From the NCBI GenBank assembly GCA_947172415.1, contig OX359190.1:868001-932000 (forward strand): a stretch of DNA of 64,000 bases. The letters run 5' to 3'. This DNA comes from Chondrosia reniformis. Lineage: Eukaryota > Porifera > Demospongiae > Chondrillida > Chondrillidae. The position numbers were made by a program, and so were the translations under genes. Within the stretch, counting starts at the first letter, position 1; the number at the start of each line of letters is the position of its first letter. Shown here piece after piece: positions 1 through 64,000 of the stretch. The notes below the pieces were generated by a model that saw nothing but the letters and a program-made list of their open reading frames with translations, had not been told where the DNA came from and ran no database searches.

Positions 1-803
1 ATTATATTTACAGTATGTACATTCATCGTAAATCTCTCACTCATTCTCACTAATTTTTGTTCCATAAAGGTTTTGTAATACATACACCCTCCCTGCATGG
101 CCCTGGAAATGTATACCCCCTGCTAGTGACTTGTAAACCCACCATGGGTTGGGCTATTTCTGACTGATTTTTTTTTTTTCAGAATAGCATGTCACATTAA
201 TAAAAATCATTATTATTATTATTATTATTATACACTTTATGGAAAACAGCGAGGAAACAATATAGGATGTGAGAAGGAAACATGACTTTGAAATAAAGAG
301 TACATATATACAACAGATCAAGTATATATGCTGCTTCCTTCTCCATGCATACATATTCTTCCATATTGTCACTAAACTTGGCTCTGTCATCCTGTAGTTG
401 TGCAATTCTGATTTCACTTATCATCATAGCATGGCTCAGTGCAATTAACTCCGGATCCCTTAGTTCACACTTAGTATATTGTCACTTGTACTGTATATAG
501 TCTATAAAACATTTGGCCCTTTCTAATAGAACACATTGTACAAACGATATCTGCGGTAGGTTTACGTTCCGTATGAAGCGTAACGGAGCGTTCTGCGGCG
601 AACTTATGGCAAAAAGTATGCGAACTTTCCTATAATTTGCGGGTGTCAGAATATGGTTTCAGATATTTCGGTACTCCATATAGGCTACAGCTTTAAAGAA
701 AGGCGATCAATTGGTTAAGCTTCAGCGAGGAGAGAAACGTTAACGTTAACATATACATGTATATATAGTTCGGTGACGTGAAATCAAAGATAAGATCAGG
801 ATC
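1..803. other. Intergenic, upstream of receptor copy 1
   Basis: AT-rich sequence with an (ATT)n microsatellite at about 207-231. No convincing coding exon on either strand. The last ~200 bp before the ATG at 804 presumably hold the promoter, but no clear TATA box stands out. Confidence 0.5.
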
Positions 804-1928
804 ATGAGTGAAAGTGGATTTGGTAGGTTGAAAATTATACCTATATATTAATCGCATATTGTCAGATTTCCAAGTATAAGAATTTAATATAATATTTCGT
901 GTGTATGCCTGTGTCCACCTGTTTCCTTAATATCTGTGCTTGATAACCATGCCTGGCATATAGGAAAATAATACTGATTTTAACTATTTTTATGCACCCT
1001 TTTCATTTTATATTAATTCCTTCATCAACCTTGTATCTGTTTTAATTTTGTAGTTTCCTCATTTCTGTTGCTCTTAGCAACAGCACATTTTGCTGGACTG
1101 GCTTCTGCACTTCTCTGCTATAACTGTGGTAGCATTGCTGTAAACTGTACCTACTCCAACAGCCCCCTAGCTTTTGAATGTACTGTTCCCATGGAAACAC
1201 TCTACACTTGTGGTACCAATGAAACACTTGACAGTGATGATTCTGTCTGTAGTATCCTTTTGTTCACCAACATTGGATTCCCCCAACCAGCTGCAGTGGA
1301 CACATATTTAGTTCACATAGGTCTAATTACTGAGGAAGGTTTGAGGACTGCATCTCCTACTTGTGATACCACATTTAGCAACAGAAATGATTTTTTAAGG
1401 CAGAAAAACATTGTGAACTGTCTTTGTAATGGAGATTTTTGTAATTCTCAGTTTAGAGTTTTTTTTAATGAATCAGATTCCAGTACCAGTTCTTCCCCTC
1501 CCTCTCCCTCACCAACAGAAGAGCCGTCTCCTGCAACACTCTCTCCCAAGGGACTGACCAGGAATGAGATTGCAGCCATAATTGTTGGAATGATTATTGT
1601 TGCTCTGTTCATTGCAGCTGTAGTAATGGTTGTGGTAATAGCTTATCTGTTTGTACATGGCAAACGTGGCAAAACTGAACAGGTTGTCAGTTCGGAATGT
1701 TCTAATTCCTGCAGTACAGAAACAGTGCTTTGTCCACCTGCCTCTGCACAGGAGGATTGCACAATCAAGGAGGACCAGAATGCTGATCATGAGAGTAATG
1801 GCATTATATCTGTTCTGGTTGAGCATGGTCAATTTGGTACAGTCTGGAAGGTGGCTAAAAGAGAGAATGGGTCTTTGGTAACCAAAGTCTTCTCCAGCAA
1901 AGAAAAGCCAAACTTGCTAGTAAAATGA
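804..1928 (+). CDS. Truncated TGF-beta/activin type II receptor-like protein (decoy or degenerate copy)
   Basis: Two exons, 804-822 and 1054-1928, join in phase (G|TT, Val) to give 297 aa starting MSESGF. Seen: a signal peptide with a Leu-rich core, a Cys-rich three-finger ectodomain ending CLCNGDFCN, a Ser/Pro-rich stalk, one long transmembrane helix, a short cytoplasmic part, and then only the first ~35 residues of a kinase domain before a TGA. The glycine loop reads EHGQFG, lacking the first Gly of the neighbour's GRGRFG. No catalytic loop or DFG follows; downstream sequence to 2872 has no kinase exon. The ectodomain and membrane part are almost identical to the gene starting at 2873, so this is a tandem duplicate. 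Known: kinase-less receptors such as BAMBI act as decoys in this pathway. Inference: this could be a membrane decoy, or simply a decaying copy. A GTAAAA at 1919 could be a donor to an unseen exon. Confidence 0.75.
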
Positions 1929-2436
1929 GTGCAAAATTAACTGCATTCCACAACTATATACCTACATCTATATACATAGCCGTCCAAACAATCCAATATA
2001 CATACTGATTTCATTGGACATATTATAATGAAAATAATCAATTGCATGAGTATAAATATAAAAATATACATTTAACGATTGAGCGACAAACAAGTTGATC
2101 TCAATTACAACTGATTGTGAGATTGTCAACTGCTTTTGTGCCTCCTTTTCAGATATACAATTGCATATTCCTATATATGTATATAGTCTGAAATGATATA
2201 AGGGATACTTCTTGCGATCATTATATGTATAGTTGAACAGGTTTGAATGTCTCAACTCTAAAGTCTTCATTAGCAATAATGATGTTCAAAATATAATTAT
2301 CAACCATTTATAGCCTACATGTAATAATCCCTGATCTGCACATGCCTGTAATCAAATGCAATTTTACAGCCACTGGCTCCTCTTGGCATGTTCGATTCAT
2401 GATCTAACACACCAATGCAAGGACTAACAAGTGATC

Positions 2437-2585
2437 TGTCATCAAGAAGACAAAGATTCCCAGGATTGCTGATGAAGGGTGGAATTCCCAGAAATAGCTG
2501 TCTGACCCAGTGGAGAAAGAGAAGACTCTTGTATCCTCATCCAAAGCACTGACTAGGTTTAGCTCCCTAGCATGTAGCGTGTCTG
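2437..2585 (+). repeat. Dispersed repeat A with hammerhead-like core
   Basis: Contains GCTGATGAAGGGTGG, CCCAGAAATAGCTGTCTG, then CTCTTGTATCCTCATCC. The 3' end is shortened relative to other copies. Confidence 0.75.
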
Positions 2586-2657
2586 TTACTATAATAAGCA
2601 GAGTTAATCAAATATCCTGTCCCGTAATAGAATTAGTCGAAACGTACACATTATGTA

Positions 2658-2665
2658 TGACGTCA
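2658..2665. promoter_or_regulatory. CRE/ATF palindrome upstream of receptor gene 2
   Basis: A full TGACGTCA palindrome lies about 210 bp upstream of the receptor start codon at 2873. This is the consensus for CREB/ATF bZIP dimers. Function is inferred from position only; the same octamer also occurs near 16763, 28550 and 31566. Confidence 0.3.
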
Positions 2666-2872
2666 TAAGCATTCTGTGGTTAATGATAAATTCCAAAGCG
2701 AAGTAAACGTATTGCGGTATTGCCATTGCCTGGGGGCTAAACGATACATATCGTCCAAGTAAGAGCTTGTTTTTCTATGAAAGTGACCCCAATCGACGCC
2801 ATTAGAGAGGTTTTAACTAGCTGTAACATTATATCAGTCAGATAAATTTGGAGTAGAAGAAGGAAATCTCCA

Positions 2873-5800
2873 ATGAAGGAAAAAGGATTAGGTAAGTTAT
2901 TGATCGTATTTAGTGTTTTTATTTTGAGGCTTTCGCTATCGAACCATCCGTAAATATGTTTACATAGCCGTAATCATATGTATACTACTCTAAAATCTGA
3001 CAAAATAGACGTAAATTCGCTGTATTTTAAGGACGAAAATGAAGAAACGGAATATGTAACTATTCAACTTGGGGACACTGTTGTGTGCGAACTGTTAGCA
3101 ATACCAACCTGTGCGCCCTCGTATATGTAAACACGTTTATTTGTCGGGTTCAGATGAGCCATTCGAGTGATGTTGGTCTACGAACGTTCAAAATTGTCTG
3201 CCACTCTCACGTTAGAAGCGATTGGTTTCTAATAAGATGATTACAGCTTGTGTAGACAACAATGAGATTTCATATATTTGGTGTCAAAAATTATACTGTA
3301 AAAAGCAACTTCTGGCAAATTTGCTTTAAACAAATGTATAAAACCACTTGGGCCTGTAGAGTTGATTTAGAATATTATACTTAATTCTTAATTCTTTGCA
3401 TATGCTATTCAATTAAGATTAAAATTTGAACATTAATAGAAAGATGCTGAACTTGGTATAAAATGCATCTCATTAGGAAATTTCTGATCCACTTTGATTA
3501 AGGGCTGTAATTCATAGGGGATTTAGATGGGGCACTGTGAAGGATTGTGTGAAAGTTTGATTCAAAGGCCTTCTCTTTGTGAGATAAAGCTGTTTTCTCA
3601 ACTTAATTTGTGTTATCACTTGTGGAGAGGTGAACTAGAGAGATCTATTTTATTTGATTGATTGATAATATATTGATTTATAAATAATATAGAGGTGCTT
3701 GAAGTTAGATCATCATTGCTCATTGTGTCCATTTTTAACTATTTTCAGTAAATCCATCCTTCGCCTCCCCCTTCCTACAAATCAGATAAATGTGCTAAAT
3801 CTGTTATAAATTATCTCGTAATCATTTCTGTTCATTTTAAATGCTTTATGTCAAATCTAATTAGCTTGTGGTTTTCGTAAAGCTATCGATAGTAATGTAC
3901 ATAATGAAGGTATTAATCAGTCAATCGGTTTTCAAAGAGATAACTTTCTTATTTCAATCAATCTCACTGGTGTTCATTCCTTTTTAGTCCTTTAATAAAG
4001 CTACAATTACACAATTGTAACTCAAAGCAATATATATATACATTATAGTATACAAGTCTACCTTCTATGACGACTTCTATATATATTTGTTTAGAAATTA
4101 GCTTTCAAGACAGATATCAATTAACTTTTCACAAAATCTGTTCTCAGCTACATGTACGTATACACAATTATGAAAAATCTAAAAGATCATTTTCCTTAAG
4201 ATATGGTTGATGCACGTAATAAGTTAATCCTCATCCAAAGCTTCCCTTAAGCAATAAATATAAAAAGTTGTATGTTAATTGTCCTTACAGATACTGCATC
4301 TTATAAGGTGTCTTCCTTTTCCACCAGATCAGATGCCTTTAGGGACTGTGTTAGTTTGTTTAAGCAATTAACAAGAACTTAGTAATGTGAATGTTTGACT
4401 TAGTGAATGAAGAGAATTAAAGTTAATCTGCCTTCTACTATACTCCAACTACGAGTATACAAGATACCTGAAATGTATGTACATGCTGTATTATCTCTAG
4501 TCTTTGTGTAATGCAAGGGATCGTATACTATATAGTCTATGGCTATACTTTTGTGGTACTCTACATATGGTGGTACTTTACATATAGTGGTACTCTATAT
4601 ATAGTGGTACTCTACATAAGCGGAAGATTATTAAGAGGAAGTTGTATAATTATAATAGTGTTATAGTTACAAACATTATATCTTTTGAAAGGATCATCTT
4701 TCGACTTTTAGAACATCTAAAGACGCAGTTTTGTTGTCTCTTCTTGGTTGTCGGACGTTTTGACCTCCCGTTATTAGTAATACAATTCCCAACCAAGAAA
4801 AACTTGAATATTTTCCAGTGATTATCCATGTATATATAATCATGTGTAATGCAGTTATATAGGAAGTAGTGTAGTATGGTTAGTAGTCTAGGAGTTGAAG
4901 TACTAGAGATCTTAACTTTATGATTTGATTTTGTAGCACCATTTGTTTCGCCATTCTTTCACTCTTAATGCTGATAAAGTAATAAACTTCTAGTTTTACA
5001 CCATTCCACATCACCTTCAACCCTGAAATCCATCAATTGCTTTCAGCTTATGTACGCACCATGTGAGGAAATCGTATGGCTTGGAAACCTCTTTGACAAT
5101 ACACAAGACATTTTACTACTAAATACTTACCTAACCTAATACTAACCTCTTTGACAACATACAAGACATTTTACTACTAAATATTTACTGTTTCAATAAC
5201 TTTTACATTTTCATTGTTACATTATACCTGCAAATGCACCTCTTTAGCTTCCATTATTAAAAGTTTGTAAGTACATACAGTAGAGAGTTTACACATGTCA
5301 ACATATTATATAAATGTAGACTCCACTATATCCATATATTATATGCATGCTGTGTGTGAGTACATGTAATAAGATGTATCACGAGACTGGTATATAATTG
5401 AAATACATTTTATAAGGTTCAGTTTGTGTTGTGTCCTGAATGTGTCCTCTGGACTCATTCAGAGTGTTGGCATGGATACGGTTTCACTGTCTGGCACATC
5501 TTGTGTGAAGTAATTGTGTTAAAGCAGAAGTACCTCTTCAATTCCTCTGCTCATCAAATCCATAGTGAAACTTTGGGAGAATATCATATAGCCTCCAGGA
5601 ATACAGGGTACTGCCTCTAATTGAAAAGGGGCTTGTATCAAGTAACAATTGCAACCCTTTTATGAGAGTAATTTCATTTTTATCACCTCCTCCTTCTTTA
5701 TCTAAGTGCATGTATGAAAAGGGGTCACATTAGTGAGGTAGCTACTTTATAAAGGTGGTCATATTAGAGAGATAGCCACTTTGTAGAGATGGTCACACTA

Positions 5801-8800
5801 GAGAGGTAGCTACTTTATAGAGGTGGTCACATTAGAGAGGTAGCTACTTTATACAGATGGTTACATTAGTGATCATGAGGTAGTTACTTTATAGAGGTGG
5901 TCACATTAGAGAGGTAGCTACTATAGAGGTGGTCACATTAGAGAGGTAGTTTATATACAGCTGGTATAAGGGCAGTTACTTGAATATACATTACTTCCAT
6001 CCATTCCTCTCTCTTTCCTTCCCTCAATTCTTCATCCCTCCCTCCCTCCCTCTCTTTTCCTTGCTTCCACCTTTTCCTCTCTCTTTCCTTCCTTCAATTA
6101 TTCTTCATCCCTCCCTCACTCCTCCCTCAGCACTGAACTTCAAAAGAACGCTTCTTTGTTGGTACTCTTAATGTTTGAATAGATTTATATGTTGCTTGAA
6201 TACAGTATCAATGAAAACAATTTTCACTCTTTGATCAATATGCTCTTCTCTAATTACATCAGTGCAGTTAACCATGTAAGGGTGTACCTCTATGGTTGCT
6301 AGGCAGAATATGGCTTCCTTCCATTGGAGTGGAATTTAAAATGCTTTATCTGTACTATTAGTCAAAACATGACAAATGTGATTCAAATTATTCCTTTTTT
6401 AGTGTCTAAAATCATCAGTGTAGATCCATTTGAAGAGATGATTTAACTATCTTTTACACAACAAACATCCGGACATCATCAATCTCTTGCACCTAAGAAA
6501 ATCTAATACACAATTTTCCTACATGCTATGCCTACCCTGTTAAAAAGTCTATAGGGGAACTAAACTTATTGCATACATAAGTACAATAAAAAATACTTGC
6601 TATGCTGTCTACTGATCTGGTATTAACTCTTTAAAAGCAATTGGTTTTAGGCTTCCGTGTTTTAGAAGTTAATGACTTCTAATGTGGGCGTGAAATATGT
6701 AATGTGGATTCCACTTACTGCATACTTGGCCAGTGGAGAAGAAGAGAAGGAGAAGGAGAAAACTCTGGAATGTATTCCTCATTCAAAGCTCTCACTAGGT
6801 TTAGTTCCTCATAAGGCACCTTTTACTCTAAATTGGATGTAGGAAATTGAAAAATGGCGTGTTAGATTATATTGCACATGAAAGTGCCAACTTGCGGTTC
6901 TCTAAAAGATTGATTGTCTCCGTATTTGGTAATGGATTTCATATGGGAACCCAATAAATATGGTTTGGTTGGGCAGTGGTAGTTTATCTTAGCAGTTGAA
7001 CTATTCATTGATATGTGTAGGAATGTACACTTGAGGAGTCCTGCAGACTGAGGACGTGTTATCTCTTAAATATCTCCTCTCTGTTCAGTGGCAGCGGTCA
7101 TTTAGTGGACAAATACCCTTAGGCCATGAATGCTAGTAATGCATGTCTCCGCCCACCATCACCTTTGGCTCTGTGTTGCTATAACTACTCTACTGTTTGT
7201 ATAGTCACTAGGTGTACGTGTTGCTATAGCTACTCTACTGTGTACGCATTGCTATAGCTACTCTACTGTTTGTATAGTCACTAGGTGTACGTGTTGCTAT
7301 AGCTACTCTACTGTGTTGCTATAGCTACTCTACTGTGTACGCATTGCTATAGCTACTCTACTGTGTACGCGTTGCTATAGCTACTCTACTGTATACGCAT
7401 TGCTATAGCTACTCTACTGTGTACGTGTTGCTATAGCTACTCTACTGTGTACGCGTTGCTATAGCTACTCTACTGTATACGCATTGCTATAGCTACTCTA
7501 CTGTGTACGTGTTGCTATAGCTACTCTACTGTGTACGCGTTGCTATAGCTACTCTACTGTATACGCGTTGCTATAGCTACTCTACTGTATACGCATTGCT
7601 ATAGCTACTCTACTGTGTACGTGTTGCTATAGCTACTCTACTGTTTGTATAGTCACTAGGTGTACGTGTTGCTATAGCTACTCTACTGTGTTGCTATAGC
7701 TACTCTACTGTGTACGCATTGCTATAGCTACTCTACTGTGTACGCGTTGCTATAGCTACTCTACTGTATACGCATTGCTATAGCTACTCTACTGTATACG
7801 TGTTGCTATAGCTACTCTACTGTGTACGCGTTGCTATAGCTACTCTACTGTATACGCATTGCTATAGCTACTCTACTGTGTACGTGTTGCTATAGCTACT
7901 CTACTGTGTACGCGTTGCTATAGCTACTCTACTGTATACGCGTTGCTATAGCTACTCTACTGTATACGCATTGCTATAGCTACTCTACTGTGTACGTGTT
8001 GCTATAGCTACCCTACTGTGTCGCTATAATCACTAGATGTCTGGTATAAAACATTGATAAAGCAGCTGCTACTGTAACAATTGGCTCTCCACTTGAGCAG
8101 TGTGTTGTCTTTGTGTATATAATCTAATAGACAGGGCATAACAGTATTAACTTACAACATGCCAAGTTGAGATTGTTGATTTACGTATTATACAATTTTT
8201 TGTTAAATTTGTATGTTACAACTTTTTATATATTAAATTGTACGTACAGTTAACTGCACAACTGTTTTTATATAGAGAATTGGATGTATAGTCTCTAAAT
8301 GCTTATCCTAACCAGAAACATGCTTATAACTAACTTAACTCATATCAGTATGCAATGCGGCTGTATCCAGTCAGTTGGGCTGTGTCCTGAATGGCCTGTT
8401 AGCTATAGTCTTAGTGGTGATGGCTTGTACATACCCAGCCTGGCAATGGGATGGAAACCTATTTCACTTATCACAAGATTGTGTGTATCAAGTTCTGGAA
8501 GCGAATTTGTCAAATGTCAGATTTTAGAATCACTAAACTTTCTTTTAATGAAAGCTGTAGATTAGCTGATCAAGGTATTCCTAATTGGGTACCTGAATGG
8601 CAGGTACAGCCCTGTGTTCATTAACTATAGCTGAAACCATTAGCAAAACTCACCACTTTATTAGATTGGCACGTTAAAACTGTAAAATATTCTATAAATG
8701 TGTTTTAAGAAAGAATATTTTTTAACATTAAATCCAAAATATTACCAAATTTATCTTTTTATTTGTAGTTTCCTCATTTCTGTTGCTCCTAGCAACAGCA

Positions 8801-11800
8801 CATTTTGCTGGACTGGCTTCTGCCATTCTCTGCTATAACTGTGGTAGCATTGCTGTAGACTGTACCTACTCCAACAGCACCCTAGCTTTTGAATGTACTG
8901 TTCCCATGGAAACACTCAATACTTGTGGTACCAATGAAACACTTGACAGTGATGATTCTGTCTGTGGTATCCTTTTGTTCACCAACATTGGATTCCCCCA
9001 ACCAGCTGCAGTGGACACATATTTAGTTCACATAGGTCTACTTACTGAGGAAGGTAAAGAAGAATTGAGGACTGCATCGCCTACTTGTGATACCACATTT
9101 AGCAACAGAAATGATTTTTTAAGGCAGAAAAACATTGTGAACTGTCTTTGTAATGGAGATTTTTGTAATTCTAGGTTTAGAGTTTTTATTGGTGAATCAG
9201 ATTCCAATACCAGTTCTCCCTCTCCCTCTCCCTCTCCCTCACCAACAAAAGAGCCGTCTCCTCCAACACTCCCTCCCAAGGGACTGACCAGTAATGAGAT
9301 TGCAGCCATAATTATTGGAATGATTATTGTTGCTCTGTTCATTGCAGCTGTAGTAATGGTTGTGGTAATAGCTTATCTGTTTGTACATGGCAAACGTGAT
9401 AAAACTGTACCAGTGGACAGTGCTGAGTGTTACGATCCTCACACGATGGAGGCCATGTTTTACCCCTCAATCTCCGGAGAGAAGCAGGGCGTGATTAAGG
9501 AAGATCAGAAGATTTGTATCAGTGGAAATGACATCACTGTATCTGTGCTGGTTGGGCGTGGTCGATTTGGAACAGTGTGGAGGGTGGATCACAAGGAGAG
9601 AGGGGCCCTGGCAATGAAGGTGTTTTCCTACAAGGACAAACCGAGCTGGCAGAATGAACGAAACATTTATTCGCTTTCCACGACTATCCATCCAAACATT
9701 CTCAAGTACCACTCCAGTGATGCCTACCTATGCAAGGAAGATGAGACTAAGAACCTGTACTTCATGCTTACCAACTACTGTCGTCATGGTTCCCTTAATG
9801 GTTACTTGAGCGAGCACACTGTCACTTGGGAATTTATGATCACCGCACTCAAATGTCTGGCAGCGTCTGTCGCTCATCTCCATGCTGACCAGTATAATGA
9901 TGAAAGTGGTAGCCTAGCAACCAAGCACCCAATAGCTCATCGTGACATCAAGAGTTCAAACGTCTTGCTTGTATCTTCAAAAGGCGACTGCGTCTTGTCT
10001 GATTTTGGTCTTGCCCTCCAGTTGGATCCAGCTCTGAAGCCAACGGAACTAGCTAACTCGGGACAGGTTAGTCTATTTAGAATACATTAGATCTAATTTA
10101 TGAACAAGGAACTCTCCAGGTGATATATTTACTGATTTCTACAAATGAATTGGTTGTGGTTTGCTTATCACTTTAGGATTAGGAGAATACATTAGATCTA
10201 CTTATATGAACCTCTAGATTATTCACTGATTTCTACAGTTGAATTGGTTGTGGTTTGCTTATCACTAGGATTAGCCACATAAGTTTAAAAAATACTAACT
10301 GTATATATGTAGAGGAGGTAATTGTCAGGTAACTGATATATAAAATCAGGATCCTATATATACTATGAATTGTATCTTTCCTCCCCTCCTTGGATAGGTT
10401 GGCACGTATCGGTACATGTCACCGGAGGCACTTGATGCACACATCAACTTGACTTCACTGGAGTCCTTCAAACAGATTGACGTCTATGCCCTTGGACTCG
10501 TTTGGTGGGAAGTTGTCTCCAGATGCCAGACAAGTGAAGGTACATACATTGCAACATTAGGAAAGCTGGAAAAATAGGGAAAACTTTTCAGATCTAAAGC
10601 TGATCTTGAAGCATCCTTACCATCATCATTGAACTCTGTATATTACCCCTGTCTATTCATGTCCCCTGAGGAGCACAATGACGATGATAATACTCTTCTA
10701 AGTTATTTTTGGGGCGCCATAGGCGAACTACTTGTTCTTGGCTCTTCTAGTTTCCAGTTAAAAGTCTCATTTTGTTGTGAATGTCTTTGTCAGTGTGTAA
10801 CTGCTTACCATTAGAAAGTACTACTAGATGATTACTCGCAGTCTTATCTGACAATCTAATTACTGGTTCCTTATCAATACATATTTCTTTTGTGATAACG
10901 TTCAGTATGTAATAAGTAGTAGTATAAGTAATAATAATAATAATGTAATATATAATAGTATAATAATAATGTTTTGAATTCAGGCATTACACATATTGAC
11001 ACCATTATATGTAATAATAATAATAATAATAATAATGTAATATATAATAGTGTAATAATAATGTTTAATATTGACACCATGCATCAATAGGTTAATATTA
11101 GTAATTGGTATTCAGTCAAATATGTGTTCTTTTGAGATTAATAGTGTATATAGTCAGGTTGATGATGAATTGAAGTATAATATAGAGATAATCTAAAACA
11201 CCATTTTCCTAAAGTTATGGAGTAATTGGGGGATCAATATGAGAATTAGGAAATGTGCTTGATTGGCTGGTGTGTTTATGTCGGAAATGACAGTTCAGAG
11301 AAGTTGTGTTTTAATAAAAATGTGATATAAGGTGAAGGGTCTAGAAGAACTTCCAGTAAGACTTACGTGGTCACTGATGAAGGGTGGAATTCCCAAAAAC
11401 AGTTGTCTGGCCCAATGGAGCAGAAGAAAGAGAAGACTCTTGTATCCTCATCCAAAGCTCTCACCAGGTTTAGTTCCCTATAGGCCTTTTAACTTATTAC
11501 AGAATAGGCATAGCATGTATAAAAATGGTGTATTAGATTATTCATATATATACGCGTACAGTTAGAGGTTTTAGTTGTGTCACTAAGTGAACTTATTGTA
11601 TTGGAAGTTGTAAGAAGATGTTGTGACAGTCATGAAACTGGGTGTGGATTCCCGTGGTTACTAATAGAAATGTATATATACAGTTGAGTCCAGTGAATGG
11701 CTTCATGTCTCATCAAATTAGTATGGTCTCAAGTGTCAGTCAATCTCCTGAGCCACTACTTATCAATTAGAACAGAATGTTCAACGACTACCTATGTAAT

Positions 11801-13327
11801 ACTGAATGAGTCTTGTTTTAATATATTATACTGATGAAGTGTGTATGTATATACGTATATAAGTGTTAATAAGGAGTAACTGTGTTACTTATACGTATAA
11901 AGATAATATACCTCTAGTATGTATTATATTCAGTATATATACCTATAGTATGTATTATATTCAGTATATATACCTATAGTATGTATTATATTCAGTATAT
12001 ATACCTATAGTATGTATTATATTCAGTATATATACCTATAGTATGTATTATATTCAGTATATATACCTATAGTATGTATTATATTCAGTATATATACCTA
12101 TAGTATGTATTATATTCAGTATATATACCTATAGTATGTATTATATTCAGTATATATACCTATAGTATGTATTATATTCAGTATATATACCTATAGTATG
12201 TATTATATTCAGTATATATACCTCTAGTATGTATTATATTCAGTATATATACCTATAGTATGTATTATATTCAGTATATATACCTATAGTATGTATTATA
12301 TTCAGTATATATAATGCAGTAAGACTTATATAGTAGCAGCACTATAACTCAATTAGCACTAAAAATAGGGTGGAACCCTTCAATTAAGACCACTACTGAT
12401 AAAAGTATTGTCTTTATTTTGAGGTGGTTACATTTAATAAGCAGATTTTAATTATGTAGAACACTAAAAGAATTGAAAGTCGGGTGTTTAGTTAAGTGAT
12501 ATTCCATATATTGTGCAGTACACAATATACTGTATCTGCCATTATTGCTGATGAAGAACTACGGGTTGAAACATTCAATCTAGCTCGATTTTTGTTGCAG
12601 ATAGCTCTAATAAACTTGTCTATCATAATGAATGCAACTAATTTACTCCCTAATATGCTGTATGTATGGCTGGTGGTTGGTTAAGTGTGTGTGTGTGTAT
12701 AATATATATCTCCCTGTCCACTCCAGTGACTCCAAGCGAGGCCTACCAGCTGCCCTTCTGGGATGTCGTAGGAGACAGGCCAACACTGGATGCCATGAAG
12801 GACGCTGTTGTATCCATGCAACGGAGACCAACCTTGACTGACAAGTGGAAAACTATTGAGGTTAGTTCCAGAAACATGAAGTCTTCAAATCATACATAAT
12901 AGTCTTTTATAAATTATATCAAAGAATATGGTAATACTGTCTAGGGATGACCAAAAAAACATGGCTGCCCTATTAATTCACCATGCCAGTTATATAGAAT
13001 ACTCTTCTTTAAATTCACTCCTACTAAATCTCTATGTCATTTCAAACTGGTTATTATGTACATTCTGATTTCAAATTCAAAATATAGGAGTTAAAAGTTA
13101 TATCTGAAACTATTGAGGAGTGTTGGGATGCAGACCCGAGTGCCAGACCAACAGCGGCGGCCATGTTGCAGAGAATGGAAGCATTACAGAACGAGATGAC
13201 TATCAAAAGAACGCAAACTACGGGCAGCGACTGTAGCAGTACCAACTCAGACGACCTCTCCAAGTCTTCTGGATCAATACCACCCTCCACAGAGCTGATG
13301 TCACTGATGGAGAAGGAGCTATCATGA
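2873..13327 (+). CDS. TGF-beta/activin type II receptor serine/threonine kinase
   Basis: Five exons: 2873-2891, 8769-10066, 10398-10539, 12727-12860 and 13088-13327, all phase-consistent, giving 610 aa. Exon 1 (MKEKGL) has the same 19-nt length and phase as the upstream paralogue's. Domains: signal peptide; Cys-rich ligand-binding ectodomain ending CLCNGDFCN; Ser-Pro stalk; transmembrane helix about residues 184-211; kinase domain from about 265 with GRGRFG (269-274), ATP Lys290, HRD-type AHRDIKSSN with Asp399, DFG Asp418, and [20 protein letters not shown] near the C-terminus and the absence of a GS box point to type II rather than type I. The role is ligand binding at the surface and phosphorylation of a type I partner that signals through SMADs. 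Intron 1 is 5,877 bp and satellite-rich, unusually long here. Subtype (ACVR2, BMPR2 or TGFBR2) cannot be assigned. Confidence 0.92.
4679..4775. repeat. Repeat C fragment
   Basis: AAAGGATCATCTTTCGACTT and GACGTTTTGACCTCCCG match one arm of the fold-back at 31201-31404. Confidence 0.55.
5727..5950. repeat. Minisatellite, ~33-bp unit
   Basis: About seven imperfect tandem units built on GGTCACATTAGAGAGGTAGC. On the other strand the unit reads ACCTCTCTAATGTGACC, the same theme as arrays at 19443, 20334, 35040 and 51180. Confidence 0.85.
5996..6130. repeat. Polypyrimidine (CCCTCC)-type low-complexity tract
   Basis: C/T-rich stretch with CCTCCCTCCCTCCCTC runs; simple sequence, no coding value. Confidence 0.8.
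6725..6895 (+). repeat. Repeat A, 3' part only
   Basis: Carries GCCAGTGGAGAAGAAGAG, AAAGCTCTCACTAGGTTTAG and TTAGATTATA, without the hammerhead-like segment. Confidence 0.6.
7183..8025. repeat. 28-bp satellite with a 375-bp higher-order repeat
   Basis: About 30 tandem units share GCTATAGCTACTCTACTG followed by a variable 8-base block (TGTACGCA, TGTACGCG, TATACGCA, TGTACGTG and others). A longer variant unit containing TTTGTATAGTCACTAGG recurs at 7269 and 7644, and the order of variant blocks after each is nearly the same. That gives a higher-order unit of 375 bp present about twice. It lies in intron 1 of the type II receptor. Confidence 0.93.
10067..10397. repeat. Receptor intron 2 with a ~75-bp tandem duplication
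   Basis: Within this intron a block containing GAATTGGTTGTGGTTTGC is present twice (about 10085-10185 and 10190-10275). The motif TTGTGGTTTG recurs in introns of other genes in the window. Confidence 0.6.
10570..10695 (+). repeat. Dispersed repeat D copy 1
   Basis: Shares the stretch around ATGTCCCCTGAGGAGCACAA with an inverted copy at about 50330-50450. No coding frame is conserved between them, so it is a dispersed non-coding repeat of unknown class. Confidence 0.6.
11328..11560 (+). repeat. Repeat A with hammerhead-like core, receptor intron 3
   Basis: GGTCA precedes CTGATGA and pairs with the TGGCC after the predicted cleavage site (AACAGTTGTC|TGGCC). Confidence 0.8.
11905..12312. repeat. 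29-bp minisatellite
   Basis: About 14 nearly perfect tandem units containing TATACCTATAGTATG, in receptor intron 3. Very low divergence suggests recent expansion. Confidence 0.93.
12541..12622 (+). repeat. Repeat B half-element
   Basis: ATTGCTGATGAAGAACTACG, then GGTTGAAACATTC and TTTGTTGCAGATAG; one arm only. Confidence 0.7.
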
Positions 13328-13816
13328 AATTACTTGCATGCATTCAATTACATATGAACTAATCTCACATTGTCACCTCTACGTTTCTGTGTATCATTAC
13401 ACTTTCCAAATATTCTCAGAATATACTGTACACATCAATGTATCTATTCTCCTCCAATGTTCACCACTCCTTATTTGACATTTCAATCTGTAGAATATGT
13501 AATCCTATATCCGTTAACAGTTGTATTTGATATTACGTTAGCAATGTAGTACTGTATGTTGAAACATTATTTCAAAGTTAATTCAGAGGAATATGATATA
13601 TAGGCAGTAATTGTCAAATTGGATGTAAAGCTATAGCTCTATACATAAATGGGATGGTCTCAGAGAGAAGACAGAGAAGTTGAGACCTAAGTATTAGCTC
13701 CTTAGATGTTGAAATAGCTTTGGATAGGGTCATGTGACAATCATGTGACAGTCTGAAAATGGAGTCATCCAATGCTAGGTGTGTGTGTTAGACTATTCGT
13801 GTTTGGGTGTGTAATA

Positions 13817-13972
13817 CAGCGATTGAGAAATCCCATTTATTAATAAGACAGTAAATCTGTAAGTTTCCAGTGTAAACACATTATCCCTGTTGTTCCAAAT
13901 GTTGCCAAGAAACAAATACCTGGTTGCTATGGAAACCTATTCAATGTTGTATGTACAGTTTGGCAAATAATT
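13817..13972 (+). repeat. ~155-bp duplicated block, copy 1
   Basis: Starts CAGCGATTGAGAAATCCC and ends TTTGGCAAATAA. It is over 90% identical by eye to 14788-14951, apart from a small insertion in the second copy. Confidence 0.85.
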
Positions 13973-14744
13973 GCAAAATAGCTTAAGTAGATAAATATAA
14001 GATCTATAATGCTCATTTTAATCTGGTTTCTAAACTTAAAAACAAAAACTTGCTTCATTGACCTATTTTGTAATGTATACACATCAATCAATTTATAATT
14101 AAATACTTTCAGTAGTAAAATTCCCAACTCATACTTTTATGAAAGCATTTGTTTGCACCTACGTATATAGATAAATATGGACAATCTATATGTACATGAC
14201 AAAGAGATGGCAAAGTGATCATTCAATATTCTAGGCAATCTTCTCCTTAATACTGTAACTATGGCTAAATTGAATTTTAACACATCCTTGGTTATTGAAT
14301 TATTACCATAGTAATGGTGGAGGAAATTTTAAATTATTTTGCAAGTCATCATAAAAACATCCATTATTCTCCTATTGTCAACTGACAGCCATTGAGAGGA
14401 ATTAGACAATAGGCTACATGAACCCATGTACACTATCAATAACTTTAAGCTTAGTGCAATAACAACAACAAGATCATACACAATATCATCATAAAAATCA
14501 ATTAATCACCATTGGCAACATGCATTCAATGTATTTTAAGTAAGGACAAAAAGATTTGTATATTAAAGAAAATACCCCGGTTGAAGGCAATTGCAATTAT
14601 ATACATACCCAACTCATTATAGGCCCCTGAATAAATAAGCAAGTCTTAGGACAAATCTATAATATGTATACATTAAGAAGAGGGAAGTATAAATCTTAAC
14701 ACTCAGCATGTTTTACATACCTTGATTATATTCATCCAAAAAGT

Positions 14745-15055
14745 ACATGGCCTAATGGAGAAGAAGAAAGAAAAGAAAAGAAAAGACAGCAATTGAGAAA
14801 TCCCATTTATTAATAAGACAGTTAATCTGTAAGTTTACAGTGTAAACACATTATCCCTGTTTTACATTATTGTTCCAAATGTTGCCAAGAAACAAATACC
14901 TGGTAGCTATGGAAACTTATTCAATGTTGTATGTACAGTTTGGCAAATAACAATAATATCTTCATCCAAAGCTCTCTTCAGGTTTAGTTCCCCTATAGGA
15001 TTTTTTACAGAGTAGGCATAGCATGTAGGAAAATGGTGTAATAGATTTTTTATGA
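14745..15055 (+). repeat. Repeat A interrupted by a 160-bp block
   Basis: The 5' part ends near 14787 and the 3' part (ATCTTCATCCAAAGCTCTC...) resumes at about 14955; the intervening block duplicates 13817-13972. Confidence 0.7.
14788..14951 (+). repeat. ~155-bp duplicated block, copy 2, inside a repeat A copy
   Basis: Second copy of the block at 13817. It sits between the two halves of a repeat A element (14745-14787 and 14952-15055), so it was inserted into, or recombined with, that element. Confidence 0.8.
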
Positions 15056-16734
15056 GACAACTCTAAAGTCTAAAGTCTATATAGTAAACTCTAAAGATTT
15101 GTCCTATATAGCACATGTACATTATAACATTCATGGCTGTTAAGTATATGCACTTCTATACCATACTATAACTTAACTGAGCACAACCTTGGGCCTGTAG
15201 CAAGCATATTTGAATAGACAGTAACTTATCTTTTGGATAGTTAATCTTTCAATAATTTTATAAAATCCTTATTCTATTAGACAATAACTTACAGAAACTG
15301 TGATTATACATGTAAACTACAGCAAAACCAATTTAACCAATTTTGTTTACCAGGTTGTTATGGAAATGAATTTTTCATTTCTACTGAATACTCAATGTAC
15401 AGAGGAAGTGTTTAGTTGTGCAGCAATTGTGTATATATGCAGACATGCACTGCCTGTTAATTCATACAAGTTGTTATGTAAACTGCTTTGATTGATGTAT
15501 GGAACAGAAGGGAAAATTGAAGTTTATAATTTATCCTAAACTTTTGGTTACCATGGTTACCAGGTTGTTATGGAAACAGCAGAAAATGAATGCTTAATTT
15601 CTACTGAATACTCACTGTACATTGAGAGGAAGACAGAGACCTGGAAAACAGAGCTCTTGTGTATGAAGACATTATAATAATATTCACTAAATTTAGCAGA
15701 TACAGATGTCAGGGCAAATATTGGAATCTTTTCTATAGACAAATTTACCATGACAACATTTTAATAACAACATTGCCATAGAAACATGAGGATACAATCT
15801 ATTTGGCCTCAACTGAGCAACCAGAACATTATAACTTAGCTGGCCACATAAGCCTGAAAGTGTACTTGTTTCATTAAATACTTTCACTAGCTGGCCTGGA
15901 CTTGTCTTACACACACAATTACACAGATACTTGGAAATTAAAATGACATAATAGGACTCAAATAGTGTAAATATATTTTAGTACAATATCTTTCTGAAGT
16001 ACGTTGTATATACAGTACAGATTAACTTCATTAAATACTTACTGAGTTTTGACATTTGCTGACATTTTCATGTTCCAAAAACTCTCAAAGCCGCATACAG
16101 TCTCACAGAGCTGTGCATGTAGTATCTTCCATCATCTTGTCTATAATATGCGTAAATTTCTCTGCCAATTGCAAACCTCCAACCCGACATAATGTATGGT
16201 GCATTCTGAAGAGAGTCCAATGAGGCCAAAGGAGTAACAACCAAACTTGTTACTAGGCGATATAAACAAATGGATACATAATAAAACTAGCAATGTGGTA
16301 CAAATCTTAATTATAAAATAGCTTTAATACAAAAATACCTCCAATATAGTAACTCTACCTGACGGCTGCCATTTTAAATCATTAAAAATGTCAATCATGT
16401 ATATAGGCATTGGTTCATTGCTTGTTTCTCTATTTCTCTTTCACACTTATTGTGATGATGTAATGTTACCCTAAGCATTTGAGTTAAATTACAATTAAAA
16501 CTAGTTCAAAGTTTGCTTACAGATAAATTGCAGTTCGCTATATAGCTACATGCATGCCTCCACTGCAAGTCTTTTGAGCAAGATTGAGTTTAATTGCTAT
16601 ATTTACTAGTCAGTAGTTAGGCTCGAGAATGCGTTTGCAAATTATAAGATGTACAATTATAAAGAGTTATGCACATTGACATAGATACGTGTATGCCCCA
16701 CTGGATTGACAACTGCTTTCCTATAAGCTGGCCA

Positions 16735-17660
16735 TGGAGACCTCGATAGGCTAAGTTAAATATGACGTCACACTTCAGGATACCAAAAGACAATAGACCT
16801 CACACTGAGGTCCGACTGTCCCGCCAAATTACCTTTAAAAGACCAAGGAAAGTTTCAGTCGTCGGCCTACGGGCCATCAACTCTGGAGGTCTATGCTTGC
16901 GTAGATCGATGCGAAAACCGTGGTAGGAGCACGACCATGGTACCATGCGACAAAGGGTCATCGGTGTTCGTATAGTGGGGTGGTCTCTCCATCATGGGTT
17001 AGTGCCTGGAGATGTATCTCACTATTAATCCTGCTTGTGTGTTAAATTGGCACTTGCGGGATTCTTGCTATACGACCCGTACCTGGAGGAGCGTGGGTCC
17101 AGTGCCACTACGTAGTCGGTCAGGAACCCCTGTTGTAGGCTGCAGCTTCAGGTTGGTTTGGAAGGAATTTGCATTTGAGTTTGTATTCAGTTTTCGTATT
17201 CATTGTATATCATGTATTTTCAATTCTTTTCTTATAGTTCAGTGAACTGATGGGTCCCTACTCTAAAGCGCCTGGCCGATCCCAATGAGCTAAAGTCTGT
17301 GTGCAGTGTTCCCAAGCTACGTTGTGTGCACATGATGATTCTCATTGGTGGGAGTTTGTGGTCCGCCAGGGTCGGGCTTGTTTCTGCTCGTAGCATGTAG
17401 AGCAAGACTAGCAACTGGTCATAGGTCAGTCAGGTACGCCGGACTGTTCCCGTGCAACTTCTCTTACGACGCCAGTAGTGGAAGTGTCAAACAGAGTTGA
17501 AAACAGTTTTTGGGGCACGAAGTACTTCTACCTCCACGTGGTGTGTCCTGGGATCACTTTTTGCTCCATAAAGTGATGCGAAAAGAAGTACAGAAGCTGA
17601 ATCCATGCAGCAGTCAAGAAAAGTCAAAGCTATGGACATGATCTTGAGAGCCAAGAAACC
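16735..17660. other. Unassigned GC-richer, hairpin-rich stretch (possible ncRNA or decayed gene)
   Basis: Base composition rises above the surroundings. Several short perfect hairpins are visible, such as GACCTCA..TGAGGTC near 16797 and GGCCTACGGGCC near 16866, plus an interrupted palindrome around GTCTATGCTTGCGTAGAT. No frame over 80 codons is open and no family is recognised. It could be a structured RNA gene, a remote FTCD leader/promoter, or a degraded gene. Confidence 0.35.
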
Positions 17661-17897
17661 TTGAACTTAATTTTTTATATACTTTTTCTTATGATACATT
17701 TAATGTATTCTATTAATTCATTTAAAACATATAATTCTGATTTATCGGAATCATAATAGCTTAACAAAGAGCCTTAAAGGTTTAGTTATAAGGTACACAT
17801 CATAAAAAACATTAACATTAACGTCCGTTAAACCAATCAAAAATGCAATGTGAAAAAGTAAAAATGTTACTCCAAATAGTTAATAAAGTGGTCAAAA

Positions 17898-20800
17898 ATG
17901 GCGGATGCAGCTAAGATTGTTTCTTGCGTACCAAATGTCTCTGAAGGTATTAGGCAAGACGTTATTGATAAAATTTCCGAAGCAATTAAGTCTACCGAAT
18001 CCTGTACGCTGTTGGAAGTATCTGCTGGCGCCTCTACCAATCGGACAGTGTACACCTTCATTGGTACGCCTGCGAGTGTGGTGGAGGCGGCCTTGAAACT
18101 GTCCAAAGTGGCGTACGACCTCATTGACATGTCCCTACACAGAGGTAATAAATACTCAGCATTATGTGGCATGTAACATTAATTATTAGCATATGTTGCT
18201 AATTCTTGATCCTTATGCTGCCACATTCATATATTTTACATTTCATTAACTTTGCCAGGACTTGAGTCATGAACGTATACCTACACATTGTTTGGAAAAT
18301 AATTAACATATACCATATTTGGTATATAATAGGTACATGTATAATGATGTGAATCCTTGTATTGCAGATTTAGTGACTGTTGGGAGCATTGCCATCCCTA
18401 CTTGTAATTTCATTTTTTAAATGTTTTTATTTATCTTAGTATAATGATTAGACTATTGTATATAGTATTTAGATGCCTAAATAGGATATTTGAATTGAAT
18501 TTCCTTATTTTTTTTATAAGTGTGGACCATCCTATATAGATTAGGTTCAGCTAGTGTGATATATCATTCATTGAGTTAGAAGTGGTTACATTTGTTAGTT
18601 ACCAAACTAACTTACAAGCTGTTGAAAGTCATCAATTAATAGAAATACAAATTGTTGTCATATCTTCCTACATATATGTGTTTAGGATTTAATCCAGAGG
18701 TATTATTGAGCAACAGCAACAAAAATTATTGATAATAGGACATTTCAACCCGTAGGTCTTCATCAGCAAGCATTATCAATAATCTATGTTACTATTGCTC
18801 AATAATACCTCTGGATTAAATCATGATCGCAACAAACAACCCTCATCACTTTAGGAGAGCACCCGAGAATGGGTGTGGTGGATGTATGCCCCTTTGTACC
18901 AGTCAGTGGTGTGACGGTGGAAGATTGTATAACCTGCTCGCAAGTATATGGAAGGAGGTTGGCAGAGATGCTGAATGTTCCAGTCTTCCTCTACGAGGAG
19001 TCAGCTACTAGACCTCACTGTAAGGCACTCAATGACATCAGAAAAGGAGAATACGAAGGACTTCCAGAGCGTGTAAGACTTGCCCACAAGCCCATCATTA
19101 CAAAAAGACATTATTCAATGTTGATTTTATGACATTGCTTTTCGTAAATTAAAAGTACACAAAATGATTATTTTGCTTAGAAATATGAATATTTGGAGCG
19201 TATCATCTGAATCAAGTAAGTTGTTTTATAACTTACCATTTACCTAATTTGTAGTTAAAGAATTCGGAATGGAAACCAGATTTTGGCCCAGACACGTTTG
19301 TGGCCCGATGGGGCGCCACGGCCACTGGCGCAAGGGACTATCTAATAGCATACAATGTTAACTTGATTGCTACTAAAAATCAGGCTCATCGAATAGCACT
19401 GGACATTAGGGAAAATGGCAGGGGGGCAAAATCAGTAAGTCTTTTAGCTACCTCTCTAAGACAACTACCTCTCTAAGGCAGCTACCTCTCTAAGACAGCT
19501 ACCTCTCTGAGACAGCTACCTCTCTAAGACAGCTACCTCTCCAAGGCAGCTACCTCCCCAAGGCAGCTACCTCTCTAAGGTAGCTACCTCTCTTAGTCAT
19601 CAATGACCCTAAGAGCCTTTCTCTTAGTCTTGTAAAGTCTCTATTATTGTATTATCATTGTACTTGTAAATTTTATTGTAATGTGTATGTTCTCCCTTGT
19701 AATCTGTAGCTGGGGACACTGAAGAGCTGCAAGGCCATTGGATGGTATCTGGAGGAGAGTGATCTGTCTCAGGTATCCATCAACCTGACCAACTTCCATG
19801 TGACGAACATTCACACAGCCTTTGAAGAGTGTAAACGAATAGCAAATGTACGTACGTATGTATGTATGTATGTATGCTTTATTATCCAAACTGTGTTGTA
19901 CAGCAAGTACAAGTGTCATCCCACCTATCCCCATCCCACCCCTTCCTATCCCCATCCCACCCCTTCCTATCCCCATCCCACCCCTTCCTATCCCCATCCC
20001 ACCCCTTCCTATCCCCATCACACCCCTTCTTATCCCCATCCCACCCCTTCCAATCCCCATCACACCCCTTCCTATCCCCATCACACCCCTTCCAATCCCC
20101 ATCACACCCCTTCCAATCCCCATCACACCCCTTCCTATCCCCCCATCACACCCCTTCTGATCACTTTGTGTGTGACCTTCTGTAGGAGCTAAACCTACCT
20201 GTGGTTGGGTCAGAAGTAGTCAGTCTTCTTCCTCTTAAAGCAATGCTCTTGGCCTCCGACTACTATATCAAGAAAGAAAACCTTTTTATTCTTGATGAAA
20301 AGCAGAAAATACGACTTGTAAGTACACCTGCTATTGACCACCTCTCCGGTGTGACCACCTCTCCGGTGTGACCACCTCTCCGGTGTGACCACCTCTCCGG
20401 TGTGACCACCTCTCCGGTGTGACCACCTCTCCGGTGTGACCACCTCTCCGGTGTGACCACCTCTCCGGTGTGACCACCTCTCCGGTGTGACCACCTCTCC
20501 GGTGTGACCACCTCTCTAGTGTGACCGCCTCTCTAGTGTGACCGCCTCTCTAGTGTGACCGCCTCTCTAGTGTGACCACCTCTCTAATGTGACCACCTCT
20601 CTGGTGTGACCACCTCTCTGGTGTGACCACCTCTCCGGTGTGACCACCTCTCTAACGTGCACACAGGTTATTGACAGATTGGGTCTCAATTCTCTCAGTA
20701 TATTTCGAATGGAGGAAAAGATTGTTGAGTGAGTTCATTGTTGAGTGAGTTCATTGTTGGTGGTGAAGCCTGTACTTGTTCACCACACGACATGTTCTTA

Positions 20801-22388
20801 GGTACAAAGCTGGTCTCATAAAGAGTGGTCCTCTAATCAGTTTGTCGGTGAAGGAATTTCTAGGAAGCCTGCGGGCAAGAACAGCTGCTCCTGGTGGAGG
20901 GAGTGCAAGTGCTCTGGTGGCATCAGTTGTGAGTACATGCCCATGCCCCACCCCACTTCACCCATGCCCCACCCCACTTCACCCATGCCCCACCCCACTT
21001 CACCCATGCCCCACCCCACTTCACCCATGCCCCACCCCACTTCACCCATGCCCCACCCCACTTCACCCATGCCCCACCCCACTTCACCCATGCCCCACCC
21101 CCATCACGCCCATGCCCCGCCCCACTTCACCCATGTCACACCATCTGACCTTGTTTAAATTTATGATGTTATGACACTGCACATATGTATGCCATGCCCA
21201 TTTCACAACCTTTTATATTCACATATGCTGCACCCACCTGACCCTCAAGTGAATTTACGTACTTGTTGACCAACACTGTGCAATTAGGGAACTTCCCTGG
21301 GTACTATGGTCGGATGGATGACGTATGGATGGAAGAAGTTTGAGCATCTTGATCACGTGATGAGGGAAGCCATTCCCCCTCTTTACCAAGCCACGGAGAA
21401 GCTGATGGATCTGATAGACAGAGACTCTGAAGCTTTCAAAGGATTTCAAGTAAAGATGGCACACCTGTGATCTCTTAGCCTTGTTCTTTTAAAGATGGTT
21501 TCTGATTGTCTGGGACCAACCTTTGCTATTTAATTTCTTATCAAATGATTTTTGGTATCCACAGAACTGAGATTGGCTTTAGACCTTATCTCTTTAGATC
21601 TTTAAGTCACCTATTTCTTATATTGAAGCATGCATTTGTGGACCATATTTTGTGTTACACTATTTATATATGAGACTCTTAACAATCTTGTACACTTACT
21701 ATTTTTTATTTCTATTAGGTTGCTATGGCACTCCCTAAGGAGACAGCTGAACAAGCAATAAAGTTAGTCATGTGATGGTCATGTGATGTCATGTGATTGT
21801 CATGTGATGTACCATAGGAGGGAGGAGGCAATGCAAGAGGCCTTGAAACATGCAGTGGATGTACCACTTCAAGTTATCAGGATCAGTAACACATGCTGGC
21901 CTCATCTGGTTACCATGGCTCACCATGGCAACATTAACACCAAGTCTGACTTACAAGTTTGTAGCTTGTATCCCTCCATCCATCCATCCATCCATTCATC
22001 CATCCTTCCCTCCATCCATCCATCCCTCCATCCACCAATCACTCCCTCCCTCCCTCCACCAATCAATCACTCCCTCCACCAATCACTCCCTCCACCAATC
22101 ACTCAATCCCTCCACCAATCACTCCCTCCCTCCACCAATCACTCCCTCCCTCCACCAATCACTCCCTCCCTCCACCAATCACTCCCTCCCTCCCTCCCTC
22201 TGAAGGTTGGAGCCATTAGTTTAAAGACAGGTATTCAAGGAGCCAAATTCAATGTTGACATTAACTTGGAAAGTTTAACAGATGAAGAGTTTAAATCTCA
22301 CGTCAAGCAACTTGCTGAGGAGAGCCTTAAAACAGCTGAGATAAAATGTAGTGAAGTCTTACAGTGTCTTCTTGAGAGAAATCCATAA
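17898..22388 (+). CDS. FTCD: Formimidoyltransferase-cyclodeaminase
   Basis: Eleven phase-consistent exons: 17898-18144, 18855-19072, 19255-19434, 19710-19847, 20186-20317, 20667-20728, 20802-20928, 21288-21449, 21719-21762, 21818-21956 and 22206-22388. The product is 543 aa, against 541 in human. It is a bifunctional folate enzyme of histidine breakdown: it transfers the formimino group of formiminoglutamate to tetrahydrofolate, then releases ammonia to make 5,10-methenyl-THF. Seen: VPNVSEG and [11 protein letters not shown] near the N-terminus, DMSLHRGEHPRMG across exons 1-2 with the family's catalytic His, [34 protein letters not shown], and in the cyclodeaminase half [16 protein letters not shown] and NINTKSDLQ. 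The ATG is in a fair context (AAAATGG). Five of ten introns carry pyrimidine-rich minisatellites. The gene looks intact. Confidence 0.97.
18686..18823. repeat. Fold-back repeat B in FTCD intron 1
   Basis: Inverted arms containing AATCCAGAGGTATTATTGAG and its complement flank a centre that, on the minus strand, reads CTGATGA, A, GACC-TACG-GGTT, GAAATGTCC. This is a hammerhead-like core. The left arm is shared with the copy at 43053-43137. Confidence 0.85.
19443..19595 (+). repeat. 17-bp minisatellite, FTCD intron 3
   Basis: About nine units of ACCTCTCTAAGACAGCT, starting within 10 bp of the splice donor at 19435. Confidence 0.9.
19918..20155 (+). repeat. 20-bp minisatellite, FTCD intron 4
   Basis: About twelve units of CCCCATCCCACCCCTTCCTA and variants. 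It produces long but meaningless open frames on both strands. Confidence 0.93.
20334..20658 (+). repeat. 17-bp minisatellite, FTCD intron 5
   Basis: About nineteen units of ACCACCTCTCCGGTGTG; the distal units vary to CTCTAGTGTGACC. It is related to the ACCTCTCTAATGTGACC theme at 5727 and 51180. Confidence 0.93.
20937..21140 (+). repeat. 21-bp minisatellite, FTCD intron 7
   Basis: About nine units containing TGCCCCACCCCACTTCACCC, starting eight bases after the donor at 20929. Confidence 0.93.
21968..22202 (+). repeat. CCATC/CCTCCACCAATCACT array, FTCD intron 10
   Basis: Tetranucleotide CCAT repeats merge into 15-19 bp units of CCTCCACCAATCACTCC. The array ends right at the acceptor (exon 11 starts at 22206) and probably forms its polypyrimidine tract. 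Confidence 0.9.
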
Positions 22389-22921
22389 TTAATTGACCAA
22401 CTGTTAAGTTTGCTAGTATTTCATTCATTGCTACCACACATAACATTATCTTTAAAATTCTTTTTAGGTTTTAATAAAATTTTACCTTTAAATGTTTTTG
22501 TCATCATTTTATTAAAAAGTACATTAAATATTAATTCAGTAATGCTATCAACAGTTAGATCATATGCATATATGTATGTGCAAATACAGTACACAACCCT
22601 ATGTAATGGTATTCATAGTTTTATAATGATATTCATAAGCAACCCATATCCCGAAAAAGACCCCAATTGAAAATCACTCTTTTTATAATAATATGCTGTG
22701 TTGTTATGCATATTGCATTACATCATACGTAGTTATTATTATGTTGTAGGAAAACTATTATATATATATATGTTTTTCATTAATTACAGCATTATAAATT
22801 TGTAGTTCTCTATTGGCAAAGGGATATACCCAAAATAAAAATTGTTTACTAAAATCCAATTTCCTGTAATCTGTTTATTTCATTATTATTATCAGTCTAC
22901 AATAACAAATTGGACTGCAGG
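22389..22921. other. Intergenic between FTCD and the secreted-protein gene
   Basis: AT-rich; beyond the FTCD poly(A) signal and the downstream TATA box nothing else is supported. Confidence 0.5.
22473..22478 (+). terminator. FTCD: FTCD polyadenylation signal
   Basis: AATAAA 85 bp after the FTCD stop codon; likely poly(A) signal by position and sequence. Confidence 0.55.
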
Positions 22922-22929
22922 TATATAAG
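22922..22929 (+). promoter_or_regulatory. TATA box of the secreted-protein gene
   Basis: TATATAAG lies 80 bp upstream of the ATG at 23009, the right distance for a start site near 22950-22960 and a short leader. Confidence 0.65.
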
Positions 22930-23008
22930 GGGGTAATCTCTGCTAGTTAACTAGTTGAACTAACAAGATATAACTGCGAATCTAGAGGTGCAATATTACT
23001 CAGGTACA

Positions 23009-23950
23009 ATGAACTACTTCTTGGGTATTTTGGCCGTACTTCCCCTTCTGGTGTTTGGAGGTAACTTGAGGTTATCAATCAGGGACAGGAACACGATCAG
23101 GGGGGAGTATTACCCTTTTGAGCAGACAGATTGGTCACTGAGGTTCTCAGCTGAACTAAATGGTCAGTTTCTTGACTCATTTGTGAGTTTGGCACACCGG
23201 AGTATGGATTTTGAAGAAGTAATTACAGAATTGTCAATTCCTCGGAGGGACTTGCGCAACCTGAACAGTATACAGGAACAGGTAATAGATGCAGCTTCCA
23301 TGACAGCTAAGGACATACAGACTGTTGAGTTGCCTGTTGATGAAGAATGTCTGGTATTCCTGGCGTACAGTGAACTGGCAGATTCTCTTTTGAGCAAGCC
23401 ATGGGACCAAAGATATAGCCCAGTCAAAGCAGGCCTTCTTCTGCACAGAGCTGTCTTTGGAGTTGCGATGAGAATGATCAAAGAAGGGAGTCTTGAGCCT
23501 GAATTATTGTGTACTGTGAATCCCAATTACCAGAGAAAGAGAGACACAATGTTATGTCTCGAGGATGACAGTTTAACTGAGGAATGCTTGCTCATAGCTC
23601 CTAATACCACACAAATGTCTCCCACTCCATTTGAGATGGAGGAGGAGGAGGAGGAGGAGAATGTCACCAGCAGTGATGAAGTGTCTTCCAAGATGCCAAG
23701 TGCCACGCCCACCACTGATTTACCAACACGCCCATCTAAACGCCCACCTCCACGCCCTCTTACACGCCCAACCAAGACTCCACGACCTCTTACACGCCCA
23801 ACCAAGACTCCAAGACCTCCTACACGCCCAACCAAGACTCCAAGACCTCCTACACGCCCAACCAAGACTCCAAGACCTCCTACACGCCCAACCAAGACTC
23901 CTAAGGATCCAAAGAAAAGTGAAGAAAATCAAAAAAGTCAAATTGGATAA
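23009..23950 (+). CDS. Secreted single-exon protein with acidic run and basic Thr-Pro-Arg repeat tail; family unknown
   Basis: Uninterrupted 313-aa frame. The ATG at 23009 is chosen because it opens a clear signal peptide (MNYFLGILAVLPLLVFG); the frame extends upstream only through non-ATG codons. The body (about 20-185) is probably helical and has three Cys, with a fourth in EECLLI. Then come two N-glycosylation sequons (NTT, NVT), a run of eight Glu (about 210-217), a Ser/Thr-rich link, and a strongly basic tail of 10-residue repeats of the form TKTPRPPTRP (about five copies), ending in Lys/Glu-rich sequence. A TATA box precedes it and no introns are present, unlike all neighbours. I do not recognise the fold. 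An extracellular matrix, adhesive or polyanion-binding protein is possible from composition alone. Confidence 0.8.
   Translation: MNYFLGILAVLPLLVFGGNLRLSIRDRNTIRGEYYPFEQTDWSLRFSAELNGQFLDSFVSLAHRSMDFEEVITELSIPRRDLRNLNSIQEQVIDAASMTAKDIQTVELPVDEECLVFLAYSELADSLLSKPWDQRYSPVKAGLLLHRAVFGVAMRMIKEGSLEPELLCTVNPNYQRKRDTMLCLEDDSLTEECLLIAPNTTQMSPTPFEMEEEEEEENVTSSDEVSSKMPSATPTTDLPTRPSKRPPPRPLTRPTKTPRPLTRPTKTPRPPTRPTKTPRPPTRPTKTPRPPTRPTKTPKDPKKSEENQKSQIG
23755..23900 (+). repeat. Coding 30-bp minisatellite
   Basis: Five 30-bp units containing ACACGCCCAACCAAGACTCC encode the TKTPRP(P/L)TRP tail repeats of the secreted protein. The length is a multiple of three, so copy-number change keeps frame. Confidence 0.9.
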
Positions 23951-24265
23951 AATCCTTCCACATTGGTCAACTGTGAACATTTCTTACCTGTAATGCACTG
24001 TATACACTAACATATTATACACTATACATGTAATACATGGTATATTATATAGTTTATATGTATTGACAAAACATTTCATGAAGATTCACTATTGACAATG
24101 AATTACATAGAAAATAATATACAACACAAATATCATAAAATACTACAGCTTGGCTTGTGAAGAATAGTTCATTAAAATAGCAAAGGTTTGCAATCTTGGT
24201 CGGTTAAATGACTAGAAGACTGGATTTACAAGTTGGAAATGTTACAAATTGGTTGCTGCTGATTT
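23951..24265. other. Convergent intergenic spacer
   Basis: The 3' flanks of the secreted-protein gene (+) and CLASP (-) meet here. AT-rich, no other feature seen. Confidence 0.5.
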
Positions 24266-27200
24266 TCAAACCATTGTTTCACCTTCTGGTTGGGAAGGAT
24301 CTTCACTGTCCATGTACTTCTTAAGCAGCCTCCTCTGAACAGGAGTCATTTCGGACAAGTAGGGATCCACTTGGCTACCCAGTACTTTGCAGGTCACAGA
24401 GAGTGTCCTGACGGTCAGCTTACGGCAGGAGGGTTCTGAGTGGTGGTACATCTGGGGGGAGTAGGAAGAAGACAAGACAAGCCTTTGAAGAGAAGAGGGA
24501 GGGGCTGGAGAATGGGGAGGGGCTGGAGAATGGGGAGGGGCCGGAGAATGGGGAGGGGCTGGAGAATGGGGAGGGGCTGGAGAATGGGGAGGGGCTGGAG
24601 GATGGGGAGGGGCTGGAGAATGGGGAGGGGCTGGAGAATGGGGAGGGGCCGGAGAATGGGACTAGAGGATAGAGAGTGGACTTCAAGCAATGGCGTAATG
24701 ACCTGTGACTTGACATAAACAGATACTCACTTTCAACAATGCCTTCATCAAATCATCTTTGTGTACACTTAATACAATCTTATCACAATTGGGAACAGTC
24801 TTACTAAGAAGCTCAAGAGCGTGCAACAAGGGCACTCCTTCCTCCTCAGTCACATGCCGGATGACAACAGGGAGAACGTGGCGTGGCTGGGCATTAGTAG
24901 CAAAACACTTTACAACTTTAGAGAGTTCATTTGAAAACTAAGTAGGGAAAGATTAAGCATATAAAATTAGTCACGGTCAGTAATTCATGATATGATATAC
25001 AAGTACCAGTAATGGGCCTCTGAAGCAGGTAATCGACTATTCAGAGGTCTTATAATGCCTATAGTAGCTAATCACTGATCTAATCAACTAAACAAAGTCA
25101 GTCAGTTAATATGAAGTGTGAGTAATCGCTGGATCTCCCAGCCAAAAGATTCTGGTCACTTGGCTGGTTTGGCGTAATAACTTCCTATGATTACTCACTT
25201 CTTATAGTGGTAACATGCCACTTCAAGTGTATATATAAGGTGCTTCGGGTGTATATTAAGGTTTGTTACCTCCGGATCCCTGCATGATTTGAACACTTTT
25301 GTGACGATCAGTTCTGTGACGTTGTTCAATACCTGTGGTTCAATTTTTATTACCTCCCTCAAAGCAGCCAGAGCTAGACCTTTGACCTCTGAATTTCGAC
25401 CCTGTATCTGCTCCATCAGAATGTGCAGCACTTTATTGCAATGTCTCTTCCAATTGTACTTCTCTGGCGACTCGCACAAGCGTAATAGCTGAAGGAGAGC
25501 TTTCTTGTGAACTTCACTACATATGTAGACATGAAGGACAGAGAATGATCTAACAATATCAGTATACGACATAGGCACTGGTCAAACTATCCTGGTATAT
25601 ACACTACCTAGAAGGAGCAACCCTTAACATGGGTATGTGTGGTTTTTAAGGGTTCGTGTGGCCTTTATAGGTACGTGTGGTCTTTATAGGTAGGCGTGGT
25701 TTTTATGAGTAGGTGTGGTTTTCATGAGTAGGCGTGGTTTTCATGAGTAGGCGTGGTTTTCATGAGTAGGCGTGGCATGAATGCTTCCACATAGATGCTC
25801 AAGCTATAAGTATGCAACATTTAAGTGAGTACGAGACGTGTGACATACCTATCTTGTTCAGCTGCTGTGAGCTGTCGCAATACACGATCCAAATGATCTG
25901 ATGATGGGTCTAAAGAGGCGGACAGTGAAAGACCAATTCGACATGATTGCAACACACTTGAGATAGTGATGAAATCACTTAATCTAGTACAATTACATAA
26001 AGTATGTGTGTGGTAGTCATTAACTAATCTCAATAAATCTTACAGCTCTACATAATTCTATAAAGGCAACTTCATTACAATATTTATCACTTGACTAGTT
26101 ATAAATTTAAATACATGCCAAGGATTCACAGAAGATCAAGATAAAGAAAAGACAAAGACTCCCAGGATCACTGATGAAGGGTGGAATTCCCAGAAACGGC
26201 TGTCTGAACCAGTGGAGAAGAAGATGAAAGAAGGGAAAAGAAGGAAAAAAAGACTCTTGTATCTTCATTCAAAGCTCTCTTCAGGTTTATTTCCCCTATA
26301 GGCTCTTTAACAGAAGAGGCATAGCATGTAGGAAAATGGTATCTTAGATTTTTCATATAACTTATAAACACAAATAAGTCTTGCAGCAACTCCACAACTA
26401 ATCAGATGAACTTACAATTATGTCCTTCCAGATTCAGTGCCAGTTTATCAGCATAATATTTAGGCAGAAACTCTTGCCTTGTCTTATTTGACAACTTTGG
26501 CCCATAGTCACTTTTAGCAGTGTTTCCATGGTTACTTGGGGGATTCCCCTTGATTATCTGCTTGTTTGATAGGGAGTGGTCTGACCTACTAGACTTCATT
26601 TTAGATTGGAGGGTGGGAATGTGAGATGTGGGCGGGGCTACATCAGAGACACGCCCATTCCCTGAATGGTGACCATCTGTCATAACAGCAGAGGAATACA
26701 AATCTAATACATTCATAGACTCCCAGGATCACTGATGAAGGGTGGAATTTCCAGAAACAGCTGTCTGGCCCAGTGGAGAAGAAGATGAAAGAAGGGAAAA
26801 GAAGAAAGAAAGACTCCTGTATCTTCATCCAAAGCTCTCTCCAGGTTTAGTTCCCCTATAGGCTCTTTTACAGAATAGGCACAGCATGTAGGAAAATGGT
26901 ATCTTAGATTTTTCATTCATAGCAGCAAAAAGTGAGAAAAAGAATGAGAAGATGCAGAAATGAGTTAACTCACTCAATTTGTGATCTGCTCCATTACTGA
27001 CTATTACTGTGTCTACTTGCAAGGAAGCCATATTGGAGGGTGTGGTACTTCTGTAATCCTTCTGTCCCTTGGACCAAGTGTGTCTTCTTACCGGAAGAGC
27101 ACTGCGGGACCTTCCAGAACTCCTCCTCCGAGTGACCAGCTCGTCTGCTGTCATCTTACGCTCTCTGTAAGACGAGGCTCTCTTTTGTAGGCGTGGCGAG

Positions 27201-28663
27201 GAGGAGTATTTGGGCTTGCCCAGAGGGAGTGGCTGAGAAGGGGGCGTGTCCTCACTATCTCCCTCACTGTCGCTCTCTTTCAGTTGATCTGTATACTTTT
27301 TCAGAATCTCATTAGCTTTGTCCTAATTTGAATGGAATTCACAAAAGTAGAGCATTTTATAGTATTCCAGAAATTAGTGAACAATTGAAGTGATAATCAA
27401 ACCACAAGTAAAGTCATGAAGAGGGAAAACAGTAAAGAAGAAACTGCATGGAATTGAACACAGGACAGCTGTACACACTACCAGTGCTCTGTCACTGAGA
27501 ACTACAAACATGACTACAGGGATATAGCTATGTTGCAATTCTTATGCGATGTTATGCAATCTTCACGTAGTCTTACGTAATGACCATGTGATCATACCTG
27601 TAGTTGCTTGTCCAACTCATTGACTCTCTGCATGCACCAGGAGGTGTTGAGCTGAAACAGCAAAATGAGCACCTTTCTGGCTACCTTTCTTCCTGATGGT
27701 CTGGTAGGTTCTGTTGCCATGGAAACAATTTTGGCAACAAGTATTTGGCCGTCCTTCATTAGTTGGAGTGCTTCTGAATTCATTTGTTTAGTGAGACAAT
27801 AAAAATAGTCCATCCATCCCTCTTTAGATTTAGCATTTAAAGGTTGGACTTTGTTGAAGAGAATTTGTATTAATACGGTGCACTGACTTTGCACATCCTG
27901 TGTTTTCCTATTTCAAAGAGAAAGTAAATTATTTTTTGGTGACATGATTGTCACATGACACTCACCTAATCTTTTCTAATATTAAGTTTATAAGTGGTGG
28001 AATAGAAGACGTTAGATCAAGACCCAGTTTCTGCAGTAACCGTAGCAACAGGATGTAAAGGAAGTCTTCAGGAATGGGAGAGAAGCGTGTGAGGACAGTA
28101 TCTACACACTCCAGGAGTGGAGAGAGAATCTTCAGGTGGTTGTCAGGAAACAGCTTTTTGAAACAATCCCAAACAGTGTCAACCTCTGTCTCACTACATG
28201 GATAAGAGAAGAGATAACCAAACCACAAGTACTTACTGTCAAACATGTCTTATATAATTTGTATGCATACATCATCATTTACAATAGTGTATTAAATATA
28301 TTATATACGTAATAGCATATAAACAAAACAAATTGCAAAGGCATATATAAGCTTGCCTTAATTCTTTCTCATTTTCAAGTAGCCATTGCAATTGAGCGAC
28401 GGCGAAGTACCTATCCTCCAATTGTATGCTAGTGCAAAGTTGTAGCACCTTCTCCGCATCCTATATATAAGTATCGATCAGATCAAATCAATCACTATTG
28501 GATTACACAGCTACGTACACACGGGACCAGATAAGCTTCACGACCGATATGACGTCATTGGCTGGTAAATATGTAAACTCACAAATTCAGTGACCGAGGG
28601 ATGGTATTCCGTTAAGTATTCGTACGCTTTCCTAAATGAAGAACGGTTTTTGCCGCGTTCCAT
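24266..28663 (-). CDS. CLASP: Short CLASP (CLIP-associating microtubule plus-end protein) with TOG3 and C-terminal TOG only
   Basis: Ten exons: 28583-28663, 28357-28460, 27966-28193, 27598-27907, 26974-27322, 26416-26676, 25849-26023 (acceptor uncertain), 25270-25516, 24731-24937 and 24266-24451. The product is about 715 aa. CLASPs bind microtubule plus ends through TOG arrays and promote rescue. Seen: a CLASP TOG3-like domain (FLYILLLRLLQKLGLDL, ATEPTRPSGRKVARKVLILL), a Ser/Arg-rich linker, and a C-terminal TOG (KGLALAALREVIK, QVDPYLSEMTPVQRRLLKKY) matching the CLIP/cortex-binding domain. An in-frame stop precedes the ATG, so TOG1 and TOG2 are absent; family members are usually ~1500 aa. Intron 2 uses a GC donor. 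The 26416/26023 junction is the weakest; a small extra exon is possible. Confidence 0.85.
24498..24658 (-). repeat. 18-bp minisatellite, CLASP intron 9
   Basis: About nine units of GGGGAGGGGCTGGAGAAT; in the gene's sense strand it is C/T-rich. Confidence 0.92.
25640..25775. repeat. 19-bp minisatellite, CLASP intron 7
   Basis: About seven units of GTAGGCGTGGTTTTCATGA and variants. Confidence 0.88.
26120..26370 (+). repeat. Repeat A, near full length, CLASP intron 6
   Basis: From CCAAGGATTCACAGAAGATC through CTGATGA...GAAACGGCTGTCTG to TTAGATTTTTCAT. Confidence 0.85.
26715..26925 (+). repeat. Repeat A, CLASP intron 5
   Basis: Core CTGATGAAGGGTGGAATTTCC, GAAACAGCTGTC|TGGCCC and the standard 3' half. 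Confidence 0.85.
27441..27508 (-). repeat. tRNA-like (Pol III box A/box B) remnant
   Basis: On the minus strand a D-arm/box-A-like CTCAGTGACAGAGC is followed ~35 nt later by a box-B-like TGTTCAATTCC. The anticodon arm does not fold well, so this is a tRNA pseudogene or tRNA-derived SINE head, not a working tRNA. It lies in CLASP intron 4. Confidence 0.35.
28357..28357 (-). other. CLASP: GC-AG splice donor in CLASP intron 2
   Basis: The exon ends ...TTAAG and the intron begins GCAAGC. No GT nearby keeps the frame, and joining to the acceptor at 28193 restores a continuous CLASP sequence (ENEKEL|SETEVD). Confidence 0.7.
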
Positions 28664-28772
28664 TACTCGTAGAGAGCCATTTCATATTTAACTGTATTCA
28701 TGAGTGTCATAAAATAGTCAACAAAGATGGCTGCAAAGTATGTAAATAGAAGTCATATAATTAATGTGCAGT

Positions 28773-31700
28773 TTATCCTTTGAGAATTCCTCTTTCAATT
28801 CGATGTCTCTTCAGTCGTATGTTTACCTAATTGAAATATACAGAATAATAATGATATTAAAATTACAACTCAATTTAGCATCAGCTGTCATAATGTAATT
28901 AAAAGCACTTTGTTGAATTAACAAGATTACTAATATTTCCCCTTTCACTTCTCATGCATGGTTGGAATAATTGAACTGATTGAGATACTTGTGGTTTGTT
29001 TATCAATGCACATGTAGGTTAGCCACACTGAAAGGTCGTTATTAGACATGTTTAGTAGAAGGTGAGAGAGGAAAAGAAGAAAGAAAAGACTCCTGTATCT
29101 TCATCCAAAGCTCTCTTCAGGTTTAGTTCCCCTATAGGCTCTTTTACAGGCATAGCATGTAGGAAAATGGTGTATTAGATTTTTCATGTAAGGAATCATA
29201 GAAACACCTACACAATGTTGGTAGCCATGGAAACCAAAAATAAACTAAAAATATGATGTGCTCAGCATTACATAGTTACCTCTTTAATCAGCTCTTCATA
29301 GAGAGAATTTGGAGGAGCATCTAACCATTTCATACTGCTAGGGTCACCCAAATCTTTCTCCTTATTTGGACATGCTCTGGTCTTTAAAGTGTTACCATGA
29401 ACAGAACTGATCTCTGGTCTACTGTTTAATAAACAACTAGTAGCCTCCTGGTCTCTTATTAAGAGGGATTTCTTAGACTGACAACTAGTGGTATCCTGGT
29501 CTCTTATTAAGAGGGCCTTCTTAAACTGACAACTAGTAGCCTCCTGGTCTCTTTTTAAGAGGGATTTCTTAGACTGACAATTAGTAGCCTCCTGGTCTCT
29601 TATTAAGAGGGATTTCTTAGACTGACAACTAGTAGCCTCCTGGTTTCTTATTAAGAAGACTTCTGAAAGAGGGCTTCTCAAGGGTTTCTTGTCTCTAGTG
29701 GTTTCCTTCAATGAAGGTTCTTCCTCTTTGTTAGGAGATTTAGCTGGAACGCAATCATACTTGCAGTCTCGTCTCCAGATATCCCTCAATGTGGCAGGAG
29801 GGGAGGTGGGATGAGAGGAAAGTATTGAGTCTGGAAGCTTTCTAGTTATAATATTTCTCCTTCCTTCCTTGTCAACATTAGTGACTGTCTTGTTAAGAAA
29901 AATAGTTTCAGTGATAGTAATTGGCCCATCGATTGGTGCTGCCATGGTAACCACATCACCAAAAGTATCACCTTTCAATTGGTCACTTTCAAATCTGCCT
30001 TGTAAGTCACATATGCTGACATGTGCAGGTTTGTGAGATGGGGTGAGTGCTTGCTGGATGGGATGGTTACCATGACTACCAGTAGAAGGCATCAGCAGCT
30101 TGTCTGGTGAAGTGTATTGAACTCCGGACACTCTACACACAAGAATAATCAAACACACCATTTTTCTTACATGCTACATCTACATTAGAATAAAGGCCTA
30201 TAGGGAACTAAATCTAGTGAGAGCTTTGGATGAGGATACAAGAGTTTTCTCCTTCTCCTTCTCTTCTCCACTGGGCAAGACATCTGTTTCTGGGAATTCA
30301 ACCCTTCATCAGTGACCCTGGGAATCTTTGTCGTCTTCTTGATCCTTTGCTTTGTGAGTCCTTGGCTCTCTATACATTCATTAGTCATCACACATTAAAA
30401 AACAAGTAATCCTATATCCATGAGATATGAAGTTTATTGAGCAACAGCAACATTAAATCTTTGGAATAGAATGTTTCGACCCGTAGGTCTTCATCAGCAA
30501 TATAAGACCTACGGGTTGAAACGTTCTATTCCAAAGATTTAATGTTGCTGTACGTTGCTCAATAAACTTCATATCTTATCATGATCACGACAAATAAGCT
30601 CTATCACTTCATATTATACATGCATGTGTAATTCAAAACACTCCTCCTCGCATCATCATGATTAAGTTACGTAGATCAGATAAATATTCATTACATTTTC
30701 TTTCTCTTGTGAGAGCTTTCAGAAGACCAAGAAGTGAGTGATCTTCTCTTTAGTGGTACCTGCTTAGCAGCACCTCTGTGAGTTGTGGGGTGAGATTCAC
30801 CTAACACTGGATTCCTCAAAGCTAACGGCTATAAAATGAAATCAATCAATCAATCAATGTGACAGTGTTTTCCTATAAATAATATTACTTAATTGTCTTA
30901 CAGTTATAAATAACAATTAACATTCTATCTTATCCCCTTCGTTCTCTATTTAATGTAACACACCATTTTCTTACATGCTACATCTACTTTAGAATAAAGG
31001 CCTATAGGGAACTAAACCTAGTGAGAGCTTTTGATGGGAATACAAGAATTGTCTTACAGTTATAAATAACACTTAATAATTATCATTATATTTTATATGT
31101 TCTCTATTTATTGATAAAACAATTGTTTCTCTTCGGCAGGATGAAAGCACTACGTATATAATAGTACTCTACAAATGGAAATAGGCTTTGGTAACACATT
31201 GACTTATCTTTGGAAAGGGTCATCTCTTAACTTTGGGAGCATCTAGAGATGCAGTTTTTCTGATTCTTCTTTCTGCCAAACGTTTTGACCCTGGGGGTCT
31301 TCTTCAGTGACAGAAAAACTGCGTCTCTAGATGCTCCCAAAGTCAAAAGATGACCCTTTTCAAAGATAAGTTCGACACAGTTAGAAGAAATCCTTATTCT
31401 AACATTGACTTATGACAAGTGAGATTAATGAGCTTTCTGTAGCCAATCGAAACAATCAAATATTTCAGGACATTTGGTCCGTAGACCTTCTTAAGTTGAT
31501 AAAAGCACTAAATTATTACACCTTAAATAAACAATCTGATTGATGGGGTTAAAATGTGATGTAAAATGACGTCATGAATAACAATTAGTGAGATGTTAAC
31601 AGTAAAATCAGTACATTGACTTATCCTCCAGGGTCTCCCTCTTAACCTACCACTTACACACTAGTGACTTCAGAAAGTCAATTTGAAGATTCAACTAGTA

Positions 31701-34700
31701 AATGGTCAAATTGTAATGGACGTATATACATACATACCAGCGGAAGTGGATTTAAGAGGTTCTTGAAACATGCCATGTTGTTTCTAGGTGACGTCTCTCC
31801 CTTGTACTGAACTATTGGTATTATCTTTTTTGGTTCAACCAGCTGTACAAACTGTAGCAGTTCTTGAAATGACGAATGGTCTGAATACGGCACTACATGT
31901 ACCATTGAAGAAGAGCTCTTGTGAGGAACACCTCCAGGACCTGTGTGTCTAATGTAGCAATGGAGTGATGACAGATGGATGGGTGGAGTGACGGATGGGT
32001 GGAATGATGGGTGGAATGATGGGTGGATGGGTGGAGTGATGGGTGGAATGATGGGTGGAATGATGGGTGGAATGATGGGTGGATGGGTGGAGTGACAGAT
32101 GGGTGGAGTGACGGATGGGTGGAATGATGGGTGGAATGATGGGTGGATGGGTGGAGTGATGGGTGGAATGATGGGTGGATGGGTGGAGTGACAGATGGGT
32201 GGAGTGACGGATGGATGGGTGGAATGATGGGTGGATGGGTGGAGTGACAGATGGGTGGAGTGACGGATGGATGGGTGGAGTGATAGATGGGTGGAGTGAC
32301 GGATGGGTGGAGTGACGGATGGGTGGAGTGACGGATGGGGGGTGGAGTGTTGGGTGGAGTGACGGATGGGTGGAGTGACGGATGGGTGGAGTGACGGATG
32401 GATGGGTGGAGTGACGGATGGGTGGAGTGACGGATGGGTGGAGTGACGGATGGATGGGTGGAGTGTTGGGTGGAGTGACGGATAGACAGGTGGAGTGCTG
32501 ACAGCTGTACCTTGCAGTAGGCAGAATAACGAGACAGGCTCTCTCTTCATTCCATCCTTCAATCCTATAAAAACAATTAGTACAAATTCAAAAAATAAAT
32601 ATAATTTGATTTCTAATCTAATAAAACAGTTAAATCCAATTACAAATGTTTTTAGCGTCTATAAGATTAACTAAAATGGGAAAGACAGTCATACTGTATG
32701 GAAGTAGGAAGTCAAACTCATTCTGATATAAATGAATTAAACCCTAAAACATAATATACAGTTCATACCTCTCTGTATTAGATATAAAACCTACAACATA
32801 ATATACAGTTCATACCTCTATGTATTGGATATAAAACCTACAACATAATATACAGTTCATACCTCTATGTATTGGATATAAAACCTACAACATAATATAC
32901 AGTTTATACCTCTATGTATTGGATATAAAACCTACAACATAATATACAGTTTATACCTCTATGTATTGGATATAAAACCTACAACATAATATACAGTTCA
33001 TACCTCTATGTATTGGATATAAAACCTACAACATAATATACAGTTTATACCTCTATGTATTGGATATACTAAATATGCAGGAAAAAAGGTTTCCGGAATT
33101 TAGAGGTTTCTACTTATAATTGATTTAACTTATCAATTAATGAATCAGTCCAGTAAGTACATTATCCATATAGGTTTACACTGAACTGTTTTTTATTTTT
33201 ATTTTTTTGTAACATAATTTAACTATTTAATTAGCTGGTGTAATCTCTGTCCTTATTATTGCTGATGAAGACATACGGGTCGAAATGTCCAATCCTTGAA
33301 GTTTTGTTGCAGATAGTTCAAATAAACAATAAACTTAATCAACTTAGGTAAAGATGAAAAACATTAAGTTCCACCATTTTACTGATTGCTGAAACCACAA
33401 GTGTTTTCACCTTAACCTTTGAACATATTATATAGAACATGTCAGTTTCCAATAAAAGAGTCCATGATGTATAATATAGAACTTTACATTTCAGAAGTGC
33501 TTTTGCATTAAACCAGGTTGCCAAGCAACACAAACCAGGTTGCTAAGCAACACAAACTTGGTGTATACAGAGTAGGTGCCTTCACAATTTGGGGAATCCT
33601 CTAAGTCCTCCACTGTACAGTTTATATACGTATTACGTATGCAAATATTACATATAAATATGTATAAATGGGGGAAGACATATGCGTGAATATGTAGGTA
33701 TAACTTAAAGTTAATTCTTCTGAATGGAAGATCCCTCCAGATAACAATTCCTTTTAAAGATCCAACAGACAGTAATTTAATGACTTCCCGTGCCACAGAA
33801 TTCAAAGGAGGTTATTAACTGGTACACATGTCAATATATGAAAGGGGAAGATTCCTGTGGTTTTTGGCACAGAGATTATGCTATACAGAATCACAAAGCC
33901 ATGTAATTCTGTCTACACTGGTACATCTGTTTAAACACTTCTCCCAAATATGTGACAGTTTAAAGGATGAGAGAGAAAGAATGTTGCTAAACCTTTAAAA
34001 GGTCACTTTAAAACTTTTGGGATTTTTTATATAATGTACAGTTGTTTATATACCCAAGGAAGAGAAAGAATGTTGCTAAACCTTTAAAAGGTCACTTTAA
34101 AACTTTTGGGATTTTTACATAATGTACAGTTGTTTATATACGTACCTTACAAGATATCAGAAAGTATGGGAAGAATCCACAGGTGACCCTTTGATAACTA
34201 CTATCTTAACATTCTCTGGTAGAGAAAGAGAAATAATTATTACTGAGAAAATATAAACTACTTTTTAAATTCAGCCTAACATCATGGGTCCTTTGAATGC
34301 TTTTCAGAGTATTTAAAATGAATATCTCTAAATGAAAGTTTCCAGATATTTAATCACTGTTGCTTAGTTACTGTTGCTTAGTTACCTATGGGGTGGGCGG
34401 GGTAGGAGGAGTAGGTGGGATGTGTTCAATGTATTAGCTAATGAGTAGTTATAATTAATTAGTCTTATACTCAAATAATGTAGCCCATAAAAAATGTAAA
34501 AATTGATTAAAGGAAAGTACTCTTAGAAGCACCTTGAAGTCGAGGATGTGACAGGGTAGCATAGGAAATGTCTGAGAGATATTGTCAGACATAAGTTGAT
34601 GTCTTTATGGAAAGAGGAAAAGTGTCTGTTAATTGTATTAAATCATGTAATGTTTAACAACTGGAAATGTAATAATGCACAAATAGTCCAGTTTAGTGTA

Positions 34701-37700
34701 CGTATGCATTAATACAATAGATAGAGGAACAGAAGAATAAAGAGAAGACTCTTGTATCCTCATCCAAAGCTCTCACTAGGTTTAGTTCCCTATAAGCTTG
34801 TTAGTATAGAATAGATATGGCATGTAAGAAAATGGTGTGTTAGATTGTTCATACATAAATACACACACAAACTTACGATTTTTCATTGATCATACTATTT
34901 GGCAAGGCACTGATTTTAACATTGTCCAAGTCATTGGTGAAGAGATTTGGCATGGAACAGATGGACAGCCATTTTAACCTTTCCGACGTTACTCCTATCC
35001 AGCACATCAATGTCTGAGCTAACCTGTAGAGAGAATGTATAATACATATAAAGGCTACCTCTCTATAAAGACTGCTCCTTTACAGAGACTACCTCTCTAT
35101 AAAGACTGCTCTTAAACAGAGGCTACCTCTCTATAAAGACCACTCCTATACAGAGGCTACCTCTCTATAAAGACTGCTCCTATACAGAGACTACCTCTCT
35201 ATAAAGACTGCTCCTATACAGAGGCTACCTCTCTATAAAGACTGCTCCTATACAGAGGCTACCTCTCTATAAAGACTGATCCTATACAGAGACTACCTCT
35301 CTATAAAGACTGCTCCTATACAGAGGCTACCTCTCTATAAAGACTGCTCCTATACAGAGGCTACCTCTCTATAAAGACTGATCCTATACAGAGACTACCT
35401 CTCTATAAAGGTCTTACTTAATTAATAGTGGTTCTTTTCCTAGTTTGTCAACTCCAATCACAATACGTCCTCCATCATGTTTGTCAAGGAATTCCTGTGC
35501 TGTTGCTATAACAACATCAGTTGCCTCTAACTGGACACAGGAACAACATGTTACATCATACGTAAATGATATACTGTACTACCTACCTACACATGTTAAA
35601 TAATATATTGAATTTTCAGTATATTAAGCGCCACACATTCCATTAAAAGTATGGATTCTAAATTTATTAATGTTGTAAATTACAACTATTACAAACAAAA
35701 TAAAAGGAAATTGAAATATGCGTACCACATCCTCAGCTACTTACTCGTGATGGAAAGTAACAAGCAGGGTCATTATAAGTGTTGTCCAGATAAAGAATGT
35801 CAATTTCCTTTCTTCCTCGCATGAATGGATACAGAAAAGACTTTCCGAGTGAACATCCTTCATATCTACCATATGAGCAAAAATAATCTAATTTCTTCCA
35901 TGCTACGTACATCTACATTAGAATAAAGGTCTATAGGGAACTAAAACTAGTGAGAACTTTGGATGAGGATACAAGAGTTTTCTCCTTCTACTTCTCTACA
36001 CACATACATACAAACAAGTGAACAAGTACGTACGTACATTATCTTTCTCTCTCCACTCTATAACACTAAGGGGGGAGGGTGGGGGAGGGTAAAGGAGGGG
36101 CGACTATATGGAGAGATATACCATGAAGTTCAAGTTTCAGTTCAAACAGAAATTGAAATATTTTATGATCAATCTCCAATTGGTACTTAAAAAGGATGTT
36201 AAAGCTATTAATTAATTAACTCCTCTAATTAACAATTTCCTCCTCATTATTAAAACATATGTACGTAGTTCATTTTCAACAGAACCATCCCATGATTATG
36301 AGGGATAGGATGGAATGTCAGAATAAGTGGTACGCATGTACATACCTGAAGTCTCCACTGTACAGAATGGTGCCAAAACTGCCTTCAAAGAGAAACATGG
36401 CCGATCCTGGACAGTGCATTGCGTCATAGGCTGTCACTACAAAACTAGTTTGTACTCCCCCACCTCCCTCGACATAGATCGTAGCGGCCTCCTCGTACTC
36501 CAGTTCCACCTACATACATGTGAACACAACATTGACTTTCATACCTAAGTACCTACGTACCTACTCCATATTCTACTGAAAACAGTAACGCTACCATATA
36601 ATGCACAATGCAAATAAGTGGATATTGAAAAATGAAAAGTTTATTAAACAATCAACAGGATGTGAGCACATCCTTTGTAAGCGTCCTATTTACAAAGACG
36701 GCAACCTTAAATATTCATGGAAAGTAAAAGGTGTTGTGAATAAAATTGAAAGTGCTGAGAAGTGTCACATGGTAAGGTAGAAAGGTCAACTCTGTAACCA
36801 TGGTAACAAAATAGACCTCTTCACTGAAGAACACTAACAGATATTGGAAGAGAAGATAAATCTGTCCTGAACACACACCCCACAGCTCATGGTCAAAAAG
36901 TCAAAGGATGGACCATTCTAAAGATACAATTGAAAGAAATCCTTATTTGACTCAGTTTATAAGAAATCCTTATTACACAGTGGAAGTACATGGAACTGGT
37001 TACACTACTAAGGTAGCTTACTACATTAACAATAACAAATAGATATACATAGAACTGTTTACACTACTAAGGTAGCTTACTACATAAACAATAACAACTA
37101 CGCAGCTATATACACAAAAGTCCCCAAGTACTGAGGAATGTTCAGGAATTCCTACTAAGGGTGTAACAGAGGAAGTGCACTCCATATAAGGAGGTGTGAA
37201 GGAAGTGGCCCTGTGATCCTCCTGATGACCACATCCTGGTTATAATCAATATAATTCATTGATTGGGGCGTAACAGGTATTGCAATATAAACATACTTAA
37301 ACATACACAGGCTTGTACTATCAAGGACTTAACAGCACCTACAGGATGTAGTAAATACTCCTCCGCACTCGCTGCTGACGAGGGGGCCATTGGGAGGTAC
37401 CCTTTAGAAAGGCCAGTCAACCAGCTTGCCCCTAACTCTCCCATGTCCCTCAGCACTCATCTTATCTTGGTTGTGTAATATGTGGGAGTTATTTTAGGGG
37501 AAGCAGAGGACATTTGAAAAAGACATTAAAAGACATTTGAAACATTAAACCATTGTTGAATATAGTACTGTTTTATTGGACAATCTATCTCACCATCAAG
37601 TAGATGAAACTACCAATGATTGCAACATTTCACCATCTTGGTATTTAACACATATTGAACTAGGTAGGTTGCCATTAAATATAGTACTACAATGTATCCC

Positions 37701-40265
37701 CTCCTGATGTGATAATTTAAAAAAATGTGATGGGGGTGTGGCACTTGGGGTGTGTGGCACTTGGGGTGTGTGGCACTTGGGGTGTGTGGCACTTGGGGTG
37801 TGTGGCACTTGGGGTGTGTCCTTAGACAAATACCATTCCCACTTAGAGTAAACAGAATATATAGAATTTTATTATTTACACATTTTTCACAAACATACGT
37901 ACCTATTAAACTAGGTACACTTCACTCTTATTCTATGATACCACACCAGCTGCCCAAACCACATCCTATGATTGTTCACCAAGTATAACTTCACTATTAG
38001 ATAATGAAGATAATTTCTACTGTAGTCAAGACCACAAATTAAGTCACTAGGAAACTAGAATAACAATTTACAATAATATTATATGTACATATACACATAT
38101 ACATACATTATGTTAATTATGTATTCCGGAGGTCTACTTGAGGGTGTAACTGATCTAGATATAGGCGACTCCTTATAAGGGAGGTGTCCACTCTGTGATC
38201 CTCCCGACCACATCCTGGGGGGGAGGCCAGGGGACACACCTACGTTCGTATATCCCATAGTCTCATTTGGGAATTAAAAGGTTGGATGGGTGTGGCAAAA
38301 CAGGTTTACTTTGAAAGAAGATAATTCAATTAAACATTCCCAAATGCTGAGTGTGTATATTTAACCTGTACATGTTTATAACCTATATGTGCATATTAGT
38401 TGGTGGAGAAGAAGGGAGAAAACTCTTGTATCCTCATCCAAAGCTTTCACTAGGTTTAGTTCCCTATAGGCATGAAAAATCTAAGATACCATTTTCCTAC
38501 ATGCTATATGCCTATTCTGTAAAAGACCCTATAGGGGAACTAAACCTGAAGAGAGCTTTGGATGAAGATACAGGAGTCCTTTCTTCCTTCTTTTCCCTTC
38601 TTTTATCTTCTTCTCCACTGGGTCAGACAGCATGTTTTTCTAACGTAGATGTAGCATGTAAGAAAGTAAGCAATAATGATATATATTTAGGAGTATGGTG
38701 TTTCAAACTGTCCATTATAAGAGCGCCTACAACAACAATAGGCTCAAAGAAGCGATTAAAAGTTCAGTCAGGGGTAACGCTTCAAGGGTAGCAGGAATGA
38801 TAGCCATTTCCTGCCATCTTTGCCATGACAACCACCCACACAATTGTTGTGGTCGGGAAAGGTCACGCTTTACTAGTACTAGTACATGCTTAAATCATGA
38901 TCTAGTGAAACACGCTGGAATCATGACCATTAACTTGTTTATCTGAGAACAACAGTTAATGGTTTACCAGCAATCACGACTTGATCATGACAATAGGCAC
39001 CTTAATAAACCACCGTTGCACTGACAATCCTGCACTGGTTCTACAATACAATAAAGTGTATCTGAAATTGGTCATACATGTACGTATCTAGGGGTATCTA
39101 GGGGGGGGGGAGTGTCATCCTTGTTTATTTATTTATTTATTCATTTATACAGGGAACAGTGGAAAATGTCCGACACGGGTGGGGGGTATTAAACCATGTT
39201 TAAAATGATAATTAACCTGGTAACTATAATGTATACTGAAACATATAAATAAGATAAATAAGATAAGAGAGGTAATTAGATTTGGTAAATTATTAGGACT
39301 TTTAACACACATCTTTGATCAATTCACTTCAAAAATAATCACTACAACGTTTCACCCTTCTCGGGCTACTTCAGGTAATAATAATAATAATAATTTCCAC
39401 TATATTATAAGAGAGGTAAATATATTGGATAATTATACAAACTGTAAGAACTGTGATATTCAAATAAACTCACAAGTTGTTTTTTTCCGAACCCAAACTT
39501 GTGGTTCAAGAGCTTTGCAGTTATTGATGTACAGTAGATTCGATGAGGGAACTGTTTGGTGAGTCCTTGAATGTGGTCTATGCAGTAGGAAGGAGGCAAA
39601 GGTAACAGTAAAAGACACTCCAATGTGTTGATGGATTGATGTCCTTTAAATTGTCAATAGAGAGGAAAACAAATACATACCAAACAGGGTTCTTTCCCGG
39701 GCGCTAGAATGAACATTGGTGCACTAAATATGTTTGTCCCCTTCTTTTCTATTATCATCATTTTGCCCCCCTTGCTAAATACTCTGAAAGAAACACTGTC
39801 ATATGGACAATCTAGAACACCAAATGTACATACAAATGGTATACACAGAGAAAACTGAGGATTGATAGAAGAATTCCAGACATCTCCAGGGTAACTAATG
39901 AAGGGTGGTATTCCAAGAAACAGCTATCTGGCCCAGTGAAGCAAAAGAATAAAGAGAAGACTCTTGTATCCTCATCCAAAGCTCTCATTAAATTAGTTCC
40001 CTATAGGCCATTTTAATGTAGAATGGATGTATAGCTTTGTTTATTATATTATTCACACATAAATGTACATACAGTTGGAAAGATGAGATATATTTGGTGC
40101 TCGGGAGTGTAGAAACTCACCCGCATGCATATGAGTGAGGAAACGAGCACATTTTGATGGAATATTCTGCAAAGTCCAAAGGTCGACGACGATTGGAGTG
40201 TTTGCTATAACATGTCCGTTGCCTTTACCCATAATAAACACTCCAGTTCTCCCTCCGTTCACCAT
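28773..40265 (-). CDS. DCLRE1B: DCLRE1B/Apollo (SNM1B) 5' exonuclease, metallo-beta-lactamase/beta-CASP
   Basis: Eleven phase-consistent exons: 40121-40265, 39474-39577, 36346-36509, 35745-35865, 35418-35530, 34877-35023, 32511-32564, 31738-31948, 30695-30828, 29280-30132 and 28773-28826; 699 aa against 532 in human. Apollo trims telomere ends and acts in crosslink repair. Seen: [10 protein letters not shown], the metal motif HMHADH (His45, His47, Asp49, His50) restored across the exon 1-2 junction, [13 protein letters not shown] with His115, GDFR with Asp136, LYLDNT, DKLGKE, VILPTAR, and VPYSDHSSF in the beta-CASP part. All metal ligands I can place are present. The long C-terminal exon carries five copies of a 16-aa repeat ([16 protein letters not shown]) not seen in vertebrates; no clear YxLxP TRF-binding motif is visible. 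Its 5' end is head-to-head with the bZIP gene. Confidence 0.93.
29060..29188 (+). repeat. Repeat A, 3' half
   Basis: Starts in the purine-rich middle (AAAAGAAGAAAGAAAAGACTCC); no hammerhead-like core. Confidence 0.7.
29450..29665 (-). repeat. DCLRE1B: Coding 48-bp repeat in Apollo exon 10
   Basis: About five units with AGCCTCCTGGTCTCTTATTA on the + strand encode the 16-aa [16 protein letters not shown] repeats; all keep frame. Confidence 0.85.
30160..30372 (-). repeat. Repeat A with hammerhead-like core, Apollo intron 9
   Basis: On the minus strand GGGTCA-CTGATGA is followed by a GGG..CCC hairpin, GAAACAGATGTC and TTGCCC. Confidence 0.8.
30421..30577. repeat. Repeat B fold-back, Apollo intron 9
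   Basis: Near-perfect inverted arms (GAAGTTTATTGAGCAACAGC and complement). The centre carries a full minus-strand core, CTGATGA, A, GACC-TACG-GGTC, GAAACATTC. Confidence 0.9.
30957..31045 (-). repeat. Repeat A, terminal fragment
   Basis: CACACCATTTTCTTACATGC through TAAACCTAGTGAGAGC on the + strand. Confidence 0.65.
31201..31404. repeat. Repeat C fold-back, Apollo intron 8
   Basis: Long inverted arms (GGGAGCATCTAGAGATGCAG and complement). The centre on the minus strand reads CTGAAGA, A, GACC..GGGTC, AAAACGTTTGG, a CTGANGA-type hammerhead-like core with one core change. Confidence 0.88.
31975..32490 (-). repeat. GGATGGGTGGAGTGAC minisatellite, Apollo intron 7
   Basis: About thirty variant units of GGATGGGTGGAGTGACG fill the space between two short Apollo exons and give a spurious long Ser/His/Pro frame on the minus strand. 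Confidence 0.92.
32735..33065. repeat. 47-bp tandem repeat, Apollo intron 6
   Basis: About seven units containing CATAATATACAGTTCATACC and CTATGTATTGGATATAAAAC. Confidence 0.92.
33245..33330 (+). repeat. Repeat B half-element, Apollo intron 6
   Basis: GCTGATGAAGACATACGGGTC followed by GAAATGTCC and TTTTGTTGCAGATAG. Confidence 0.7.
33965..34145. repeat. ~83-bp tandem duplication, Apollo intron 6
   Basis: Two near-identical units beginning GAGAAAGAATGTTGCTAAAC and ending with ACAGTTGTTTATATAC. Confidence 0.88.
34722..34852 (+). repeat. Repeat A, 3' half
   Basis: ACTCTTGTATCCTCATCCAA to TTAGATTGTTCAT, Apollo intron 6. Confidence 0.7.
35040..35408. repeat. 34-bp minisatellite, Apollo intron 5
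   Basis: About eleven units containing GGCTACCTCTCTATAAAGAC. It ends ten bases short of the exon 5 donor boundary at 35418. Confidence 0.93.
35900..35995 (-). repeat. Repeat A, fragment
   Basis: CATGCTACGTACATCTAC to GGATACAAGAGTTTTCTCC, Apollo intron 3. Confidence 0.65.
37735..37820. repeat. 16-bp minisatellite
   Basis: Five perfect units of TGTGGCACTTGGGGTG. Confidence 0.93.
38400..38636. repeat. Two repeat A halves in opposite orientation
   Basis: A + strand fragment (38400-38475) is directly followed by a minus-strand one (about 38477-38636) that reaches CTCCACTGGGTCAGACAGC. Confidence 0.7.
39870..40070 (+). repeat. Repeat A with degenerate core, Apollo intron 1
   Basis: GGGTAACTAATGAAGGGTGG then AAGAAACAGCTATCTGGCCC; the core CTGATGA has become CTAATGA. 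Confidence 0.75.
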
Positions 40266-40329
40266 TCAAAGGCTACACACGCAAACAAAACGCATTTTCT
40301 TAATCGAATCACAATGTTTAAAATAGCAT

Positions 40330-40354
40330 ATTACATCATCATGATATGATGTCA
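40330..40354. promoter_or_regulatory. CARE-like and CRE-like sites in the Apollo/bZIP bidirectional promoter
   Basis: The minus strand of 40330-40338 reads TGATGTAAT, fitting the C/EBP-ATF response element TGATGNAAN. 40347-40354 reads TGATGTCA, a CRE half-variant. Both lie between the divergent genes, ~70 bp from the Apollo ATG and ~60 bp from the bZIP TATA box. Confidence 0.35.
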
Positions 40355-40412
40355 TATACCTACTATTTTAGGAGAAAACCTGCCCCGGATGTAGGCGTGC
40401 CCTAAGAAAGTT

Positions 40413-40419
40413 TATAAAA
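40413..40419 (+). promoter_or_regulatory. TATA box of the bZIP gene
   Basis: TATAAAA, predicting transcription from about 40445 and a ~500-nt leader before the main ATG at 40944. Confidence 0.6.
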
Positions 40420-40798
40420 GGATTCCTTGAGTGCATTCTGTATCGTCCGTAAAAGGAAAGAGCTCGAAGGTATTCAAAAGACAAGAGGTGTTTGAAAGGC
40501 CTATCCGAAGGCGTTTCTAATCAAGACATTTCGTATTGCGTCTCCCAAGCCCGATTGGTAGACGCGCACTTCGTCGACAAGAGAGACCGAACGTTAACTA
40601 ATAGCCCTCGCCAGTTGGCGACTTCCGGCAGCAGCGCGAATTCAAGCCTAGTAAAGGCGTTCAGCCACCTTTGTAGTTAGGCTCTAGTGAGATACACCGC
40701 AAGGCGTTGACAATAACCCAAGAAGCGGTCGCCTTGGATACCCTACTTTGTAATTCATCTTCAATTTTGATCGACTTGGATTACGAAAGCAATCAGGC

Positions 40799-40924
40799 AT
40801 GGAACCCTTTTGTAAAGTTTCCCCCTTCGCGTGTTCCCACCTCGGAGGCACCCTCATTTATCTCCCCAGTCGCAGGCAGCCACCTCCCTCCAGCCACGCC
40901 CACAGATACCTCTCTTTATGCTGA
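40799..40924 (+). promoter_or_regulatory. uORF1 in the bZIP leader
   Basis: First ATG after the TATA box, in a good context (GGCATGG), opening a 41-codon frame that ends before the main start. The preceding ~380 leader bases hold no ATG. Confidence 0.55.
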
Positions 40925-40968
40925 CATCAGCAACAAGCCGAAGATGCAGCCCTTTGATCAGTCCGTGA
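40918..40968 (+). promoter_or_regulatory. uORF2 overlapping the bZIP start
   Basis: Second ATG; 16 codons in another frame, ending 22 nt past the main ATG at 40944. The layout (uORF1, then a uORF that overlaps the main start) resembles vertebrate ATF4 leaders. Confidence 0.55.
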
Positions 40969-41835
40969 CTGGTAAGACTATTATGTATATCGAACAACTT
41001 CTTTTCTAGTGTGAATATCCGGAGATATACTGATTGTATGCATATTGTTGGAGATATAGAGATACATTTCACTTTACATAATTATGTAGATACTGTTATG
41101 TACATTACACATTTAACTGTTGCTTTACTGATATGTATAGGTCAAGGGTTTGCCAACCAGCCACTTTCAGGAGACTTTGGATTTGAGGATCAAGCATTCC
41201 ATCATAGCATGTACCAGCAATCCATATTTGTGGACGAGAATAGCTGTCACTCTCTTTGTGATCCACTGACACCTCCAAATTCAATTCCCATGGGAAATTC
41301 AGATTTAGATATGGAAGATTACAACATTGACATCAATGTGTGGGCGAACCAGGAGGAAAGCATTGTTCCTGCAACTCCAAATTCACCTGAAAGTGGCTAC
41401 ATGCCATATAGCAACCAACCATCACCATCCCATCCTCTCTTGTCCAATGCAGGTTTTCCAATCTGTCCCTATCCGCCCACCTCCCCTACCTCCACTAACA
41501 GCTATCACACTGATCCCTGTGAGAATATCTACTCACCACCTTTCCTGGTTAATCATCCGCCTTACCCAGACACTCCGCTTCATCCACAGCCTGAAGTACC
41601 ATCTCCAAAAAAAGGTCATTTCACTGCAGACACTTCAAAGCAGGAACTGCGCCGCAAGAAGAACAATGAAGCCAGTAAGGTGTCTCGTGCAAAGAGGAAG
41701 CAAAAACAGACAACTCTTGCACAACGGGAGAAGGAACTTATATCTAAAAATGAACAAATGAAAGACACAATCAAGCTCCTGGAAGCCGAGATTGAGAAGT
41801 TCCGTGAATTAGTGATATCCTCAATGGTTCATTAG
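40944..41835 (+). CDS. bZIP transcription factor (PAR/NFIL3-like basic region, ATF4-like leader)
   Basis: Exons 40944-40971 and 41141-41835 join in phase, 240 aa. The C-terminal bZIP has basic region RRKKNNEASKVSRAKRK (N-x2-A-x2-SR signature) and a zipper with heptad positions L, L, M, L, F. Upstream is acidic, Pro/Ser/Thr-rich sequence typical of an activation domain (LDMEDYNIDINVW). The basic region is closest by eye to PAR/NFIL3 factors (RRKNNEAAKRSR), not to ATF4. The start is uncertain: ATG 40944 is the first ATG in the main frame, but that frame stays open without a stop back to 40677 and looks protein-like (DTLLCNSSSILIDLDYE), so a non-AUG start or an upstream exon could add ~90 residues. 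Confidence 0.85.
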
Positions 41836-42620
41836 GCGCACTAAAGTTCAAATTAGTGTGCTTCGTGCACCATAATAATTGAATTTGACTTTTATGTTAA
41901 TCTCCTAACTCACCAAATAAACTAGTTGTACTTATACTGATCTTGAGTCTACATTTGTGTTCTTTAGTACTTAACATATACTGGTACAGTAACTAACACT
42001 AATAAATTATTTATTATTCTCTTTTATGCATGCAAACATTTCATTTATTTGTAAAATTTTATATTGAACCAAATTAGCAGATTTTATTGCTGTATGTATG
42101 TATAGGTCAGGGAAATTTGCATGGAAATTCCCTCACCATATGTAATTAAGTGATATGTGATTGCACCACACCAAAGCAATCATTGTGCAATAATAACAAT
42201 GTAATTTGGGGTCAACATTAACCCCAATAAATACTTCTGCACCGGACACACTCACTCGGGTAATGTATGGTGAGAGATATAGGTCTAGGGATTATATATT
42301 AGTATCCATCAAATTTAAAACTGCAATAGACATGCTATATAGATGTCTGTGATTACTAACACCAAGTATTAGCTTAATATCTTTCCATTAATTTGATAGA
42401 GTTACAGCAGCTAGATGTACATACATAAAATTCTTATATACAAAGTTAATATACGTATGGTGAGAGATAGGGCAAATCATAAGAATTTCTGTGGATAGTA
42501 TATATGTCTACATGACACATTCAACATGTACATTCAATTGAATGTACACATACAGAAACCACAAATTAGATGAAACTTGAAATGTATTAAATCAAGTTGT
42601 TATTGATAAGTAAATAAGGA
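41836..42620. other. Convergent intergenic spacer bZIP / TTC21B
   Basis: AT-rich. Apart from the poly(A) signal, there is an imperfect palindrome with an octamer-like ATTTGCAT near 42114-42135 and a short GGTGAGAGATA duplicated near 42268 and 42460. No gene. Confidence 0.5.
41916..41921 (+). terminator. bZIP gene polyadenylation signal
   Basis: AATAAA 81 bp after the stop codon. Confidence 0.55.
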
Positions 42621-45600
42621 TTAAGGTTTCAAAGACTGTTTAGCCTTGTCTAAAATCTCCTTCTGCATTCTTGGATACTGTGGGTATCCTTCAAGGACTT
42701 TGTAGCAAACTTGCATGGATTTAACATAGGAATGGAGTTTCAGGTAGTTGAAAGCCAAACGGTATCCTATACACACAAAATGCACACAAAATGCACACAA
42801 AATGTATACAAAATGCATACAAAATGCATACAAATGCACACAAAATGCACACAAATGCACACAAAATGCACACAAAATGCATACAAAATGCACACCTATA
42901 TTGGGGTCCCTCTGAAAGGAGTACAGCCACGCTTGCTCATATCGTTCGGCTGCTTCCTTAACATTGTGTTCCCTTTCAGAGATGTATCCCATATATTCCC
43001 AAGCTCTGAAACATGACTACAGGGTAGTACATATGGTACAGTACATAGTATATTTAATCCAGAGGTATTATTGAGCAACAGCAACATAAATTATTGATAA
43101 TAGGACGTTTCAACCTGTAGGTCTTCATCAGCAAACATGATAAATGATAGATACATAGTATATATATATGATAAATACATAGTATATATATATATGGTAC
43201 AGTACGGCATATTCAGTTATTAACTATTATTGTGTTTTGGAACATGCACTCACTCGATTATGATGAAGACACCTTTTCAGTGGATCCATTGCCAAATCAA
43301 ACTTGTTATTCTACAAAACACAGATAACACAACTTTTATACAAATAATCTAATCTCATTCAGGGCTGCATGCAGAGCTTGGGGACAGGGGGGGACGGGGG
43401 GGGGGGAGTAAATGAAAATTTTCAAAATTTAGGGGGGAGGCAATGGTGTTAGGGTGTCGAAGCAGTTTAGGAGATTCCCAAAAGACTGGGAGGGGGGCAA
43501 AATCAATTCCAGCCAGCCCCTGCCATTTCCCCATGGCTAAGAACATACGTATGTAGAATAGTTCCCTATAGGCCTTTACTCTAAAGAAGATTCCAAGGAT
43601 TCACAGAAGATCAAGATAAAGAAAAAGACTCCCAGGATCACTGATGAAGGGTGGAATTCCCAGAAACAGCTGTCTGACCCAGTGGAGAAGAAGATGAAAG
43701 AAGGGAAAAGAAGGAAGAAAAGACTCCTGTGTCTTCATCCAAAGCTCTCTTCAGGTTTAGTTCCCCTATAGGCTCTTTTACAGAATAGGCATATAGCATG
43801 TAGGAAAATGGTATCTTAGATTTTTCGTGCAGCATATAAGAAAGATGATGTATTAGATTATTTAGACACAGTTTAACAACTATTAGACACAGCAGAGGTT
43901 GCTGACTTGCATGTGGATGTCTGCAAGGAGCAGCCAACTCTTTTCAAAATCTTCAGCTTCTGCAGAGTTCCAGGCAATCTTGAGGACTCGCTTGAGAGTA
44001 TTACGAGCCTTTGTGGTCTGTTTCTGAAGCACTTGAGCTGTAGCTAACCCAAGAATTGCTGAAACATTCTCCTTCTGAAAGTATGACAAAGAGTGACCAG
44101 TCAATTTGGAGATCCCTGAGGAACATGTACGTACATTAGGAACAGATTCGGAAGTGTTTCCATGGCTACCGGAGGCACTTCAAATTATTTAATAAATGGA
44201 ACCGGCCAATCCACTCTTCTCTTTCATTTGGCCTGGCATTTCATTGGCTTAAACTATAACTACCTACTGCGCACATCTAAATATCAACCTGTTAATCATA
44301 ACCACACTGACTGGTTCCTTAAGCCATGTCCACCCCTTTAACAAATAGTTACGTACCTCTCTAGTGGCTATTTCTGCAAACATGGTATGTGCCTTCTCAT
44401 TGGCTGATTTGCTCTTTGGTGCCGATAGCATGATAATGTAGGCCTCCATAATCTGTTGTCTGACGGCGGATCTGGGGTGGTTAGGTTGTGTAGTCTCTCT
44501 CATCAGCCGCTCGGCAGTGAAGAGTGCCATCTTATCCGCCTCCATCTGCTCCACTGAAGCACTGCTTCCTTCAGCACCTCTCATCACCTCCGAACCTGAG
44601 GACAGGAAAATGGTGAATATTCGAGTGTGACATCTGGTGAGTCATCCCAACCAATCAAGTAAATACAAGAAACACATTATAAGTATATATATTTGACATT
44701 TACATACGTACGTTCACATTTACATGTAAGGAAAAAAAAAAGATTTGATATTTCTGTGGCTGCTGTTGAAATGCAGAATTTATACAAACACTTTTTCCAC
44801 TTTAGAGTAGATGTAAATGAAAACTAAATTTAAGTGTCATTGAGTTCATCTTTAGTCTTTTGAGTGTCTAGAGAGGCAGTTTGTCTTAGTAATAGGACAT
44901 TTTACCCCTGAGTGTCTAAACCACCTCAAAGATAAGTTTGGCTCAGTTACAAGAAACCCCTATCAATTCATCATGCAGCTCATCTCCTCAGTAGGAGGTC
45001 GCTGTTACATACAGTAAAAATACTTTAAAATTTTGAGTTATTATAGGAATATGGACTGTCCTGCATAATAATATATAGGCAAAATCATTAATTGTCGTCT
45101 CTCCATCTCTTTCTTGGCCGTCCTCCCTATCATCTAAATAAAAATAGGTCTTCATTTTTCAAGTTAGATTTTGCATGTACGTAGTCTTGATGGTAGTGAT
45201 TGAAACATACGTATATTTATTATTCATTTACATTTATTTTACAGGTATCAGCTCGGAGATATATACTCACCTATCACTTCGTTGTCGGGATTAATGCAAA
45301 TATGGATCATGTTGAAGAGGCATCTCTCGCCCCAGTCACTGTCCTTCCTAGACTGATTGAAGCTTTGGAGAGCCTTGGCCGGCTGATTTACGTACCTGTG
45401 AAAGCAGAGAATCCGTCCTACACATGTTAGCTGCATACCACATACATAAGTACGTAGGGTTACAGTACTATAATGTGCTCTATAGGTTTGCCCCAAGTAA
45501 CTACGTAGTCTAAGAAAATTGTGTTTCTAAATCTATCCTTGCTTCCTTAGCTTCATGGACATGATTCAGTAATTTTTGGGTCGGCTGTCCAGACCGGACA

Positions 45601-48600
45601 TTGCAATCAGTAATCATAAAAGGTTATTGCTGCATGCGTGGTGACGTAATTCTAGTGGGAAAGTTTGTTCAAATGGTAGTCACAAGTTACCGATTACATC
45701 GTCCGGTCTGGACAACCGACCCAAAATGTGCTGTAATCAATCATATTTTATTGGAATACAGTGTTTTAGATTGTTCATATATACAAGACTACGTATATAT
45801 AGAGTATGTGTGGGTTGGAGAGTTAAGGTTGTGATACGGCTAACAGCAGAGCCTCATCAGTTTGAACTCATTTGAGGGGCTACACACATATACATATAGC
45901 AAATGAAGTGATAAGTTTTTTTTGTTGCATTCATAATGAGTATCCTATATTGATTGAGACTCAGTAACAATTGTATTTAAAAACAAATTGAACGTTTCAA
46001 TCCGTGTTTTAAATACAATTGTCAATAAATTAGGATACTCGTATAGCAAATATATGTGCAAACATGTTAATGAACCATACGTACGTATGTTAATGTATGG
46101 CAAGGAAAGTGCATTACAAGAATATGGAAACACTCCACTTTGGGAATAACTCAGGACTTAAGGTGTCTTAGTCAGGTGATGAGTACGCACCATTGATAGA
46201 GGCCCTTGCAATAGCTAACACCAGCCGTATAGGCAGGTCCACTACACTCGTCTTCTAGGACTTGAATGTAAGGCTTAACTTCTTCAATTCTCCCCATTCT
46301 CCTGGTCAACTCGATCAACTTGACCAGTCCTTCAAAATGAGCTGCATACATACACATGTATCTATTAGTAGATGGATGGATGGGTAAATGGACAAGTGGG
46401 TGGATGGATGGATGAGTGGGTGGATGGATGGATGGATGGATGGAGGATGGATGGGTGAATGGATGAGTGGGTGGATGGATGGATGAGTGGATGGACGAGT
46501 GAATGGATGGATGGACGAGTGAATGGATGGATGGACGAGTGAATGGATGGACGAGTGAATGGATGGATGGACGAGTGAATGGATGGATGGATGGATGGAT
46601 GGATGAATGGATGGATGGATGGGTGGATGGATGGATGGATGGATGGATGGGTGGATGGATGGACATTATCAAATGAAAGAAATAAAGTAGTGACAACATG
46701 CTGATTGAACAAACTTTTCTTCCTTTCTAAGAGTGACTTCAACTGTTGTATTGCTCCTTCAAAATTATTTTTCCTAAATAACACTTCAGCCATAATTAAA
46801 GGGGCTTCCTCATCATTTTGATTGGCTCTGAGCATGGCTACACACTCATGCTCACATTGATCCAAATGATCCTGGTCCAAACAGAGATTAGCCAAGTGGA
46901 GACGAGCCTATAATCATTGATATTTATCTGAAGACAAACCCTTTTCAAAGCACATGTACAGTTGAACTCTGTTAAGATGAAATGGAATCACAAAAAATTT
47001 CGTCTTAACAGAAATCATAATACCTGTAATAAAGTATACATACATAGTTATTACTGCTTCTTACTAGCTATTAGTTATCGGGACTGTGAAAAACCAAAAT
47101 TTCAAGTTAAGCAAGTTCATCTCAAGTGGGTTCAACTGAACATATTTTTACTCTATGTAAAATTCAATAGGTGATTAGTGATTGGATTACCCCATCTGAA
47201 ATGCTTCCATACCTTGTGGTGTTTGTCTTCGTGCATCAACGCCTCCTGATAGTATCTCACTGCATCAGTTGAGTTCTGATCTACCACGAGCACGTCCGCA
47301 AGCTCACAAGCAATGTCTGCAGCAAAGCTTCTCTGAGTGGCGACTGCATCTGGACGTTCCACCCCAACCCTTTTTAATACTCTACAGAGGTAACCAAAGA
47401 GATAACCAAACCACAAGCAGTTTAATCATGGATAGAGTAGACTATTAGATATACCCAACCACAAGCAGTTTAATCATGGATAGAGTAGACTATTAGATAT
47501 ACCCAACCACAAGCAGTTTATTCCCATGGAGAGAGTAGACTATTAGATATACCCAACCACAAGCAGTTTATTCCCATGGAGAGAGTAGACTATTAGATAT
47601 ACCCAACCACAAGCAGTTTATTCCCATGGAGAGAGTAGACTATTAGATATACCCAACCACAAGCAGTTTAATCCCATGGAGAGAGTAGACTATCAGATAT
47701 ACCAAACCACAAGCAGTTTAATCTCATGGAGAGAGTAGACTATCAGATATACCAAACCACAACCAATTAATCTTAAAGAGAGTGGTTCTAATGTTTAGTT
47801 TAAAATTCAAGAAACTACCTGTGTCTCCAGATGCTCAGAAGACTAAAGATGACCATCTCAAAGATAACTTTGACACAGTTAGAAGAAATCCCTATCATCT
47901 ACGTACATATGTAAGTTCTGCCTAACAAACAGTACCTGGATTGAATCTCTCTGGCCGTCTGCAGCACTTCCACAACACTAGGGAGTTGATCACCGGCCTC
48001 CCTTCTGACACGAGCTAGTAGTATGTTCAGCTTGGCGTGCTCAATCAAGGTGGACAGGTCGCCACCTGTCTCTCTGGCCAGCCCTGCTCTGATGGTACGT
48101 TCAGCTTTATCAAACTGCCTCTTCTTCAAGTACAGCTCAGTCAACTCATATCTCAGGTCTGGTTGGGGCTCCGGACTGTTCTTGAGAGATGCCTCGTAAT
48201 AGTTGACTGCCTGCACAGCACATATAATATTATATACATACTAGTACATACATACAATACTATTGAGTACATACATATAATACTATTAATTGAGTACATA
48301 CATATAATACTATTAATTGAGTACATACATATAATACTATTAGTTGAGTACATACATACAATACTATTAATTGAGTACATACATATAATACTATTAATTG
48401 AGTACATACATATAATACTATTAATTGAGTACATACATACAATACTATTAATTGAGTACATACATACAATACTATTAATTGAGTACATACATACAATACT
48501 ATTAATTGAGTACATACATACAATACTATTAATTGAGTACATACATACAATACTATTAATTGAGTACATACATACAATACTATTAATTGAGTACATACAT

Positions 48601-51600
48601 ATACTGTAATACTATTAATTGAGTACATACATATAATACTATTAATTGAGTTATTGCCTAATAGAATAAGGATTTTATAAAATTATTGAAAGATGAACCA
48701 TCTAAAAGATAAGTTACTGTCTATTCAAATATGCTTGTTACTATTACTTACATTATCATTATTTCCTATTTAATATAACGTACTAATTGAGTACATACAT
48801 ATAATACTATTAATGCAGCACATACATATGTATAAATAATCTAACACACTATTTCTTCTTATATACGTATATACGTATGTACTACATCTATTTTAGAAAG
48901 AAGGGCTATAGGGAACCAAGAGCTTTGGATGAGGATACAAGAGTCTTCTCCTTCTCCACTGGGACAGATAGGAATTCCACCCGTCATCAATGGCCCAGCG
49001 AGTTTTTGTCTTCTTCTTGATCTTTGTGAGTCCTTGGTATGAATAATATTTACGTATTATCATGTGTTATATAGTGAAAGTATAGTCCCTGGTTTAGTTC
49101 ACTTGTCACACTATACATGTACACACAGCTTTGTCTCAGACTGGGCTATTTTGACTTGTTATTTCTGAGCTAGATACATAGCTTTCCTAACTTTCCTGAA
49201 TGCCTCAGCAGTACGTACCTTATTGTAGTTGTGTGCTTTGATCAGGGCCTGCCCTATTTTGCTGGCTAGTAGCTTCACCTTGGGATTCCGCTTGAAGGCT
49301 TCTTCAAACACTTCAACGGCCTTCTCCGGCTCCTGGATGGTCATGTACGCTTCACCCAACATCAGAGCAGATTGGACATTTGGCAGCTTCTGTGATAACT
49401 CCCTAAACACAAGTGTTGTGATAGAGATAATGGACTCAAGGTGACATATGGAGTATGTATATTTGGCAGCTTCTGTGATAACTCTCTAAACACAAGTGTT
49501 GTGATAGAGATAATGGACTCAAGGTGACATATTGAGTATGTATATTTGGCAGCTTCTGTGATAACTCCCTAAACACAAGTGTTGTGATAGAGATAATGGA
49601 CTCAAAGGTGACTTGTCTACATATAAGTACTGTACATAGGTTCCACTGAACTTGTCTACATATAAGTATTTGTGTAAAATACTCACTTGAAACAGTTAAT
49701 GTACAACTTGCTATTTTTCCTTTGTTTCAAGTAAATGGAAGCCATTTTCTTCCTTGCTTCAACAAAACTAGGTTCATCAGGTGTGACTTGATTAAGAATT
49801 TGAAGTGCCTCGTCAGCATTACCATGGTGAATGAGAAGATCTGCATTAGCAATCTGCACCCTACAAAATGGTGTAACTCAGCTGGACACCATCTTTTATT
49901 TGAGAACTAATCAACATGAATTAAACCACAACTGTTTAATCTTGCATACTTATTATACTTGCTCAGATCTTTCAATGAAGGAAGTGCTTGTTGTGATCAT
50001 TATGAGAATAGAGCCTTATTAAGCGTCAGCAACATGAATTTACTAATTCTGGACATTTCGACCCAGAGATCTTCATCAGCTATATTGCTGATGAAGACCT
50101 CCGGATACTATACTAAGAATTCCTTGTTGTTGACACTTAATAACTTTCTAGCTCACTATACGTATATATATAAATACATATAAATACTGTATAAGACACC
50201 ATTTTTCTGATCACATGACTAACATGAATATGAGGCCAATTAATTACTCTATTTCCGATTGGATGTATTTCTTGGTCCAAATTCAAATTTTAATTAATAA
50301 AACAATTCTTAACAAGGAAAAAAATAGGGGAACTTCAAGCTAAAGCTGATCTTAAAACATCGATGTCATCATCATTACCTCATTAGCTCATTGTGCTCCT
50401 CAGGGGACATGAGTGGGCAGGGGTAATACCCAGAGTTTAATGATGATAAATTCTTAACAACTTTGCAATTGTTTGAACAAGGAAATTATTAACCGTTTCC
50501 TTGTTCATACTATTTTGCCTACATAATAATATACTAAAATTAAATATTTCAGCTCCATTTAGAGCCTAGCCTTATCTGTCTCCCACTATGCACGTCTAAA
50601 CAACTGAACAATGAAAAGGGAGTTATGAACAAGGAAATTATTAACCGTTGTTCATATTATTTTGCCTACATAATAATATTGATGTCTGTTATAGAGTTTT
50701 CTGAGTTTTAGGTTTGACGTTTTTAAATGTGTTTCAGCCAATCCTTTGTCGAGAGATAAAGAATTGGTAGCTTGGTTACTCTAAAGAATTGCTACCCAGT
50801 GCTACTGATGAGGAGTGGTATTCTCCAAAAAGGCCTTATAGCAGAGTGGTAAACTTGAGTTTTATGACGATTTTTACTACGAATTTGCAATTGTTGCTTC
50901 TATACTGAACACTCAACATATGTATGTTTGATACTGTACATGTTAAGGTTTAGAGCTAATGATATTCATCACCTCATCTCATGCGGTGTCCCGGAGAAGT
51001 GCTCAACAGCTGCCTGCATGACTTTGCTGGCTTCACTGGGCTGGTTTAGCAGGAGATGTGTGTCGACCAGTTCAAGATATATGGTCACTTGGTCAGTTTG
51101 ACTGAGGTCTTGCAACGAACCATTAACTTGCTTAAACTTTGGATCTAAACCAACGGCATGTACACTGAATAAAGTAGCTACCTCTCTAGTGTGACCATCT
51201 CTATAAAGCAGCTACCTCTCTAATGTGACCACCTCTCTAGTGTGACCACCTCTATAAAGTAGCTACCTCTCTAATGGGACCACCTCTATAAAGTAGCTAC
51301 CTCTCTAATGTCTTACTAAGTATGTATGCATGTACGTACGTACCTTCTTTTGATGAAATTAGTTTAATTGCAGTCTGCAGTGCATCCAAAGCTAATGAGT
51401 AAGACCCTTGCAATTTATTATTTTTACCTCTCACAAGGTGATAGATTGGATGGTTTTGGATCTGCATACAATATATGACACATTTGTAAGTACAAAAAAG
51501 GGTCCCTTACTGCTCATCAGACCCGCCCCTTACTGCTCAACAGACCCGCCCCTTACTGCTCATCAGACCCGCCCCTTACTGCTCATCAGACCCGCCCCCT

Positions 51601-54600
51601 ACTGCTCATCAGACCCGCCCCTTACTGCTCATCAGACCCGCCCCCTACTGCTCATCAGACCCGGCCCTTACTGCTCATCAGACCCGCCCCTTACTGCTCA
51701 TCAGACCCGCCCCCTACTGCTCATCAGACCCGCCCCCTACTGCTCATCAGACCCGCCCCTTACTGCTCATCAGACCCGCCCCCTACTGCTCATCAGACCC
51801 GCCCCTTCTAATCTAATCTTGTCATTCTAATCACCTCAAAATTGTAACTCAGTCCAATCTCAAGTACTTGAGAACAGAGTTTGTAGTCCTCCTGGTGGAG
51901 GTGGATCCGAGCCATCAGTAGGTAGGAGGGCGTGTGAGTGGGGTTGGACTCCAAACATTTCTCCAGAAGCTGCTGGGCAGATTCAGAATCACCTAGGCAA
52001 CACACATCATAAAAGGAAATCGTGAATTGATTAGGAGTCTAGTAGTATGAACTACTTCTGTACTTACATCATGTTAAATGGCACAGCAGGATCATTATTA
52101 CACACCATATACAAGTTTACTTTAGGGGGTAGGGTGGGGACATTTGCACAATCTTGAACAAAGTCAAATTGCCAATTTTTAATAATAAACTATGTGCACA
52201 ATTGCCCCAATCATTATACATACGTACGTATGTGTTATTCTTCTACTATTGTGATATTTTCACAGAGAAACCCTTATATTATATACGTACATATTACCAG
52301 CCATTATATCTACGTACATACGTACGTACGTACTTATATTATATATGTATATATTACCAGCTATTACATATACGTATCTACATACGTACGTACTTATATT
52401 ATACATATTACCAGCCATTATATCTACATACGTATGTACATAGGTAAAATTGTCTACTGTACTCACCAGCCAAATATTTGATTCTGGCCAGCAGGTAAGT
52501 GGCGTCCTGAATGCCCTGGGCAGTCTCAATCAGAGGAGCCAACATTCCGGCGGCCTTCTTCAGGACATTTGGTGCTGCTTCTCCCGGCTTGAGCGGTTCT
52601 GTGTCAGCTTGACACAACATCAATCTAACCATGCGGATGATGAAATCTGGGTTTAGTATTTCGTAATACTCCCAACTGATTGGAACACCCTTCAGGAAGA
52701 TAGGAAGTTATATGAGATAATTAATATGCTGACATAACACTTAATGATAATAGTAATAGTAATAATGATAATAGTACGAATAATGTCATTGACACACACA
52801 CGCGTACGTACGTATAGAGGTACCTTGAGTTGTGCGGAGTGGACCTGCAGAGAGGGGGAGCAAGGGGTGGCATTTGTCCCCCAATTGATTCCCCCCCCTA
52901 GACTTTAGGGATGTACGTAATATACCTAAATGTTGAAAATTTTCATTTCCCCCCCTCTCCCTGGCCCCAAGTTCTGCATGCAGCCCTGGTCAGTGAAACA
53001 CACACATACGTACATATAAAGGTACATACCTTGAGTTGTGTGAAGTGGAGCTGGGCAGTTTCATCCAGAAGAGCTATAATCCTCTCCTTCTCCCTCAGCT
53101 GGTGGTGATCCAGAAGAGCAGCCAGGTAGGTCAGACTAGATTGCTTTCCAATGGACGAATGGAGCTCGTTTAGAAACTCCAACTGCTGTTCCGCCTCCGC
53201 AAAGTGTCCTTCCAGTATCTGACAGTGAATGAGACCAGTCAGAGCAGGGACACTAGTTTCATCCATTGTGAATGCCTCCTTGTACAGCTTCGTAGCCTCT
53301 TGTACATTCTCCTGCAGCAGGGCCTGGTAGGCCAGTTCTGTGGCATACTCTGGACTTCTTGGGACCAACGCCCTCGCCCTCTCCAACAGTGTTCCCGTCT
53401 GTTGAAGGATCAGAAGATTTTTACAGGACTACGCATGAAGAAAGAGAAGGAGCGTACGTATGTATACATATGTATACAATTTAAGTGTAATTCTGTATAA
53501 ACCCACCAATCTAGCAAGTGTAGTCGACAGTTTGAAATACAGTTTATGATTCTTTGGCTCAAATCTATCGACAAGATGGATCAGTTCGCCAATCTTAGCC
53601 GCTGCCTCATTGCCTCTCCTCTCATGAACTAGAAGATTAAGTACTTGACACTTGTGTGCTTCAAGACAGTTGATGTTATGGATCAGAATTCTATGAGCAT
53701 ACAAAACAGAAGCAGTGGTCTTCAATGGCCAGTTATGTACGTACATATGTACATAGATATACGTAGCTACATTTGAAATATACATATGTATGTACGTACG
53801 TACATACACATGAATAATTTAATACGTACACCATTTTTCTTAAATATTATTGTGCTTAGAGTAAGGAACTAAACCTAGTGAGAGCTTTGAATGAGGATAC
53901 AAGAGTTTTCTACTTGTCCACTTTGTCTTTTTGAGTCCTCTGCTGCAGGTATGTACACATAACGACCTGACTATGTATGAGATAGTAATTACATACCGTA
54001 TGCGTACAAATTTTTGCAGGACGTAAATTTTGTGATTTTCACGAATCAGCAAGGGTTCGTGAAAATAAAAACGTGAAAATTTCCCCATACCCAAGCCTTT
54101 CACGTGTGATGCAGAATGCCTGCGAAGACGATGAAGGATTACATTAAGACCGTAGACGTTTTTGTTAAGGACTTGTCATCAACGTCTGAGTTCTCCAGCT
54201 GCAGATGTTGATACCACGTGCACAAAAGGAGTCAATCTTCAGGCACACTCGGGGCTTTGCGAAAATGTTTTGCTAAAATCCCCAAAAATTCCGCTAAAAT
54301 TTATATGCATTACGGTACATACGTACGTACGTATAAACATACGTATTTGTGCACAAATTCAAATGAGTAAATAGTGTAATGGCAATCAAATACAAAGTAT
54401 ATGGTGAAAATCAGGACTGTAAGGAAATTTAATTTAGAATAAGGATTTCTTCTAACTGCATCAAACTTATCTTTTGAAAGGTTCATCTTTAAACTTTTGA
54501 ACGTCTAGAGAAGCAGTTGATAATAATCTCCAACTGTCAGATGTTTCAACCTCGAGGGTCTTCTTCAGTGAGTCAAGGACGAAACATCTGACAATCGGAA

Positions 54601-57600
54601 GACTACTGTACAGTGGGAAATTTTGTGGGAGAAAATTTTCTCCAATTTTGTGGATGGATTGCAATTTGCGAAAATTTCCCGCTATCTGGTATTACCAACT
54701 TCGTGTCTGTAGACGCTCAAAGATGAACCTTTTAAAGGATAAATTTTCGAGCCCAAATTTCATCTTAAGCAGGTGGGTTCAACTGTACTTGTGGTTTCAT
54801 TATAAGTGTACAGTTCATGCATATACGTACGTACCTCTGAATGGTCTCAGCGACCTGTTCCCACTCCTGCTGCGCCAGTAGTACTGCCAACTTGTCAGTC
54901 AGTGCCGGAAGGAAGGAGGGATAGGATACTATTGCTCTGTTCAGCAGCTCCAGGGACTGGTTGTAGTTTTCTCTGACATAATAGCACTTGGCTGAGCCAA
55001 TCAGAGCCATTACTGGTAAGGGGCTCTCCATACTGTATGAGTGGATGGGTGGATGAGTGGATGGATGAGTGAATGAGTGGGTGGGTGGATGAGTGGATGA
55101 GTGGGTGGATGCGTGGATGAGTGGGTGGATGAGTGGATGAATGGGTGGATGGATGAGTAGATGAGTGGGTGGATGCGTGGATGAGTGGGTGGGTGGATGA
55201 GTGGGTGGGTGGATGAGTGGGAGAATGGATGAGTGGGTGGATGGATGGACAACTTACGTACTTGTTTAAGACTTCTTCAAATATTTTATTTGCCTTCTTG
55301 ACAAAGGCTTCTCTGTTTGAAGTAAGATCAACCCACCCTCTCAATATCACTCCTTCCACAGAACTTGGGCTCTTCTTTAGCATCTTATCAACGTATTCTC
55401 TAGCTTTATCATTCTTCCCCAACAGCCAGAGAGTCATACTAGCAAAGTATAGAGCCTGGCCACGGTAGAGAGAAGTGAGGTGAGGTGAGAGAATGAAATT
55501 TTGAAGGCTTGCATGGAAAAATGAAATTTGTAAGTATATATGCACAACACACATAGTAAACGACACCTTTCAGTTATAACAGCGAGAGAATAAGAGAATG
55601 AATCCAAAATCCTGGCTATATGGCTATACGTATGGCTATATGGGTATATGGGTATATGGGTATATGGGTATATGGGTATATGGGTATATGGGTATATGGG
55701 TCTATGGGTATATGGGTCTATGGGTATATGGGTATATGGGTATATGGGTATATGGGTATATGGGTATATGGGTATATGGGTATATGGGTATATGGGTATA
55801 TGGGTATATGGGTATACCAGCGATTCTCACACTGAAACACTTATGTGAGCTTTGGGATATGTGTGTGATGAAGATTGGAGTTAGTGCTGAGATAAATTAG
55901 CAGTTGACTGAGGTCATGATCACCTTATCACTGCAAGTCTGCCTTCGAGATCGAACTTGACTTTCATACTTCTGGACTGCATCTCTGTCTGCAATAAACA
56001 AACAACAAAACAACAAATAAATAAGACAAACAACAAAACAACAAATAAATAAGACAAACAACAAAACAACAAATAAATAAGACAAACAACAAAACAACAA
56101 ATAAATAAGACAAACAACAAAACAACACATAAATAAGACAAACAACAAAACAACAAATAAATAAGACAAACAACAAAACAACAAATACATGCCAAGGATT
56201 CACAGAAGATTAAGATAAAGATAATGAAAATAACAAAGACTCCCAGGATCACTGATGAAGGGTGGAATTCCCGGAAACGGCAGTCTGACCCAGTGGAGAA
56301 GAAGATGAAGGAAAAAGAAGGAAGAAAAGACTCCTGTATCTTCATCCAAAGCTCTCTTCAGGTTTAGTTACTATTACGTATATGAATCACAATTGTTTTA
56401 TATAACAAGTGCATATACACATACACTGTTCATACATGCTGATACTGAAACCACAACCATTTTATATAACCACACAGACCTACCCACGACTTTGCATCTC
56501 TTGTGAGCTTGTATCAACAACAGAGGAACGCTGACAACAAGATGGTCCTTCTCTGATACTCCCTCCAGTTCTCTGATGGCCTCTGGTAGCTGCTCTACAC
56601 ACAACAAAAACAATAAACATCAACAAACTTAAGGACAAAGGTGATTCTACTTACACACAACAAAAAAATAAACATCAACAAACTTAAGGACAAAGGTGAT
56701 TCTACTTACACACAACAAAAACAATAAACATCAACAAACTTAGGGACAAAGGTGATTCTACTTACACACAACAAAAACAATAAACATCAACAAACTTAGG
56801 GACAAAGGTGATTCTACTTACACACAACAAAAACAATAAACATCAACAAACTTAGGGACAAAGGTGATTCTACTTACACACAACAAAAACAATAAACATC
56901 AACAAACTTAGGGACAAAGGTGATTCTACTTACACACAACAAACCTACCTATCTAAGAATACTGAAATACTATCAATCAATCATTCACTACTTCTTTAAC
57001 TGGGAGCCCCTTATACAAGCTACTTAACATACGTACTAATGGATGTCCTCTCAAATATATGAACTTTCCCATTGAACATTTCCTACTTACTTTCCAATCA
57101 TGTTTTTTATATGTTTTTTTTATGTATTTTTTACAATGATTTACAATATAATAATTGAATACTATATATAAATAAGGGAATTTTCAATCATATGACATTG
57201 TGTTGTATTTACTGACAGATTGATACATAGTACACATTATTTATAGGGGGTAAAACCCTTAGCCAATTTACAGTGGGCGGGGCCAGGTCAGGTACTTGAT
57301 AACCACTGCACTATACTACAGATTAAAAATCAAACCACATAGAGTGTCTACAATTATAAAGTGTTTCTAACCTTCCAGAACAAGAGCAAACGCCTTCCAA
57401 AATACTAGCACCGGATCCGATCCATACTTTTCGATAAACTGCAACACGGCTGTTTGGGCGTGCCGGTACAGACCCTCCCGAAGATAGTGCGAGATGACTC
57501 CCTACACACACGAGTACGAGGAAGATAAGTGTCGGCTTTTTGTAAGAATTATCTCGTAGTAATATTTTCAAGTTTTATTGGCTTACTACAGCCAACTGAT

Positions 57601-57613
57601 CCTGTCCAGCCAT
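42621..57613 (-). CDS. TTC21B: TTC21B / IFT139, intraflagellar transport complex A subunit
   Basis: Twenty-four phase-consistent exons, 5' to 3': 57590-57613, 57372-57501, 56484-56594, 55924-55988, 55262-55455, 54835-55032, 53507-53690, 53030-53398, 52467-52689, 51835-51992, 51344-51461, 50973-51144, 49687-49860, 49219-49402, 47936-48210, 47213-47381, 46715-46907, 46191-46341, 45271-45395, 44357-44595, 43907-44074, 43254-43310, 42896-43016 and 42621-42766. They encode 1315 aa (human 1316). It is a TPR solenoid of the IFT-A complex for retrograde ciliary transport. Diagnostic stretches: [92 protein letters not shown] and [11 protein letters not shown] at the stop. It looks fully functional. 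Introns are crowded with minisatellites and repeats A, B and C. Confidence 0.97.
42775..42895 (-). repeat. 11-bp minisatellite, TTC21B last intron
   Basis: About eleven units of ACACAAAATGC, starting near the acceptor at 42767 and running up to the donor at 42895, so it makes up nearly the whole intron. Confidence 0.9.
43053..43137 (-). repeat. Repeat B half-element, TTC21B intron
   Basis: Same left arm as 18686-18823; minus strand reads CTGATGAAGACCTACAGGTT then GAAACGTCC. Confidence 0.75.
43360..43535 (+). repeat. G-rich dispersed repeat F, copy 1
   Basis: Begins GGGCTGCATGCAGAGCTTGG and has long G runs with GAAAATTTTCAAAATTT between. A partly matching inverted copy lies at 52850-52990 (GTTCTGCATGCAGCCCTGG). 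Confidence 0.6.
43590..43840 (+). repeat. Repeat A, near full length, TTC21B intron
   Basis: CCAAGGATTCACAGAAGATC start, hammerhead-like segment at 43631-43690, end at TTAGATTTTTCGT. Confidence 0.88.
44865..44968. repeat. Repeat C fragment
   Basis: TCTAGAGAGGCAGTTTGTC and AAAGATAAGTTTGGCTCAG arms, shortened centre. Confidence 0.55.
45574..45726. mobile_element. MITE-like element with 26-bp terminal inverted repeats
   Basis: The ends TTTTGGGTCGGCTGTCCAG...(GACCGGAC) and its complement (one mismatch) bound a 153-bp element with no coding capacity. A plain non-autonomous DNA transposon in a TTC21B intron; no clear target duplication seen. Confidence 0.75.
45925..46045. repeat. Fold-back related to repeat B
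   Basis: Inverted arms around GAGTATCCTATA and ACAATTGTATTTAAAA; the centre retains GAACGTTTCAATCCGTG but no full core. Confidence 0.65.
46365..46662 (-). repeat. GGAT tetranucleotide array, TTC21B intron
   Basis: Long GGATGGATGG array with GGACGAGTGAAT variants, 20 bp from the acceptor of exon 46191-46341. Confidence 0.92.
47401..47765 (-). repeat. 48-50 bp tandem repeat, TTC21B intron
   Basis: About seven units with CCACAAGCAGTTTAATC and GAGAGTAGACTATTAGATAT. Its first unit overlaps a 20-nt motif shared with a CLASP acceptor. Confidence 0.9.
47812..47900. repeat. Repeat C half-element
   Basis: CTGTGTCTCCAGATGCTCAG to AAAGATAACTTTGACACAG. Confidence 0.6.
48236..48655 (-). repeat. 27-bp minisatellite, TTC21B intron
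   Basis: About fifteen units containing ACTATTAATTGAGTACATAC. Produces long spurious frames on both strands. Confidence 0.93.
48885..49040 (-). repeat. Repeat A, diverged copy, TTC21B intron
   Basis: On the minus strand: TTGATGACGGGTGGAATTCC, then CTGTCCCAGTGGAG and the 3' half. Confidence 0.65.
49378..49612 (-). repeat. TTC21B: 83-bp triplication that includes a TTC21B splice acceptor
   Basis: TTGGCAGCTTCTGTGATAAC recurs at about 49380, 49463 and 49546. The innermost copy is real exon plus acceptor (exon edge 49402); the other two repeat the acceptor and first ~20 exon bases inside the intron. Confidence 0.88.
50018..50152. repeat. Repeat B fold-back, TTC21B intron
   Basis: Arms with GCGTCAGCAACATGAATTTA; two facing CTGATGAAGA cores at the centre. 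Confidence 0.8.
50325..50450 (-). repeat. Dispersed repeat D copy 2
   Basis: Inverted copy of 10570-10695, sharing CTCAGGGGACATGA and AGCTGATCTT segments. Confidence 0.6.
51180..51312. repeat. TACCTCTCTAATGTGACC minisatellite, TTC21B intron
   Basis: Irregular units of GTAGCTACCTCTCTAATG and TGTGACCACCTCTATAAAG, the same theme as arrays at 5727, 19443, 20334 and 35040. Confidence 0.85.
51490..51808. repeat. 23-bp minisatellite, TTC21B intron
   Basis: About fourteen units containing CAGACCCGCCCCTTACTGCT. Confidence 0.93.
52850..52990 (-). repeat. Dispersed repeat F, copy 2
   Basis: C-rich on the + strand; inverted relative to 43360-43535. It is flanked by two related segments that copy the end of TTC21B exon 53030-53398 and its donor. 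Confidence 0.55.
53840..53935 (-). repeat. Repeat A, fragment
   Basis: AACTAAACCTAGTGAGAGC and GATACAAGAGTTTTC on the + strand. Confidence 0.6.
54428..54760. repeat. Repeat C fold-back, interrupted
   Basis: Arms at 54428-54520 and 54700-54760. The minus-strand centre reads CTGAAGAAGACCCTCGAGG then TTGAAACATCTGAC. Confidence 0.7.
55040..55252 (-). repeat. GGATGAGTGGGT array, TTC21B intron
   Basis: Degenerate GGATGAGTGGGTGGAT units filling the intron between exons 54835-55032 and 55262-55455. Confidence 0.92.
55615..55815. repeat. 8-bp minisatellite
   Basis: About twenty-four units of GGGTATAT with two GGGTCTAT variants; it reads open in three frames on the + strand. Confidence 0.95.
55990..56190 (-). 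repeat. 28-bp minisatellite
   Basis: About seven units of ACAAACAACAAAACAACAAA plus TAAATAAG, abutting the acceptor of exon 55924-55988. Confidence 0.93.
56190..56370 (+). repeat. Repeat A with hammerhead-like core, TTC21B intron
   Basis: CCAAGGATTCACAGAAGAT, CTGATGAAGGGTGGAATTCC, CGGAAACGGCAGTCTGACCC; truncated at its 3' end. Confidence 0.8.
56592..56945 (-). repeat. ~59-bp tandem repeat at a TTC21B acceptor
   Basis: About six units containing ACACACAACAAAAACAATAA and GGACAAAGGTGATTCTACTT. On the sense strand each unit ends GTTGTGTGTAAGTAG, close to the true acceptor GTTGTGTGTAG at 56595. Confidence 0.9.
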
Positions 57614-58544
57614 TGCAACAAATGTGCTATTCTGCTCTAATACCGTTACCGAACGTATAGGAAGCCATTTTTAATTGTGTTACCATAGTAACGTGGCCTC
57701 GTAATATAGGCAATGTGTTTAGACCTACGTATAGCTAGAGATGCTCTAGTTTGTGAAGAAAATTTACAAGTGTATAGACGAATGAATCATTGCATACTAA
57801 TGTCATTGGCATGGAGTTATCTGCATAAGCAAATGAACTAATTATAGTGGTACACACTTGAGATCTTGTAGGATGAAGAGACACTAACAAGCTTCATCTT
57901 TAGAAAACATTAGTTGATATTGGGGCAGCACTATCAAGTAAACAGTGGAGGAGATGTGAAACTATATATACCCACTCACAGGCATACATAGCTAGCTTTC
58001 TAAATTTTAAGAACTACTAGAACTTTGCTCTATTTCTCACCATGCTCCCACTTTTGTAGAATTTCATTTTGTGCAGTTTCCTCAATTGTCAATGTTATCC
58101 CTGCATGTTATGTTTATTTTTTGGCTACAAAACTCGCAATTCGCATTCTTTTGACACACGCATTCAATTCCCAATATACGGTAATTCATTTCGAGGTGAA
58201 ATATACTTCTCAATATACAAGCAGTGTTAATGAATGTCGATCTAGTTAAGGGCTTGGCCAATTTGTATAGATTAATAATAGAGATTTAGCTTTAGTTCAC
58301 ATGAGAGAGAAGATAATGTGAGTGTGATTGCAAGTGTTAATTAAGGGCTTGGCCATCGCTCATAACAGTCTAAGATATTTGCATAGATTAATTAATAATA
58401 GAGATTTAGCTGGAAATTATTATGAAAAACTTATTAGTTTACACGAGAGAGAAGATACTGTGAGCGTGATTGCAAGTGCATAACTCTGAAGTTTGTTGCA
58501 CAAAAAATTAAGTCTTCTAAAGTTAATATGCAGTTAACAGACAT
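57614..58544. other. Intergenic between collagen 3' end and TTC21B start
   Basis: Contains the TTC21B promoter side and a ~100-bp imperfect duplication (about 58245-58320 and 58325-58480, sharing TTAAGGGCTTGGCCA and GAGAGAAGATA). No gene found. Confidence 0.5.
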
Positions 58545-61500
58545 TTAATAGAAGCAGACTTCTCCAAGCTGTACTCTCTCAGATCTCTTGACCTGATACA
58601 CAGGAAGGTTGTATGGTACTCTTGTCTTCAATTGAACTGATTTAAATGACTATATTATAAAATAAAAAACACTTGGTCAATTTTGACAATTGCATAGAAT
58701 TTTAAAGTCCCATTCAATGTATTCCCTCAGAAATAATTAATAATTTATTTACTAATGAAATAATTTTATTAATTAGTGTTGTGTTAGCAGCTTACATCGA
58801 CACAATCTGCAAAACTGGAGGAGGATACTACATTTTCTGACCATCCCACAGTCTCTGGCATATCATTGCATGCAACTGACATCTTCTGTTCCACTTTTGA
58901 ACTTAATCTCATCAGTGACCACATTTGATCATCCTGCATCTTGTATTTGACATTCCAAACTTCACTGACCTATATACAGTACAAGTTACAATATACTAAG
59001 GTAATCTAATATAAATAAATAAATAATTCATATGGCTCCAAGAAAGGACCTAGAAACAGAATGGGTGTATTATCATAAAGTTTAGGGTATTAAACTCATT
59101 TTAAATTAAGGTATTTTCATTTAGGCCTCCATTTGTTAGAAAACAGAGGACAAAGTCTGCATATAAAATGCCATAGGACTAATAGAAGATCCTAAATTGT
59201 AACAATATAATAGTCATACTTGAAATTTGTACTCCAAATACTGGCATAAATATAATTATAAAATAATATAATAAATATGATTATTAAAGTAGACATTTTA
59301 TACTCAGTGACTGAGCTGTCAACAACAAAATTCAATGATTTGCATGATTCAACCACTCACAAGTCTACTTCAGCACAAATGCACTGTGAAGGTCTACAAT
59401 GCTCATAAGCAAGTTGTGGAATCACTTACTTGTGAAACGTCTGTGACATTAACACAGGTTCTGTAGTGCTGTTCTGGAACATTATTAACCATTTGGACGT
59501 TGAAATTGCAAACTACCTCTACCTTGTCACTTGGCGATCCAAAGTTGGGATCAATGAAATATTCTAAGAAAAACAATATATACATTATACTAAGTGTAAC
59601 TATGTATATAAATATCAAATAATAAATATTGGATGGTACTTAACTTTAACATTTGATGGATATCATATTGTGTATATACAGTGCAAGTTACAATATACTA
59701 AGGCAATCTAATATAAAATAAATAAATAAATAATATATATAAATATATACAATACTAATAATATATCTTTAAGATGGTCGCTGAAGAAGGCCCATAGGGT
59801 TGAAACGTCCAACCAGAAGATTTACCAGACAAACTGCGATTTTAGATGCTCAAAAGTCGAAAGATGTACCATCTTAAAGATAAGTTCGACGCAGTTAGAA
59901 AAAATCCCTATCCTTTTACAGTGGAATATCATTATAACGAAATCGCTTATAGTGAATGTCTCAGTACAGTGAAGTACTTTGCTAGCCCTGGCTAAAGTTG
60001 TATACTATTATATACAATAAACTTTCATTATAACAAATTCGTTTATAGCAAATTTCTCACTATAAGGAGGAATTTTTAAGTCCCACTGATTTATTTATGG
60101 ATTTGTAATGAATTTACATTACAGACACAATAACTGAAGGAGTAATTCACCTTTTCTTAAGCTAAGGGGTGTTAATTGAGTGAAACCCTACATTTACATA
60201 ATTAACACTGTCACTCACAGAATGAGCAAATGGAAATGTACAGACTATTTTTCATTCATTATGTAGATGTATACTGCAGTTTGCCACATTAAAGTTAACA
60301 TTAATTTTGTAGTTGTTTACGTTACATTATTCAATATAGTGAATATTCGATATAAGGAACTTTTTGGGGCCCCTTGGGGCTTCACTATAATGAGATTCCA
60401 CTGTACTAAATTATTAAAAGGAGAAACGTACATATATAAAATCATACAGTCTGTAAATTAGATACTAAAGTAGCTAAGTTACAAAATAAATGTTCTACCA
60501 GAATTCCCAGAAAGACGGTGGCATCAACATTTATATTTGTGATTAAAAGGAAAATATCTAGTCAATTATGTCAGGGTTTTCCCCTCTTCATGATATTTGA
60601 GGATGATAATAGTTGGCACTTGGTCCTACCACTTACTGCCTGTTTTTGCACTGTCAGTGTTGAGGAAGACATCTCGACATGTCGGGCAAGGCTTATCCTC
60701 TGTACCATCACAATACCTTCTTGAGGCGTCGTACCATTCAGGGCCGTCTTCCTCTCCTCCTCCGTGGGCTGAGTTGAAGTGCTTCTTTGGGTCAGCCAAA
60801 GTTGTACAGCCATCACAATATCCAGGTGGACCCTGATTGATATGGATAAAGTTGATCATTCCCTGTTCTCATTTGCACAAATCATCAATGTCACTTACTG
60901 GTGGGCCAGGTGAACCACGAGGACCAGGGTGTCCTTTGTCTCCATCGAAACCATCTCTACCACGTCCACCTTCTGGACCAGATGTACCCTGAGGACCTTG
61001 GGAGCCAGGATCACCACGAGGACCAGCTGGACCAGGAGAACCCTATATATTGAGGTAAGCTTGCATAATTTTATTGATGTATGGACCCTGAAAGAAGGTG
61101 CAAAGGAGCATACCCTTGTTCCTTGATCTCCAGAAGGACCAGGTGGACCGGGTGGTCCGGGTGGTCCAACAGATCCAGATTGACCTTGTCTACCCGGCAA
61201 CCCAAATCCACCTCTATCTCCCTTAACACCAGTAGCGCCAATCTCTCCCTTGGCACCTTGCTGTCCTGTTGCACCATTGACTCCCCTCTCACCCTTCTCA
61301 CCGTCTCCTCCTCTTTGACCTTGAGCACCAGCTCTACCCGATGCTCCAGGGCTTCCACGAGGACCAGGTGGTCCAGGAAGACCGGGGGCTCCAGACGTAC
61401 CAGGGATACCAGGGGCGCCAGGGGCACCAATGGGACCCTAAAATAAATTGAGGTATTGTTATAAGTACATAATCTCAATATGTAGGATATTAGAGAATAT

Positions 61501-63963
61501 CATTGAGGTTTACGAAGAAATAAAGACTTACAGCATCTCCAGGGGGTCCATTAGCACCATCCTGACCAGGAATACCATCAGAACCAGGGTCACCTCTTGG
61601 GCCGGACGGACCAGGAACACCAGGTGGACCTGGAGATCCTCTTTCTCCCTTCAAACCCATTTGTCCCATTGATCCTGCCTTTCCGTCAGCACCTTGACCT
61701 CCGTCAGCACCACGAGGACCCTGAGGACCTGGAGGACCAGGTGGCCCCTGGGAAGAGAGGAAGGAATGAGTAAGGGATTAGCGGCATAATAGTAACACCA
61801 CTTACAATAACACCACTGTCTCCTGTTGCGCCAGCTGGACCAGTGTTTCCATCACTACCACGATCTCCCTTGGATCCCTTTGCTCCATTAGCACCAGGAG
61901 GGCCTTGCGGGCCAATTGGACCAGGCTGTCCCGCTTGACCAGGTGGACCAGTATCACCTTTAGGACCATCATCACCGGAATCACCTGGAGAACCAGGACT
62001 ACCAGGAGGACCTTGACGACCAACTGGACCAGGTGGACCAGGTTGACCAGGTCCACCTTGAGAACCAGTGGCTCCCTTGATTCCAGGATTTCCATCAACA
62101 CCACGGTCACCAGGAGGACCAGTGGGTCCCTTTAGAAGAACAACAACATCAAAATAAACTGCATTGTATATTGCAAAGATAGCAGAATAGTAGAGAAACG
62201 TACTGGTGGACCATCATCTCCCTTAGCACCATCGGCTCCGCCTGAACCTTGTCCACCGAAAGAACCAGGTGGGCCCATTGGACCACCTGGTCCAGGTGGC
62301 CCAGGTTGTCCTTGTGGACCAGCAGGTCCAATACGACCAGGAATACCATTTGGACCAGGAGGACCCTTTATGGAAATATCATCAGGAGAAAGACAGTTAG
62401 ACAACATAGCAAATATGCAAGAAATGGTTCCAAACCTGTAGTCCAGGTGGACCAGCAGGACCATCTGCTCCCTTTTCACCCTTTTCACCATCAGGGCCAA
62501 CCACACCATTGGTACCATCCATTCCAGGTATGCCTTGAGGACCTGCGGGTCCAATTTCACCTTGTGGACCAGCATTACCAGGTCTGCCCTCGGGACCAGG
62601 GGCACCACGGGAGCCTTGGGGACCCTGGGGTCCTTGTGGACCAGTAAGACCCTTGAAAATGTTAGAAATAAAATGGTTGAAAGTATAGGTACGGATAATG
62701 TAACAGAAACTTACAGATGGGCCATCAAGACCACGATCTCCCTGAGCACCTGGGTCACCAGCAGGACCAGGTGCACCAGCTTCACCACCATCACCAGTAG
62801 CACCACGTTCACCCTTCTGTCCGGGTTGACCTGTAGCTCCAGGAGGGCCTGGAGGACCGGGATTTCCAACAGATCCTTGTGGACCCGTTGCACCTGGAGG
62901 TCCATCGGTTCCCTTTGGACCGGGTGGACCAGTTGCACCAGGAGGACCAGATGGGCCAGTAGGACCAGGTCCTCCAGGTGCTCCTTGTGGACCACCATCA
63001 CCAGTGTCACCAGGCGGTCCCTATATGTGGGTGTGGAGATATTCAACTTGGGCAGGTATCCATAGAGGTAAGATATTCAAAACTCACATCTCCACCATTT
63101 TGTCCATTCGCACCGTCACCACCAGATGGACCTTGGGGACCTTCATCTCCTTTCTCTCCCTTCTCTCCCATTGCTCCCTTTTCACCAGTATCTCCCTAAA
63201 TATGTAAAAGATAAGGTTAAAAACAATAGCCAAACCAGATAACACACTTACCCTATCTCCAGTGTTACCAGCTGGGCCAGCTGAACCAGGTGCTCCTCTG
63301 TCACCCTAAGGATTGAGAAATGTGATTTTAAACTTACTGCTGAGCGTGTTTCAAGTATTTAGAACCTACAGGAGGCCCAGGCTGGCCGGGAGCTCCATCG
63401 ATACCAGAAGCACCACGCTGTCCATCTATTCCATTGTCTCCATTCTGCCCAGGGTTACCAGGGGCTCCACGCTGTCCTGGAGGACCTGGTCTACCTTCTT
63501 CACCTCTCTCTCCCTAGAATAATACATTACATTACATTACAATAAACAGGTATCAGTATGCATCCATGTCGTATGTATAAAACTATTAGTTACGTATACG
63601 TATACATACATCATTGAAGTGATAGGGAGTAATTTTAGTTGAGTTCATTATGATAGATAAGTTTATTGGAGCTATCAGCAACAAAAATCGAGCTAGATTG
63701 AACATTTCGACCTGTAGGTCAGTAGTTCAGATTATTGCTAATGAAGATCTACGGCTGGAAACATTCAATCTAGCTCGATTTTCGTTGCAGATAGTTCCAA
63801 TAAACTTATCTATCACACACATCGTTATACATACATTCAGCCATGCTATACTAACCTTTGCTCCAGAGAGACCTCTGGGTCCAGTCTCACCTGGAAGTCC
63901 GGGCTCTCCTTGCTTTCCTGGTGCGCCATTTGCACCATTGAAACCACGTTGGCCAGTAAAACC
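58545..63963 (-). CDS. Fibrillar collagen alpha chain, 3' part (triple helix end plus COLFI propeptide)
   Basis: Fifteen exons, 5' to 3': 63856-63963, 63370-63513, 63252-63305, 63088-63195, 62715-63020, 62436-62651, 62204-62365, 61806-62129, 61532-61747, 61114-61437, 60899-61042, 60637-60832, 59430-59563, 58796-58969 and 58545-58649. The first eleven are unbroken Gly-X-Y with every exon starting at Gly. Then follows a C-propeptide: [46 protein letters not shown] and a final VQLGEVCFY at the TAA, all COLFI landmarks. It forms secreted trimeric fibrils of the extracellular matrix. Exon sizes of 54, 108, 162, 216 and 324 follow the ancestral 54-bp rule; 144 and 306 do not. The gene continues past the right edge, so the N-terminus is unseen. 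Clade (A, B or C) is not assigned. Confidence 0.95.
59765..59918 (+). repeat. Repeat C half-element, collagen intron
   Basis: CTGAAGAAGGCCCATAGGG, TTGAAACGTCC, then AAAGATAAGTTCGACGCAG. Confidence 0.75.
63636..63822. repeat. Repeat B fold-back, collagen intron
   Basis: Arms GATAGATAAGTTTATTGGAG and complement; the centre reads GCTAATGAAGATCTACGG then GGAAACATTC, a degenerate core. Confidence 0.85.
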
Positions 63964-64000
63964 CTGCATTATGAAAAAAATGAAAAAAGATAAAATTCTT

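Follow-up and report, generated by a model that had tools for sequence, protein, structure and literature searches.

The window analysed here, that is, the whole 64,000-nucleotide stretch of the Chondrosia reniformis genome (contig OX359190.1, positions 868,001 to 932,000), contains a dispersed repeat, termed repeat A, of which a profile search recovered 19 copies or fragments, many of them 5'-truncated (Table 1). The hammerhead region is carried by 8 of the 19, and a degraded part of it by one more. All eight scattered copies in which a hammerhead-like core had been predicted were found in their places, with the parts in hammerhead order, and the description of the repeat as short, non-coding and high-copy is supported as well.

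Table 1. Repeat A copies and hammerhead motifs in the 64-kb window (coordinates of the window).
Feature	Repeat A positions	Hammerhead	Coordinates	Strand	Basis
Repeat A copy	31-171	core 2469-2508	2444..2569	+	
Repeat A fragment	153-226		6498..6571	-	
5'-truncated repeat A copy	alignment from 94		6727..6868	+	
Repeat A copy	40-230	11369-11413	11358..11545	+	
Repeat A fragment	145-245		14957..15054	+	
Full-length repeat A copy	1-244	from 26165	26117..26356	+	
Repeat A copy	38-244	26726-26771	26714..26916	+	
5'-truncated repeat A copy	101-246		29054..29189	+	
Full-length repeat A copy	-6 to 231	30273-30318	30140..30373	-	
Repeat A fragment	124-224		30952..31055	-	
5'-truncated repeat A copy	112-230		34733..34852	+	
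Repeat A fragment	112-209		35892..35993	-	
Repeat A fragment, adjoins minus-strand copy at 38471	112-176		38409..38471	+	
5'-truncated repeat A copy	84-245		38471..38631	-	
Repeat A copy	47-182	39889-39934, core CTAATGA	39886..40014	+	
Repeat A copy with named motif	2-245		43593..43829	+	alignment
Named hammerhead, stem I to stem I			43635..43680	+	pattern and sequence reading
Repeat A copy	2-230	degraded, 48971-48996	48832..49037	-	
Repeat A fragment	103-171		53862..53932	-	
Repeat A copy	1-177	56246-56291	56191..56369	+	

Three other features of the window were recorded. Two related plus-strand ORFs (1017-1928 and 8732-10090), whose products by eye combine a secreted, cysteine-rich N terminus with a kinase-like C terminus, are apparently duplicated receptor-kinase-type genes. 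A near-perfect inverted repeat of about 150 nt (31213-31360), which microRNA-hairpin models match on both strands below gathering scores, looks like a foldback or MITE-type repeat. Finally, an HDV-like ribozyme candidate lies at 17512-17593 (plus strand), where three Rfam models score below gathering (28.3, 27.6 and 22.9 bits against 50, 44 and 37, respectively); P1, P3, P4 and P2 (GUACUUCU/AGAAGUAC) can form by eye, and plain folding of this segment is no better than that of shuffles (z -0.63).

The named copy reads GGATCA CTGATGA A GGG TGGAATT CCC A GAAA CAGCTGTC^TGACCC, with the predicted cut (^) at 43674/43675. The general form of the repeat is GG(G/A)TCA-CTGATGA-A-GGG..CCC-A-GAAACAGCTGTC-TG(G/A)CCC, in which CUGANGA, GAAA and H17 stand in this order ahead of the cut, as in a minimal type I hammerhead, and cleavage is predicted after GUC, at position 89 of repeat A, the next base being 90. 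The pairing of GGGTCA with TGGCCC as stem I, as proposed beforehand, holds, with a single A.C mismatch in the named copy. The exact pattern CTGATGA-N(4-30)-GAAACAGCTGTC occurs twice in the window, versus no occurrence in 100 shuffles. When the genome was searched (117,379,552 bases in 15 contigs; the available text of PMC12181767 gives 117.37 Mb in 14 chromosomes plus the mitochondrion), CTGATGA and GAAACAGCTGTC separated by N6-26 were found 1041 times, a count that covers repeat A together with the families B and C described below, versus 0 for a reversed-pattern control.

The motif departs from the canonical structure at the base of stem II next to the core, where repeat A has A.A, which is no standard pair, and families B and C have G-C or G-U. 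The additional A that flanks stem II on either side, already noted in the original prediction, is confirmed and occurs in most copies. Individual copies also show an altered core: the one at 39889-39934 has CTAATGA and ATC, and in the one at 11369-11413 AAAAA replaces the GAAA context. An Rfam search of the window detected no hammerhead, either at gathering scores or with E up to 10, and repeat A of the element copy L062, described below, was likewise without a hammerhead match.

For the idea that the self-complementary stem III pairs between two copies, secondary structure prediction gave a divided result in the two subfamilies, A1 and A2. The cofold predicted for two A2 strands joins them through an 8-bp stem III and forms stems I and II as well; the A1 dimer did not cofold as a hammerhead. 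A1, the form nearest to the coding element, has an A.C mismatch in stem I in a hand alignment. The conservation of the core looked for under the original prediction was not found among the dispersed copies, where the core is not conserved beyond its flanks. Substitutions amount to 9/334 in the core versus 35/1398 in the flanks for A1, and to 13/252 versus 61/700 for A2, both comparisons being made with a GAAA window displaced by one base, so that AAAC was counted instead. The 'A2' alignment reference is a consensus mixing both subfamilies. The A1 core thus changes at about the flanking rate, as is expected of dead insertions.

Two sister families share the core. Family B has the form ACCACA-CTGATGA-GCCC..GGGC-GAAACAGCTGTC-TGTGGT, and family C the form GCCATA-CTGATGA-GTCC..GGAC-GAAACAGCTGTC-TATGGC. 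Members of these families match Rfam Hammerhead_1 at 41.6 (L016), 39.4 (L018), 37.1 (L014) and 34.6 bits (L032), the gathering score being 34; three further matches, one in L020 and two in units of L183, fall just under it with 32.2 bits each. No hammerhead was called by Rfam in L001-L006, among which are more degraded B and C loci. The same three stems, the 8-bp stem III between the two strands included, are predicted for the B and C dimers. In a hand alignment of 11 sequences, stems I and II differ between A, B, C and other Penelope-like elements (PLEs) and mostly re-pair, the exceptions being the A.A at the stem II base in A, the one A.C in A1 and outer mismatches in the PLE motifs. Covariation of stems I and II is seen between families and not within repeat A.

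It might be argued that the hammerhead likeness of repeat A is due to chance or that it is a dead relic, taking into account the lack of an Rfam match, the A.A at the stem II base and the dispersed copies without core conservation. However, B and C share core, spacing and stem III with repeat A and do match Hammerhead_1, the stems re-pair between families, and the footprints left by insertion ends, presented below, coincide with the predicted base. A chance or relic origin is consequently regarded as very unlikely.

Repeat A, about 245 nt long, forms the end module of the pseudo-LTR in a high-copy PLE that has a GIY-YIG endonuclease ahead of its reverse transcriptase (RT). A search for GIY-YIG gave 38 matches at 15 loci, among them a PLE copy (L038) with repeat A directly upstream of its ORF; in another PLE copy (L048) other sequence lies upstream of the ORF and repeat A is absent. 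A query starting at the repeat A junction gave 40 scored matches with 97-100% identity, and repeat A was found 5' of the PLE ORF in 10/10 copies fetched, with the A-derived sequence stopping at the same place, a figure that is selected, since the query began at that junction, and that includes one copy with the 3' half of A only (L052) and one whose junction was seen by coordinate only (L056). In the three copies read further (L061-L063), repeat A flanks the ORF on both sides (3/3), 3489-3501 nt apart, and sits within repeated ends of about 505-534 nt, as measured between L061 and L062. One of them, L063, is a partial tandem, so that both the pseudo-LTRs and the partial-tandem arrangement of PLEs are found here.

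The ORF of L062 encodes 997 aa, with GIY-YIG at residues 126-159 (22.2 bits, just below the Pfam cut-off of 22.6). The Pfam search of this ORF did not call the RT itself; its RT-like region, residues 609-938, can be aligned (E 1e-13) with the RT that Pfam recognises in L047. GIY-YIG is thus N-terminal to the RT, the endonuclease-first order of Naiad-type PLEs, of which this element is a candidate member by domain order. A TATATAA lies 30 nt upstream of position 1 of repeat A, which makes a transcription start at that position probable. The 3' end is largely constant, being reached by 81 of 100 fetched copies, and within the PLE more element sequence follows it, which fits an internal RT start. 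Degenerate ACTAGTACATACA-like repeats lie on both sides of L061, L062 and L063, a hint that the element may prefer such targets.

A second PLE group (L037, L039, L040, L045-L047) has GIY-YIG after the RT. In these six copies a hammerhead-like CTGANGA-A-stem II-GAAACGT occurs shortly downstream of the C-terminal GIY-YIG; the motif of L047 had no Rfam hammerhead match, and its dimer was not predicted to cofold as a hammerhead. The 5'-side extra A of stem II is common to these other PLE motifs, and the 3'-side one is special to repeat A.

The original prediction had related repeat A to metazoan retrozymes, and its size, non-coding nature, copy number and dimer-type hammerhead all fit a non-autonomous retrozyme spreading via small RNA circles made by the hammerhead. 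This reading is opposed by the fact that repeat A belongs to the pseudo-LTR of a coding PLE. Moreover, in the window (19 copies) and in the fetched sample (100 copies) repeat A occurs unit by unit, without tandems, its ends lying either at the putative start of transcription or inside the repeat, and the sole close pair (L029) consists of two unlike copies that are not joined head to tail. Retrozyme status was rejected for repeat A on account of the lack of tandem units and its flanking of a coding PLE, and such an origin appears extremely improbable. True tandem units are those of families B and C, with spacings of 358-363 nt in B and 350-354 nt in C (unit of 352 nt in L183). Both families show the retrozyme layout, in which every 150-400-nt unit of a tandem carries one hammerhead, so that the retrozyme-like elements of this genome are B and C and repeat A is not one of them. 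By eye, some C copies have inverted 5' segments, and the 3' end of one tandem C array (L183:1-1800) abuts a reverse-oriented repeat A, as if inserted there.

The 5' ends of repeat A insertions carry evidence for cleavage. In the window, the truncated copy at 6727..6868 starts, by eye, with the TGG immediately past the predicted cut (position 90), after which one base is lost. A sample of 100 copies was taken as the first 100 of 1730 genome places matching a pattern of the 3' half of A, the hammerhead not being consulted. Among them, 27 begin around the putative transcription start (-2 to 6), 15 begin upstream of that, and 9 begin exactly at 90, the first base past the predicted cut; other starts near the cut are at 89 (two copies), 91 (one), 92 (one) and 95 (four). 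The remaining TG dinucleotides account for a single start altogether among the 58 copies that start beyond position 8. Against uniform truncation over positions 10-130 (54 copies), the binomial P for the position-90 starts is 6.8e-10, or 1.4e-8 when L145 and L146, two of the nine copies, which have a common flank and represent one event, are counted as one.

Could the copies starting at 90 be descendants of one or a few amplified truncated sources, instead of products of repeated cleavage? They occur in both subfamilies (6 and 3), and in a tree of 89 rows, with few columns and a bootstrap that is not settled, a start at 89-91, shared by 12 rows, requires 10 changes, of which five or more are forced by well supported branches. 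The slight clustering in this tree (45 of 500 shuffles need equally few changes) and the common flanks of some copies, such as L145/L146 and the groups of three and four mentioned below, are in favour of amplification. However, at least five, and probably about 10, separate origins among the 12 rows, distributed over both subfamilies, speak against it, as does the fact that truncated copies are without the upstream TATA. Amplification from few sources is therefore considered highly improbable, and repeated cleavage is retained as the preferred reading.

The same junction was then inspected across the genome. Copies of TGRCCCAGTGGAGAAGAAG number 1789, of which 1590 have C at base 89 and 199 another base. 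In the copies with C at 89, base 88 is other than T in 34/1590; base 91 is other than G at 113 places, 33 of which belong to one short array. All 58 copies aligned through the site have C at 89 (58/58). Sixty non-C copies were fetched, out of 100 listed of the 199 places; they were selected for a base other than C at 89, and the places omitted were those read before (6), most of one array (7 of 8), a cluster of related loci (6), two others and the last 19. In 38 of these 60 copies the repeat starts at 90 with nothing A-like upstream, in 33 distinct contexts (including L191, which is doubtful), and in the other 22 A-like sequence lies upstream. Two groups of non-C copies, of three and four, share flanks. 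In 15 of the 33 contexts the flanking sequence terminates in CA, and this CA|TG preference indicates that the target has some part in shaping the junction. Short tandem arrays derived from the stretch just past the cut of A also showed up, as clusters of pattern hits, at G000:C2:756961-757399 and G000:C3:7259523-7260684, with steps of about 25 and 28-31 nt.

Ends at position 90 might also be generated by RT stopping at stable RNA structure, either the stem III dimer or stems I and II, without any cleavage. The cut adjoins paired regions, the motif of repeat A is non-canonical, and the 4/100 starts at 95, close to the base of stem I, may themselves be RT stops. However, an RT halted before stem III would retain the unpaired C89, so that starts at 89 should dominate, and two copies start at 89 and nine at 90 (n=100). 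In the genome-wide set, T88 is absent in just 34/1590 copies versus 199/1789 for C89. In addition, stem I is the first structure that the RT would meet, and it would block more strongly. RT stops are thus an unlikely source of the ends at 90, and we infer that those piled up at this base would derive from ribozyme cleavage. The original prediction had warned that the extra A beside stem II may lower activity; the ends at the cut suggest that repeat A may cleave anyway.

An equivalent footprint was looked for in the sister families. In family C, the alignment of 25 loci (L164-L183 plus five earlier loci, L020 and L164 being the same locus) contains none that starts clearly at its cut. Ends fall at unit positions 138-147 (GATGATGAT) in 15 of 24 informative loci and at 198-203 in 6 of 24; the starts nearest to the cut are those of L173 (unit position 348), L170 (346) and L169 (352, a poor match). 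For family B, a search for ends at the cut site gave 507 places with up to three mismatches versus 87 for the reversed control, counts that carry no information on a footprint, since only exact matches were listed. Taking into account the footprint at 90 in A and the lack of a clear cut start in family C, the footprint is shown for repeat A only.

According to the mechanism proposed here, transcription of the pseudo-LTR would yield an RNA with a minimal type I hammerhead in its first ~245 nt. Two hammerhead sequences, present in one tandem RNA or in two molecules, would pair by stem III, ACAGCUGU or, with G.U, ACGGCUGU, and the dimeric hammerhead would cut after GUC, at position 89 of A. Since a short transcript, with its single hammerhead, is unable to form stem III by itself, two RNAs or tandem copies would be required for cutting, and the dimer, as modelled by cofolding, would be the active form. 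We infer that RT initiates internally, at the 5' site, which would give rise to short solo insertions; the full ones would begin at the transcription start, and those copied from cut RNA exactly at 90. Judging from the insertion ends, the cleaved RNA has probably been used repeatedly as a template for retrotransposition. As a whole, this explanation, comprising a PLE pseudo-LTR module, a cut by a dimeric hammerhead and the copying of the cut RNA into insertions, is considered likely.

In R2 and related LINEs, a 5' HDV-like ribozyme cleaves itself and so sets the 5' end of the insertion. The sponge hammerhead has another fold, and it differs as well in that the R2 cut defines the 5' end of the element, whereas the cut of repeat A would define that of only a fraction of insertions. 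Minimal type I hammerheads were reportedly described in PLE pseudo-LTRs by Cervera & de la Pena in 2014 and by Lunse et al. in 2017. Among the titles and abstract beginnings searched, a scope that lay outside these two papers, no sponge hammerheads and no PLE insertion ends at a hammerhead cut were mentioned.

According to the available text of PMC7761336, PLE hammerheads occur in many animals, and their role is called a mystery. To judge from the same text, repeat A resembles them in having nearly no stem III loop, in its location in the pseudo-LTRs that flank an RT/GIY-YIG element on either side and in the dimer cutting expected of it. It differs in its 8-base self-complementary stem III and the A.A at the base of stem II, and the sponge element further differs in the location of the endonuclease ahead of the RT and in the base-exact cleavage footprints in its insertions. 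With metazoan retrozymes, as presented in the available texts of PMC7761336 and PMC4918200, there is a likeness in the type I hammerheads carried by small repeats, and B and C consist of tandem 350-363-nt units; unlike retrozymes, repeat A belongs to a coding element and is found in solitary units.

The closest comparison concerns the Poseidon element PAc of Anolis carolinensis, for which the available text of PMC11167929 reports that in vitro RT starts at fixed internal RNA sites, that the hammerhead cut only with protein, that cleavage is dispensable for insertion and that cut RNA ends did not appear in RNA-seq. The sponge element shares with PAc the combination of PLE, hammerhead and pseudo-LTRs, and the internal start proposed here has its counterpart in the fixed RT start sites of PAc. 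However, many repeat A insertions start at the predicted cut, unlike what that text describes for PAc, in which no cut ends were found.

It is likely, therefore, that this PLE hammerhead is active in vivo despite its A.A, and that its cut product is the template used for a share of the solo pseudo-LTR insertions; two RNAs, or tandem copies, being needed, dimerisation of the template would be sensed. The presence in one genome of PLE and retrozyme families sharing stem III agrees with the published proposal that retrozymes are mobilised by PLEs. Base-exact footprints in insertions offer another kind of evidence for cutting in vivo and for the copying back of cut RNA, and the mapping of insertion 5' ends makes the question of what these ribozymes do testable in any assembly.
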